64,000 nucleotides of DNA from contig OX387190.1 in NCBI GenBank assembly GCA_947561395.2, positions 9,356,858 to 9,420,857 of the forward strand, written 5' to 3'. The notes beneath the pieces are model-generated. The model was not told the origin of the DNA, did not search any database, and worked only from the letters and a program-made list of their open reading frames with translations. Positions 1 to 64,000 of this stretch are shown here, in pieces. Origin of the DNA: Buxus sempervirens. Taxonomy: Eukaryota; Streptophyta; Magnoliopsida; Buxales; Buxaceae. How positions within the stretch are numbered: position 1 is the first letter of the stretch; the number at the start of each line of letters is the position of its first letter. Made by a program: the position numbers and the translations under genes.

Positions 1-605
1 TTGTTTTGCGACAGGCCGCTCGAACTGCCGCTCGAGCGCCCTAATGGGCCTCGAGAAGGAGTTTGTGGGCGCTCGATAGCGCTCAAGCGCTATCGAAGGC
101 ACCCCGCTTGTGTTTTTATTTTTCTTAGAAACTCGAAAGTGATCAAAAACCCAGAAGGCAAACACCCAAACTGCCGCTCGAGCAACCTCTTGAGCAACCA
201 ACCCTAAAATTACCTATTATTAAAGCCGCCCATTTGAGCGCCCGATGCCACTCAAGCGCCTTTATCAGATTTTTCAGATTTCTCCAACTAGCCTAGTTTT
301 TCACTACAAAATGTTTTTATTCAATTTAAACCCATGAACCATTAAGTTTAGAGTGCTTAGAGATAGTTTGCATTAGCGGATGTTTAAAATAAATTTTTAT
401 AAAGATTTTGGGTATATTTTACCAAAGTGGCTTTTTAACTCAGTACCAATGTTCCAAAAAATTCCCTTTTAAATAAAACTTGATTTTAAGAGTTCCTACA
501 CCTATATTTGAGTTATTTGAACGTATTTTGTGCATAGAAGGATTCGATACACATCCAGGACATAGTTGCCCGTTGAAACCTGGATTTTGGACATATGACT
601 TAGTT

Positions 606-701
606 CCACTTGTGTGGGTTTTTGGGGTCACTATTGTGATAAGGCTATTGCCTGGTTTGTTTATTTCGCTATTGCGAGATTGCTATTGACACGGTTGTGT
701 C
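606..701 (+). repeat. Array of small hairpins with a recurring four-base loop
   Basis: Five perfect or near-perfect hairpins follow each other: CCAC/GTGG with loop TTGT (606-617), GTCAC/GTGAT with loop TATT (627-640), GGC/GCC with loop TATT (643-652), TCGC/GCGA with loop TATT (666-677) and GACAC/GTGTC with loop GGTT (688-701). The stems differ from one hairpin to the next, but three of the five loops are identical. The array lies between the palindrome cluster and the mini-frame of this LTR. Confidence 0.7.
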
Positions 702-1249
702 TTCGCGTATGCAGGTGTTATTGGGAGATATGTCCATCACCTGGTTTGGTTTTTCACCGTTGAGTGGGTTTAGAAATTACATGGATCCATAGATTAGCTA
801 ATAAGTGAAATGTCTTCTAGAGGGGTTTGAATTCTGTGTCATAGGCATTCCATCATCTCAAGGATGGTACCGCTCCTGGATTGGTCGGTCGCTACGTTAC
901 CGACTCCTGGATAGGTTGGGGCCGTACATGCTAACTCACTCCGGTTGTCGGTTGGGTTCTTTCGTTGGGTGTCGAACAGCCAGTTTGTAGGCTCGTCTGG
1001 TCCACCTATAAATCGGTTAGTTAGCATATTGGCACATGTCTACGTTCTTTCTCTGGTTTTCTATTTCATTAGTCCCATGAGGTTGAATTGTTTTTGTTTG
1101 TTAAAGTTTCATTTAATTATTATTATTCTATATTTTTGTTTTGTGATTAACCTGATTAAACATTGCATATTTTATTGTTACAAACTATTTGCATGACTAC
1201 TTACTGAGGGGTTTTTTCTCACATATTTGTTTTATCGGTTTTGTTTTAA

Positions 1250-1336
1250 GATATTCCTGGTCAAGTCGCTGCAAGGGTAGACACTTCTGGGGATTATTCT
1301 GACTACCAGGAAGAAGATTATTTTATTCCTGTCTAG
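1250..1336 (+). other. LTR mini-frame, 28 codons, acidic end
   Basis: Just after a T-rich tract ending in AAG, a 28-codon frame runs to a TAG at 1334-1336. It starts DIPGQVAARV and ends YQEEDYFIPV. The same frame, with the same length and ending, lies at the matching place in the other family-C copies (6578-6664 and 37058-37144), and related frames occur in families A, B, E and H. There is no start codon of its own, so if it is translated it would be a spliced exon. Function unknown. Confidence 0.45.
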
Positions 1337-1640
1337 GTTCAGGGAACATTGGTTGTTGATTTAGAAATTGAGGGATTTTCCATTGGTTTATTTTATTTAG
1401 ATGACCATAGTGGATGTCGATGCATTTTATTTTAGTTGACCCTTTCTAGACTTAGTTTGATGGATTGATATGTTTTATTTTTATATTCTGCGCTTCTTTG
1501 AAGAAAAATATCTTTTATTTCCGCACTCTGATTATATTTATTGAAATTGTTTAAGTCTGGATTAGTATTTCTGAGCCTTTATCCTAACGTACTAGGTTTG
1601 AATTTATGTTTTTAAATAAACCTGGATTTAGGGCGTTACA

Positions 1641-3585
1641 AGTATTGTAGGTATGATTAAGAATACTAAGGAATTAATTTAGATCAATTAAACTCAAAGA
1701 AATAACACAAAAATCTGAATTTGTAAAATTTACACAATCTGCCGGAATTGTACTGACGCCGAGGGATCGCCTAGGCGACCTGTGCTAGGCGGCCTGTACA
1801 GAAATTACAAAAATTGGGGATTTTAAATACGACTGAATGTATAATAATTTTTTCTAGTAATTTAATCATTGTAACACTTTTATAAGGACAAAATTTAGGT
1901 GAAGAAATTTACTAAATTTAATTTGGTATTAAACCAATTAATTTGGAACCATAAGTACAGGAAAGAGCATAAAAGGGCCAAAATTCTAGGAAACAGTGAT
2001 TAGGAACAATTTCAACTTGTATTTATGTATTGAAATCATCTTCTAAGCCTTATTTTAGGTTTGTGGAATGTGCTGGAATTGAAAAATAACTGTAAATATA
2101 AAAGTCAATGCCTTAGGTTGAAAGTATAAAAATTTGGATCTTAATAGGTGGATAATTAGGTAAATTTAGGCAAGTCATGAATTACCTCTGCTTGTGCTTA
2201 GAGATATGAATATTTATCTGTCTAGAATCTTAATAAATATTGTTTCTGCTGTGTTTATGTTTATAAATTTTATTTAGGATATCACTTTGAGATTTGCATA
2301 TGTTTTCTCGCAAAAGGTTTTATTCTGAGTATGGAGATTGAGTCTTGGATTTTCACATGGAAATTTGATATCTTGATTAATGACATGAAATCTGATTATG
2401 GTTTATGGATTGGAATGTGGTATGGTGATTGTTCGTTTCTATTACGGTTGAGTGATACTGCTTCTTGTGGTTGAGTTGCTACTAGCTTTTACGCCAGAGA
2501 TGAGTAATCCTTTGTTGTAGAGATGTGTAATCCTCTACGTAAAGATGTTTAATCCTTTACGGTAAAAGTGTGTATGCCTTCTACAATAGAAGTGTGTGAC
2601 CTCTCGTTCTAAAGATGCAATTACTACGTGTTTTATTTGAGTCTCGTGGTCTGTGTAAAGTGGACATAGCTGATTATGAATCCATAGAATAAGCTAGATA
2701 GCTAAGGGGTATTTCTTTTGGGTTGAGTTACTCCCATGAGCGAGTGCGCTTTCTTTGCAAGTTAGTTTGCTCTAGAAGGTCCCGTGTCTATAGGGTCATT
2801 TCGAGCCTCGCTGGTGATTCCTGTACATGTGGATCAGTGGCCATCTCCATGTATTGATTCAGGTGCTGCATGCTGGTAGTTCATGCCAACTCTATGAGTA
2901 TGTGCGCAATAAGTCGATGACTACGGCTCTTTTCTTATGAGATGACTCGAGTTTGAGTGTTACGGTAGCTTCGCCAATAAGATGCATGGTGGCATAGCAT
3001 TGAAGAGTGTCTTTTCAAAAACTTATTTTTCTTTGTGAGTCCTGCAGTGACATAAGTGTTTTATTGCTTTTATCGAATTCATTTTCTTAAATACATATCT
3101 TGTTTCACATGAGTTATTTTATTGTTAAATTGACGTTGTTTTTATTTGTCTCCATTTATTGCTTATGTGTTGGTTTATTGCCTCCAAGCTGGTTGGATTT
3201 GAATTATTTGCTTTAGTATTGATTAATTTTATACCTCATGCCTACTTCTTAAATTAGACCATTTGTATTCCATGCACCTGCTACTTGCTGAGATGTATGT
3301 CTCACTCCTGTTTTCACCTATTTTTCAGGTTTGTTTGGAGAGATCGTCAAGATGGGGTAGAGAATTTATGGGTAGAATTGTAATTATTATTAAAGTCCAC
3401 ATCCTGAATAAATAGAATTTTCATTGTAAATTAATTTGAATTAAAGTGAATAAAATTGCCATAATTCCCACCATACTCTGATGTAGATAATTAATTTTAA
3501 AATTCCCGCATAAACTTAGTTTGTTCTGACCCATTTTACAGTAGCACCTCTGGTTTAGTTGTTAAACCGGATTCGGGTTGTTACA
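1641..3585 (+). mobile_element. Family-D-like LTR, middle and 3' parts
   Basis: The end (CACCTCTGGTTT... then GGGTTGTTACA at 3585) resembles the family-D LTR ends at 28610 and 32072. It has the D-type conserved stem-loop (3290-3303, GAGATGTATGTCTC), an acceptor-like TTTTTCAG (3321-3328) and a shortened mini-frame after it. A CGCCTAGGCG palindrome lies near 1767. It was probably host to the family-C LTR that ends at 1640. GTAGC follows the 3' end; the matching 5' flank is not in the window. Confidence 0.6.
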
Positions 3586-3646
3586 GTAGCACTTCAGATT
3601 CGGGTTGGGTGCCGGTTTTGCACTGACCCGGGTTCGGGGAGTTACA
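3586..3646 (+). mobile_element. Family-B LTR 3' tail
   Basis: About 60 bases ending GGGTTCGGGGAGTTACA match the end of the minus-strand family-B LTR whose boundary is at 29775. The D-type LTR before it seems to have inserted into this repeat. Confidence 0.6.
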
Positions 3647-4521
3647 ATCCTAATGTCTAATGTACCACCCTATTCACTTCTCTTTAAGTCACTTTATGCA
3701 TGTTTAATTAGTATCCCATGATAAAGAGTGTTTGCATAGGTAAGCATCAAGGTTAGACACACTTGCCACCATGTTTTATTTGCTATTTTGGTTCACTTTG
3801 TGCACATGAAATGTGCACCAACACACATATGCATATATTGCACTTAGAGAGCATGCCTAGAATCCTTTCCTTCTCTTTTTCCTTTTAGTAGTACGTACAC
3901 TAACATGCCTAATACACACACTTTAGGTCACTCTTTTAGCATGATAATATTTCCTTGATTATTGATTTTAATTATTTGGATGCATACATGTGTGGTTTGG
4001 CTGAGACTTGGCAAGCAAAGACCTTTCGGGTCTTCCCCTAGTCGCTCTTTGCTAGAGGCTAGGGTGTTGCTTAAAACCAGGTGGGGAACCTCTTCCCTAC
4101 CCAAATCCACTGAGTTGCAACTCAAAACAAGGAGGGAGAGGCCCCTAGCCTTCTCCCCCTTTACCTTTTGATTAAAAGTGTAGAAAATTAGGGTTTTTAG
4201 TGGGTCCACATGGTGACCCACAGGGAGTGCAAGACCCACTAGAGAGGGGGCCCTTGCTCCCCCCCCCCAAAGAAAATTGCATTTGTATCACTTTCGGGTC
4301 CTACCCCATATACACAGGGTAGATGAGCTTGGTCCGTATGGATCATACGGATCAGGTCTGCCCGTATGGTATATACGGGCAGCACCTAGAAAGTTACAGA
4401 TTCTATTTTTTTTTTTTTTTTGGGTTTAAGCAAGATTAACCTAATCTAAGCCAACTCATCTTGAACCAAATTGGTCTTTGATCAATCAAAGACCTTCTCT
4501 TGGAATTTGGCCCCATCCAAA
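3647..4521 (+). mobile_element. G-type retroelement internal sequence, left segment
   Basis: Noncoding retroelement sequence. It continues after the solo LTR at 4522-7012 and matches parts of 46500-48350. It contains a C9 run near 4260 and a T17 tract near 4408. I see no gene. Confidence 0.45.
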
Positions 4522-4632
4522 TGTACAATCCCAGATTTTAGTAACTAGACTAATTGGTTAATAATATGCAAGAGATGAGATTTTGGTTCAACCCGGAGGA
4601 GTTCAAGATGAACCAGAGATGATAGGAGAGCC

Positions 4633-4640
4633 TATATAAG
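4633..4640 (+). promoter_or_regulatory. LTR TATA box
   Basis: TATATAAG lies about 110 bases into the family-C LTR. The same sequence is at the same distance in the copy at 30556 (30666-30673), so it is the likely start-site TATA of the family. Activity in this old solo LTR is unknown. Confidence 0.5.
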
Positions 4641-6577
4641 GTGAGCACCTGGTTATTGACCAAATATAATTTTAATATATTAATTATTGTGCTATTATAT
4701 TATTAGTAAGAATTAATTGTATTATAACCAAGGAGAATGAATAAGAGTTGGCCGAACCCAAGGAGAGTGGGTTGACCCAATGATTATTTGGTTTAAAGAG
4801 TAGTGGGTTTAAAGGTTTAGTTGTAAATTGGTTTAATGAAGGAAGGGCAGTTAAGTAAAAGACTTTAATTAATAAATTAACCTAGTTGTGCATGGAGTGG
4901 TAATGCACGTAGAGTTTAAAGACTCAAATAGAAAAAGCCGCTCGTTTTCTTCTTGTTTCCTATTTCCTTCTCCTAGTTTCCTTGTGATCAAAACTAAACC
5001 CTAAACAACTGTTGGAGCCGTCTTAGAGAAGAAGGAGGAGTATTTTCGTGCATAAAGAACTCATGTAAGAGCCATATAGATATAAGTTCTGTTCTGAAGA
5101 TTTTCGTTTGTTGAAGAGTCTTAAAAGTGTGATTTTTAACCCAGACGTGATCGAGGTTTGTTGGAATCGTTTGGCAAACTTTGGGGTGATATTTCGTGGC
5201 TCTTAGAAAAGATTTTAGTTCCTTAAACCAGGTAAGTAGTCCCTTGACACTTGCATAAAATCCAAATTCGTGTTTAGACGATATTCATGGTTATTCGGTG
5301 TTTTGATGCGTTGTTTTTGTTATTTATAATGTTTTATTTGTTGGGAATTATTCTAGCATGATTATAAAGTATTTTAGAATGATTTAGAATGGTTTTGATG
5401 CATTGAATATTGAGTTGTGGAATTTTTATGGAATTTCGCAAAGTTACGGATTTTTCATGTATCGAGCCGCCTGAGCAATCGCTCGAGCGCCCTATGTATA
5501 TATTCAAAACCCGAGAGCAATTTTACCCAGATTGTACTGCTACTAGAACAGTCGCTCGAGTGACCTACCCTGAATTACCTATTCTGTAAGGACAATCAAG
5601 TGCCCTTGGCCGCTCAAGCGACTAATCTGTCAGATTTTGGAAAACTTGTCTTTTCAACCTAGTTTTTACTAAGGAAGTGGTTCTATTCAATTTTAACCTA
5701 TGAACCATCAAGATTGGGGTATTTGGGAAGTGTTTGCACTGGCAGATGTTTAAAATTCAATTTTATAAAGATTTTGGATAAATGTTTCTAAAGAGGCACT
5801 TTTACTTTATTCTATTGTTCCAAAAGAATTTACTTTTAACCAAGGTTGGTTTTGTGAGTTCATACACCTATATTTGGGTGATATGAAGGTATTGTGTCCA
5901 TCGATGGAATCGATACACATTCGGGACATATTGGCCCGTTGAAACTTGGAGTTTTGGACATATGACTTGGTGCATTCTGTTTTGGTTTTGGGTCACTAGT
6001 GTGACGAGGCTGGTGCCTGATTTATTATATCCCGTATGGGCGGATTTGGTTACAGATATGGTTCTGTATTTTGGTGGGTGTTATTGAGAAGTATGTCCAT
6101 TACCCTGGTTGGTTTTCTCACTGTTGAGTGGGCTTAGCAGTTATATGGATTCATAGAATAGCTAGTAATTGAAATGTGTATTAAAAGGGTTTGAATTCTG
6201 TGTCTGAGGCATTCCATCATCTTGAGGATGGTACTACTCCTGGATTGGTCGGTCGCTATGTTACCCACTCCTGAATTGGTTGGGCCGTACATGCTAACTC
6301 ATTGTTGGGTTCTTCCATTGGTGTTGAATAGCCAGACTGCAAGGCGGTTGGTCCATCGTAATTCGGTTAGGTAGCATACTGGTATATGTCTACTTTCTTT
6401 ATCTAGTATACTATTTCATGAGTCCCATGAGGTGGACAAATTGTATTTCATTGTTGTCTTGAAACTTATTGTGATTATTCGTATTAAGCGTTGCATATTT
6501 TATTGTGATCAACTATTTGCATGACTGTTTACTGAGATGTTGTTTCTTACATTATTGTTTTATCGGTTTTGTTTTCA

Positions 6578-6664
6578 AATATTCCTGGAGAGGACGTTGC
6601 TGGGGTAGAGACACCGGGGGATTACTGTGATTATCAGGAAGAAGATTATTTCATTCCTGTGTAG
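6578..6664 (+). other. LTR mini-frame, 28 codons, acidic end
   Basis: The frame follows TTTTGTTTTCA and ends with TAG at 6662-6664. Its residues (IPGEDVAGVETPGDY..., ending EEDYFIPV) are almost those of the copies at 1250 and 37058, and it has no internal stop. It is a candidate 3' exon reached from the donor-like site at 5232. Coding has not been shown. Confidence 0.45.
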
Positions 6665-7012
6665 GTCCAGAAGGGCATGGAGAAATATTTAGATTTATTT
6701 TATTAGGGATTATTTTAGTATTTTGATTGAGGAGTTTTGATGTTATTTGAAGGATGATTGGTATCTTTATTCCACACCCTTGGTGGATGATAATTATGTT
6801 ATTTAGTTGAACCCTTTCCAGACTTCATAGATGAAATATAAAAGGATTATTTTGTTAGTTTAATTCCGCGCTTTCTGAAAGATGTTTTTATTTCCGTACT
6901 CTGATATAATAAATGAAATTGTTTAAGTCTGGAATAGTGTTTTGGGCCATTTTCCCTAACAAACCAGATTTGGGTTTATGTGTTTAAATAAACCTGGATC
7001 CGGGGCATTACA

Positions 7013-7727
7013 CCGAAGCCCAATGGTCCTTCTTTGTGGGCCTTGCAACGGGGCCCACACCCATTTTGCCCAACCTAAGTCCTCGCCATTGGTGGACTTT
7101 AAAGGCAACTTGGCTAATCCTTTGGGCCTCCTCCAAGCCCATTGGACTTCCTTTAAAAATCCAAACCAACTAATTAAATAATCTTTGCATACTTAAACTA
7201 CTTCCAAATCAAATAAACCAAAACCAAAAAAGGTTATCGAAAGTAACCCTTAAATGGGACTTGGGTTTGCCTTAGCCCAAATTGGCACACCAATGGGCCT
7301 TCCAATGGGGCCCACACCAGACCCACCTCACCTTCAAAGTAAAAAGATAAAAATCAAAGAAAAAGGGGGGACCCACACCATTAAGGTGGTCCTCACACAA
7401 GACTTAAAAAGAATGCATATTTGAGTAGAAATTGGGTGAGATAAACAAGTTGACTCCAACCAGGAAGACCCGAGGGACCCGTCACCCAACGGGGCGGACC
7501 GAGGTGTCTACAGACTTTTCCGGACCGTAACTGAGACCTTACCATGAATCTCAAGCTGCAGATCGCCTAAATAGACAATCCTAGGCACCCAGGTGTCTGC
7601 CTGCACCCCATTAGGTAGTGGCGACTCCAAACCCTGACATTTCTCGGAAGGAGGCATGCATTCACGTGCACCTCGCAATGCGGCCCGCGGATCGGACACG
7701 CGCACACCTTACAACTTGCATAAACAT
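7013..7727 (+). mobile_element. G-type retroelement internal sequence, right segment
   Basis: It continues the segment that ends at 4521 and matches 47250-48350, for example the shared ACGGGGCGGACCG and the GTAGTGGCGACTCC-type motif near 7615. It is rich in GGGCCC-like words. Only noncoding repeat sequence is seen. The right boundary is approximate. Confidence 0.45.
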
Positions 7728-8629
7728 ATATACTTTGGTTTATCGAAGAACATGTTTAAACGAGAGTTTTCCGGTTGTTTGTGAATGATTTGATGTGTAA
7801 ACATGTAGTTTAATGTATTTGATTATCTGGAATAGTTTAGAGTATTTGAAGATGAAAACCCAAGATTTGGAAGTGATTTGAGATGTTAAAAGTTCGGGAA
7901 AAACAAGTCTGAAATTGAAAAAATCGCAAATTCCGGAAATTTGGAAAATATAACAAACACCTGCAATGACGCTCGAGTGTCACACCAGCACTAGTTATAA
8001 AGAGCGAACGTTCGTCACCACTCGAGCGCTATTCGAGGTGCTCCGCTTGTTTTTTTAAGTTTCGAAACCCGAGAGTTGATAGTTTTAGATAAACTGAACG
8101 CCCGAGTCATCACTCGAGCACCATCTTGAACGACCAACCCTCTAAGAATCTTTTCAAAACCTGTTTTAACGGACGCCTTTACGAGCGCCTAACGCCGCTC
8201 GAGCGCCCATAATAGTAATTGATATTTTGAGATCAACCTAGTTTTTCACTATAAAATTGTTTTTATTGATTTCCAACTCATGTACCAATAAGATTTAAGT
8301 GTTTAGAGATTGTTTGCACTGGCCGTTGATCACAACGAATTTTTATAAGGATTTTGGGTACGTTCTACTAAAATAGCTTTTATCCGAGTTTATCATTCCA
8401 AACTCTTTTCTTTTAAATGAAACTTGATTTTAAGGGTTCCTACACTTGTCTTTGGACTATCTAAACATGTTTTGAGCATTAAATGATTTTATTTAAACTC
8501 AAATTATATTTGCCTATTGAAACCATGATTTTGGACATGTATTTGTCTCCACGTATGTGGGTTATTGATCATGTATGTGACTTGGCGTATGCCTATATTA
8601 TTTATCGCGCGTATGCGGAATTTGTGACG
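7728..8629 (+). mobile_element. Diverged family-C-type LTR remnant
   Basis: The palindromic words CGCTCGAG near 7990, 8025 and 8198, and the downstream text, follow family C, but the start is missing. It ends where another C-type LTR begins at 8630. It contains the cleanest constant-loop hairpin array in the window (8549-8617). Confidence 0.5.
8549..8617 (+). repeat. Four hairpins, all with loop GTAT
   Basis: CCAC/GTGG (8549-8560), TCAT/GTGA (8569-8580), GGC/GCC (8584-8593) and CGC/GCG (8608-8617) all enclose the loop GTAT. The stem series matches the C-family arrays at 606-701 and 10066-10111, where the recurring loops are TATT and AGTT. The stems are therefore kept by position while the loop changes together within a copy. 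Confidence 0.75.
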
Positions 8630-10195
8630 TGTAAAATCCCAAATTTTATAAATAAATAATATCAATTGTTAAATAGACCAATCAAGTTATTAATATGCAG
8701 GAGATGAGGAATTGGTTCAACCCGAAGAAGTCCAAGTTGAACCAGAGGAAATCGGGGAACCAATTTAAGGTGAGTTCATGATTTTAGATTAGGCATAATT
8801 TTAATACAATGATTTGGTTATTGCTGTAGAAAGTAATGGATAAAAATAAAAATATAAGAATAAACAGAGAGGTGGTTGAACCCCATAGAGTGGAGCTTAA
8901 AAGAAGAAAAACAATAAAATAACCTAAAAACATCCATGCGACTGTTCACGTTCAAAGAAGTGAACAGCCGCCGAAACCAACCTCTTCTACTCTATTGTTC
9001 TTCTCTTCCTTTGTGTGATCAAAACCCTAATCTTTAATCAACTTGGGAGTAGACTTTTCAGAAGGAGAAAATGAGGATTTTCGTCCAAAGTTGCAGGTAA
9101 GAAGTAAGTTAGGAAAAAAATTTCTGTTTTGGGAGTTTAAACATGACTTTGAGTTCTTAAAGTGAGTTGTTTGATCCAGACAAGATAAAGGAGATATGGT
9201 TTCATTTGGATCTTCATTGGGGTGATTTTGCATTGCTGTTAGAGAAGGTTTTAGTTGCAAACGAGGTAAGTAGTCCCTTTAAAGATTGCATAAACAGAAT
9301 TTCGTATTTATTAAATGATCGTGGTTATTTGCATGTTTGATGATCCGTTTGCGTATTATATTCTGTTTTAATTGTTCTAACATTTTTATGAAGTAGTCTT
9401 GAATGATTTAGTATGGTTCTGATGCTATAGATTTCCAGTTTTTGATTTTAGAATGATTTACGCAACTTTTCAGAATCTGTATTTCTCAACAGGCCGCTTG
9501 TACCGCCGCTCGAGTGCCCATATGGGTCTCGAGAGAGTGTTCGCGGGCGCTCGATACCGCTCAAGCGATATTGAGGGTGCCCCGCCTGTGCTTTTTAATT
9601 TCCAGAAAACCCGAAAGTGGTTAAAACCCAGAAGGCGAACACCAAAAGCGTCGCTCAAGCGACTTCTCAAGCGACCAACCCTGAATTCATCTGGATTTCA
9701 TGTTGCCTATTCATGCACCTGATGCGGCTTGAGCGCCCTTTGACAGATTTTTAAATTTCTCCAACTAGCCTAGTTTTCACCACGAAATTGTTTTTATTCA
9801 ATTTCAACCAATGTACTATCGAGATTAGAGTGTTTAGAGATAGTTTGCACTAGCGGATTATTTAAATAATTTTTTATAAAGATTTTGGGTACGCTTTGAT
9901 AAAGAGGCTTTTTAACTTAGTCCCATTGTTCCAAACAATTCACTTTTAAGAGTTCCTACACCTGTATTTTAGTTATCTGAACGTATTTTGTGCATCGAAT
10001 GATTCAATACACATCCGGGACATAGTTGCCCATTGAAACCTGGAGTTTTGACATATGACTTGGTGCCACTTGTGTGGGATTTTGGGTCACAGTTGTGACA
10101 AGGCAGTTGCCTGGTTTGTTTATTCTGTAGTTTCGAGTTTGTTATTATGAACACAGTTGTATTTCCACGTGTGCGAGTGTTATTGGGAAATATCT
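8630..10195 (+). mobile_element. Family-C LTR, 5' part, fused to family-B sequence
   Basis: It starts TGTAAAATCCCAAATTTT at 8630 and follows family C through the donor-like AG/GTAAGT (9266), a palindrome (near 9505) and hairpins (10066-10111). Near 10195 it switches to family-B sequence without a TTACA end. The switch suggests a deletion or recombination between two LTRs. The 5' flank is TGACG; no matching right duplication is found. Confidence 0.6.
10066..10111 (+). repeat. Hairpin array with recurring loop AGTT
   Basis: CCAC/GTGG with loop TTGT (10066-10077), GTCAC/GTGAC with loop AGTT (10086-10099) and GGC/GCC with loop AGTT (10102-10111). The stems equal those at 606-652; the loops differ. 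Confidence 0.7.
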
Positions 10196-10713
10196 CTTTC
10201 TTTAAGCAAAAAGAGATTGATTGATCGATTTAGCCATGTTTTTTAAAGGGATACCGGTTTACCATGATGAACTGTTTTGTTTTCAAAAAAAGAAAAGAAT
10301 GGAAAGAGAGAGACCAATTGTATAGATTTGGAGAAATTGTGGATTTGATTTATATCGTATAGTCATCTTGTTTATTTGTATAATGAACTGTCTTTATTTC
10401 GAGCACTGATTTATTGTTGGGTTTGTTCAATGATTACTTGTTTATCTTATCGAGCATGAAAGCATGATTATTTTCCTTATATATATAACTGTTTATTCAT
10501 GCATAGTGTTACCTACTGGGATATTCGTATCTCATTCCTATTTTGTTTTGTTTTGTTTTCAGCTGATCCTCGTTAGAGCGTCATTGGGGTTGGCACCGAG
10601 GGAGTTGCTGATTACCGTGCTAAGTTTTATTCTTATTAGATTTCCATTTAGAGGTTGATATAGATGTTATTTTTATGGAGACTATGTGATTTAATTGATT
10701 ATGAGAAAAAGTG
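10196..10713 (+). mobile_element. Family-B LTR, 3' part, left of an inserted solo LTR
   Basis: This is nearly the reverse complement of 30020-30545, the minus-strand B LTR. It has the conserved stem-loop (10518-10533, GGGATATTCGTATCTC) and TTTTGTTTTCAG ending at 10562. It resumes at 13377 after the solo LTR. In the minus copy the two halves are joined, which gives the empty site. Confidence 0.75.
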
Positions 10714-13376
10714 TGTAAAATCCCGAATTTTTAATCACATTAAAAATATTAGGTTTTGTTGTTAATTAGTTTAATTAATGAAAAATCTTAGAAATAGAGA
10801 AAAGGAAATTATTTAGAGAAAAATACTTAAAAGAATATAATATAGGAGAAACTATTAAAATGAACAAATTTTGTTAACTGAGTTTCATTGGTAGGATTGG
10901 TGGTTCGGTGGTGGAGCGAGCGAGGGTAATTTTGAATTTAATAATCATAATGGGTACAAAAATTGTTGTGAGCAAATGAGAGACTAATATTGGTAGTCCG
11001 GTATCGAGGCAAGCACCAAATCACGAGCTTAAGAGGTTGGCCATGTATGAAGTTTCGGTAGGCGAGCACGCAGGGGATTGTGAGATGAGTTTAGCATTGG
11101 AGCGCCATCGGAGGGTTATAAATAGGAGCTGTGTTTGGGGTTCTAGGGTTTTTCGCTCAAGACGGTTGGAGGAGGCTGTCGCGGCTGGAGATTTCAGAGG
11201 TTCGGCCGATTTGTCTATGCGGTCAGAAGAGATCGGAGGAGTCGGAAATCAAAAGTGAGCCGCAAGAGGATTTGGAGGTGGGAATTGCCGCTGGTTGTGC
11301 TCAGTCAAAGATTTGTGTTGCTGAGCGAGAGGGATTCTACAGCAGGTGAGTAGCATCGTTTTTAATCTGTTCTTTTTGGGTTTTGATTCTGGATTAGCCG
11401 AACTGCATGTTTTGGAAGGGAGTTATTTTCGAAAGGAGGATTTTGATGAGTTTTAGAGTCGTGATATGAAGTAGGTTAGATTAATTTCAAGTCATGATTA
11501 AATGTCTTTTGGGAATAGTAGAAACACAGGGGAAGTGTTACAGAGACTAGAAATCAAGGCATGTAGTTTTGGATTTAACAAAGAGTCGTGTTTCGCAAGG
11601 GGTATCTACTGAGCTACCGCCAACCCCTTTGCTCTCAGCGGTAGCTTGGCGCAAGCAAACTGTTGGATCCGCCAACCTATTTTTCAATCAGCGGTAGCTT
11701 GGCACGAGCGACAGTTGGATCCGCTGACCTCGCGCCAACTGCGCCGAGGTCAACTCACCCACCAAATACTACAGTGAGTTGCGGCTGATCATGTTGAGCC
11801 TATTTTTGATACTTTAGGGATTAAATCTCTTTGCCAAACCCTAGATTAGGATGTTAGAGGTATTTTAAGTTACTCAAAACCTTTGTAGATATAATTACAT
11901 GAATTGTGGGTTCTACAAGTCAAGTTTGGGGGAAACTGTTGGGGGTAACTTATTGTTTCAATTGCCATGAGTTAATGACTTAGTTTTAATTATGTCTTAC
12001 ATTCGTTTCCAGTTTATGAACTGTTTAATCTGGGTTTGCGTGATTTCAAGTGCTAAGCCGTATGTGTCAAATTATCTTGGTGCAAGTAGAAAAAAGAGTT
12101 ATTTTACCAGTGGACTTGTGTTTTGGGGATTAGAATAATTACTGAGTTTATATGAATTTCTGTTCTGGTCTGGAGGGACCTGTGATGAGGTTATGTGTCA
12201 TTATACATGATGATGGAAATGTTTGGTTTAATGTGATGTCAGTGTTGAGTTTATGCGATGGTTTTTCTGTTTTGGTTTAGCTTGCCCTGGATCCAGAGTC
12301 TAAGCTTAGTAATGTGATGTGTATGCTTTATTGGTGTAATGGCATGGCCATGGAGTGTTGCCACAACCGGTGTAGAGCAGCCAGAAACCCTGAGTAGGCC
12401 TGGTTGTCAATGCCGATACCCGGAGTAGGCCAGCATTGGATGACGATACCTGGAGTAGGCCGTCAATTCAGAGTATCTGATACCCTGAGTAGGCCGGAAC
12501 TGTGTACATGGAGGTGTAGATGTCGCTTTGACATGTTGATTAACCAATCTAAGCAACGACATGACATCGACCAATGTTGGTTTTTGACTTTATTTGACAC
12601 TATATGTTTATTCGCTGGTTTACTGGAATTGGTGGTTCACCGAATGTGGTTATCGGTTATTTGGTATTGGGATTCCTTCCGCCAATGTAGAGCAGCATCG
12701 TGACCCTGAGGGGTCAGTGTTGTCAATGCCGATACCCGAAGTAGGCTGGCATTGGAAGACGCTGCCATTTCAATATCCGAAACCCTGAGTAGGCTGGATA
12801 TACATTTGGAGACGTGGGCATGGCTATGATGTGACTTTATTGTTGATACTTGTTGGGACCCGAATTATATCTTTTGAGTTGTTGAACTATGATTTCTTCG
12901 ATATGTTGTTACCTGGTTATACGTGACTTTACGGTTATATGCACGATTTGATACCGACGTTATTGCTTGATTTATATGATGGATTTCCGCATTTTATATC
13001 ACATGGATTATTGGGATTCTATTGGATTACTCGGATTAGATGTGTTATCGTCATCGTATATGTGTTGCACCGTGGCATGTTTTTAGAACTGAACTAAATG
13101 GTTTTGTGCATGCATGTGCTACTCACTGGGATATTCATATCTCATTCCGTTTGTTTTTGTTTTGTTTTCAGCTGCTCTTGGAGAGGACGGTACTTGCGGG
13201 TAGTTCTTGGTCATGTGAGTTTTATTCCAGTTTGGGATTATTTTAGCGCAATCTGTTATATAGTTATTGTCGTATTCATGTTTTTCCTTCACTTTGATAT
13301 TGCGATCCTGTGTTTTATATTAACCTCCGAGGATGAGTTACGGTGTTATTTTGTGGCTCGGATCTGGGGCGTTACA
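10714..13376 (+). mobile_element. Family-A solo LTR inserted in a family-B LTR
   Basis: It starts TGTAAAATCCCGAATT and ends GGGGCGTTACA, 2663 bp. The flanks are AAGTG (10709-10713) and AAGTA (13377-13381). The minus-strand relative near 29995 reads straight through this point, so the empty site is known and the second flank differs from the first by one change. It is related to the LTR at 21738-24048 through shared GAGTAGGC hairpins. It holds a TATA box (11117-11124), a donor-like CAG/GTGAGT (11346), the stem-loop (13128-13143), an acceptor-like CAG (13169-13171) and only a short remnant of the mini-frame. Confidence 0.9.
12363..12800 (+). repeat. Hairpin array with constant loop ACCCTGAGTAGGC
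   Basis: The core GATACCCNGAGTAGGC, in variants, recurs at least six times. Its flanks pair and differ each time: ACAACC/GGTTGT (12363-12407), CAATGC/GCATTG (12408-12438), TGACG/CGTCA (12441-12465), AATGCC/GGCATT (near 12725-12755) and ATATCC/GGATAT (near 12774-12801). The pattern is a set of separate stem-loops, not an ordinary tandem repeat. Confidence 0.75.
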
Positions 13377-13555
13377 AAGTATTAGAAAACCCTTTTACCA
13401 GACTTATTAAATTATATTGATGAAATAGTTTGATGTTTACACTTAGCCACACTTGTTGGTGAATTCGATGTTTCATTTTCCGCACTCTAATATTTAATGG
13501 AATTATTCGAATTTAATTGTCTGGTAATTAGTTGCTTTGGGCCAGTAGCACTTCG
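13377..13555 (+). mobile_element. Family-B LTR, 3' part, right of the inserted solo LTR
   Basis: It matches the reverse complement of 29830-30000 up to GCCAGTAGCACTTCGGG, then diverges. The last 50 or so bases of the B LTR are missing here. Confidence 0.65.
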
Positions 13556-13573
13556 GGAATTAGTTCATTAGTT

Positions 13574-14568
13574 TGTAATCACAATAACTAGGTCTAATTA
13601 TGTGATAATTAAATTAATAGAAGACTCAAGTGATTAAAGGTAGTGGTGGGGTCGATTGAAGTAATTTAAAGGTTATGTAAAGTTTGAAGGTAGTCACATA
13701 AAGTAAAAAAGGTACTTACTATTTATTAGAGAGAAATTAGAGTAATCCCATTTAAGTAAATAATAAAGCCCAAAGGCATCAGGGGGTTCTTTCTCCAAGA
13801 TTGAATCTATAAGGTGGTTTCTGGTGTGAGGTTTTTCTAGTGAAGTTCAGAATTCATTACGTTTTAAATATATTTTCTAAGTGAAAGTCTCAGTCAAATA
13901 AGTTTGAAGTTCAAAATCCATAATTCTTGTTTATTTTTAAGTCAGGCAACTGTCAGACCTAAAATAAATCCTAAATTTGTTTATATAGGAAACATGTTAT
14001 GTGAGCAGTTAAATTCACCTCAAATTATTTAATTCAAATGATAAAATCCATTTAACATCATTTTATTTCAAATTAGAAAATCAAAATTTAAATAAGTCAA
14101 AATTTTGTTTCGGTTGCTCAGCACTGTTGCCTAGGCAACCTGGCTAGGCGGCCGTTTAAATCTCTGTGAAATTTTATGGTAATGGGCGCTCAGGAGATCG
14201 CCTAGGCGATTCCCCTGGCCGATCCACATAATACACGATCACCTACCCCATCGCCTGGGCGATGGGTGGGCGACCAAAATTTGTGTAATTTCAATGAACC
14301 GCCTACGACCGCCCGACTGCGGCTATTCCGAGTCTGAAATCTGAGTTTTTCTCCATTCCAAGCAAATTCTACATATATAATCAACAATACTATAACAAAA
14401 CATACGTATATACTACGATTAAACATGCATTCATGATCAAACACAAAGAAAATGAAAATCAACGACAAACAGGGTGTGTTACCTACCTATTTCGAATGAT
14501 CCTTCTTCCTCCTCTATCCAACAACAACCTCTCTCTCTTTACAAACACAAGGCACTCCTAGGATGCTG
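13574..14568 (-). mobile_element. Family-F LTR, 3' part, minus strand
   Basis: Read on the minus strand, it carries a donor-like TAGGTAGGTAAC near 14485 and palindromes of the TCGCCTAGGCGA type (14120-14270), and may end in TTACA at 13574. It joins 17185-17589 across the H-family solo LTR. No target duplication was found for the whole. Confidence 0.5.
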
Positions 14569-16388
14569 TGTGAGACCCCAGATTCCTAGACAATTGGCAA
14601 ACACTAAAAGGTATATTTTATTGTGAAGGTGAAGCAGGAGAAGCCCAGGCTTGACCCTTGGAGGCCAATCGGGTGGCTAGATCAATAATCTGTCAAAGGT
14701 GTAAAGGTGAGCAATCCCTAGAATATTAAATAAATTTATTATTGGGAGAGACGATGGCTAATGGTAATTCTGTATGCAGTGGAAGGAAAGTGGAAAGATT
14801 GTAAATACATATGTCTTGAGGGAGAAGGGCAAAATTGGAAGGTTGCCTTAGAGCATTTGGAAAAAAAATTTGTTAAGTGTAAGGGAGCCCACATTGCTCC
14901 ATACAAATGAAACAAAACCCCAACCCTCTTTTCCAACCACACTTTCTTATCCTCTCCCACTCACATCTCTTCTACTCCTCATTCTCATCATCCATCTTGT
15001 TAGTCAAGTGTGAGAAGAGACCATTGCAAGAAAGGAAGAAGAAGAACAAAAGGGGGCGATTTTTGTTTAGGTTTTCTTGGTGGGATTTGTGAAGAAAGCA
15101 ACCAAAGAGACCAAGGGGTGCTGCTCGTGGGTTGCATTAGGAGCAAGAAGACTTGCTTTGTTGCTTAGAAGAGGTAAGCAATACTCTCCCAACCTAGATT
15201 TTTTCTTTTTCCTCAAATTTGTATGCAATGTGGGAAAATTGGGGGTTTTATATAAATCTGATTTTCCTTGCAAATAGGTGAGGGATTTGTTAGGGGTTTG
15301 GTATGTAATAGGTAACCACGCATGCTAGACACAATTTAGAGACCAAAAACCATACGAAAGAGTGGGATTTGAAAAACCCTAGAGATTGGTGAAATTCAGA
15401 TTTTTCGCGACCTGAGAAATCGCCAAGGCACCCGAAGCAGAGCTTGAGCGAGATCTTAGGCGCTTGTTCATAAATTTAGTTAAGGCATGGACACTCGTTG
15501 GAGCTCGAGCGCCTCACCTATGTTTTTTTTTTAACTCAGAACCCGAGAGTTGTAATTTTTGGTTAAGCCAAGCACCCGAAGCAATGCTCGAGCACGCCTT
15601 CAAGCGCTTTCGGCAGATTTTAATAAATTTTGGATTTTAGCACAAAACCAACTACGGATCATTTTTATTTTAATCCAACTAATGTACAAGTAGGATTTAG
15701 GTGTCTAGGAAGTGTATACCCTGGAATTATCTCAAAATTCCAAATAACATAGATTTTGGTTACGTTTTACTGAAATAGGATTCCTAGAGAGTTTGCGTTC
15801 CAGATTGTTATAGAAGTAGGATAATTTAATACTACCACTTGGAACACCTTCCAAATGATCCTTGGAAGTAGAAAACCAAAGCCAAATTAAAGTTGTGTCT
15901 GTTTCCAAAGAGTTGGGGCCTAGGTTGCCCAAGTGAGGTGTGAAATGCAGGATTTAACACCATGGATATATTTTATTGTTAATAATTACTCTTGTAAGCA
16001 TGTGATCTATTTTAGGGCATTGACCCACTTGTTTAACATGAATTGTCTTATTAACGGTGCGAAAGCATGTGATACAAGATATGAAGGGCATTGGCCCAGT
16101 ATTTGGCAAATGTATGGAGGGCAGTGGCCCGGTTCCATGAGATATTGAAAAGGGGCTTGGCCCAAGATTGACTTGGGTAAGGCCATGGGCTACCCTTGAG
16201 ATTTTCATGCATGAGTGCATGATATACTTAATGTGGATTTGATTGAATGGAAATTTGCATAATGAACAATCTTAAGTTATGGATCCATAAATTTAAGTAG
16301 GAGTGTTTGTATATAATGCCATGACCAAGTACTATTGCTCTATTACTATATTGTTATATCATCCCGGCACCAGCAACATTGGTGGCCG

Positions 16389-16513
16389 ATGCCCATTGCT
16401 ACGGGGAATCGGCATGGATGCTCATACGTCAAGGGTAATCGATGTATGAATGCCTAATGTCAAGGGTAATCGGCATTGGATGCCTAGCCACCATGAGGAA
16501 TCGGTGAAGCTAG
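16389..16513 (+). repeat. Hairpin array with recurring loop AAGGGTAATC
   Basis: The stems are ATGCC/GGCAT (16389-16415), CATACGTC/GATGTATG (16423-16448), AATGTC/GGCATT (16456-16477) and CTAGCCACC/GGTGAAGCTAG (16484-16513). Each encloses a loop ending in GGGTAATC, GGGGAATC or GAGGAATC. The mismatches are mostly G-T pairs, which an RNA helix tolerates. Confidence 0.75.
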
Positions 16514-16786
16514 ATGGGGTCATGTACAGTATGTATTAAACACCCTAAATAACCAAGTGATAAGAATAAATGTATGATTGTGTATTAATGATTTGACTTG
16601 TACACCTAAGCACAGATTTGCACCAATTGTATTACACTGAACTACTGATGATTTAATTATTATTTCAACTACCCGCATATCATGGTTTCACCGATTGATA
16701 GTGGCATCAACTGTGTTTTCACTGAGCATGCATGTGTTGCTTACTGAGACATTCGTCTCATAAGTTGTTTTACTGTTTTGCTCTCA

Positions 16787-16882
16787 GAGCCGTCGACATT
16801 TGGTGTAAAGGACCAGATTGGGGACAGAGGAAAGGACAAGGCACCTGGGTATAGAGAGGAAGACTTCTACCAACCTACCTAA
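16787..16882 (+). other. LTR mini-frame, 31 codons
   Basis: Directly after GCTCTCAG, an open frame begins EPSTFGVKDQ and ends YREEDFYQPT before TAA. The H-family relative at 44527-44622 has a frame of equal length ending YREEDFFRPTRTT. Conservation of frame, length and the EED-aromatic end between diverged LTRs argues for past coding. Confidence 0.45.
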
Positions 16883-16996
16883 GACTTTACTTTTTCGTAT
16901 ATGATAGTTGTAAATTTCTTTGGGCTTGTAAACCTTCTAACTGAGAGGAGTGATTAGAACCTATCCTTTTTGTAATAACTCAAGTAATTACACTTC

Positions 16997-17024
<28 letters not shown>
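16997..17024. repeat. AT microsatellite
   Basis: An uninterrupted (TA)n run inside the H LTR, 3' of the mini-frame. A shorter one lies at about 17846-17864. Confidence 0.9.
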
Positions 17025-17027
<3 letters not shown>

Positions 17028-17184
17028 CACTTTTGATACACATAGGCATGAATTGTTCTACCACTTGCACTTGTTAGGAAAATTTTTAAATTATCCGCAT
17101 TTTTATTGGGTCGAAAGACCAACCTGTGATGACCAGGGATAGAGGGATGCCTTGGAGAAGCATACCTGATTCTAGGTCATTACA

Positions 17185-17589
17185 TGCTGAGAAACTCGAG
17201 ATCAACACATCCTTCCCCCTTCTTATTCTTCTTCTTCTTCTTCTCTCGTTTTCTCTTTTGTTCGTTTTCTTTAGCCGCCGAAAACCACCACAAACAAAAT
17301 ACGATGAGTAGAATACACACCGCATTCACCTAGGGTATAAACCCCTATTTTACTACTCCACGATCCTACGCATCATAGCCACATCATGCATCACACACCT
17401 AACCAATCAAATCATAATCCCCCTTATTTTTAATTCTTACCTCGATATCTCACGATCCAACAGTCAGATCTTCGCCAAACTCCTGATCTCCACTATCAAT
17501 GCAATCACCTATATTTATAAATAAAAATCTTCAAATAAATATTAATTATTATTTAATTGAAAATTTAGAAAATTTTTGTAGGTCTTACA
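17185..17589 (-). mobile_element. Family-F LTR, 5' part, minus strand
   Basis: On the minus strand the LTR begins TGTAAGACCTAC at 17589. Its first 150 bases resemble the family-E LTR start at 50311 (TGTAATACCTTG), including a shared GGTGATNNNNNNGATNNTGGAG-like stretch. A CTT-rich tract lies near 17218-17245. Confidence 0.55.
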
Positions 17590-18196
17590 TCCTTCCCTCC
17601 TAATAAATAAATTTCCTTCTCAAAATTTCAACATCCCCATCTTCTTATATCCACTACGCTTCTGCTACACATTCAAACAATTTATAACCGTAAAATAATT
17701 TAGAAAAGAGTTTTCATGATTTCTCTGCCACCAATCCTTTACATATATACGCGTCTATATGAAGGTTGAGGAGAAAATCACGTGGCTCCCTTCTAACTTA
17801 ACTTAAATCAAAGATAACACATCACAAAACATCTTTCACACACAGATATATATATATATATATTTTTTTTGTAGTTACACTACCCCACTTGCATCTAGCT
17901 TAATACTTAAGCATGTGTTTAGCATTGGCCGATGCCTTGCACTACCCAAGCATGACTCAATACAAGTGGCTCATCATCCATCAAACATATAGAGCACTCA
18001 TCACCAACCTTCACAATTAAATTCCTTAATAGTCATGATCTAAATTGTCATTGATCCATTATTGAATAAATCCACACAGATTTTACACCGAATATACATG
18101 CATAGCATTCAATTTACTAACAAACAATAATATGAAAACAAAATAAAATAAGGAAGCAAGGGACTCACCTTCAGTCTAAGATTCTCTAACTGGCAA
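17590..18196. other. Retroelement-like sequence without a gene
   Basis: AT-rich, with no open frame or domain that I recognise. GGCAA at 18192-18196 is the left target duplication of the D LTR that follows, so this stretch once adjoined the gag sequence at 28616. Confidence 0.4.
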
Positions 18197-20743
18197 TGAA
18201 AAACCCTGGATTTTCCTAAAATAAAATAAATAAATAATTTAATAAGTAAGGAATAAATTAGAGAGATTTAGCTGTAAAGGCAATTAGGAAGGAAATTAAA
18301 GATATGGGTAGCTTGGTCATATTCAATTAGTTAAATTCATGAAAAAAATAAAGTAATTAATTATTAAGTTAATAAATTAAACTAGACCAAATTTTAGCTT
18401 AGTTGAATGTAAGATAAGAAATTTAAGGTTTAAGAGAAGGATTAGGGTCCTAATGATAATTATATTATTTAGGGTCCTTAATTCTGGTAATATGGGAGGA
18501 TAATAAGTGTCTAATTAAAATTTAACATTAAGGATGAGAATAAGCACGAAATTAATGAGAAAACTCTTTAAAAGAGAGTTTAAAAGAAATAATATTGGAA
18601 AAAGGGTAAAAGAGGGAATAGCTTTAGAGTTTAAGATAAGTTTAACCTAAATAGGGTTGTTCATTAGTAGGCCTATAAAATAGAAGTTTTAAGAAGAGTT
18701 TAGGGTTTTGAAATAAGCTCAAAAGAGAGGGAAATTCGTGCATAAGATCTGGAGAAAAATAGGAAGAAAAGAGAAAAGAAAATGAGGTTTAGTGAAAAAA
18801 AAGGGAGTGCTGCAGATGGCCGACCAGCAAGGTTTGAATGGAGCTCTAGAAAGATCCAACCGTTGGTTTGGCCTAACATTTTGAGGTTTTGATCTACAAA
18901 TGAGGGACTTCCATCTGAACTGTGGAGATTTGATTTGGAGAAGTCTAAGGTGGTGCGAACTAGCTCAAAAAATTGGTGAAAAATCAGATTTCCAGAAGAA
19001 GTTTGTATGTTGAGGCAAGTAGCAACCCCTTTGAAATTGGAGAAATTGCATGTTTTTCTTGTGATTTAGATGTTTCGATCATGGTGTTATTTGAGTTAGA
19101 TTTCATTGGAAAAGCTTGATGATTTATAAAATTTTATTTGGTGTTTTAAACTTACTTTAAGAGCCTAGGAAAGTATTGATCATGGGAGATTATATTTAGA
19201 AAGAAAATCTTAGATAAATTTAAAGTCGATGGGATTAGATTAGGAATTTCCTCAAAATTAGTTTAGATTGAAAATCATATGTTTAGACACAAATTAAAAT
19301 AATAGAAGATTTAGGAAGTTCGGAAAATCAGCAAAAACCCAGAAAACAGTGATTTTGGTCGAGCGCTCGAATGACTGCTCAAGCATCGGTATAGGCACCC
19401 CGCCTGTGTATTCGAAATAGAACTTGAAAACCCAGCCCCCGATGGACTGCTCGAGCGCCTTTCGAGCGGCCTCTGTCAAAATTTCCGAATTTTGGGATTC
19501 GAGCCCAAATCTAATTTTTAATGATTTTTCTTGAAATTTTAAAGTTGTAACACCTGTAATTAGGATAATTTGAGATGTAGGAATTGGCAGAATTAAATTT
19601 AGATTAAAGGATAGTAATTTGGGACGATGATTGTAAAGATGAAAATTTTGGAGATGTTCTAAGTAGAATGAGGTCACAACTTATTTAGATCTCATTTCGG
19701 GCAACCTAACCTATTCTAAAACTTCAATACATACCTGAGTCATCTCCTGGATGTAATAAATAATAAAGTTAATAAATTTTGACACCTTGGGTTCTTAAAA
19801 GGAGAACTTTGGGTATACTTTAGTGAATATCTAAGATAAACAACCAACTGGGGGATGAATCCTAGGAAATCATAAAATACTGATTTGGCCAATAACCTAA
19901 CACTTCCATATGGGTAAATTAGGAGTGTTCACACTAATAAATGATAGTTTAATAATTAATCAAAGAATTTGGCATATTTGGTAAAGATGACATGGTTTCA
20001 TACTTATCTTGTTCTAAAGACCTGGAACTCTGTTTAAGATCTGATTTTGGTTATTTTAAATATCTGTTGGTTTGCAACCGAGGTTTTGGTGATGATTGTG
20101 GAACACATTAATGGACATGTCGGTGTCTCCTCATAGGGAGGGTTGTGTTATTGATTTATGCATTCCAAGTTATTAAATGTTTTTGATTGTGAGTTGTATC
20201 TAGCGAGCAGTGCTTAGTATGGATCCATAACTTAGCTAAGAAGTAGAATGAAATTATTTGATAAGTTATTTCCTGTTCGGTACTCCCCAGTATGCATTTC
20301 GTCGCAGTTGTGACGAGGGCAGAAATCCAGGCCATCGTGTTACCTCGACCTGGTCTTAGTCGAGTTTGTTGATCGGCAATGGTTTATTGGATTATTGGTT
20401 TCTTAGCCAAGTTCGGCATTGGTTATTTGGGTTACCACCACGTGCTTCAATGAGACATCGGCTTACACGAGTTTTATATTGGTCATGATTTAGGTTACTT
20501 GTGACTCGCACATTTGAGCTATAATTTGGCCGTGCTTAAAGTTCACTTGTGACTTGCACATGCACTGGTATTAGCCATGTTGTCGAGGATCCATATATCT
20601 TTGAACGGATTGGTATTCCCCTGGTTTGTTTATTCCACAGTTGCGGGCTTGTTGTTATTGACTTGGATTGTACGCGCCAGCCCATCCGTGTATCGGGGGT
20701 GATCTGCATTGATGGTTGATGGAGGAAATGGAAGTGACTGCAG
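18197..20743 (+). mobile_element. Family-D solo LTR, 5' part
   Basis: It begins TGAAAAACCCTGG at 18197 after GGCAA. The LTR is split by a LINE at 20744 and resumes at 28100, ending at 28610 followed by GGCAA, a perfect 5-bp duplication around the whole nest. It has a TATA-like CCTATAAAATA near 18670, a GC donor-like AGGCAAGTAGCAAC near 19013, palindromic CTCGAGCG near 19440 and hairpins TCGTC/GACGA (20299-20316) and TCGAC/GTCGA (20345-20363). Confidence 0.85.
20731..20743. repeat. LINE target duplication, left copy
   Basis: GAAGTGACTGCAG here and again at 28100-28112, bracketing the LINE. The left copy is followed by a T16 run, the poly(A) tail of a minus-strand LINE. Confidence 0.85.
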
Positions 20744-21737
20744 TTTTTTTTTTTTTTTTAATAAAGCCCACTAAGACAGGAATAACCTTAGTGGCACTCC
20801 ATCGGAGGGAGGAGGGTTGAGGCAGACCCTGACCTGTAGATTAGAACCAATCTTGCCAAATACACCTAGCCGGGGGGGGGACATAAACAACCTTACCCCT
20901 CAAAGAAAATCTAATTACAATGTAATACCAAACACTATCTTCTAATACTATGAAGTCCTATTCTATCATGAAAAAGAGAGATTTTAACATTTACAGGAAG
21001 ATGAGATTCAAGAAAATAAGTATTAAAATTCATCACATTACAACCTTCATTGGCAAGAGCATCAGCCACAGTGTTAGTTTCTCTATAAACATGCTGAATT
21101 CTTCTTTCATATTTAGCAATTCTTGAAAGGATTTCTTTCCACGAAAATAAACATTTCCAGGATATGGAAGGGCCTTTATTACTTGCATCTGCAAGAACTT
21201 GAGAATCAGTTTCGATGATGAAATTCTGTAATCCTTCATTATCGGCCAAACGGAGCCCATCTCTTAATGCAAGAACTTCAGCACTAGTATTAGACATCAG
21301 CCCATAATTAGCCAAAAAACCCATGATGAAATTCCCCTTATCATCTCTAAAAGCACCTCCCCCTCCACTTAAACCCGGATTTCCTCTAGATGCACCATCA
21401 ACATTAAGAATGAAAGAATTTGAGCGTGGTCTTTTCCACTTGACAAATTTGAGATGGGGGGTGCTGATTTGAGGACAATAAATATGGAGAGAGTCAAGCA
21501 CAATTCCATTAGAACGAGAGCAAGATACCTTTGGTTTAGTGAGATATGCAGCCTCTTGCAACCTTTGAGTGATGGTAAAAATAATTTTTTCAGCATTCAT
21601 ATCTTCATTTTCAAACCTGCTTTTGCATCTAGATAACTAGATTTCCCATATGACAAATTGCGGCAAAGCATACATGAGAAGACCCATCTGATCCTTAGCC
21701 TTGTGAAGACCAAACCAATAAGAAAATCTGCTGTATA
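20744..21737 (-). mobile_element. LINE, 3' part, minus strand
   Basis: The poly(A) tail is seen as T16 at 20744-20759, then 3' untranslated sequence, then the RNase H frame. The LINE is interrupted at 21738 by a gypsy element. Its frame continues at 27786 once one of the two GTATA copies is removed. Confidence 0.88.
20935..21600 (-). pseudogene. LINE RNase H domain (RVT_3 type)
   Basis: This is the C-terminal ribonuclease H domain of a plant L1-type LINE polyprotein, which would degrade RNA in RNA-DNA hybrids during retrotransposition. The 221-residue frame shows the fold in order: NVDGASRGNPG with the first catalytic Asp, SAEVLALRDGL with the Glu, ETDSQVLADA with the second Asp, and NTVADALANEG with the last Asp. 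All four catalytic acids are kept. Upstream on the minus strand the frame stays open across the AT-rich linker except for one TAG about 40 bases before the first Met, where relatives have Trp, so the polyprotein is broken. The part before that continues across the gypsy insertion into the zinc-binding domain at 27786-28078. It is not an independent gene. Confidence 0.88.
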
Positions 21738-21898
21738 TGTAAAACCCCGATTTTTGCTAAGAATTATTTTTATTTAAATTGATTATGTGGACATATCAAC
21801 TTAAGTAGCTATGGGTATATGTAGGGATTTCGGTGGGCGAGCACACATGGAATCAAGGAATTTCAAAGGTTGTCGAGTGGCAATCTACATATGGAAGG

Positions 21899-21906
21899 TA
21901 TAAATA
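21899..21906 (+). promoter_or_regulatory. TATA box of the gypsy LTR
   Basis: TATAAATA about 160 bases into the LTR. The related solo LTR has TATAAATA at 11117-11124. It would start the genomic transcript upstream of the donor-like site at 22195. Confidence 0.5.
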
Positions 21907-23321
21907 CTTAAGGAAAATTAGGTTTTAGTTTTTTTTGAATACTCGTATACTCTCGTAACTAAAGACGATTGGCGATTGCGGCTACCTGATTGGCGATCTA
22001 GGTTTTCGTTGGGAAGAGAAGGGAAACTATGAGAGATCCAACTGGTTTGTTGTGTTCGTGATCAAGGGTTTCAGAGGGTTTTTCCTCTTGCGACCAGAGG
22101 ATCATCTGGGGGGCAATAGCAAACAGGCGGACGACTGTTGGTGATCGGCCGTGGTTCGAGTATTTATTGTTGCTGGGATATAAGCGTGCAAGAGGTGAGT
22201 AGCATCGTTTTAAAACTGGGTTTTCGTATTTATTCGTGAGTTTAATCTGGATGCATGTGTGTTTTCTGGAAGGAGTTCGTCCGAGCGTGAGTTTCTTTAG
22301 TATTGAATGTTGATAAATAAAAATGTGTTGGAATAATTTCAAAAGTGGTTTAAATGTCTTCTAGGGATATTAGGAGACTAGGAAAATTGTTACAGAGAGA
22401 AAAATTCCAGCAGTCGTGTAGATCTGGAAATAACAGAGAGTCGAAAATCCAGGTTAGTATCCACCGAGTTGGAGCTAACTGGCGCCAACTACAGGTAGTG
22501 GGCACAAGGATTTTTCCCCTATCCACCGAGCTCGCGCCTAGTTCGCGACTAGCTCGCGCGGACTTGATTTCTATCTGCTCATCTCGCACGAAACGTGTGT
22601 GAAGTTCGTGTCTAGCTCGCGCCCACTCGATTTAAGTAAGCGCATCCTAATTATTTTAACCCACGACCTATCCGCCGACCTTGCGCCTAGCGCTGGAGGT
22701 CAGCGCATGGTCCTAAAATTGGCCGAAGTAGAGTTTTGACCCAATTAAGCTGGTTTTGATGATTATGAGGGTTCAAGCACTTGACTAAGGATTTGTTTAG
22801 GACTATAGAAACATTATTCCCTATTAAATTTTCTTTGAGAATATAACTGGAAATTTTTAGAAGCATCCAAGATTATTTCGAAAGGGCAAATGATAGATGA
22901 TCTCATTATACCTAACCCTAGGAGTCCCTGATTTAGGTTCCTGTTATTATATACTGTACTTTAATGCGAATTTATTTCATCTGGTTTTTACTTGATTGCA
23001 AGTTTCTAAAATGTATTGTAAAGATTCCTTTTGGTGTGTGTAAAGGGTTTTATTACCAATGAACATGTGTTGTGAATTGTGAGTAACTACTGGAGATACA
23101 TGAGGTACTGTTTTGGTCCAAAGGGACATGTGGTGAACTGGTTGAGTTATACATGATGTTGAACGTGTTGTTTTTTTTTTAAGTCAAAGTTGTGATTTTA
23201 CATTGGTTTACTGTTTTGGTTTAGCTTGATTTGGATCCATGCTTAAGCTTAGTAATGTAATGTTATTGTTGGTTGTTGAAATTGCATGGCCTTGTGTGTT
23301 GCCACGACCAGTGTAGAGCAG

Positions 23322-23444
23322 CCAGAAACCTTGAGTAGGCCTGGTTGTCAATGCCGAAACCCGGGGAGTAGGCCGGCATTGGATGACGAAACCCTGAGTA
23401 GGCTGTCATTTCAGAGTTTCCGAAACCCTGAGTAGGCCGGAACT
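23322..23444 (+). repeat. Hairpin array with constant loop AAACCCTGAGTAGGC
   Basis: Four stem-loops with different stems around one loop: CCAG/CTGG (23322-23344), AATGCCG/CGGCATT (23350-23380), ATGAC/GTCAT (23383-23409) and AGTTTCCG/CGGAACT (23415-23444, one bulge). The related solo LTR array begins at 12363. Confidence 0.8.
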
Positions 23445-23680
23445 GTGTACATGGAGGTGTGGAGTGTCTACTTGGCATGTTTAATTTATCAACTTAACAA
23501 TAGTCATGACATTGACCAATCGATGTGTTGTCAGTATTGAATTGAAATGTGATTAGAAACGATTATTGGTTTTGGTTTTTAAACTTGGAAATTGTATTGG
23601 TTGCTTAATCGTACGAGATGTTTATCGATGCATAATTTGAACTGCTGTTAACTATTTCTGCATGCATATGCTACTTGCTG

Positions 23681-23696
23681 AGATATTCGTATCTCA
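23681..23696 (+). promoter_or_regulatory. Conserved stem-loop with TTCG loop
   Basis: GAGATA-TTCG-TATCTC is a perfect 6-bp stem closing a TTCG tetraloop, 25 bases before a T-rich tract and CAG. Equivalents are at 3290, 10518, 13128, 16746, 28330, 30178 (minus), 32351 (minus) and 44486. Confidence 0.65.
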
Positions 23697-23722
23697 CTCT
23701 GTTGTTTTGTTTTATTTTTCAG

Positions 23723-23800
23723 ATACTCGAGGTGAGGCGACTATTGGGGTAGATCCGACTGAGACTTATAGGGAGGAAGACTACTATTACATTCCTTAGA
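23723..23800 (+). other. LTR mini-frame after an acceptor-like CAG
   Basis: The frame begins at the G of CAG (23721-23723), reads DTRGEATIGVDPTE and ends REEDYYYIP before TAG. It lies 400 bases upstream of gag, in a position where a spliced leader would carry it. Confidence 0.45.
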
Positions 23801-24052
23801 CTTGTAGGTTATTTTGAATTGAACTTTGAATAAATTGAATGATTGAGGTGTAATAAAGTCCATTGAGGTTGTACCATTTGAATCTTAATTAAGTTTTGAA
23901 TATTGAATTCTTAGATAAAGTATGATTGTGCACCTGATATGTTTTAGTTAGGTGATTATCTAGCGATCACAAATGATTAAGATCCTTACCTAACACTCCG
24001 TGAGACGTGTTATATCTTTATTGAACAACACAGATCCGGAGCGTTACAGAGA

Positions 24053-24065
24053 TGGTATCAAAGCC
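24053..24065 (+). other. Primer binding site (initiator tRNA-Met type)
   Basis: TGGTATCAAAGCC, four bases after the LTR end. It resembles the usual TGGTATCAGAGC site of plant LTR elements, complementary to the 3' end of initiator tRNA-Met, with one change. Confidence 0.85.
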
Positions 24066-24201
24066 TAAAGCTGGAATTAGAGGTTCCTAGGTAGTATGAC
24101 CTTAAGAAACCCTGGGGCAATATTGTGCGTACGTTAGATAGAACCGTGAGGATTAGAAGAGAGTTCCTAACTAATGTGGTGTTTTGTGCTTACAGGTATA
24201 C

Positions 24202-25130
24202 ATGGCTGGTAGAGGCAGACGTACGAGGGCTATGGAATACCCAGAGGAGGTTATGCCGCAGGAGTAGCCACCTGCACCACCACGAGGGGCCCCACCGCCA
24301 GTGGAGGACATTTGGGCTGCTGTTGGCTCACTTACCCACCTCCTTGCGATGGAAAGGGAGGAGAGGATGAGTCAAACTGGGAATGGGAATGACCAGCGGA
24401 ATGGTCATGGAGCTGCAGTGGATCAACAGCGGGTGAGAGAGGAGTTGTCCTTGAGGGACATCGATCAGTTCAGGAAGCTGACTGCCCCGCCGTTTCATGG
24501 AGTTCCAAATCCGTTGGAGGCGGAGAGCTGGGTGGCCAGAGTGGAGCGCATGTTTGATACTATGGACTGTCCGGAGGACCAAAAGGTCAAATTGGCTACC
24601 TTCACCTTAGAGGGCGAGGCTCAGCATTGGTGGCAGTCATTGCGGAGACAAGTTGTAGATGGGATACAGATGACTTGGGAGCAGTTCAAGCAAGTCTTCT
24701 ACGAGCAGTATTTCTCTGCAGAAGTGAGGTTGCAGAAGGAGAGAGAGTTCATGGATATATCTCAGGGGTCTTTGACCATGGCACAGTATGAGGCTCGGTT
24801 TGCGGTTCTTTCTCGATTTGCTCACCATATAGTGCACGATGAGCTGAGGTGCACCCAGCATTTCGAGAGAGGACTGAGGGCAGACATTAGGCGCATGGTC
24901 TCGGTGTTGATGTGCACCAAATATTCTGATTTAGTGGGGAGAGCACTGTGGGTTGAGAGAGATTCGAGACTCAGGGACTGAGCAGAGAAGAGTCAGAGCG
25001 TAGCCGAGTGTTACAGAGACACGGAGGGTCCCGGATAGGGACAAGAGGCCGAGGATCAATTATGGACAGAGGGATAGGAGAGGTTCTAGAGGTTGCTTTA
25101 GTTGCAGCCGATTTCACATCCAAGGTCCAT
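24202..25130 (+). pseudogene. Gypsy gag (capsid), broken
   Basis: Gag forms the particle that packages the element RNA. The ATG at 24202 begins MAGRGRRTRAMEYPEEVMPQ, then a TAG stops the frame near 24268. After it the same frame is open to 24981 and shows the plant gag core: PPFHGVPNPLEAESWVARVE, EGEAQHWWQSL, FKQVFYEQYFSAEVR and KEREFMDISQGSLTMAQYEA. A second stop at 24979-24981 and a frame change precede the zinc knuckle, which lies in the frame starting at 25133. The minus-strand gag at 28616-29649 is a relative with the same motifs. Gag and pol cannot be read as one protein. Confidence 0.9.
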
Positions 25131-25132
25131 GT

Positions 25133-27445
25133 GTGTCACCGCCAGGTGCATGCTTCAGATGTGGCCAGCATGGGCATCGGGTTGCTGATTGTCCACACCC
25201 GAATACTTATCAGTTACTCAAGCCAGCCCTTACTGCACCTACGGATACTCGGTCGGCCGAGGCTTCTAGATTTCAGTATCCTAGACCAGTGCCAGCGCTA
25301 CCAGCACCACCGAGATTTCAAGGTCAGGGTAGTGGTGGATATCAGAGGCAGCAAGCCCCACAGAGGCAGCAGGCACCTCAAAGGCAGCAGGCACCACCCC
25401 CACGCCCTCAGCAGACCAGGGTGTATGCAGTAGCAGCTCAGGAGAATGAGCCTGAGGAGGGGCATATTGAGGAGGCTCATGAGGAGGAGCCGGATGCGCC
25501 ACAGCTGGTTGGAGGTATTCTTTTCATTCACGGTAGATCAGCTATATGCTTGTTTGATTCGAGTGCTTCTAGATCTTTTATTACTCCTCATTGTGCATGT
25601 CGTATTGGTTTGATCCCTTCCATACTCGAGTCTGAGTTACTTGTACACACACCATTGGGGGAGGCCACTAGAGTACAGACCGTATTTATGGATTGCATGA
25701 TCAGGTTGGGTTCTTTGGAGTTGCCAGGGGAATTGGTAGAGCTGAAATTTGGGGAGTTTGATGTGATCTTAGGCATTGATTGGCTTTTTCGACACCATGT
25801 GAGCATAGACTGCTATAGGGGTACCATTATGGTGTGTCAGCCAGATCAGCCTGTGCACTGTTTCCGCTGTGAGGGGTTAAGAACGCGGATCAGTTTGGTA
25901 GCATCCATTGAGGTTGAGGAAGCAGAGTCTATGGCACTTAGTCTTTCTAGTGTGCCTGTAGCATCAGAATTTGAGGACATATTTCCTGAGGATTTGCCAG
26001 GATTACCACCACCTAGAGAGGTTGAGTTCAGTATATGGCTCTTACCTGGTACGGCACCTATGTCCAAACCACCATACAGAATGTCACAACCTGAGAATCA
26101 AGAGATGAAAAAGCAATTGGATGAACTGGAAGCGAAGGGCTTTATTAGACCCAGTGTGTCACCATGGGGTGCACCGGTCTTGTTTGTCCAGAAGAAGGAC
26201 GGGTCGATGCGGATGTGTATAGATTACCGCCAGTTGAATCAGGTCACTATTAAGAATAAGTATCCGTTGCCTCGGATCGACGACTTGTTCGACCAGTTGA
26301 GGGGAGCGTCTTGGTTTTCTAAGATCGACTTGACATCTGGATACCACCAGTTGAGAGTAACCCCTGATGATATAGAGAAGACGGCTTTCCGCACTCGATA
26401 TGGGCACTACGAGTTTTTGGTTATGCCTTTTGGGCTGACTAATGCCCCAGCTGTCTTCATGAACCTAATGAATCAGGTATTTCACACACACCTGGACAGC
26501 TTTGTGGTTGTTTTCATTGATGATATTCTGGTGTATTCTCGGAGTAGAGAGGATCATGTACAGCACCTCAGGACTGTATTGCAGACATTGAAAGAGCACA
26601 GATTGTATGCCAAGTTCAGCAAGTGCCAGTTTTGGTTAAGAGAAGTGAGTTTCTTGGGGCATGTGATTTCAGGAGATGGGATAGCAGTGGATCCAGCTAA
26701 GGTTCAAGCTGTGGCAGATTGGCCTAGACCTTCATCTATGACCGAGATTCAGAGTTTCTTGGGAATGGCTGGTTATTATAGAAGGTTCATCAAGAACTTT
26801 TCCAGAGTGGCATCACCTTTATCTAATCTCACTAAGAAGGCTGTGAAGTTTGAGTGGGATGACAAGTGTGAGGCTAGTTTCCAAGAATTGAAGGGCAAAC
26901 TGTCTTCAGCTCCAGTTTTGATTGTATCATCAGTGAGTGAGGGATTTTCGATCTATTGTGATGCTTCTCAAGTAGGGTTGGGCTATGTTTTGATGCAGCA
27001 GAGGCGTGTTGTAGCCCATGCTTCAAGGTTGCTACGTACTCATGAAAAGAATTATCCTACACACGATCTAGAGTTGGCAGCGATTGTATTTGCACTTAAG
27101 TTATGGAGGCACTATTTGATGGGAGCCCAATTCGAGATATTCTCAGATCACAAGAGCTTGAGGTATATATTTTCCCAGAGAGAGCTGAATATGAGGCAAA
27201 GGAGATGGATGGATCTTCTAAAGGATTATGATTTCACACTTCATTACCATCCGGGCAAGGCAAACGTGGTGGCAGATGCATTGAGCCGTAGGGGTGTTTC
27301 CCAGGAGGAGGTGGCCACACTAGCTACTTTCATGGCTAGTCAGTGCACTCTTGTTGATACAGTTGTAGATTGGCCTGGGGAGTTCAACACTCATGGGCAT
27401 GGATTGATCATGGCACAGGTTCAGGCAAAGCCAGAGTTGATTTAG
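25133..27445 (+). CDS. Gypsy zinc knuckle, protease, reverse transcriptase and RNase H
   Basis: A 770-residue open frame holds most of pol. Residues 7-20 are a CCHC zinc knuckle ([14 protein letters not shown]), the end of gag. The aspartic protease is near residue 142 with LFDSSAS; the family motif is DSGA, so the Gly has become Ser and activity is doubtful. Reverse transcriptase runs from about 290 ([22 protein letters not shown]) to the catalytic FIDDILVYS at about 461-469, where both Asp are kept. RNase H starts near [10 protein letters not shown] and includes [19 protein letters not shown], and the tail [10 protein letters not shown] and [12 protein letters not shown] are normal. A TAG at 27443-27445 separates it from integrase. 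With no 3' LTR and a broken gag the element cannot move by itself. Confidence 0.93.
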
Positions 27446-27776
27446 CGTATACGGGAAGATTAGTTGGCAGATTCCGATTTGATATGCATCAAGGGGTTAG
27501 TAGAGAAGGGTGATGAGGCCACGAGAGATTTTGATATTCGGGATGGATTGGTGAGATTCCGAGGGCGGACTTATGTTCTAGATAATGCTGAAGTCAAAAG
27601 ATTGATACTAGGCGAGAGTCACAGGTCCAAATATGCAGTTCACCCTGGTAGTACCAAGATGTACAAGAATCTGAAGGCAGTATATTGGTGGTCGGGCATG
27701 AAGAGGGACATTGCGGAATATGTAGCCAAATGCCTTACATGTCAACAAGTGAAGGCAGAGCATAGGAGACCTCCGG
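27446..27776 (+). pseudogene. Gypsy integrase N-terminal zinc-binding domain, truncated
   Basis: This continues pol after the stop at 27445, with another TAG near 27461. It contains the integrase HHCC domain: H-x-x-K-YAVHPG, YWWSGMKRDIAEYV and CLTCQQVKAEHRRP. Reading then runs into the LTR end (CCTCCGGGGCGTTACA), so the catalytic DDE core is missing. The pol piece in the composite at 34403-35865 stops at the same residues (KAEHKRP). Confidence 0.88.
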
Positions 27777-27785
27777 GGCGTTACA

Positions 27786-28078
27786 GTATATGTCATGCAA
27801 ATGATGGAATTGAACTCTGAATTTTCTAGCAAAATGTCTCCAGATTTTTTGAGCCACCTCCCCAAAGGAAAACAAGTGATCAACATTTTCCTCTTTTGCA
27901 TTCTTGCAGTAGCTACACATAGAACAAAGCTGTATACCCAGCCTTTTAATTCTATCATCAGTAGGGATCACACCCTTTAACATTTTCCAGGTATGAATGC
28001 AGATTTTAGATGGTATGTAGTTCTTCCAGAATTTATTTAAACCTGAAATTGGAGCTACACGTTCCAGTTGCGGTTGCG
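27786..28078 (-). pseudogene. LINE zinc-binding domain (zf-RVT), 5' part of the split LINE
   Basis: Minus-strand reading shows the domain found after the reverse transcriptase in plant LINEs: KFWKNYIPSKICIHTWKMLK, CSYCKNAKEENVDHLF with the paired Cys, and WRHFARKFRVQFHHLHDIY. The frame runs into the GTATA duplication and on into the RNase H part at 21737-20935. The reverse transcriptase and endonuclease are missing, so the LINE was 5'-truncated on insertion. Confidence 0.85.
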
Positions 28079-28114
28079 GGCTCCATTCCAGGTATGAATG
28101 AAGTGACTGCAGTT
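28060..28114 (-). mobile_element. 5' junction of the LINE with duplicated filler
   Basis: Before the right target duplication (GAAGTGACTGCAG, 28100-28112), words from both sides are repeated: GTTGCGGGCTCCATT occurs at about 28073 and again at 28113, and CCAGGTATGAATG occurs at about 27989 and 28088. Such patches are typical of template jumping at LINE 5' ends. Confidence 0.5.
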
Positions 28115-28610
28115 GCGGGCTCCATTTATCATGTAAGTTGTGAGGTGGCAATAATGGGGGTAGGAATATCTTATTAAGTGGTTTCAGTTCATGAGTCTTG
28201 TCATGTCACACATGTTTGGTTTGATAATTGCTTTGGATCTATTATTGTGATTTTGTTTTAGCATATCACCTCATGACTTATTTTGTAAAAATTATAGACT
28301 GTTTTACCTCATGCACATTGGTACTTGTTGAGATTTATTCTCACTCCAGTTTTCCCCTTTTTTTTAGGTATTCTTGGAGAGGTCGACAAGCTTGGGGATA
28401 TTTGTAAAGGGTAGTTAGTAGATGTGATATGGTCATGAAATTAAAAGTTACTTGTAAATATTAAGTTTTATTATAATTGAATTTATTTCCGCATAATAAC
28501 TCTGATAATAAAAGAAATAAAAAGTTTTAAATTATTCGGGATTTAGATTCCTTGCCTTCATTCACTAACACCTCAGGTTTGGGATATTTATCAGGATCCA
28601 GGGCGTTACA
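28100..28610 (+). mobile_element. Family-D solo LTR, 3' part
   Basis: It continues the LTR that begins at 18197. It has the stem-loop GAGA-TTTAT-TCTC (28330-28342), a T-rich tract ending TTTAG (28366-28367), a short frame of about 15 codons (ILGEVDKLGDICKG) and the end CCAGGGCGTTACA. GGCAA (28611-28615) repeats 18192-18196. Confidence 0.85.
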
Positions 28611-28615
28611 GGCAA

Positions 28616-29649
28616 CCTCTGATACATAGCTGGGTGAGGACACTCAAAAATATTGTGCCCTAACTGTCGACATCTGAAACAAGCTCCTGGGGGCATATAA
28701 CATGGACCTGGCAAATGGAATCGATCACATTCACTACAATTTCCATTAATTTTCCTATCTTCACTTCCTTGTTGATCATTTCAATCACTACGCTATCTTT
28801 TCTTTCCACTTATATGCTTCCTCATCTCATATCCTAACCTCGGGAAATTTTCTGTTCCAATTGGATGGGGTTTCATCAAATTTAATTTGTTCCTCGAATT
28901 TATATCCCTTTTTGCTCTAGTAGCTTTTTGTACTATATTGTTGTACTCCATGCAGACAAAAACCGTCAACATACTCCTAATATTTGGCCTCAGTCCCTTC
29001 TCAAAATGGTGAGTCTTCCTCCTTTCATCTTGCACCGTGTGAGGCGCAAACCTTGACAACTCAGAAAAGTGTGCCTCATACTGAGCCACTGTCTGCTCTC
29101 CCTGAGATATATCCATGAACTCCCGCTCCTTCTGTAAGCGAATCTCATCAGAGAAGTATTGCATATAGAATATGTCGGCAAAACTATCCCATGACATGCG
29201 GACTGCCTGGGGGTCCTGCCTCTTCACAACTCTCCACCAATGAGCTGCCTCCCCCTCAAATAGAAAAGAAGCTAGTCTCACCCTCCTGTCATCTGGGCCA
29301 TCCATCGCCTCAAATATCCACTCAACCCTCATAAGGCATCTCTCGGCCTCCATCGGATCTGGCAATCCACTAAAGATCGGCGGATCCATCTTACGAAACT
29401 ACTCCAAGTCCCGTGCTGTCTGTATCTCACCAGCGTGTCTCAACTCATCTCTTGCCCATTACCTCCTCCATTCCCATTTCCTGTCTGACTCAGTCACTCC
29501 TCCCTCTCCTTGGAAAGAAGGTCTGCCAAGGTGCCCACCATGGCCCAAATGTCACCACCACGTGGTGGGGCATCATACTACTGCTTTTCAGCCTCAACCG
29601 GCCTCTCATCAGGAATCTCAGCTCATGCTCGTCACCCTCTACCAGCCAT
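28616..29649 (-). pseudogene. Gypsy gag of the family-B element, minus strand
   Basis: ATG at 29649 begins MAGRG, then a TGA; the main open part is 29389-28793. It shows the gag core: MDPPIFSGLPDPMEAERC, EGEAAHWWRVVKRQ, FYMQYFSDEIRLQKE and FMDISQGEQTVAQYEAHFSE. Past a stop, a CCHC knuckle (CFRCRQLGHNIFEC) can be read at about 28655-28700. It ends at the target site of the family-D LTR (GGCAA). It is related to gag at 24202-25130 but distinct in sequence. Stops make it a pseudogene. Confidence 0.88.
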
Positions 29650-29760
29650 CTGCAAAATTTAAATTCCATTTGTTAAGATCAAATAATTCTAAGGGTTCTA
29701 TCTAGTGAACTCACAATCCCATCCCTCCTATAGCTGTCTACCTAAGGTTAAGACCTATTT

Positions 29761-29772
29761 GCTCTGATACCA
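29761..29772 (-). other. Primer binding site of the family-B element
   Basis: On the minus strand TGGTATCAGAGC follows the LTR end GGGGAGTTACA by two bases. It is the standard initiator tRNA-Met site and fixes 29775 as the LTR boundary. Confidence 0.92.
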
Positions 29773-29774
29773 TC

Positions 29775-30555
29775 TGTAACTCCCCGAACCCGGGTCTATG
29801 CAAAACAAGCACCAAACCCGAACCTGAAGTGCTACTGGCCCAAAGCAACTAATTACCAAACAATTAAATTCGAATAATTCCATTAAATATCAAAGTATAG
29901 AAAATGAAACATCGAATTCACCAACAAGCGTGGCTAAGTGTAAACATCAAACTATCTCATTAATATAAATTAATAAGTCTGGTAAAAGGGTTTCTAACAC
30001 TTTCTCTCATAATCAATTAAATCATATAGTATCCATAAAAATAACATCTATATCAACCTTTAAATGGAAATCTAATAAAAATAAAGCTCAGTACAGTAAT
30101 CAACAACTCCCCTAGTGCTAACCCCAATAACGCTCTCAGGAGGATCAGCTGAAAACAAAACAAAACAAAATAAGAATGAGATACGAATATCCCAGTAGGT
30201 AACACTATGCATGGATAAACAGTTATATATATAAGGAAAATAATCATACTTTCATGCTCGATAAGATAAACAAGTAATCATGGAACAAACCCAACAATAA
30301 ATCAGTGCTTGCAATAAAGGCAGTTCATTATACAAATAAACAAGATGACAATACGATATAAATCAAATCCACAATTTCTCCAAATCTATATAATTAGTCT
30401 CTCTCTTTCCTTTCTTTTCTTTTTCTGAAAACAAAACAATTCATCGAGGTAAACCGGTATTCCTTTCAAAAAAATGGCTAAATCAATCAATCAATCAATC
30501 TATTTCCGCTTAAAGAAATCATATCATTCATAATTAATAGTTAATCTCACAATCT
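29775..30555 (-). mobile_element. Family-B LTR, 3' part, minus strand
   Basis: It adjoins the primer site and is interrupted at 30556 by a family-C LTR; it resumes at 37494. On the minus strand it has the stem-loop GGGATATTCGTATCTC (30193-30178), TTTTGTTTTCAG ending at 30149 and a 25-codon mini-frame (30149-30072). It shows the empty site of the insertion at 10714-13376. Confidence 0.85.
30072..30149 (-). other. LTR mini-frame, 25 codons, family B
   Basis: It follows TTTTCAG; starts ADPPESVIGVSTRG and ends VDYCTELYFY before TAG. The plus-strand copy near 10562-10640 is the same frame with one stop, so this copy is the better preserved. It keeps the GV...DY spacing of the C and E frames. Confidence 0.4.
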
Positions 30556-33500
30556 GTAAAATCCCAGATTTTATTAACTAGACTAATTGGTTAATATCAT
30601 GCAGGAGATGAGATTTTGGTTCAACCCGAAGGAGTTCAAGATGAACCAGAGATGATAGGAGAGCCTATATAAGGTGAGTTCCTAATTATTGACTAAATGT
30701 AATTTTAATACAATAATTATTGTGATATTATATTATTAGTAAGGATTAATTGTATTATAATCAAGGAGAATAAATAAGAGTTGGTCGAACCCAATGATAG
30801 TGGGTTGACCCGAGGGTTGAGTTGGTTTAAGATGATTTGATTTAAGTTGGTTTAATGAAGGAGGGCATTATGGTAAAAGCCTTTAAAACAATAAAATAAC
30901 CTAGCTAATAGTTGCATGAGCAATTCACGTCCAACTCAAAATAGAAGTAGCTGCACGTTCTATTGTTTCCTATTCTTCCTCTTAGTTCCTTGTGATAAAA
31001 AATAAACCCTAAACAACTTGTTGGAGCCATCTTGGAGAAGAAGGAGGATTATTTTCGTGCATAGAGAACTCAGGTAAGAGCCATATAGAGATAAGTTTCT
31101 GTTTTGGAGATTTTCATATGTTTGAGAGTCTTAAAAGTGTGATTTTTGAACCCAGACGTGATCGAGGTTTGTTCGGATCATTTGACAGACTTTGGGGTGA
31201 TATTTCATGGCTCTTAGAGAAGATTTAAGTTCCTAAAACCAAGTAAGTAGTCCCTTGACGCTTGCATAAAATCTAAATTCGTGTTTAGACGATATTCATG
31301 GTTATTCGATGTTTTGATACGTTGATTTCGTTATTTATGATGTTTTATGTATTGGGAATTGTTCTAGCATATGTATAAAATATTTTAGAATGATTTCGAA
31401 TGGTTTTGAGGCATTGAATATTGAATTGTGGAATTTTCATTGAATTTCACAAAGTTACAGATTTTTCACGTATCGGGCTACCTGAGAAGTCGCTCGAGCA
31501 CCCTATGTATATATTCAAAACCTGAGAGCAGTTTTACCCAGATTGTACTGCCGCTAGAACAGTCGCTCGAGCGACCTACCCTGGATTAACCTGTTTTGTA
31601 AGGCCGATCGAGCGCCCTTGACCGCTCGAGCGACCAGTCTGTCAGAATTTGGAAAACTTGACTTTTCAACCTAGTTTTCATTAAGGAAGTTGTTCTATTA
31701 AATTTTAACCTATGTACCATCAAGATTGGGGTATTTGGGAAGTGTTTGCATTGGCGGATGTTTAAAATTTAATTTTACATAGATTTTGGGTAGATGTTTC
31801 TCAAGAGGCACTTTTACTTGATTCTATTGTTCCAAAAGATTTTACTTTTAACCAAGGTTGATTTTGTGAGTTCATACACCTGTATTTGGGTGATATAAAG
31901 GTATTGTGTGCATCGATGGAGTCGATACACATTCGGGACATATTAGCCCGTTGAAACCTGGAGTTTTGGACATATGACTTGGCACATTCTGTTTTGGTTT
32001 TGGGTCACTAGTGTAACAAGGCTGGTGCCTGATTTATTGTATCCCGCATGGGCGGATTTGGTTACAGATATTGTAACACCCCAGTTCCAGGTCCATTCCC
32101 AAACCCGAGGTGTTATGGTAATCAAACAAAGCAACTAAAGAAACTGGACAATTTAAAACTTTTTCTAACTTTAAAATCAGAGTAAATGCGGAAATTTAAA
32201 TTTAAATTCTCTTTATTTATCAACAACCATAATATACAAATGCTTTCAATTCCATGAACAATCTACAACTATATAAACTAATTATCTACAATTAGCCCAA
32301 GCTTTGACGTCCTTACCAAGAGTACCTGAAAAATGGGGTGAAACCGGAGTGAGAATAAATCTCAAAAAGTAGCAACGCGCATGATGTAAAACAGTCCATA
32401 ATCTTACAATACTAGTCATGAGGTGAACAATAAAACCAAAACCACAATAATACGATAATACAACAATAACAAATCACCAATCCAAAACAAGCACGTGTGA
32501 CCAATAGGATTCGTGAACTGAAACCACTTAATAAGAATATTCTTGCCCCCATAGTTCGCCACATCATGACTTACATGATAAATGGAGCCCGCACCTGCAG
32601 TCACTACCATCTCCTCCGTCAACCATCAATGCGGACCACCCATGCATGGGTTGGCGAGTACAATCCAAAGTCCAAAATAAAATCCCATCATGGGTACCGC
32701 TTCCACGGAAACCATACCAATCCGATCAAAAATTAATTGACCCACGACAAACACGTCTAATACCAGTGCAAGTGCAAGTCACAAGTGATCCTCAAGTACG
32801 GCCAAATCATAGCTCCAATGTGTGAGTCACAAGTAACCTACCACATGACCAATATAAAGCACGTGAAAATCGATGTATCATTGAAGCATGCGGATGGTAA
32901 CCTGAAAAATAAAACAAAACCGTTTACCGATAGCAACCTCGGCTAAGACCAGGCCACACCTGCAGCAGCCAAGGATTGCTGCCTACATCGCCCGCATCTG
33001 CTAGTACAACGGATCGCATACTGAGGAGTTCCGAACAAGAATAACTTACCAGCCAATTCCCTTTCACTTCCTAGCTAAACTATGGATCCATACTAAACAT
33101 TGCCCACTAGACATAACTCACAATCAAAACCTTGAATAACTCAAAAACACAATATTCAGTGATAAACCTCATACCAATAATCACAACCATGTCCCAAGTG
33201 CTGTGTCCAGCAATAATTTCCAAAACCATGGTGTCCAACCATAAGATGTTCAAAATAACAAAGTTCCAGATCATATAATAAGAAAATACGAGAGTTTACA
33301 CAATTTTTAAATAATAGGTTCAGATTTGAGTCGTGTTAGTGTGAGCATACTTAGTTTATCTTCCTAACTCAATATTCGGGTTATTCTTTATTTCCTACAA
33401 AGTTTACTCCCAATCCTACACTTTGGTTTATCTTAAAATCTTTACTTCTAAATCCAACTAATACCCTTAAATCTCCAAAACCTTTTGGGTTATGTTATTG

Positions 33501-34402
33501 ATTCTTTCCAGAAGTTAATTTAAGTCTATTATAACTTGTTAGACTAGGTTTCATACCTAGAATCCTAATGAAAGTGGTTTGAGTGCATATGGTTTACCTT
33601 AACTAGTCTACTTTGATTCTTATTAAATTCATTGTTCCAAATAATTATCCTTTTATCCAAATTTAATTCTGTCACTTCCTACATCTCAAATTACCCTATT
33701 TACAGGTGTTACAACATTAAAATTCCAAGAAAAATCATTAAAAATTGAATCTGGGCACAAATCCCTAGTTTAGAAATTTCTGACAGTTGACCGCTTGATG
33801 GGTCGCTCGGGCGACTGCTCTAGTGGTTGGGGTTTCAGGTTCTGTTACTTTTCAAAAGCCTATCGCCTGATGAAACGCTCAAGCGGTGTATCGAGCGCTC
33901 CAGCTATAACTTGTTTTTCTTCAACTTACGGAAATTTTAGAACTTTTTATACATACTATTTACTTGTTTTGATTCTAAACATCTAATTTCCATCCTAAAC
34001 TAGTTCTGGGACAACCCTAGACTAATCCCATCATCTTTCCACTTATCTTTGAGTTTCTTTTTAAGTTTAACTCATCATGATCAACCTTTTCTTGGTTCCT
34101 ATAAGAAAGTTAAATCACCAAACAATTCCTTATACACAAATAAGCTTTTTCCCATGAAATCTAACTTAAAAAACAATACGATCAAACATCAAAATTACGA
34201 GAAAACATGCAGTTCCTCCAGTTTCAAGTGTTTGCTACTTGCCTTATGATGAACCCAGATTTTTCAAAACTTCGCCTGTGCCCTTTTTGACACTCTACCA
34301 CACTCCTTTAGACTTCTCTAATTTAGATATCCACCGTTCAGTTAGAAGTCTTCCATGAGTAAAACGAAACCCTAAAATTTCAGCCCATTCCAACGGTTAG
34401 AT

Positions 34403-34596
34403 TGTAACGCCCCAAACCCATAGCCAGCAAGATATTGTCCGCTTTGGGCCCACAGGCCCTCATGGATTTGTTCTTAAGGATAACACGAGAAAACTTCCCA
34501 GGGGTCACCCATCCTAGCAGTGCTCCCACCCGAGCACGCTTAACTTTAGGGTTCCCAGGGGATTTAGTCCCGTGTTGCTCCTTAAAAGGCCTCTTG
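34403..34596 (-). mobile_element. Cassandra-type LTR, 3' portion, inverted
   Basis: It is the reverse complement of 35672-35865 with about 10 percent differences. On the minus strand it ends GGGGCGTTACA at 34403. It stops at CAAGAGGCCT (34596-34587), words that also fit the adjoining pol codons. Confidence 0.85.
34485..34560 (-). ncRNA. 5S rRNA-derived segment, minus strand
   Basis: On the minus strand, AAAGTTAAGCGTGCTCGGG and CTAGGATGGGTGACCCCTGG match the internal promoter region (A and C boxes) of plant 5S rRNA. The first 35 or so bases of a full 5S gene differ, so it is a derived LTR segment and not a ribosomal gene. Confidence 0.75.
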
Positions 34597-35425
34597 TGCT
34601 CAGCCTTCACTTACTAACACAGTAAACACTTCGATACATATTCAGCAATCTCTCTTTTCATTCCAGACCACTAATAAACCCCTCTCAGATTTCTGTACAT
34701 CTTGGTGCTTCCGGGATGTACTACGTATCGTGATCTGTGTCCTTCCTCCAGGATTAGCCTCTTGATATCATTATCATTGGTATACAGATTCTGCCTCTGA
34801 ATCTCAAGATATCATTCTTGATACTAAAGTCTTTGGCCTTCTCTGAACCTCTACTCATCAATTCTCTCGTTTTCTGCAATTCAGGATCTGACAACTGACC
34901 CTCTCTGATTCTGCGTACTAGATCCGGCTCTATCTGCATACAAGCCATACTCACTCCTTGACTACAGAGTCAAAACTCTCCAGGCCAATCTCTAACTGTA
35001 GCTACAAGGCTGCACTGGCTAGCCATAAATGACGCTAAGGTGGCAATGGATTCATCCGAACTCCACTGCGACTTAGTGCATCCGCTACTACATTAGCTTT
35101 CCCTGGGTGGTATTGGATATCAAATCTATAATCCTTCAAAAGGTCTAACCACCTTCTCTACCTCATATTCAAGTCTCTTTGGGAGAAGATGTATCTTAAG
35201 CTCTTGTGATCTGAGTATATCACAAATTGTGCACCAAAGAGGTAGTGTCGCCAAATCTTCAAAGCAAACACTATGGCTGCAAGCTCAAGATCATGCGTAG
35301 GATAATTACGCTCATGTGGCCTCAATAATCGTGAAACATATGCCACTACTCTACCACTTTGCATCAATACACAGCCCAATCCGATGCCAGACGCATCGCA
35401 ATGCACTGCGAATCCCTCATTTACA
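34597..35425 (-). pseudogene. Captured gypsy pol: RNase H end to integrase start
   Basis: On the minus strand, from 35425 downward: [75 protein letters not shown], then past a stop [12 protein letters not shown] and, in further broken frames, the integrase zinc domain up to KAEHKRP. The reverse transcriptase is absent. It lies antisense to the Cassandra-type LTR at 35507 and sense to the one at 34403. Several stops and shifts make it noncoding now. Confidence 0.85.
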
Positions 35426-35427
35426 AA

Positions 35428-35504
35428 TGGTATCAGAGCTTGCCCCGACCAGAAAGTGTAGGGGTTCTGCCCAACGCGAGGATGCGTTGTCCCATGGAGG
35501 GGAG
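35428..35504 (+). other. Cassandra-type primer site, internal region and polypurine tract
   Basis: Primer site TGGTATCAGAGC (35428-35439) and polypurine GGAGGGGAG (35496-35504) lie only about 60 bases apart, immediately before the LTR start at 35507. This very short, noncoding internal region is typical of terminal-repeat elements in miniature. Confidence 0.85.
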
Positions 35505-35506
35505 TA

Positions 35507-35865
35507 TGTGACATCCTAGCTGTCTGGGCAAGTAAATGGGTAATCTCCATGGGCAAGCTAATAGGTGAATCAGTAATCTCCCTGGGCAAGCTACCAGGCG
35601 AGGATGTGCATATAGTTGGGATCCCACAACGCTCGGGGATGCTATAAGTAGTCTTAAGACCCCCAACTAAGCAAGAGGCCTTTTAAAGAACAACACGGGA
35701 CTAAATCCCCTTGGAACCCTAAAGTTAAGCGTGCTCGGGTGAGAGCACTGCTAGGATGGGTGACCACTGGGAAGTTTTCTCATGTTATCCTTGAGAACAA
35801 ATCCGTAAGGGCCCGTGGGCCCAGAGCGGACAATATCTTGCTGGGTATGGGTCTGGGGTGTTACA
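35507..35865 (+). mobile_element. Cassandra-type LTR, complete
   Basis: TGTGACATCC...GGGTGTTACA, 359 bp. It contains a TATA-like CTATAAGTA near 35642 and a 5S-like region (35711-35792), then the CGGACAATATCTTGCTGGGT block usual in Cassandra LTR ends. Confidence 0.88.
35711..35792 (+). ncRNA. 5S rRNA-derived segment
   Basis: GGAACCCTAAAGTTAAGCGT, GCTCGGGTGAGAG and CTAGGATGGGTGACC follow plant 5S rRNA. The polymerase III A box, intermediate element and C box are recognisable. In known Cassandra elements such LTR segments can be transcribed by polymerase III; whether this one is cannot be told. Confidence 0.8.
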
Positions 35866-37057
35866 TAGATCTTCCTATCTCGATGCTCGAAGTTGGCTGG
35901 TCGGCCATCTCTACAATTCCTCTTCTTTCTAATTCCTTCTTTCTTTTCTCTCTTCTCTCCTTCTATTTTTGGCTCCTCTTACTTATGCACGAATTTCCCT
36001 CCCCTTCTAACTTATTTTTAAAACCTAAAACACTCTTTAAACCTCTCTTTTATAGCCTCCCTACTAGTCCAACTCTAATTAGGTTTAGCTTATTCTAATA
36101 TACTTAGTGTATTCCCTCTTCTACCCTTCTCCTTAATTTAACTCCTTTAACTCTCTTTTAAAGGATCTCCTAATTATTTTCGTGCTTAATATTATTCCTA
36201 ATTTTAAATTATAATTAGACTTTTATTACTCACTCAAAATACCTAAATTTTGGACTCTAATTAGTATAATTACCATTATGCCCTTGTTCCCACCCTTTAA
36301 GCCTTAATTTCATTATTTTACATCCAACTAAGCTAAGATTTTGTCTAGTTGAATTTGTTGACTAAATATCTAATTATCTTATTTTCTTTCATGAATTTAA
36401 CAAATTAAAATGACCAAATTACCCTTCCTCTTTAAATTCCTATGTTAACCTTTATACCTCTCTTTAATTCTCCTACTATTATATCCCTTAGTATTTTCCT
36501 CTATAATTTATCTTTAATTATTTATTTTATTTTTAGGAAAATCCAGGGTTTTACAGATATGGTTCTGTATTTTGGTGGGTGTTATTAAGAAGTATGTCCA
36601 TTACCCTGGTTGGTTTTCTCACTGTTGAGTGGGCCTAGCAGTTATATGGATCCATAGAATAGCTAGTAAGTGAAATGTGTATTAGAGTGGTTTGAATTCT
36701 GTGTCTGAGGCATTCCATCATCTCGAGGATGGTACCGCTCCTGGATTGGTCAGTCGCTATGTTACCCACTCCTGGATTGGTTGGGCCGTACATGTTAACT
36801 CATGGTTGAATTCTTCCGTTGGTGTTGAATAGCCAGACTGCAGAGCAATTGGTCCATCGTAATTTGGTTAGGTAGCATACTAGCACATGTCTACTCTCTT
36901 TATCTGGTATACTATTTCATGAGTCCCATGTTTGTTGTCTTGAATTCTTATTGTGATTATTCGGATAAGCGTTTCATATTTTATTATGGTCAACTATTTG
37001 CATGACTGCTTACTGAGATGTTGTTTTCACATTATTGTTTTATCGGTTTTGTTTTCA

Positions 37058-37144
37058 GATATTCCTAAAGAGGAAGTTGCCGAGGTAGAGACACCGGGGG
37101 ATTACTGTAATTACCAGGAAGAAGATTATTTCATTCCTGTGTAG
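37058..37144 (+). other. LTR mini-frame, 28 codons, family C
   Basis: It follows TTTTGTTTTCAG, reads DIPKEEVAEVETPGDY and ends EEDYFIPV before TAG. Third copy of the family-C frame, equal in length to the other two. Confidence 0.45.
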
Positions 37145-37493
37145 GTCCAAAAGGACATGGAGAACCATTTAGATTTACTTTTCTTAAGGATTATTTTAGT
37201 ATTTTAATTGAGGAGTTTGATGTTATTTAAAGGATTATTGGTATCTTTATTCCACACCTTTGGTGGATGATATTTATGTTATTTAGTTGAACCATTTCCA
37301 GACTTTTTAGATGAAATATAAAAAGGATTATTTTGGTAGTTTATTTCCGCGCTTTCTGAAAGATGTTCTTATTTCCGCACTCTGATATAATAAATGAATT
37401 TGTATAAGTCTGGAATAGTGTTTTGGGCCATTTTCCCTAACAAACCAGATTTGGGTTTATGTGATTAAATAAACCTGGATCCGAGGAGTTACA

Positions 37494-38111
37494 CAATCCA
37501 AGAATAATATTCTCCCATGTAGGATGCAATCACATAGTAATCACATCTCCCCTATATGAGGTTTCTCCCGCAGGAGTTAATACATCTCATCCGCTAGTGG
37601 TAACACACACATCTCCCCCACAAGAGGCCTTTCCCACAGGAGTTAACACATCTCACCCTCAGGTGGTCACATCTCACCCACAGGTGGTAATCACATATTT
37701 CCCCTGTAAGATGCAATCCAATCTGGATTACATTTCCCCCAACAGGAGGTCACATCTCTCCTACAAGAGGTCACATATCTCCCCTGTGGGATGCAATCCA
37801 ATCTGGATTACATCTCCCCCAATTGGAGGTCTCATCTCACCCACAGGTGGTCACATATCTCCCCTGTGGGATGCAATCCAATCTGGATTACATCTCCCCC
37901 AACAGGAGGTCACATCTTACCCGCAGGTGGTAATCACATATCTCTCCTGTGGGATGCAATCCAATCTGGACTACGTCTCCCCCACCAGGAGGTCATATCT
38001 CACCCGCAGGTGGTAATCACACATCTCATCCGCAGATGGTAACAATTCTCCTTTTGCCAACAAGGCATTTAATCCACAATCCGAATTATATTTAATTATA
38101 TAAAACAGCTT
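37494..38111 (-). mobile_element. Family-B LTR, middle part, minus strand
   Basis: It continues the B LTR after the family-C insertion (CAATC repeated). It contains an 80-bp minisatellite. It is cut at 38112 by the start of a G-type LTR, and I do not find its 5' end. Confidence 0.6.
37681..38040. repeat. Minisatellite of 80-83 bp units
   Basis: The word CCCCTGTGGGATGCAATCC recurs at 37701, 37781, 37861 and about 37944, giving four units of 80, 80 and 83 bp; looser copies begin near 37560. Each unit contains several small inverted repeats, for example TCCC/GGGA, CACC/GGTG and ATCC/GGAT. The open frames through it are a by-product of the repeat. Confidence 0.9.
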
Positions 38112-38700
38112 TGTCAGCACCCCATTTTTGCACCATAAAATTACCTAATATGCATATCTTGAACCGGCATATATGTGGGCACGTAAATCGAGGTTTTTTT
38201 TATAGTGGACCCATCTTTTTAAAATAACAAGCCTATAATTATGAGCCGATTCCGATGCACCAAACCGTGCTCAAATCGGATCTCAAACAGCTAAGTTATG
38301 GATTAAAGAAATAAAGGGTAGTTTGGGGATTTCTGATAAAACCATAATGGGGTGCCACATGGCAGCCACGTGTACGCCATGGTGGCTACCATATAACCAA
38401 TGTTAATTAAAAATTTTAGGTTTCTTTTAGTAAATAAGATAAGTTTCCTAATAGGGTTTGCTATGCAAATAAATAAAAATTTAATAACAAAGTTAATAAA
38501 AGCTTTAAGATTTACAGAAAATAAAAAAAATAAACAAAGAGAAATGAGTTAGACGAATTGGTCCAACTCATGTTCTCTTGGGATTTTGAGACTAAGCCTA
38601 AAATAAATAATCGTAAAAAATATATTGGACAAATTGGTCCAACTAATGAGACTTTGAGACCAAGTCTAAATATGTGGTGGTTTTTAAGAGAGAAAGAGGA

Positions 38701-38880
38701 GAGGTTTAGGTGTTTAAGAGAGGAAGAGGAGAGGTTAAGAAGATGAGAGGTTTAGGTGTTTAAGAGAGAAAGAGGAGAGGTCAAGGTGTTTAAGAGAGGA
38801 AGAACAGAAGTTAGGAAGATGAGAGGTTTAGGAGTTTAAGAGAGGAAGAGGAAAAGTTAGAGGTTAAGGAGTTGAAGGGG
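38701..38880 (+). repeat. Purine-rich tandem repeat, 46 and 30 bp units
   Basis: GAGGTTTAGGTGTTTAAGAG recurs at 38701, 38747, 38777 (as GAGGTCAAGG) and 38823, spaced 46, 30 and 46. The strand is almost only A and G for 200 bases. Confidence 0.85.
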
Positions 38881-40614
38881 TGGGAACTCTCTTATAAAAA
38901 TGAAAGGAGTCTTAGAAGTAAGGGGGAAGCAAGAAAGGAGAGTCTCTAAAGAAAAGAGAGGAGAAGTGAGGGAGGGGGAGGACGTTCATTAGCAAAGGTC
39001 GAGCATCTTAGAAGAAGAAGAGCTTCTGTCCAACAACACCAAAGCTTTGATCACCTGTTCCAGCTTAGAGAAACAGGTATTTTTCTTGCTTAAACTATTT
39101 TTTGAAGTTATCTTTTCTTCACTAAAGTCTGAGATTCTTTTGTAATGTGATCAGTGAGGATTTTGAGATGCTTTTGAAGTGGATTTGAACAAGGATAATC
39201 AATAAAAAAAACAAAGACAAAGATGTAAAGTTATGAGTTTTTCTGCATTAGGCTTGCACTTGTTTTCCAAATAAACCAATTTTGTTTACCTAGTTCTAGT
39301 TTGATTCAAGTCTGGAGTCCTTCATGAGATTTGTGGTATTTTTATTTTAGTTTAATGTAAAAATATGCTTGAGACCCTACACTATGATTAGGTATTTTAT
39401 TTTTATTTTTCTTTGGTTCAGATTTTCCCAGGGAAATGTCTAACAGTAAATTTTGCAACTTCATATCTCTTAAATGAAAATGAATTTTTGAAAACTGCTT
39501 TAGGTTATTTTAGTGCTTAAAGTTATGATTCTAAGGAATCAGATTTTGCACAATTTGGTTAAGAATTGAGGGAGAAATGAATCTTTGAATGCGGATAGCG
39601 CAGTAGTTCAGGTTGTTTCACTTTTTGGTTTCCTTTGTAAATTAGTAATTAGGCCATGGTTAAAAGTAGTTCAGGTGGTCTCATTTTCTTGCCTTGTAAA
39701 TTAGTAATTAGTAATTATTTAATCTTATATCATAAAAACAATAGAAAACAAAACAAAAAAATAATAAATAATAAGAAAGGGAAAAAGCAAATGAAACAAG
39801 CATTGAAGCGATGATTCTTTCTTGTGGTTGAACATGTTTCTTCTTTTGTCTCTTGTTGATTTCTTTTTTTACTTACATTTGTTCTTGTTTTGTTTTCTTA
39901 CTACATGAGATGTACTATAGTGGTCCTCCATTCTCCCAATTTAGATATGTTATTATGAGAGGCTAAAGCATTTTATTTGAAGTGGCCAAATTGTACATGT
40001 TTAGTTTTGTTAGTTTTATTTAGTTTACTAGCTCATTTTAGTTTGGTTTCATCATTGATGTTAGAATATTTTTTTTTTTAATTATTTTGTCTTCTTACAA
40101 GATGCAGCCTTACAATCCCCACACCTTAAACCCTTGTACAGATATAAAATAAAAAAATAAAAGAAAAAAAGGAAGTGAGTGTTTTGGTTTCAGATTAAGT
40201 GGTTTCAATTTCAATTGTTTTAGCATGGTTTCGTTTTGTCCATATTGCTTTAATTTCGATGTAATTTTGTGGAGGCCTTGTACATATAGATTAATATTTG
40301 TTGTACACTTAAAATGATAAAAAAAATTATAAAAGAAGATAAAAGAAAAGAAATAAAATAATAATAATAAAAGAGCCCATTAAATATCCAACTGGCTTGT
40401 CTTAAGGGTTTGTATGATTTAGGCCACCTCACAGAACCGTATTGACCAAAAAATTTGTTTTTCATAATTTTTGATTGAACACGATTTTTCACCAATTATT
40501 GTGGGCTTTTATTTTATAGGGTGTGGACCTGTTTAAGATCATTGATCCTTAATTACATTCTAGGCTATAGGACAAAGCTTTGATTCTGACTCTCAAAGTC
40601 TATTAATGGAAATT

Positions 40615-40985
40615 GGTATGGTTTGTTTTTATTTGTAGCTAAACCAAATTCTAAACTTATTATGGGTTGCCTATGTACCTATTAGTGGGATCAAGTCAAA
40701 CAATAGTTAAAAAAAAGGTGCTTTGAATTGGGGATTTGATTAGGTTTGTTTTTAGATGTGACTGAACCCAATTCTGAATTTTGTTCGGGCAGCCTACGTA
40801 CCCAATTTTGGGATCAAGTCAAAACGTAGTTCAAAAAAGGTGTTTCAAATTTTGGATGTAATTTGGTTTGTTTTTAATAGCAACTAAACCCAATTCTGAA
40901 TTTTGTTTGGGTTGCCTACATACCCAATTTTGGGATTAAGTTAAAACGTAGTTCAAAAAAGTATTTTGGATTTGAATTTGGTTCA
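40615..40985 (+). repeat. Three tandem copies of about 122 bp
   Basis: Each copy has GTTTGTTTTTA (40621, 40744, 40866), then AACCCAATTCTGAATTTTGT, GCCTACGTACCC and GGGATCAAGTCAAAACGTAG. The first copy is the most diverged. Confidence 0.88.
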
Positions 40986-41468
40986 ATTTGGTAAATAGAA
41001 CTGTAGGGAAAACGGTTCAATTTGGTTTGAATAGATTTCAGTTGTTTGTATCATGAAGATCCAGTTTGGCTTTGATTTGATTGAACTGTAAAGGGAATGG
41101 TTTGATTTTGTTTGAATTGTTTGGACCATAAAGACTCAATTTGGTTTCGGTTTGATTTGGAAACTTGAACTATAGGAAAAAAATGTTTGACTTTGAATTA
41201 TTTGGAAGTAAGGGTTGTATGGGAGCCGGTTTGAACCAGTTTAGTTATTTGGTTTGTGAAAAGCTTCTTTTGGTTTGGTTTAATGCCATGAATGCATGTC
41301 TTTCGCTCAATATAGAACACTTTGGGTCAAATTAGAGCACTTGGTTTAATTTGGAATGTACTGGTTCAAATTTGGGACACTTCGGTTCAAAATATGTGAC
41401 CTTGATTTGATTTGGAATGCTTTAGAGCACTTTAGTTTTAATATTTGAGGACATTTTGGTTTGTTTTG

Positions 41469-41913
41469 TGTAACGCCCGAATCTGGATATATTCCTCATG
41501 AATAATCCAAACTCGAAGTGTTAGTTCCGTGGGCCCAAAAAATAATTATCCATACTAAATTTAATTCCAAATATAATTAAATGAACATCGGAATACGCTA
41601 TCAAATTCAATTTCTATTAATAGTCATCAAATAAATGCGGAACATGATCAACTAAACCAAAATCAAATAAATACTAAGTTTGGATAATAAAGAATGTCAA
41701 CTAACTCTGAACTCACTAATAACCTCAAATCAAAATAATATCCTGCCAATATTAATGAATAACAATCCTACTACAATCCATCTACTTAAAATAAAACTCT
41801 TACTCAATATCAAAATAATCGTCACAATACTGATGATCAACACCCTGTGGCTCTACCCCGTCAGTATCGTCCTCACCAATAGGATCTGAAAACAAAACAT
41901 TTAAAACATGGGG
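41469..41913 (-). mobile_element. Family-E LTR, 3' end, minus strand
   Basis: On the minus strand the LTR ends CCAGATTCGGGCGTTACA at 41469. Its other parts are 44982 to about 45110 and about 48360-50311. The outer flanks TTTTG (41464-41468) and ATTTG (50312-50316) fit a target duplication with one change. Confidence 0.65.
41800..41886 (-). other. LTR mini-frame, 28 codons, family E
   Basis: On the minus strand after TTTTGTTTTCAG: DPIGEDDTDGVEPQ, then DYFDIE and TAA. It has the same length as the family-C frames (87 bases with stop) although the LTRs are otherwise very different. Confidence 0.45.
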
Positions 41914-44900
41914 TGTAAGATCCAAACTCCCTAATCAATGTTTAAGATATAATTGTAATATTATAACTGACACAGGGTTTGTGTTATGAAGGTGATCCTT
42001 CAGAGGTCTAGATTTGGAATTATGAAACAAAGAGTCCTTAAATTAAGAAGGGACCTTAAGGTGAGTTTAATTGTAATTTGGAGTTTAATTAGAGTGTTAA
42101 TAAACAATTGAAACCATTTAAAATTATATAAATGAGGAATAATGGATGTTTTGTAAATATAAGGAGAAATTATAAGTATGATGGCATAATTGTAAATATA
42201 TGTTGCTATAATTTTAAATGGCATAAGAGTAAATATAATGAATTAATGGAGAAGGATAGGGAGGTAATTAGTTTTAAATATTAAGGGTAATTTGGGGAAT
42301 GAGGAAAAATTGATAGAAACCCATCTAAAGCCTAATTCGTATGGAGCATTTTTTTTTTTAGGCTTTTCTCTTCTCCATCTCTTCTCATGAACAAAACCCT
42401 TCTAAGTAAGCTTAAAGCGGTGTATTTGTTGAACAAAACCCTTCCAGCTTGGTTCTTCTTGGTGGGGATTTGTTGTACTTGGAAGAAGAAAGGTTGCATT
42501 CAATGGGAAAGTATACTAGAAGTCTAAAGTGGAGTTTAAGTTGATGATTTCAAGCTTGTAGAGAAGAACCAAGCTGGAAACTTGAAGAAATTGGTGTTTT
42601 AATTTCAAATTTGTGTTGCTCAAGCCAAGAAGAGTGTGAATATAGATTCAAGGTAAGCAACACCCTTCTAAGTAAACTTTTGATTTAGTTTTCTTGAGTT
42701 TAAAATGAACTTTCAGACTATTTCTGCTAAAATAGTAGTTTGGGTGATAAAATGATCCATTTTGTATGTATTTGTGTTCTTTTGTTAGGGATAAGTTAAG
42801 GAAACCAAACGGTATGCTTCCTAGGTGTATCCTACAGATTTTGGACTCTTGAGAATGCAAATTACTGCAATTTTGGATGTTAGAATTTTAACCATTGAAA
42901 TATGTTCAGATTTGGGAATTTTGTTGTATAAGTGTTTTGGTTTTATGTTAGGTTACAATTGGAGATTTATTGGTGATAATTAATGATGTTAGAGGGCGAT
43001 AGAGAAATCTGGAAGTATTAAAAAAAATAGGTAGTTTAGGAAACAAGCTTTGGAAGTTTACAAATGGAAACAGTCCTGTTAACTGTTTCAAAATCGCACA
43101 ATATTTCGTTGACGTTCGAAGACATGAAAACAATACGTAAAAATTCAAGCTAATAGCCTAAAATTTAGTTTAAGGTGTTTATAATTGAATGGAGGTGATT
43201 TGGGACAGATTGGACCTCAGGATTTTGCAAGAAAAATCAGGGAAGTTAGATGGTTCTCATCCTAGTGTTGTAAGACTGCTTGTAACCACCTATAGTAAAA
43301 TGGTTATAACTCTCTTTAAGAAACTTCAAATTTAATTCTGTTTGATGCGTTAGAAACTAGATTTGTAGATCTTTCTATTGGTGTATGGCTTACTAGTTAG
43401 TTCTTCATCAATTGAATCAGGTTTGACACTTTATAAAGGTCAAAAACCAGATCTGCAGTTTGACTGCATTTTAGGAAAAAGTGTATGTTAGCCCAAATTT
43501 TCATACAATTATTCTAAGGTTTGTAAATAAACAAAGATTTAAATGTGATTACTATTGTTATAAGTTGCTGTTATATGAGGTTGTAATTTATTTTAGATGC
43601 ATATGAGTATAGCATGTTTATAAAATGAGATAAATTTGATGTTGTTATGTTTTTGCATAAGAAAACATTGTTTGAACTTTCTACACGAAATGAATGACTT
43701 AAGATTAAATGTATGGAAGCATGAGGGCATAGGCCCATGATTTGAAAATGAGATGTAATCCATGGGGCAATGGCCTGGATAATTATGAATTAGTGGCCCT
43801 ATGGGCTGTATTTGAGAAACATAATTCTATTAACATGGAAATGATTGTATGAGATACAAAAGAAAAGGAAAGGCATAAAATGTTAACTTAAGATGCGGAT
43901 CCGTATAACTTAAGTGGGCGTGTTTGAGTACAAATATCGTGGCCTTTGATATTATTGTTTCATTGTACTTTGGTTCCATTGATTCTGGCTTGAGGCCGAT
44001 GATTCTATTGAATTCCAGCATCAAGGGGAATTGGTGGCTGATGCCCAAGCTTCATGTGGATGCCCTACGCTAAGGGGAATCGACGTTAGGATGCCCAATA
44101 CCAAGGGGAATCGGGTTGGATGCCTAACCTACATGGGAAACCTGTAGAGTTAGATGTGGTCACGACATTTTACAATTAAACCACCTAGTTAACCAAATAA
44201 ATGGAATGAGACCAAAGTGGCTGTTATTGCATAGAGTTAATATGTTTTAATGTTAGTTCTATTGATTAACGAAAGCTTGAAAGCATGTTAGAAATTCTTT
44301 GTTTATAATCATAATTGAAGCAAGCTATGAATGCCTTTGTAAGCATGTGCTGAATATTATTGGTGATCTTTAATGATATATATTAGCATGTTGCATTGAA
44401 TTTTGATATAGTGTTGTATATCATGAATTTAAAAAGATATGGCAAGAACTGTGATTTTAAAAGCATGCATAGTGTTGCTTACTAGGACTTTAGTCTCATC
44501 AACCATGATTTATCAATTTTGTTTTAGATCTGTCGACATCTGGAGCAAAAGCCAATAAGGGGAAAGAGAAAGCTTTGGGATACAGAGAGGAGGACTTCTT
44601 CAGGCCTACTAGGACTACCTAGATACATGTATATGCTATTTTGGATTTATGTAGATAGAGAGAGAGAGAGAGATGTGAGATACTTAGATGACCCACTTTT
44701 GTAGAACTATGTATATAACCTTTATTGAGTTCTTTTGCTACATTTTCTTCATGGCTTATAATTTAAATGCTTCTTTTATAGTTAGCTTTACTGTACACAT
44801 ATATTGTATGTTGCACCCACGTTTATCAGGTATTTTATACACTTGTTTATCGTCCATTTTCTAGGCGTTATATACGCCTTTGTGCAAAAAAAATTACTAT

Positions 44901-44981
44901 CAAGTTTATTAGGACCTTTGCTAACATCCCTCAACTGATCTTAGTCCAAAGGGACGAGATGCAGCTTATTGGGGTGTTACA
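41914..44981 (+). mobile_element. Family-H LTR inside the family-E LTR
   Basis: TGTAAGATCCAAAC...GGGGTGTTACA, about 3068 bp, related to 14569-17184. It carries a donor-like AAG/GTAAGC near 42653, a hairpin array (about 43995-44155), the stem-loop GACT-TT-AGTC (44486-44495), a mini-frame (44527-44622) and a GA microsatellite (44658-44673). The flanks TGGGG and CAGGT do not form a convincing duplication. Confidence 0.75.
44527..44622 (+). other. LTR mini-frame, 31 codons, family H
   Basis: After TTTTGTTTTAG the frame reads DLSTSGAKANKGKEKALG and ends YREEDFFRPTRTT. It is the counterpart of 16787-16882; both have 31 codons. Confidence 0.45.
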
Positions 44982-45110
44982 CAGGTGAGATATAAAATCC
45001 TAGTAAGTAACAACATGCATGAATAAACAGTCCCATGTTGCTAACAGAAAATACAGTTCATGAGGTATAACAAATCAACAATAAACTGGCAATTCATAAC
45101 CCAAACAATA
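44982..45110 (-). mobile_element. Family-E LTR fragment, minus strand
   Basis: On the minus strand it reads ...CATGCATGTTGTTACTTACT and AGGATTTTATATCTCACC, the weak E version of the conserved stem-loop region, and then joins 41913 across the H LTR. Confidence 0.55.
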
Positions 45111-48100
45111 AGCAAAACGTGAAGAGAGAGCTAGGGGAAAGGGGAACATGTGGATTCTTATAATAGAACCCTATAATCTGTTCTTCTCTTTTTTTGTAGA
45201 ATAAGGCCTCTTGTTTGTATTTTTATCCCTAAACCTACCTCCAAGTACCTCAAAACTCCTCTCTAGCCGTAAAACGTGAAGAGAGAACTAGGGGAAAAAA
45301 GAATAGGTGAATCTGTAGGATAGACCCCTATGTGCTGTAATCTGTGATATGTGATTTCTTTTACTATTATGTTCATGTTTTAAAAGTTTTATTCTGAATT
45401 TGGAGGAATCCTATAGATCCATGCTGCTCATAGCATGAGATCCCCACTTCCTCCTATAGTTTGGATTTTTCACACATATTGCACCTATATCACTGTTTTC
45501 TTGATTTTGGTGATATTTGGCTAGGATTCTGGATCTACCATGATCTATATGGTAGATCTAAAATCAAAAGCCTGAAAGTAACCTATAGGGTTTCATGATG
45601 TGATTTTGAAGTTGTTTTAATCTTGGGGAGAGGATCCTAGGGTCTAAACTCCCCCTTTTTGATGTTTTTTTCATCAACATGGGTTGATTGGGGTTCTATC
45701 TCTCCACTAATGAGAGATTTGGATCAGATCTGTACCCTAAAGAACTTTACTCTTCAATGCTTTAATCAAGAGATTTCAATCTGGTTTTTCAACATTTTAA
45801 TGGTTTAGCCTAAAGCTAGTTTTTCAAGTTTCACTTTAGGATGGTTTTCTTTGATTTTTATCTCAATTTTATTTTAATCATGAAACCCTTAGAATGGTAT
45901 GATCATATTGAAGGTTCTGAATTAATCGGGCTATTCATATGAAAAACCATACACTTTTGTCACTTTTATGATTTTTTTATTTAAGCAAGCTTTCTTTGTT
46001 TTTAACATGAACAATACCTGGCAACCACCTTGTGTAAATGAATAGGGGGTGCCTAACACCTTCCCCTGTTCATAACCTAATCCCCTTATCCATCTCTGGT
46101 TGTTTTTTGTTTTGAGTTATTTTTACACTAATTTCTGTCTTTTTTTATTTGATTTAATGTTTTTGGTGTCCATTCACACCTAAACAGAATGGTGGCGACT
46201 CCTTGTTTTTAATCGAGCCCGTGTGATGATAGGAAGTTATTAAATTGATTTTCCATGTCTCACAGTGTGTACCTTCTAAGGAGTTCAACACATCTAAAGA
46301 GAAGATAAGTCCCCAAGGCAAGCTCCCTTCTACCTTTTGTTTAAACATATGCAAACATGAGATGATTCGAAGTATGTAAAATCTTATGTATGTTGCAATA
46401 TTATTGTTATGTATGATGTGTTTATTTTCTCTTTTTTCATGATGCTGCAAGAGTAGTTCTTCTTTAAAGGTAAGTTGAAAATTTTATTTAAGTAAAAGTG
46501 GGGAGGAGGGACTCTGTTGGTTCGGTTTTAAGTGTCATAAGGCTGTTGTTTTACTCTCATACTATTGCTATTTCCTTTTCATTTTATTATGGGAGCATGT
46601 TCCCCTTTACTTCATTTAATGTACCCCATGAGTAACCCCCTTTTTTCCCTTCTTTAAATGGTTTTTAGGCTAAATGGATGGTCTATATTAGTATAGTGCT
46701 GAAAATAATATATGATGCATGCTGAGTTTATTCTCTATTTTTCATGTGCACATGGTCTAGTTGTTGTCTTATGTATGCATGGATTAATCATCACTTAAAG
46801 TATGGGTTTTGCTATTGTTAGGATCAGGTAAGCATCTCCTTTTTTCTTGCTGTCTTTGTGAAGCTTGTCATGGTTTTTATTCTCTTTCAGCTGCTGTTTT
46901 TTGCATATCAGAAATCTACTCCATTCACTTATTTCATGCATGAGCTCGTGTACCCATTCATTAGAAGCATGATTAGGCTTCTATAGGTAGATAGATGTTC
47001 ACTTTAGCTCATGTACATAGCCGACGTACACACATGTACATATCTTATCATGGAGCATGCCTATTTAGGTTTTGAGATCGGTTTTCTTTTGTTGATTGCT
47101 TCCTCTAGGCTAAAAGAAACGAAAACAGGGACACTTAGTCCCTGTTTCTCTGCCATGCTTGGTCCAAAGGAAAGTAAAGGGAAGCCCACTAGCCCACTTT
47201 TGTTCTTTTATGTTTAAACCCCCTCAAAAGAAGCTTTTCAATTTCCATCTGAACCACTGTGGGCCCACACAACTGCTGGATTTTCTGTGTATCCGAAAAT
47301 CCATTTCAGATACACCCTTTAATTTCTAATTTTAGGGTTTTGAGCCCCTTTGCCATCTTTGTACCATGTTTTAATTAAATCAATCAAGCCATCTGGTTTC
47401 CGGGCAAATCAGAAACCCGAGGTGGGTCCAACCAAACACACTTGTAGGCCTTCCTACGGGGCCCACCCGGCCCGACAGGGCCACTTGACTGTAAATAAGA
47501 GAAATAAATAAATTGAGTGGGTCGCACCGTTTGAGGCCCACTGAAAGCCCAATTTTGAAGCATGCTGGTTTAGTTAGGGCTGGTTTGGCCGAGACCACGG
47601 GTAGGGCCTTCCGGGCCCGTCAAGCCCATTAACTGAATAAAGAAAAGGGTCAGAACCCTAATTTCCTAGGCTAAGGGGCCCCAAGCCCAAGGCCTAGCCC
47701 ATTTTGGCACAGAATAATCAAGATAACTTAAATCACTTGGCAACCATCGTGAGGCCCGTTCGGGGGCCCGCAAATCAATCCAGGCTCATCTTGCATGAAA
47801 ATCATTTAAGTCCCAACTTGAACTTTAAAATAAAATCAATTCATTGGACTAAAGCCCAAAGGGCTTCTCAGGATAGACTGAGGCCCACCACGGGACATGT
47901 GGGTTACACTTAGCCCACCAAGGAATCCGCGGACCTTCCAATGGGGGCCTGCCCAACCAGACTCATCTCACTTTAAGCTAAAAGATAAAATCAATCAAAA
48001 GGGGGACGGACCTACACTGATTTGGCTGTCCCCGCAAGACTCAATAAAAAGTGCATGTTAGAATTGGAATCAGGTGAGTATTTAGAACTGAGTTGACTCG

Positions 48101-48359
48101 AACCAAGGAACCCGTGGGACCCGTCACTCAACGGGGCGGACCGGGGTGTCTACGGACTTCCCCAGACCGTAACCGAGACCTTGCTTAGAATCTCTAGCCA
48201 TAGACCGCCTAATAGACAAACCTAGGCACCCATGTGTCTTCCTGCACCCCATCAGGTAGTGGCAACTCCAACTTTCCCAAATGACCCATCCGAAAGCATG
48301 CACAATGCCGTGCGCCCCGCCGTGCGACCCCACACACACATATAACCTTTCTTTTCAAA
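45111..48359 (+). mobile_element. Second G-type segment: LTR end, primer-like site, internal sequence
   Basis: A probable LTR end (ACACCTAAACA, 46186) is followed by TGGTGGCGACTCC (46190-46202), a primer-site-like word. Downstream noncoding sequence matches 3647-4521 and 7013-7727. A duplicated GTGAAGAGAGA(G/A)CTAGGGG lies at about 45120 and 45274. No gag or pol is seen. It splits the E LTR. The boundaries are approximate. Confidence 0.5.
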
Positions 48360-50311
48360 ATAAAATCATCAAGTAATCTCCTCATGAGAATTCAAAACAA
48401 ATACAAGTATATGTGTTTTCACAGGATTCATGAAATATGACTACTTTGAAAAGTTAAGACCTAGTACAACAAATCCAATCTAAGAATAAATTGCAACGTA
48501 TCCGGCCATATCATCACCCTCATGGTGGAATAAGAGACCTCACCCTCATGGTGGAAATGGAAATTGCTGCAACTCATCCTTCATGGAAGGCCTCTTCGTC
48601 ATGGATGAAATGCACAAAGGAGCTAGACTTAATCCTAGCAAAGATAGACAGACTTCGCTATTAGCTAAACTATGGATCCATAACAAGCTAAACCCGCTAA
48701 TAGCATAATCAAATCAAAACCGATGGTCCTCATGACCAACAAGTGTATAATGCCTTCATAGCAAAGAATTCATAACCCTCATGACCAATAATCAATTAAA
48801 ATGACCCTCACGATCAAATCAAGTAAATACTGCCTTCTTGGCAAATCACTCCCTCGTGGAAAAAAACCAATATTACTCAAAATTCGATAAATAAACTCAA
48901 TCTACCCAAATCTGTCGAAAATAGTTTCTTACTGTTCTAGAACTCAAAACATCCTTAAAATATCCTTTTGCAAGTGTAGAATCATCAATTTACAAGACAA
49001 ATCATATTTAAGATCAAATTTCCCTCTTGAAAATCAAAACATAAGTTATTTTAATAAAACATACCCAAAACATTAAATAATTTTCATAAAATTATTTGGC
49101 CTCTGAAAACAATTTCTAAACACTCAAATTTTATTTATACATGTGTTGGATTCCTCCAAAAATCCTTTTATATTTGAAAACTAGGTGTTTTTCTTGAAAA
49201 TCAGAAAAATTAGTTGGGTCGCTCACCAGATCGCTCAGGCGGTCTGGGACGAGTGGCTTATCAAAATTTTTATATTACGGTCACTCAACAGATCGCTCAG
49301 GCGATCTGTGATAGGTAGCTTAACAAAACCAAAACATCCAACGGTCGCTCAGGCAGTCTGACTAGCGATCTAAAACAAAAATCAACGCTTACCAAGGGTG
49401 CTCAGGCAACTTGACGAGCGGTCGTATAACTTCACAAATTCCGGAAAATTTACAGAAATCTGATTTTCTCATAAATCGTCAAAAATAACTTTTCATCAAC
49501 AAGAATCAATTTCAACCTTTCCAAAATCAATATAAGTATATTATAAAACATTCCAACAAATCTAACACGATCAAGTTAAGGTTTTTCATCCAACTCTAAA
49601 GTAATCAGAAAACTATACGTGAAGAACAAGATGTGTTTTTCCTACTGTTAAAACTCAACCAAATACGTCCAAATCATCCTCAACATATTCTTCAAACATC
49701 CAAAAATCCAAAAACATGATATTTGTCGTCTAATCAGTAAAACATGCAAATTTTCCCCAAGAGAAAGGTTGCTACTTACCTCTTGTTGCAAACAGAACCA
49801 ACGAAACCTCACACTTGATCTCCCCTTCAACACCACAGCAAAAACCCATGAAAAATTCCTTCTTTTCCTTCAGCCGTCCAAGGCAAAAATAGGGTTTCTT
49901 CTCTCCTAGTCATCCAAGCAAAAGAATAGAATTTTTAGATTTTCTCCAATATATCCCCACGATCACTTCTGTTCTTATTAGAAGTTCCTTATTTTTAGAA
50001 ACTCTCTAAAGCAACCTCTCATAAACACACGCATACCCACTCTAATAATTTATTTAATTTTATTTTAATAACATGATCCAATACATGCCACTACATCATG
50101 CTCTATATACTTAACCAATATAATTAAAGATATTTACATAATGCCTTCCTTACCTCATAACTCATGATCCGACCGTCGGATCGACACCAAATTCTGATCC
50201 ATCTCCTCCACATGATCACCTATTAGATTCAAGCCTCTGATTAGCAATTACTCCTAATAATTATAGATTAGAAATTTAATAATTTAATTCTAAAAAATTC
50301 AAGGTATTACA
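48360..50311 (-). mobile_element. Family-E LTR, 5' part, minus strand
   Basis: On the minus strand it starts TGTAATACCTTGAATTTT at 50311. It has a donor-like AG/GTAAGTAGCAAC near 49779, palindromic words of the CGATCGCTCAGGCG kind (49215-49420) and a hairpin array (48515-48859). Confidence 0.7.
48515..48859 (-). repeat. Hairpin array with recurring loop CTCAT or TTCAT
   Basis: Plus-strand stems: CACC/GGTG twice (48515-48527 and 48541-48553), CCTT/AAGG (48578-48590), TTCGTC/GATGAA (48595-48609), TGGTC/GACCA (48724-48738), TGCC/GGCA (about 48831-48843) and TCC/GGA (about 48849-48859). Most loops are CTCAT, TTCAT or a near match. Confidence 0.7.
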
Positions 50312-51390
50312 ATTTGGAAAGAGGTTGGTCTAATTTAGCACACTTTAAACAACTTTTAATGAATGAAAGAGGAATATTTAATATTTCTAATCGTTGTTTT
50401 AGACATTTTGAAAATTTTGGGTTACAAAAATATTCAGGTGTTTTTCTAGACTTTTCCTAGGGCCAAATCGAGGCTTGAAAAAATATGGGTGTTTCTGGAC
50501 CTGAAGCGTCGGATAAGCGGGTCAGATCTGCGCCTAAGGTTGAGTGCGGGCTGGCCTACCTAGGAGGAACGAGCATGGGTCGATGCTGGGCTTGGTGTGC
50601 ATAGACCGGGCTTGGAACGTGGGCTCAAGTTGGTGAGTAGGACGCTTGCACGTGGGCAGGGCTTGCCCCTGTGGGCCTTGTGCCTGGGCCAACGCATGGG
50701 CATGCTCACATGGCCTAGCGCAATGCCCGCCACTCCTAGGGCCAGTTTGGCCGATTCTTTTTTGGGTTTCTTTTGTTTTTCAAGGTTTTTCTACAATTGT
50801 GATGATTTTGTGATGTACTGAACGATTTCTACAAATATGAAACTCTTTTTTTGGGTTTCAAACCCTTTCGGAGAGATTAAATAACCCCTGAATTGACCAA
50901 AACCATTTTGATTGGGTGATCTTCCTTTTTCGCAATTTGTTGAGTCTAGGACTCTATTTAAGGATGAGTTTGAGACTCTATCCCATTGGGGTCTGACACA
51001 TCCTTGCACAGTGACGACCATGCAAAGACTATCTTTTGCTCCATTTCTTATTTGTCCAACGAATTTGCAAAATCTTGGACTGAGTTGGCGATTTTGTGAC
51101 TTATCCTAGTAAAGTAATGACCATGCAAAAACTATCTTTTGTCCCATTTTTTATTTGGCAACGAATTTGCAGAATCATGGATTGAGTTTGTGATTTTGTC
51201 CCCTTGACGAGAGATATAAGAGAGAAATTTCATCCATAACGAAACTTAGGAAGAAATCTCCTTTTTCTTAGCTTCTTTAGTCTTTATCTTTATCTTCTCT
51301 CTCTTGTATTTATTTCTTTCTGTTTCCTTCTATAATTCTCCCTCCTCTCTCCCGTCTGAGATGCCTCTTATATTGAGATCGAATTTGTTA
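50312..51390 (+). mobile_element. Probable continuation of the G-type LTR
   Basis: GGTCTAATTTAGCACACTTT and similar words resume the text that stops at 41468. A tandem duplication of about 102 bp (51014-51205) repeats GACCATGCAAAGACTATCTT. I see no gene in it. Confidence 0.4.
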
Positions 51391-53246
51391 CTCAACTATC
51401 CCAATAATCTATACTATCTATAAAGCGAAGAGGGAGAATATTCTCTCTAGATTCTGACCCCCCTTTTCTTTTATTTTTCCAAACATGGTCCTCCCCAAAC
51501 AAAATAATCCTCCACTATTTTAAACATTTTATAACTACCCTAGGTCATTTATCTAAGGGAGCCCACATTTTCCATGTGCGTAGCACGTAAAGCCCCTCGC
51601 TTATTATTGACATTAGCGTGTGGGGAGTTGTCTACATGCATCCACTCCCCACATCTTCCCTTTTTGGTTCTTTTTATTAAATGTCGTGTCACGAAACAAA
51701 CTTGCTCATCTAATTTGCCCACATGGGGCCATCGAGTAGTGGTTTAAAACAAACTAAACTCTCTTCAATGCTCATGAAAAACTCCGAAAAAATAATGAAA
51801 GCCTGCAACCGATTAAAGACGTTAAAAACAAAACCCATGGCCCCATTTGGAAAACTCCCCACATCTCTCTAGATTCGTGCTTATTGCTGCCATCCATGCA
51901 GCGTCGGTTAGATGCTTCCATGTGAAGTATCTCACGGTTAAGGTTTTTTCAATAAAAATAATTTTCTTATATTTTTAAAAGCAAAAAAGTTGTAAACATT
52001 TGAATGTTCCATGTGTTAGAATTTTGAATGAAGCAGCATTGACAACTACAATTAATGGCAGCTAACAATTTCAAACGGTCAAAGAGCCAGAAACGTAAGA
52101 GGCTGTTCTTCTATTATTGAAAACAAGGAACCCAAAATCTCGTTTGGTAAACATGGTTTTCAAATTTTTTATTTTTTCAAATTGTTTTAAAACAAAATCC
52201 AAAATAACCCTTTTTGAAAGCTAAAAATTTCAGTTTAAAAAAAAACATTTTCAAAATTTTCTATGGTATTTTTGCAATTTCTTATAGATTAATCAAATCA
52301 TATAGGCCTTTATTTACCACCACCACCACCTCTGTCGCTACCACTCCACCACCATCACCACCTTTATCACCATTACTTCCAATTCCATAACCCAACTTTA
52401 CCACCATTGCACCACTGTCTCTACCTCCACCACTACCACCACCTCCTCCACCATCATTACTACCATCCCCACCTCCACAACAACAATAATGCATTATCAC
52501 CACCACTACAACTAATACACCTATTATCAATATCATCACTACCACTATCATTAATATCAACTACTATCACAATTATAGCTAACACAATTATTAAGTTACA
52601 AAATATTTTTGAAAACTTTACTAAATGCATTTTTACCAATCTTTAAAATCACAATTGACTTGGGTACCGTTTGGAAACGCTTTTCAAAAGTGTTTTTTTT
52701 TTGTTGCTTTCGAAAGCAAAAATTGCTTTCGAAAGGAAAAGTGTTGTTTGGTTAATTCACACATGAAGCAATTTATAAGAAGCAAAAAAGCAATTTCATT
52801 GCTTTTCAAGAGAAGCATAGATATGTTACTTATCACTTTAACTATAAATTTACTTTCTTGCTTCTAAAACCCTCGACAAAAAACTAGACCTGGCAAAAAT
52901 CGACTCAACCCATTGCTTCCAATTTACATTATTTTCTATTAGTGTATTTGTTATAATTAAAAAGATAAAAAAAAAAAAAAATCAGGCTGGCGGATTGGGT
53001 TTGGTTTTGGCTTTTCCCAACCCGCCAATAAACAAGTTCAACCCAAACCAACACAATTATTGTTCAACCAATTATGACCCGCCCAAACCCAACCCGTTGA
53101 AATTGCCGTTAGAATATACGTCAAGTATATTTTTAAGTAGAATGAATCAACTGTTTACAATAGTTTTATATAAAAGCATAAAAGCAATTTATATGCTACT
53201 GCGATTACCTAACAGATTTTTTTATCAATTGTTTCTAAAAAATACA
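51391..53246. other. Intergenic sequence without a supported gene
   Basis: It holds an ACC/CCA-rich simple-sequence tract (about 52316-52480), AT-rich stretches and short inverted words such as TTGCTTTCGAAAGCAA near 52702. Small open frames here are composition artefacts. Confidence 0.5.
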
Positions 53247-53476
53247 AAAGCCCCAAAGGGTTGGCTGGGTGCTCAAGGCTTGAGGCTTGGGGGTGTGCTT
53301 CTTCCAAGGTCTCAAGTTCAAAAACCTCTTAGGTATAATCAATTCTTTGGAGCTATCTGTAAAATCTATGGGCCTTAGACTTACCCAGGTCATGTGGGTT
53401 GCAAGGTCTTGTATGGGCCCTCAGGGATTAGTCGGTTGCGCATAAACGGCCCGCATACCGTGAGTTCCAAAAATAA
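53247..53476 (+). mobile_element. tRNA-derived SINE
   Basis: It begins with an A-box-like GGTTGGCTGGGTGCTCAAGG, then GGCTTGGGGGTGTGCTTCTT and a decayed B box (GGTCTCAAGTTCAAAAACC, where GGTTCGAANCC is expected). The body TTACCCAGGTCATGTGGGTT and GGGCCCTCAGGGATTAGTCG follow plant SINEs known to me. It ends ATACCGTGAGTTCC plus an A-rich tail. The flanks AAAAATACAAAAG and AAAAATAAAATCTAAAAG may be an imperfect target duplication. Confidence 0.75.
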
Positions 53477-53572
53477 AATCTAAAAGGTTTTTAGTTTTCA
53501 AATTGTTTTTATAAAAAAACGTTACGTAACAACCTCTAAAGTTTCCTACCACCAGATGGCGTTTAAAGGTTA

Positions 53573-53771
53573 GAAATTGTCTGGTGCCTTTTACTACAGT
53601 GAATCGTGCAGCTAAAGTAAGATCTTACCACGTGGACCATCCAACAGTCGTAGAGTTTTTGTTTTTGAAAATGCAAAAAGAATTTTACTGTTCAAAAAAT
53701 TCCTAAGCATCTCAGCTGCACGGTTCAATCCATTGAAGGGTTCACTGCATTAAAAGACAGCAGACGATTTC
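53573..53771. mobile_element. Possible MITE with 30-bp inverted ends
   Basis: The left end GAAATTGTCTGGTGCCTTTT and the right end, reversed, GAAATCGTCTGCTGTCTTTT pair over about 30 bases, both continuing to CAGTGAA; CGTGCAGCT lies inside both ends. Length is 199 bp. I find no clear target duplication, so the superfamily is open. Confidence 0.45.
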
Positions 53772-56433
53772 ACTTTGGGATGGGACACCGAGAAACATAT
53801 GGGGTCCACCTATATCCTTCAAGAATTCTTGCCTGGGATCGCTTACTGCTGTTTGGAAGTGATGCTTCCACGGTAGCATCTCACGGTTTCTTGCTAGAAC
53901 CATGCTGATGAGCGTCGTGAGAAACGCTGCTTTTTATACCGACGGTGCCCTTCCAACAATTTGAAGCCTCATCTACTTCACAACAATAACAGTCAAAAAC
54001 TTCAACCCTACGAAAGAAACATTCAACCTTTTACATATTTTTTAATGATTCAATGCTATATATCCCCATCATTTTTCGAATAAAAAATAGAACCAACAAA
54101 TCTTAATGAATGTTTTAAATCTATTAGATCCATGATTTATGATACTTTGTTAATTTCCATTATCCATACAATTTCTTAAATTTTAATGTTGTTGAACATT
54201 TGCGTTGTTTAGTTCCAGCTTTCCTGTTTTATGGTCTTCATGCTCCTTTTGGAAGTGCAAGAGTGTAGCATGTCTCTTAACACCGAAGATAATTCTTGTT
54301 TAAAGTTATTCGGATGCTGCAAATTTTCTCTTTCCCATCGAGTTTAGTTTTTAACTTCTGTTTCAAATCACAATTTCATAATTGCAGGATGGGCTTTGTT
54401 GTAATTCCTGTCAGAAGTAGATAGTGATCCTTGGAGCTTTTGCAAATTGGAAACTTTAATGACAGAGATCCTTGTAAAGTGCAAATGTTACAATTTATTG
54501 TGGGCTTTGTTGGAATTCTGTTCTTACTGGTGTTTCTCTTAGTCATATCAAATTGGAGGTCGCCTCTTGGTTGAAGCATCAATTTGGTGAGAAGGTTCTA
54601 GTGACAGAGAATAGAGATCTAGACTAGGGACAGTTTCATTATTGCTTTTAAATTGGTTGGGAGACTGGGAAGCAAGATGTTCTTGCTATATCTCCAACAG
54701 ACACCATCTATAATTTCTAAAAGCACCTTATATTATAGTGCAGCCATGTCTATGTCTCCACTCAGATTTTCTACTTCGGCTGGTCATCTATCATGCTTTA
54801 TTTTGGAGCCTCAATTACTTGTTTGAACTCCAAGAGCTACAATAAGCAAACTTCTATTGATCCTCTTTTGATCAGAACATAAATGAATCTATCCCTGAAA
54901 ATAGGCTGATAATACTTGAGAAATTTAACCATGTGATACTTGTTAGAGACAGCTTAATGATATACAGTATGCTTAAAATCAAAATTTGGGTTACATATAT
55001 AAGGGTAGAAATGTAAATTTTGTTTAGAATTCTTATAATTTTCCTGCTTTCTGAACACTGCATAAATTCTCTCTTGCATGACACCCAACAAGAAACTCTA
55101 CATGATTCAGACATTGGAACTAAAACAGAAGCAACCCCACAAATATCTAAATGTTAACCTCAAAAAGAATTTAATCATGAATTGATAATATTAAATAATT
55201 GCATTACCTAAAAAAAATTTTCCTCATGTCAATCAACCTTGATAATTCTTCTTTATCTCCTATATTCCAGTTCATTTTCTTTGTTTCTTAACTAAAGAGA
55301 GTCTGGTACATGTTCAGCAAAACACAAGCACCAATCAGATTTCCCCTTACAATATATACTTTGAATCTTTGTTAATTTATGCATTTCAATATAAATAACT
55401 TAGAACTAACACACAAAATGACCAAAAATAACCCTCCTACCATTGCCTCAAAGTGTGTGCAAAAATGAGGATATTACAAAAAGATTGTCAAACATTAAAT
55501 TTTAAAATGTTAAAGTTGCTTAGAAGCAAAATTTACAAATAAACCACATAATATTGTTGCAAGAGAAACTAGACTTTTTAAGTTTAATTCATAATTATTT
55601 AGTTTATTTTGACTTGCATATTAGAATGTGGTATAAAGAGAATAAAATGAAAAGGAAAAGTTGAATCCGGAAATAAAATGTAAGCTAGAAGATAGTCCTG
55701 AACAATGACGAAATGCTATGCTATATGGCGAAAGAAATTCAACTTTGTTCCAAGAAAAATAATATCAAGTGTTTGCAAGGTCAATTGAATCCTCTAAAGT
55801 GCATGGGGGCACTTCAAGAAAGCTCTGTTAAATGACACAAAAACTCAGTGCAGTTGTTGAAATATAGTGGCACATATGAAATTGGATATTGAACGGCACT
55901 CATTCACCAGCAGAAAGTCATTTTGAACTACTAAAATCAACCAGGTCAAGAGATTATATAAAGAGTAACGGATGTCATTAATCTCTACAAAAATGGTGCT
56001 GATGGATATATACATATATATCTTGAGCAGGTTTCTATGAGTTTTCCTGCAGCTTTAATTAAATGCTAAAAAATTAAATTACAAGAAACTGGAACATTTA
56101 TATTCTTGTAAAGCTTTGGTCCAATTCAATCTCACAAACTGAACAACAAAAATTTAAAGAAAAGAATGTTAGCACCATAGACAAATATTATGATACACAC
56201 CAAAATGACCCATTTACTTTCCATATAACAAGAAATCGAGCCTAGTATGCCTTCAACATATGAAACAAGTTTTTGCATTTCACAAATTTAGTCACCTTGA
56301 AGTGAAAACAGGTTCTCAATTATAATAACCCTCTAATAACCTATAAAAAATATAGTGATAACAATCGTAATAACTGATAATCATAAAGTTGAGATAATAT
56401 GGCTACAACAACCAAAGCTTATCAAACCTGCAA
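53772..56433. other. Intergenic sequence downstream of the CLC gene
   Basis: AT-rich, with no frame or RNA that I recognise. The part next to 56433 must include the 3' untranslated region of the CLC transcript; its end is not visible. A short repeated phrase, TGGGCTTTGTTG, lies near 54390 and 54502. Confidence 0.5.
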
Positions 56434-58245
56434 TTAGTTCTCTTTATGGGGATTGAAGTGAGGAAAGAGTCCCAAAATGTGCTCAGGCATAAAATCATGC
56501 CGTGTCAGAATTCCAACGATAGGCGGCCTCTGCAGAGAGTAGATAGGTCAAGATGATGATCCACTCTTAAGTTTATAAATTTAATCACAAAAGATAGCCT
56601 GAAGTACTTTAATTTTCATCTGCCTATACATGAATATTTGAGAGAGAGAGAGATACCCCTGTAGTCTTTGGCACCACACACAAGTGTCTTAGGCCCAGCT
56701 CCCGAAAGAGAACTGCAGCTTTGGCTAGTGACATTGTCTCCACAACCGTGTATGGAGAAGTGTTAGTAATTGGATGGAGATCAACATACATCTCCATCTC
56801 CTCCTCCTCAATGTCAAGATCCTCTAGCTTGACTCCCTTCCCTGATCCTGCCTTTGCAAAATCAAATGCATGAAATTTCCGCAAGGTCTCTTGTCCAGTC
56901 CTCACCTTCTCCCTTGAGAAGCTTTTCCCTTTAAGCAGCACAAGCAAATGAGACCTCAACACGAGCCCACACAATTCTGGTGCTTCTGAGAAAGGTGGCT
57001 CATCAATCACAGGAAACCCATTGTGCCCTGTCAATTTCAAGGACATTATTATGTTTCCCACCTTCTCAATGCCTGAGAAAGTGACCAGAGGGCCTGAGAC
57101 AACGTCACTTGCAACCAAGTGCCTCATGTAAGGCTCTGCATGAGACTCCAAATATGGTAATCCCTTCATTTTCACTATTTGGTCATAGACACCCTTGTTG
57201 AAGGTATCAGCCACAGTTTTTGAGATGAGGAGAACCAACATCACTAGTGGGAGCATTAAAAGATTATTAGTAAGCTCAAGCAATATCACACAGATTGACA
57301 CTGTCATTCTCATTGTGCCACCAAGAAAGGAGGCAGCTCCAAGGAGACCAAAGAGACCTACATCCAGATCTGAGATGGATCCCATGATTCTTCCAACAAG
57401 GCGACCATAGGAGGCTCCAGCAAGTATGACAGGGATGAAGAGCCCAGAGGGAATAGCGATGCCATAAGTGATAATACCAAGAAAGTAGTATGCAGCAAAG
57501 AAGATGATGAGGGATGACAGATAAAATTCGTTTTCAGTGCCAGAGCTGAATAAATTACGGATAGCATCGTCATTGGTGTTGAGGAAGAGGGAGGCAAGGT
57601 CATTGTAATGGCCTGGGGGACATTGAAAGCTCTTATAGTTACCAGAGCGACCTATGGTGGGACATTGCTCTTTCAGGTTTGGAGGACAACGAATGCACTT
57701 TGCAATCCACGGGAGGCCATAGGAACAACAAGTAGTAAGAAGGGAAACGGCTATGACAAGGAGAACTCTGAATGGGGCGCCTCTCCTGCAATCACTCTCA
57801 ACCATCAGTAGTTGCACTAGTATTACCATTTAAGGCAGGATTCAATATTGAAATTGAGAAAAGCATTAGCTTGCAAACTGGTTGGATGTTTTCTGAATAA
57901 TGAAAAATCAAAATCATCAACCAAAATAAATAATACCACTATTTTTAACATCCAAAGGGGATCATAGTGACATACTCATTGATAATGCTGTAGGTGCGAA
58001 GAACTCTGTCCACAAGATAGTTGTAAAGGCTTCCGAAGATGCCACCAATGATTCCCAGTAATATTACCGCTAGTAGATCTGGGGCACTGTATGTGGTCAC
58101 GGCTGAACTAACATCAAACATGATCAGACCTCCCTGGCCAAATAGCCCACATTTTCCACTCCGGCAATATTCTATGAAACCTCTCAACACCACAGCAACT
58201 ACAGCTGTTGTGAAAAATGTTCTCCAAAGGAGGGCACTCCGCCAC
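56434..58245 (-). CDS. CLC-C: CLC-c/g-type chloride/nitrate channel, last three exons
   Basis: A voltage-gated-type anion channel or exchanger of the plant CLC family; members of the c/g branch sit in the vacuole or endomembranes and move chloride. Three exons are visible on the minus strand: 58245-57976 (WRSALLWRTFFTTAVVAVVL to YNYLVDRVLRTYSIINE), 57785-56657 and 56529-56434, with GT-AG introns and matching phases. They give about 498 residues of a usual 750-800. Exon two has several membrane segments, the ion-path motif GLFIP within AIPSGLFIPVILAGASYGRL, then the first CBS domain (from about PYLESHAEPYMRHL) and the second (TSPYTVVETMSLAKAAVLF, RELGLRHLCVVPK). The last exon ends GILTRHDFMPEHILGLFPHF and NPHKEN, which favours c/g over a/b. 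The first exons, with the GSGIPE-type filter, are not in the window. Frames are intact. Confidence 0.93.
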
Positions 58246-58663
58246 CTGAATATTTTAATCACAGAAAAATCAATTAATTCACAGTTTTAAACTCAATTGT
58301 ATTAGATATTATGAATTAAAAAAGAGAGCTGAAACTGAGCAAAGTGCTCAAGTAATTCTTTTGCCTTAGAAAATTTTGCACTGCAATCAACATTCTTTGA
58401 TACTCAAGTTTTAAGCACTTCAAGATTATTTTAACCAAATAATTAATTCCTGTTGCAATGCAGCCAAAAACAGGCCAGAAGTATTCTGCCCTATGTTTAT
58501 TTCTGAATCAAAAGCCATGTAACAAATGCATTAAAGTGCAAACAGAGGCTTGAAATGAACTTAATAATTATTTACGAAGCATGTGCAGTCAAAAATGTAA
58601 TTTTGACTGGTATTAATTGTACTGACCCAAATCTCACCTAGAGGAATTTCAGTCTTTTTAGCT
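58246..58663 (-). other. CLC intron sequence
   Basis: Upstream of the acceptor AATATTCAG no further CLC exon is readable. The intron then contains a LINE and a copia element, or the gene is cut here; the window does not decide. Confidence 0.55.
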
Positions 58664-59216
58664 CTTTTAATCAAACATCATCATCATCAAAATTATCATC
58701 ATCACAAGCCAGTTCCCACCAAAGTGGGGTTGGCAACACGACTCTTGTCTCTACATCCCACTCTATCAAAAATCATATCTTCAATTAATTTACGTTTTTG
58801 TAAATCTTGCTTTATAGACTCCATCCATGTCTTTTTAGGTCTCCATCTTGCTTGCTTAGCCCTTCAATATACATACTCTCACACCTTCTTATAGGTGCAT
58901 CTCTAGATCTCCACTTTGCATGACAAAACCACCTTAATTTACTCCATTTTATCTCTCATGCATCCTATGCCTAATCACTTTTGAATGTTTTCATATCTTC
59001 TTTTGCCTTTCTTAGTTTTGCCATATGTCCATCTTAGCATCCTCATCTAGATAACATTCATCTTTTGAACATGTTCTTTGCCGCCCAATATTCCGCACTA
59101 TACAACATAGCTAGTCTAATTTCTGTCTTATAAAACTTACCCTTTAACTTAAATGAAATAAGCTTATCAAACAAGATCCTAGAAGCACCCCTCCACTTAA
59201 GCCAACCAGCTCTACT

Positions 59217-60526
59217 TTTAACGCCCCAATTAAACCATACTTTAAAACATGTTTGACAATATTTCAAACTTCAAATTAATCTATGTTTAACCACGAAATA
59301 TACTTCAAACAAATATTTGATTTCAAATAAACCAAGATTGATCATCAAAACAAACTAAAATCATGCAATTCCTCCAGTTTTCAAAAGGGTTTGCTACTTG
59401 CCTCAATATATGAAATCCATCTTTTCAATATCCCAAAAGTACAGCCATGTTGCAGTGATTCTCCACCGTTCAGATTGAAGCCCTATCAATCACAAACATA
59501 ACCTCCGAATTTGAAGCTGATCCAATGGTGGATCGTCTCCAGATCGCACTTTGAAGGTTGCTGGTCAGGAATTTCTACAGCAATTATTCTCTCTAAAAGT
59601 CTCTTGTTTTCTCTCCCTCTTTCTCTCTCTCTATATTCTCTCAGCCATGAGCACCACGTTTCTCTCCTTTTCTCCATACATTTGAATTATTAAGAAACCC
59701 TCAAATCTTCCCTAATGCCTTCCTTTTTATAGACTCGCCTAATTAGAAGTCCAAATTGAATTAGGAGACATTCCAACTAACCTCACTTGCCTATCTTATC
59801 CTAACTCTCCTTTCTAAATCTAATCTTAAATCTCCTACAAAAGAAACTCCTAATTTAATGAATTTTCGTGCCATTTTATCCCTATTTTTAAACATTACCA
59901 AAACACCTCATTATCTCTCATATTTCCCAAATTAAAGCCCCTAATTAAATATAATTACAAATATACCCTTTTTCCTTCTATTAAGCTGTAAATATTGCTA
60001 TTTAAATTCAAACCTAACCCAACTTAGGTCTGATTAAATATTTCCAAATCTATTAATTACTTAGTTAATTAATTTATTAATTGGCCTGTTAGGAAAAGAC
60101 TAAAATACCCCCTTTTTTTACTTAATTTGGATTTCTTCCAAAAATGCCTGTATTTATTCCTCATATTTTTCTTGGCCATAATACACACTTGGATTAATAC
60201 CTATCTTTCCCAAACTTCCATATTTAATTTACTCTCCCAATTAATTTAAATCAATTCTTTACTTTTCCTATTACTATTTAACTCTTCCTGAAGTCTAATT
60301 CATAATTAATCTTCCAATTAATTGAAGTAACTATTTATATTCCTAATTACTCAAAATTATTATTATCTATTAATTTATTTACTAATATATTTTTTAGAAC
60401 ATTATGCTAATCCTCCAATACTTAAATTAACTCTTTACTTCTCAATATTCAGGTTTATTTAATTTATTGTCCAATATTTAGATTTATTTTAATATATTAT
60501 TATATTAAAAAATTCAGGATTCTACA
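59217..60526 (-). mobile_element. Family-D-like LTR, internally deleted, inside the LINE
   Basis: On the minus strand it runs TGTAGAATCCTGAATTTT (60526) to GGGGCGTTAAA (59217), 1310 bp. The flanks ATTAG and AGTAG (minus strand) fit a target duplication with one change, and removing the LTR with one flank restores the LINE frame (HRIRAGW). It keeps the D-type GC donor-like GAGGCAAGTAGCAA near 59400 but lacks the hairpin array, stem-loop and mini-frame. Confidence 0.82.
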
Positions 60527-60531
60527 CTAAT

Positions 60532-61620
60532 CCTATGTGCAACATCTTTATCACTTTCTCCATCTTCTTGCATCATTGATCCAAGATAACAAAACTTATT
60601 ATTTAAAGGAATATCCCGATTGTCAATTCTAATAGTTTCATTAATTATTTTGTTATTTTTATTAAGAGCATATTTCATATATTCAGTCTTCGCATAGCTT
60701 ATTTTGAAACTCTTTGATTCTAAGGTCTCTTCACAATTATAGCTTAATATTTACTTCTTCTCTAGTGTGGCACACCAATTCTACATTGTCTACAAATAAT
60801 ATACACCAAGGCACCTTATCTTGAATATAACTCGTCAACTCATTCATAACTAATATCAAAAGATAAGAGCTAATAGCTGACCCTTGATGCAAACCTATCT
60901 TAATTGGAAAATCAGTTCTCTCACCGTCAACAGTTTTCACTTTAGTGAAGGCTCCCTCATACATATCCTTCATTACATCAATATATTCCATTGGAACACC
61001 TTTTTCATATAAAGTTCATCAAATTAATTTTCTTGGAACCCTATCATATGTGCTTTCTAAATCAATAAAAACCACATTAAAATCTTTGGTTTTTTCTGTG
61101 GACTTTTCTATTAACTATCTAAGTAAAAATATAGCTTTAGTAGTGGATCTTCCAGGCATAAATCTAACTTAGTTTTCTGTCACTTTAGTTATTAGCCTTA
61201 ATCTATGTTCAATCATGTTTTCCCACAATTTCACAATTTGACTCATAACTTTAATGCCACATAATTTGCACACTCTTACACATCTACATTATTCTTATAT
61301 ATTGGTATTATTGTACTAATCTTCCCAGCATTTAACATTTTCCCAGTCCTTAAAATTTCATTAAATAATTTATTCAACCGAAATACACCAATATCTCCGA
61401 TGCACTTCCACATGTTTATAGTAATGCTATCTAGTCCCAAGGCTTTTCCTATTTTTATTTTGACTAAAGTATCTTTAACTTCTGCAACTCGAACCCTATG
61501 AATATAGGTTTTTTCTCTAGTTCCATTACTGCTATCATCTATGCAAAATTCAAAATTGCCCCCATTGACTAATTTCATAAATATTGCTTCCATCTTTCTT
61601 TAATCTACCCATCTTTTAAC
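60532..61620 (-). pseudogene. LINE reverse transcriptase, broken
   Basis: Minus-strand pieces of a plant non-LTR reverse transcriptase: KIGKALGLDSITINMWKCIG, STIIPIYKN, then DMYEGAFTKVKTVDGERTDF, IGLHQGSAISSYLLILVMNE and ILFVDNVELVC. The catalytic motif is normally (F/Y)ADD; here it reads FVDN, so the second Asp is lost. Frames change several times. The C-terminal part continues at 59211-58700 ([33 protein letters not shown]). Confidence 0.88.
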
Positions 61621-62284
61621 AAAACTCATGAATCTTTACTTTTAATACATCTAACCAGATCCAAGTCCCTCTTTTTCCTCTCTCTAAATCTTGTTAATTT
61701 ATAGATAAGGTTTTCACCTTCTTTAGTATCTAACTTGTTATATAAGTTTTCATAGGCCCTTTAGTGTCACTAATTTTCTTTTTGGTTTCCTTTTTAACAT
61801 TTTAATATCTTTCTAAGTTTACCAGAGTTTTATTTTTTTTGCCAAATTTTAAAATAAAATATTTTCTCTTTAATAACTTCTTGGATTACATTACTCCACC
61901 ACCAAGTTTCCTTATGAGCAGGAATATTATCTCTTGATTCTCCTGATGCTTCATTTCCAAGTCTTCTGATGAAATTGGCCATTTCATTCCACATCCTAGT
62001 CGGATCACCCTTAAGGTTCCAACTAGCCTCTTTCATTAACTTATTTTTAACAATTACTAAATTATCTCCTTTCAATTTCCACCATTTTATTTTTGATTTG
62101 TTTTCGCATATTTGTTTTCCTCCTACTTTTAAAACAAATATCCATCACCATTAACCCATGTTTTGAAGCTAAACTCTCACCTGGAATAGCCTTGCAATCT
62201 CTACAAGTAGCTAGTTCACTCCTCCTAAGAAGAAAAAAGCCAATTTGACTCCAATTTGATCCACTCTTAAAAGTTACCAAATGC

Positions 62285-62459
62285 TCAATATTCTTTTGGA
62301 AAAGGGTGTTCGCTTAACGAGAGATCATAGGCCATTGCAAACTCAAGGACTGATCTTCCCATCTCATTCCTTTGACCAAAGCCTCTTCCTCCATGAATTC
62401 TATTATAATCATCACTCTGATCTTCTACATGGCCATTTAAGTCCCCTCTTATAAATATC
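62285..62459 (-). pseudogene. LINE endonuclease fragment
   Basis: Minus-strand IFIRGDLNGHVE, YNRIHGGRGFGQRNEMGRSV and LEFAMAYDLSL match the C-terminal half of the apurinic-type endonuclease of LINEs (GDxN motif kept as GDLN). The LINE 5' end lies in this domain. Confidence 0.82.
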
Positions 62460-62490
62460 CTTTTAATCAAACATATTAATTAAAAAGCCT

Positions 62491-63305
62491 TGTTGGACTT
62501 AAGAATCCAGTTATATATAGGCACAATGGGTTAGGTTATCAGCCCATTAGGGAGTTGCGAGACATTTTAGTTAACATACTTTAAAAAATAGAAATCCTAA
62601 TCCTAATCCTTATATATCTCCTCATTATTTTATCTTATTATTATTATATTTTGAGAAGCTTTGGATTTCCAACCATGAAAAGAATTTCTGGACCTACGGT
62701 GCTATGACAAGAGGTGAAAACTGCTTGATTTCGCATCAGATCTTGGATTTCATGAAGAGACTAATAAAAGAAAAAGCTTTTGCGAGTCAAAGGTAGGTGG
62801 ATTCATAGCCTTGTTTCTGTTTGGGAATTTTAAATTTTAGAATTTGGTTGGTGGAAGCCGTGGAATATATACTTTTATCTTTTGCTCTTATCTTTTTATC
62901 TATAGGAGATGATAAATGTAAAAATCCGAACATTTTTTGCCTTAAAACTATATCGATGGCTTGTCCAAAGTGATGAAGTCTTGATTGTTTTGAGTGATTC
63001 AGGACTGTTAGGATCCCAACCAAGGTGGAGTGATTTGCGAAATTGAGTTTCTAATTGGAGAGAATTGAGCTTCTATACTTCAGTGGACTAATTAGAAACA
63101 GAGATTGTCTAGGGATCTATTGTACAGATTTACTTTTTTAGACAAATTTCTTTTTAGAAAGATCTCCATATCAGAATATCTTCAGAGATTGCTTTCTTTT
63201 CTTTTCTTTTCTCAATTGTACTATAAAAACAGAAATCAGCTGTGTATATTTGTACTTTAAAATAAACAGAAAATATAATTCTTCAATCTTCTTCATATTT
63301 CTTCA
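62491..63305 (+). mobile_element. 5' LTR of a Ty1/copia element
   Basis: TGTTGGACTTAAG...CTTCA, 815 bp, followed at once by a primer site. A TATA-like CTATAAAAAC lies at about 63221. AGCCT precedes it; the matching 3' flank is beyond the window. It lies only 16 bases from the LINE's right target duplication. Confidence 0.85.
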
Positions 63306-63318
63306 TGGTATCGAAGCC
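63306..63318 (+). other. Primer binding site of the copia element
   Basis: TGGTATCGAAGCC directly after the LTR end; a variant of the initiator tRNA-Met site usual in plant copia elements. Confidence 0.85.
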
Positions 63319-63377
63319 ATCCTTTCTCCAACTCTAGTCTTCAGTGGTGGAAACAACCGTTAACAGTAGAGGTTCGA

Positions 63378-64000
63378 TGTCGTCTGAAAATCCCAATGGT
63401 GAGACAGAAGCTATCTCCACCATGGGATCAAGCTAACTAGACAACTCTTCCTTTTAACTTACAGTGGAGAAACTCAATGGAAAAAACTTCCTTGATTGGG
63501 CTCAAACAATCAAACTTGTGATCGATGGCAAAGGTAAACCGGGTTACCATGCCGGATAAACGTAGAAGCCGGCCTCAACCGATAAAGTTGCTTTACAAAG
63601 ATGGAAGTCAAAGAACTTAATGGTGATTTCATGGCTTATTAACTCCATGAAACCGTCAATAGGAAAGACGAATTTGTTCTTGCCAACAGCGAAAGATATC
63701 TGGAATGTAATACGAGAGATGTATTCAAATGTTGAAAACTCTTCTCAGATATTCGAAATTAAAACCCGATTGTGGTAGATGGAGCAAGGGGAGCGAGAAG
63801 TCACAGATTACTTCATAGAGATGACAACTATCTAGCAAGAGCTTGACTTGAGTTTCGAAGAAGAGTGGAAGTGTTCCACTGACAGTGTTTGATACAAACT
63901 CGAAAATGAAAGAGTGATTGAATTTATTGCTGGGCTCAATCGAGACTTGGATGATGTTAGAGGAAGGATTCTGGACTGTCGTTCTCTGCCCTCAATACAT
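63378..64000 (+). pseudogene. Copia gag, broken, continuing past the window
   Basis: ATG at 63378 begins MSSENPNGE. Further on, past stops, come the copia capsid words LNGKNFLDWAQTIKLVIDGK, DKVALQRWKSKNLMVISWLI, MKPSIGKTNLFLPTAKDIWN and RVIEFIAGLNRDLDDVRGRI. TAG and TAA codons near 63435, 63557 and later show it does not code for a full protein. The zinc knuckle and pol would lie outside the window. Confidence 0.85.

Follow-up and report, generated by a model that had tools for sequence, protein, structure and literature searches.

Rows of hairpins with a common loop and differing self-complementary stems in the LTRs of Ty3-type retrotransposons of Buxus sempervirens

Bacterial small RNAs of the CsrB type carry repeated hairpin loops bearing GGA. 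The barley retrotransposon BARE is an element of the Copia type. Little is known of the means by which LTR retrotransposons of plants select their own RNA for packaging. For BARE, conserved dimerisation and packaging signals have been reported, and packaging in plant elements other than BARE is described as fairly little known (PMC3735527). Small RNA viruses make use of multiple dispersed packaging signals, according to the work of Twarock and colleagues (PMC6281560). An LTR survey notes that stem-loops are one cause of the conservation that remains in long R regions (Benachenhou et al. 2013, PMC3601003). A literature search, judged from titles and the starts of abstracts, returned no description of hairpin arrays with shared loops.

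In the window, as the whole analysed stretch of 64,000 nucleotides is termed, the LTRs of Ty3-type elements carry rows of three to six hairpins, which have a common loop and differing, self-complementary stems (Table 1). LTR families C, A and H all show the design; the one copy of family F shows it on a small scale and family E in part, while family D (20299) has one hairpin and no array. The preliminary description had ascribed the same design to A, H, E and D, which stands for the first two, applies in part to E and fails for D. No matches of at least 90 nt were found among families A, C and H by self-BLAST, and none above the gathering score in Rfam across the whole window.

Table 1. Positions of hairpin arrays and associated features in the window.
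Feature	Position	Strand	Details
Family C (type C1) hairpin array	606..715	+	H1 606-617, H2 627-640, H3 641-654, H4 665-678, H5 688-701, H6 ~703-715
Family C (type C2) array	5992..6068	+	GTCAC.TAGT.GTGAC, AGGC.TGGT.GCCT, CCGT.ATGG.GCGG, TACAG.ATATGGTT.CTGTA
Family C (type C3) array	8549..8619	+	Four hairpins, all with loop GTAT; fifth cut at ~8630
Family C (type C4) array	10066..10177	+	H1 TTGT, H2 and H3 AGTT, H4 decayed, H5 AGTT (10150-10163)
Family C (C2 type) array of interrupted copy	32004..32055	+	
Family A array 1	12378..12500	+	Four hairpins, loop AWACC..GAGTAGGC
Family A array 2	12701..12801	+	Downstream duplicate, stems partly different
Family A array, second window copy	23319..23443	+	
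Family H array	16423..16513	+	Two hairpins with loop AAGGGTAATC, one with ATGAGGAATC
Family H array, second window copy	44015..44153	+	Loops AAGGGGAAT(C/T) and TGGGAAACC
Family F array (single window copy)	2496..2560	+	Loop ATGNNTAATC; stems AGAG/CTTT, GTAGAG/CTCTAC, GTAAAG/CTTTAC
Family E hairpins	48515..48737	-	CACC.ATGAG.GGTG twice, GGTC.ATGAG.GACC; array-like in part only
Palindrome CATGGATCCATA adjoining C array	780..791	+	
Palindrome counterparts	6144, 12287, 16278, 20218, 23230, 33081, 36645, 43895, 48671, 2675		6144 with one core mismatch; 2675 is TATGAATCCATA
Predicted TATA box TATATAAG of C2 LTR	4633..4640	+	110 nt past predicted LTR start, 1.36 kb 5' of array
Predicted TATA box TATAAATAG of family A	11117..11125	+	1.26 kb 5' of A array at 12378

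The stems of family C follow one another in the order CCAC, GTCAC, AGGC, CCGC, (A/G)ACAC and CCGC, and enclose 4-nt loops which as a rule end in T. The hairpins first described at 606-701 are present letter for letter (CCAC.TTGT.GTGG, GTCAC.TATT.GTGAT, AGGC.TATT.GCCT, TCGC.TATT.GCGA and GACAC.GGTT.GTGTC), with TATT at H2, H3 and H4, and are followed by a sixth, weaker hairpin at 703-715. The array recurs in the window at 5992, 8549, 10066 and 32004 and in many genome copies. Loop GTAT was confirmed in all four hairpins at 8549-8617, and AGTT, proposed for the stems of the copy at 10066, was found at H2 and H3 but not at H1, which keeps TTGT, or in the decayed H4. All arrays derive from one genome (676.5 Mb assembly), in which searches returned 2193 (C1), 472 (C3), 1650 (C4) and 1497 (C2) candidate copies, 40 being scored per query. 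The 88 C copies examined, picked by similarity to the window queries, comprise 16 C1, 12 C2, 30 C3 and 30 C4 copies, all of which could be placed. The commonest loop is TATT in C1 (H2: 10/16; H3: 14/16; H4: 9/16), GTAT in C3 (25/30 at each of H1 to H4; 25/29 located at H5) and AGTT in C4 (H2: 26/30; H3: 15/30; H4: 20/29 located; variants AGAT, AGGT and AATT), while C2 carries TGGT at H2 (10/12) and H3 (12/12) and instead ATGG at H4 (9/12). The fifth GTAT hairpin of the C3 sister copies is interrupted in the window copy at ~8630 by an LTR start (TGTAAAATCCCAAATTTT, 8624-8640), and a C4 LTR therefore appears to have been inserted into the C3 array. A different insert (32075-36550) splits the C5 LTR copy shortly 3' of its hairpin array.

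In family A, the stems CAGCCAG, CAATGCCG, ATGACG and GTTTCCG enclose the 15-nt loop AWACCCNGAGTAGGC, and the second, downstream array has stems such as ATATCCG/CGGATAT. The sample comprises twelve copies, ten from the genome (2739 candidates) and two from the window, and one array found blind (L038). The family H stems CATACGTC/GGCGTATG and CTAACGTC/GGCGTTGG enclose AAGGGTAATC, and the 23 sequences of this family, 21 of them testable, consist of 20 copies read out of the 39 other rows, the two window copies and L127 (927 candidates). Apart from the L038 array and the sites fetched by way of a palindrome described below, L127 among them, the A and H copies were likewise picked by similarity to window queries. 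A minus-strand reading of family H was dropped, as the TGAG..CTCA module at 16740 shows that the sense strand is the plus strand. A second set of hairpins with alike stems, GGGC.NNTG.GCCC, lies 5' of the H arrays (16017-16180 and 43725-43810); own pairing ranked 17/24 and 6/6 in these, and since the stems are alike the test is uninformative for them.

The LTRs have TG..CA ends, an adjacent primer-binding site and a polypurine tract. The LTR of L070 begins with TGTAAAATCCCAG behind the purine tract AGGAGGGGAGAA, that of L069 ends with GGGGCGTTACA, followed by AGATGGTATCAGAG with a TGGTATCAGAG primer site, and the A-family LTR terminates before TGGTATCAAAGC at 24053. Positions 24268-27442 of the window encode the Pfam domains Retrotrans_gag, RVP_2, RVT_1 and RT_RNaseH in Ty3 order. 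The LTRs of L069/L070 flank gag-pol DNA, as do those of L071/L072, and this DNA is ~70% identical to the region at 24268-27442. From the look of their LTR ends, the elements presumably belong to a Tekay/Del-like lineage. The C2 LTR extends from ~4524 to ~7013, and a box like its predicted TATA box is also found near the LTR start in C5 and L072. With predicted TATA boxes ~1.3 kb upstream of the arrays in C and A, each array is probably transcribed twice, once as part of the leader and once more close to the 3' end of the RNA. In C1, a TATA-like site is located at 1007, 3' of the array, and would place the C1 array upstream of transcription. The array was at first favoured as a U3 enhancer on the strength of this site, a reading set back by TATATAAG near the LTR start in C2, C5 and L072 and by TATAAATAG upstream of A.

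Several further features were observed in the window. A module of CTTACTGAG/CTTGCTGAG followed by CTCA is found at 1200, 3284, 16740 and 23674, a few hundred nucleotides 3' of the A, C, F and H arrays, and often forms a hairpin (GAGATA.TTCG.TATCTC at 23674). By eye, the A (23740-23800) and C1 (1265-1335) LTRs contain an apparent short conserved peptide ending in EEDYYYIP-stop and EEDYFIPV-stop, respectively, and a 401-aa open frame on the minus strand (56624-57829) resembles a portion of a gene for a chloride channel.

A palindrome around GGATCC lies close to the A, C, E and H arrays, as GAATCC close to that of F, and also occurs in D. With at most two mismatches, TATGGATCCATA has 13 sites in the window against 4.15 expected, four of which (1942, 3975, 23623 and 45412) are not among the recognised counterparts. 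In the genome, WTATGGATCCATAW was counted 859 times against eight for the reversed control, an excess that partly reflects mere copy number. Eight sites were fetched from the 50 listed among these 859: four lie beside arrays in H or C LTRs (L127, L130, L132 and, with a truncated array, L131), one (L129) is possibly in another LTR family and three are in none that was recognised. The palindrome arms pair no better with their own partners than across families (3608/20000 permutations as good), leaving a dimerisation hairpin with co-evolving arms unsupported, and as the arms show no co-evolution a role in kissing-loop dimerisation is only a lead. Outside this genome, no relatives were found among viral contigs, and seven prokaryotic matches to a palindrome pattern were taken as chance.

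The proposal that the stems change and yet stay paired was examined by scoring all left arms of an array with all right arms, so that own pairing could be compared with reassigned pairing; A and H units were located by loop alone and C hairpins via stem templates. Own pairing ranks first in all four family A arrays permuted, out of twelve sequences (720, 24, 5040 and 5040 permutations), with a mean score of 16.7 (58 units) against 8.6 for crossed arms (240). In family H, it is top in 20 of the 21 arrays with at least three units (23 sequences), each allowing only a small number of permutations (6 in three of four arrays), and it is also top in family F (3 units, 6 permutations). Under one loop definition, own pairing ranks only 4151/40320 in the single window copy of family E. 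In family C, own pairing is top in 15/16 C1, 11/12 C2, 19/30 C3 and 18/30 C4 copies (scored over five hairpins, or over three for C2), with means of 8.3 to 11.1 against 4.8 to 5.5 for crossed arms, a test that is partly circular because templates of paired stems served to place the hairpins. The last C2 hairpin (TACAG/CTGTA) was excluded from this test and from the base-change and mismatch counts given below. With longer arms, own pairing is top in 6/16 C1 (six hairpins), 12/12 C2, 20/29 C3 with five hairpins and 1/1 with four, and 0/29 C4 with six hairpins and 1/1 with five; H4 and H6 of family C share a stem, so that their arms are swappable in the permutation. Two sequences cut at estimated offsets, L065 and L028, were left out of the analysis.

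Paired changes were observed in homologous stems. The second pair of the first A hairpin is A-T in 12/12 copies and C-G in one (L038), a transversion on both sides, and hairpin 4 of family H reads CTAGC..CACC/GGTG..GCTAG in one window copy and CTAAC..CTACA/TGTAG..GTTAG in the other. Deamination would not easily explain these changes. It could account for changes from G-C to A-T, as seen in the fifth pair of H5 in family C (G-C in 12/16 C1 copies; A-T in 10/30 and G.T in 19/30 C4 copies) and in neighbouring family F stems, which differ yet pair (GTAGAG/CTCTAC and GTAAAG/CTTTAC). Since own arms in A, C and H mostly score above reassigned ones, and since paired changes occur, the sequences support selection on base pairing in the arrays, in keeping with the original proposal.

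Loops were likewise thought to change together, and between subfamilies they do. Among loop pairs of H2 to H4 in all 88 C copies, 150/262 are identical, against 45.5 with loops dealt among copies (0/2000 shuffles as high). Within C1 an excess persists (31/48 against 23.8 expected; 5/2000), within C4 it is weak (47/88 against 41.7; 56/2000), and no excess identity was found within C3 (62/90 against 63.6) or C2 (10/36 against 10). Loop sharing in family C is thus mainly a property of the subfamily, with about five loop states. Copies with mixed loops exist (L098, L099 and L101-L104), H1 and H6 often retain a loop of their own, and H4 of C2 differs from its neighbours. Conversion of loops within an array had been offered as an explanation; it would be unlikely where the loops have 4 nt and their stems are dissimilar, and possible for the 15-nt A loops.

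A comparison with shuffled sequence had been proposed at the outset as a check. Exact-loop pairs with different stems number four in the window, three of which lie in C arrays, and 20 shuffles gave 0.25 on average. A loose blind scan was without power, returning 47 pairs where 15 shuffles gave 20-40, and no triples where they gave 0-2. A strict blind scan of the window gave five repeated-loop pairs against none in a mirror-repeat control; the four with loops of at least 8 nt are all in A and H, and the fifth has a short loop. In six other loci (~59 kb), the same scan gave no long-loop matches against three in the mirror control, and four short-loop matches against none. In a further 218,768 bases of C copies and flanks (loops 8-15 nt), it gave two matches, both falling in one unselected A array (L038), against two in the mirror control. 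Core hairpins of the form C.NNNT.G with two more pairs number 285 in the 9,017 nt of the 88 C arrays (31.6 per kb) and 53 in the remainder of the window (0.83 per kb), the arrays having been located partly via these stems.

The array structure is therefore well supported, and its reader is a matter of interpretation. Tentatively, we suggest that the arrays may be multivalent loop-binding RNA platforms read by the element's own Gag, and hence packaging signals. The stems would need only to pair, the signal residing in the repeated loops as three to six equivalent binding sites. These would be read by the zinc-knuckle Gag of the element, and the genomic RNA would carry the row twice, in its leader and close to its 3' end, as a multivalent signal for packaging. 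Were the reader to drift in a lineage, the loops of its row would change together while the stems stayed paired.

The same anatomy and structural evidence would fit an RNA platform for a host factor that exports the long leader from the nucleus, stabilises it or promotes its translation. In some retroviruses, the constitutive transport element recruits an export factor, and the predicted leader is very long, itself calling for control of export or translation. A single host protein should, however, keep a single loop, whereas A, C, F and H have different loops and, within C, the loops shift among C1, C2, C3 and C4. Since each family has loops of its own, and those of a subfamily shift together, Gag would be the preferred partner, and a host factor is considered somewhat unlikely. 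A more specific form of the Gag reading holds that each lineage has its own loop code on a row of interchangeable hairpins, in which the shared loop co-evolves with the Gag of that lineage, the loops switching in concert and the stems remaining free to vary while paired. We regard this form as rather doubtful; if true, packaging would stay private to each lineage even though the genome holds thousands of related elements.

The arrays might alternatively act in the DNA, the loops being transcription-factor sites and the inverted arms favouring cruciforms or dimer binding. The arrays are short palindromes beside the larger GGATCC palindrome, CAGTTG in C4 fits what we take to be a MYB-type core, and the TATA-like site of C1 lies downstream of its array. 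Folding is moderate (mean sense z-scores of -1.9 to -3.7 in the C types and -0.3 to -2.8 in the window arrays), and as the antisense strand often folds equally well or better, a point in favour of a role in DNA, folding energy does not settle the strand. Binding to duplex DNA, however, should have no need of non-palindromic loops of 10-15 nt within varying but paired arms, and predicted TATA boxes lie upstream of the arrays in C2, C5, L072 and A. The pattern of base changes also argues against it. A C>T change in a stem leaves G.U in the sense RNA, whereas G>A leaves A.C; in the C stems, C>T affects 121/1325 cells and G>A 85/1355, while in the flanks the rates are even (142/2080 and 268/3798). 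Internal stem cells of family C hold 123 G.T against 64 A.C. Internal G.T is the majority form in A h1 pair 5 (12/12), H hairpin 2 pair 2 (16/21), H hairpin 3 pairs 2 and 7 (19/20 each) and C3 H4 pair 4 (28/30), and no internal pair among the scored stems has A.C as its majority form; the outermost scored pair is fixed as A.C in two cases (C3 H2: 29/30; C2 H4: 10/12). These signs weakly favour RNA, the G.U excess being small, the copies related and the C arrays rich in T and G, and action at the DNA level is judged unlikely. A mutational origin, with templated repair or strand switching in reverse transcription making palindromes and copying loops without selection, could match the arms and in principle homogenise the 15-nt A loops, but is highly improbable given that the C arrays hold their place and most stems across subfamilies differing by 20-30%, that 4-nt loops between unlike stems should offer too little homology, and that arrays with long loops are seldom met elsewhere, a single unselected one having turned up in 218,768 bases.

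A lineage-specific loop that is repeated on stems free to vary would provide a signal for packaging or export that can be put to a direct test. Loop arrays would furthermore allow RNA-protein co-evolution to be traced over hundreds of copies per family, and would serve as an RNA-based landmark in LTRs that are hard to align.

Arrays of repeated loops are absent from the available text of the LTR survey (PMC3601003). BARE is, like the elements described here, a plant LTR element, and the accessible part of its report makes no mention of a hairpin array (PMC3735527). Ty1 and retroviral leaders resemble the arrays in being structured leaders of LTR elements with hairpins, near which, in the present case, lies a palindrome that could kiss; in Ty1, however, a pseudoknot contains two hairpins whose motifs are complementary (PMC5454406), whereas the present arrays have three to six equivalent loops and the palindrome arms show no co-evolution. 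The signals of small RNA viruses comprise several sequence-structure motifs with a common coat-protein recognition motif, much as the arrays do with their shared loop, but the LTR hairpins are clustered within ~100 nt and known from their sequence alone (PMC6281560). An RNA of the CsrB type binds several CsrA dimers simultaneously, as the arrays might bind several copies of their reader; it is a free bacterial small RNA titrating a regulator, whereas the arrays are a cis element of a retrotransposon (PMC5027483, PMC7652899).
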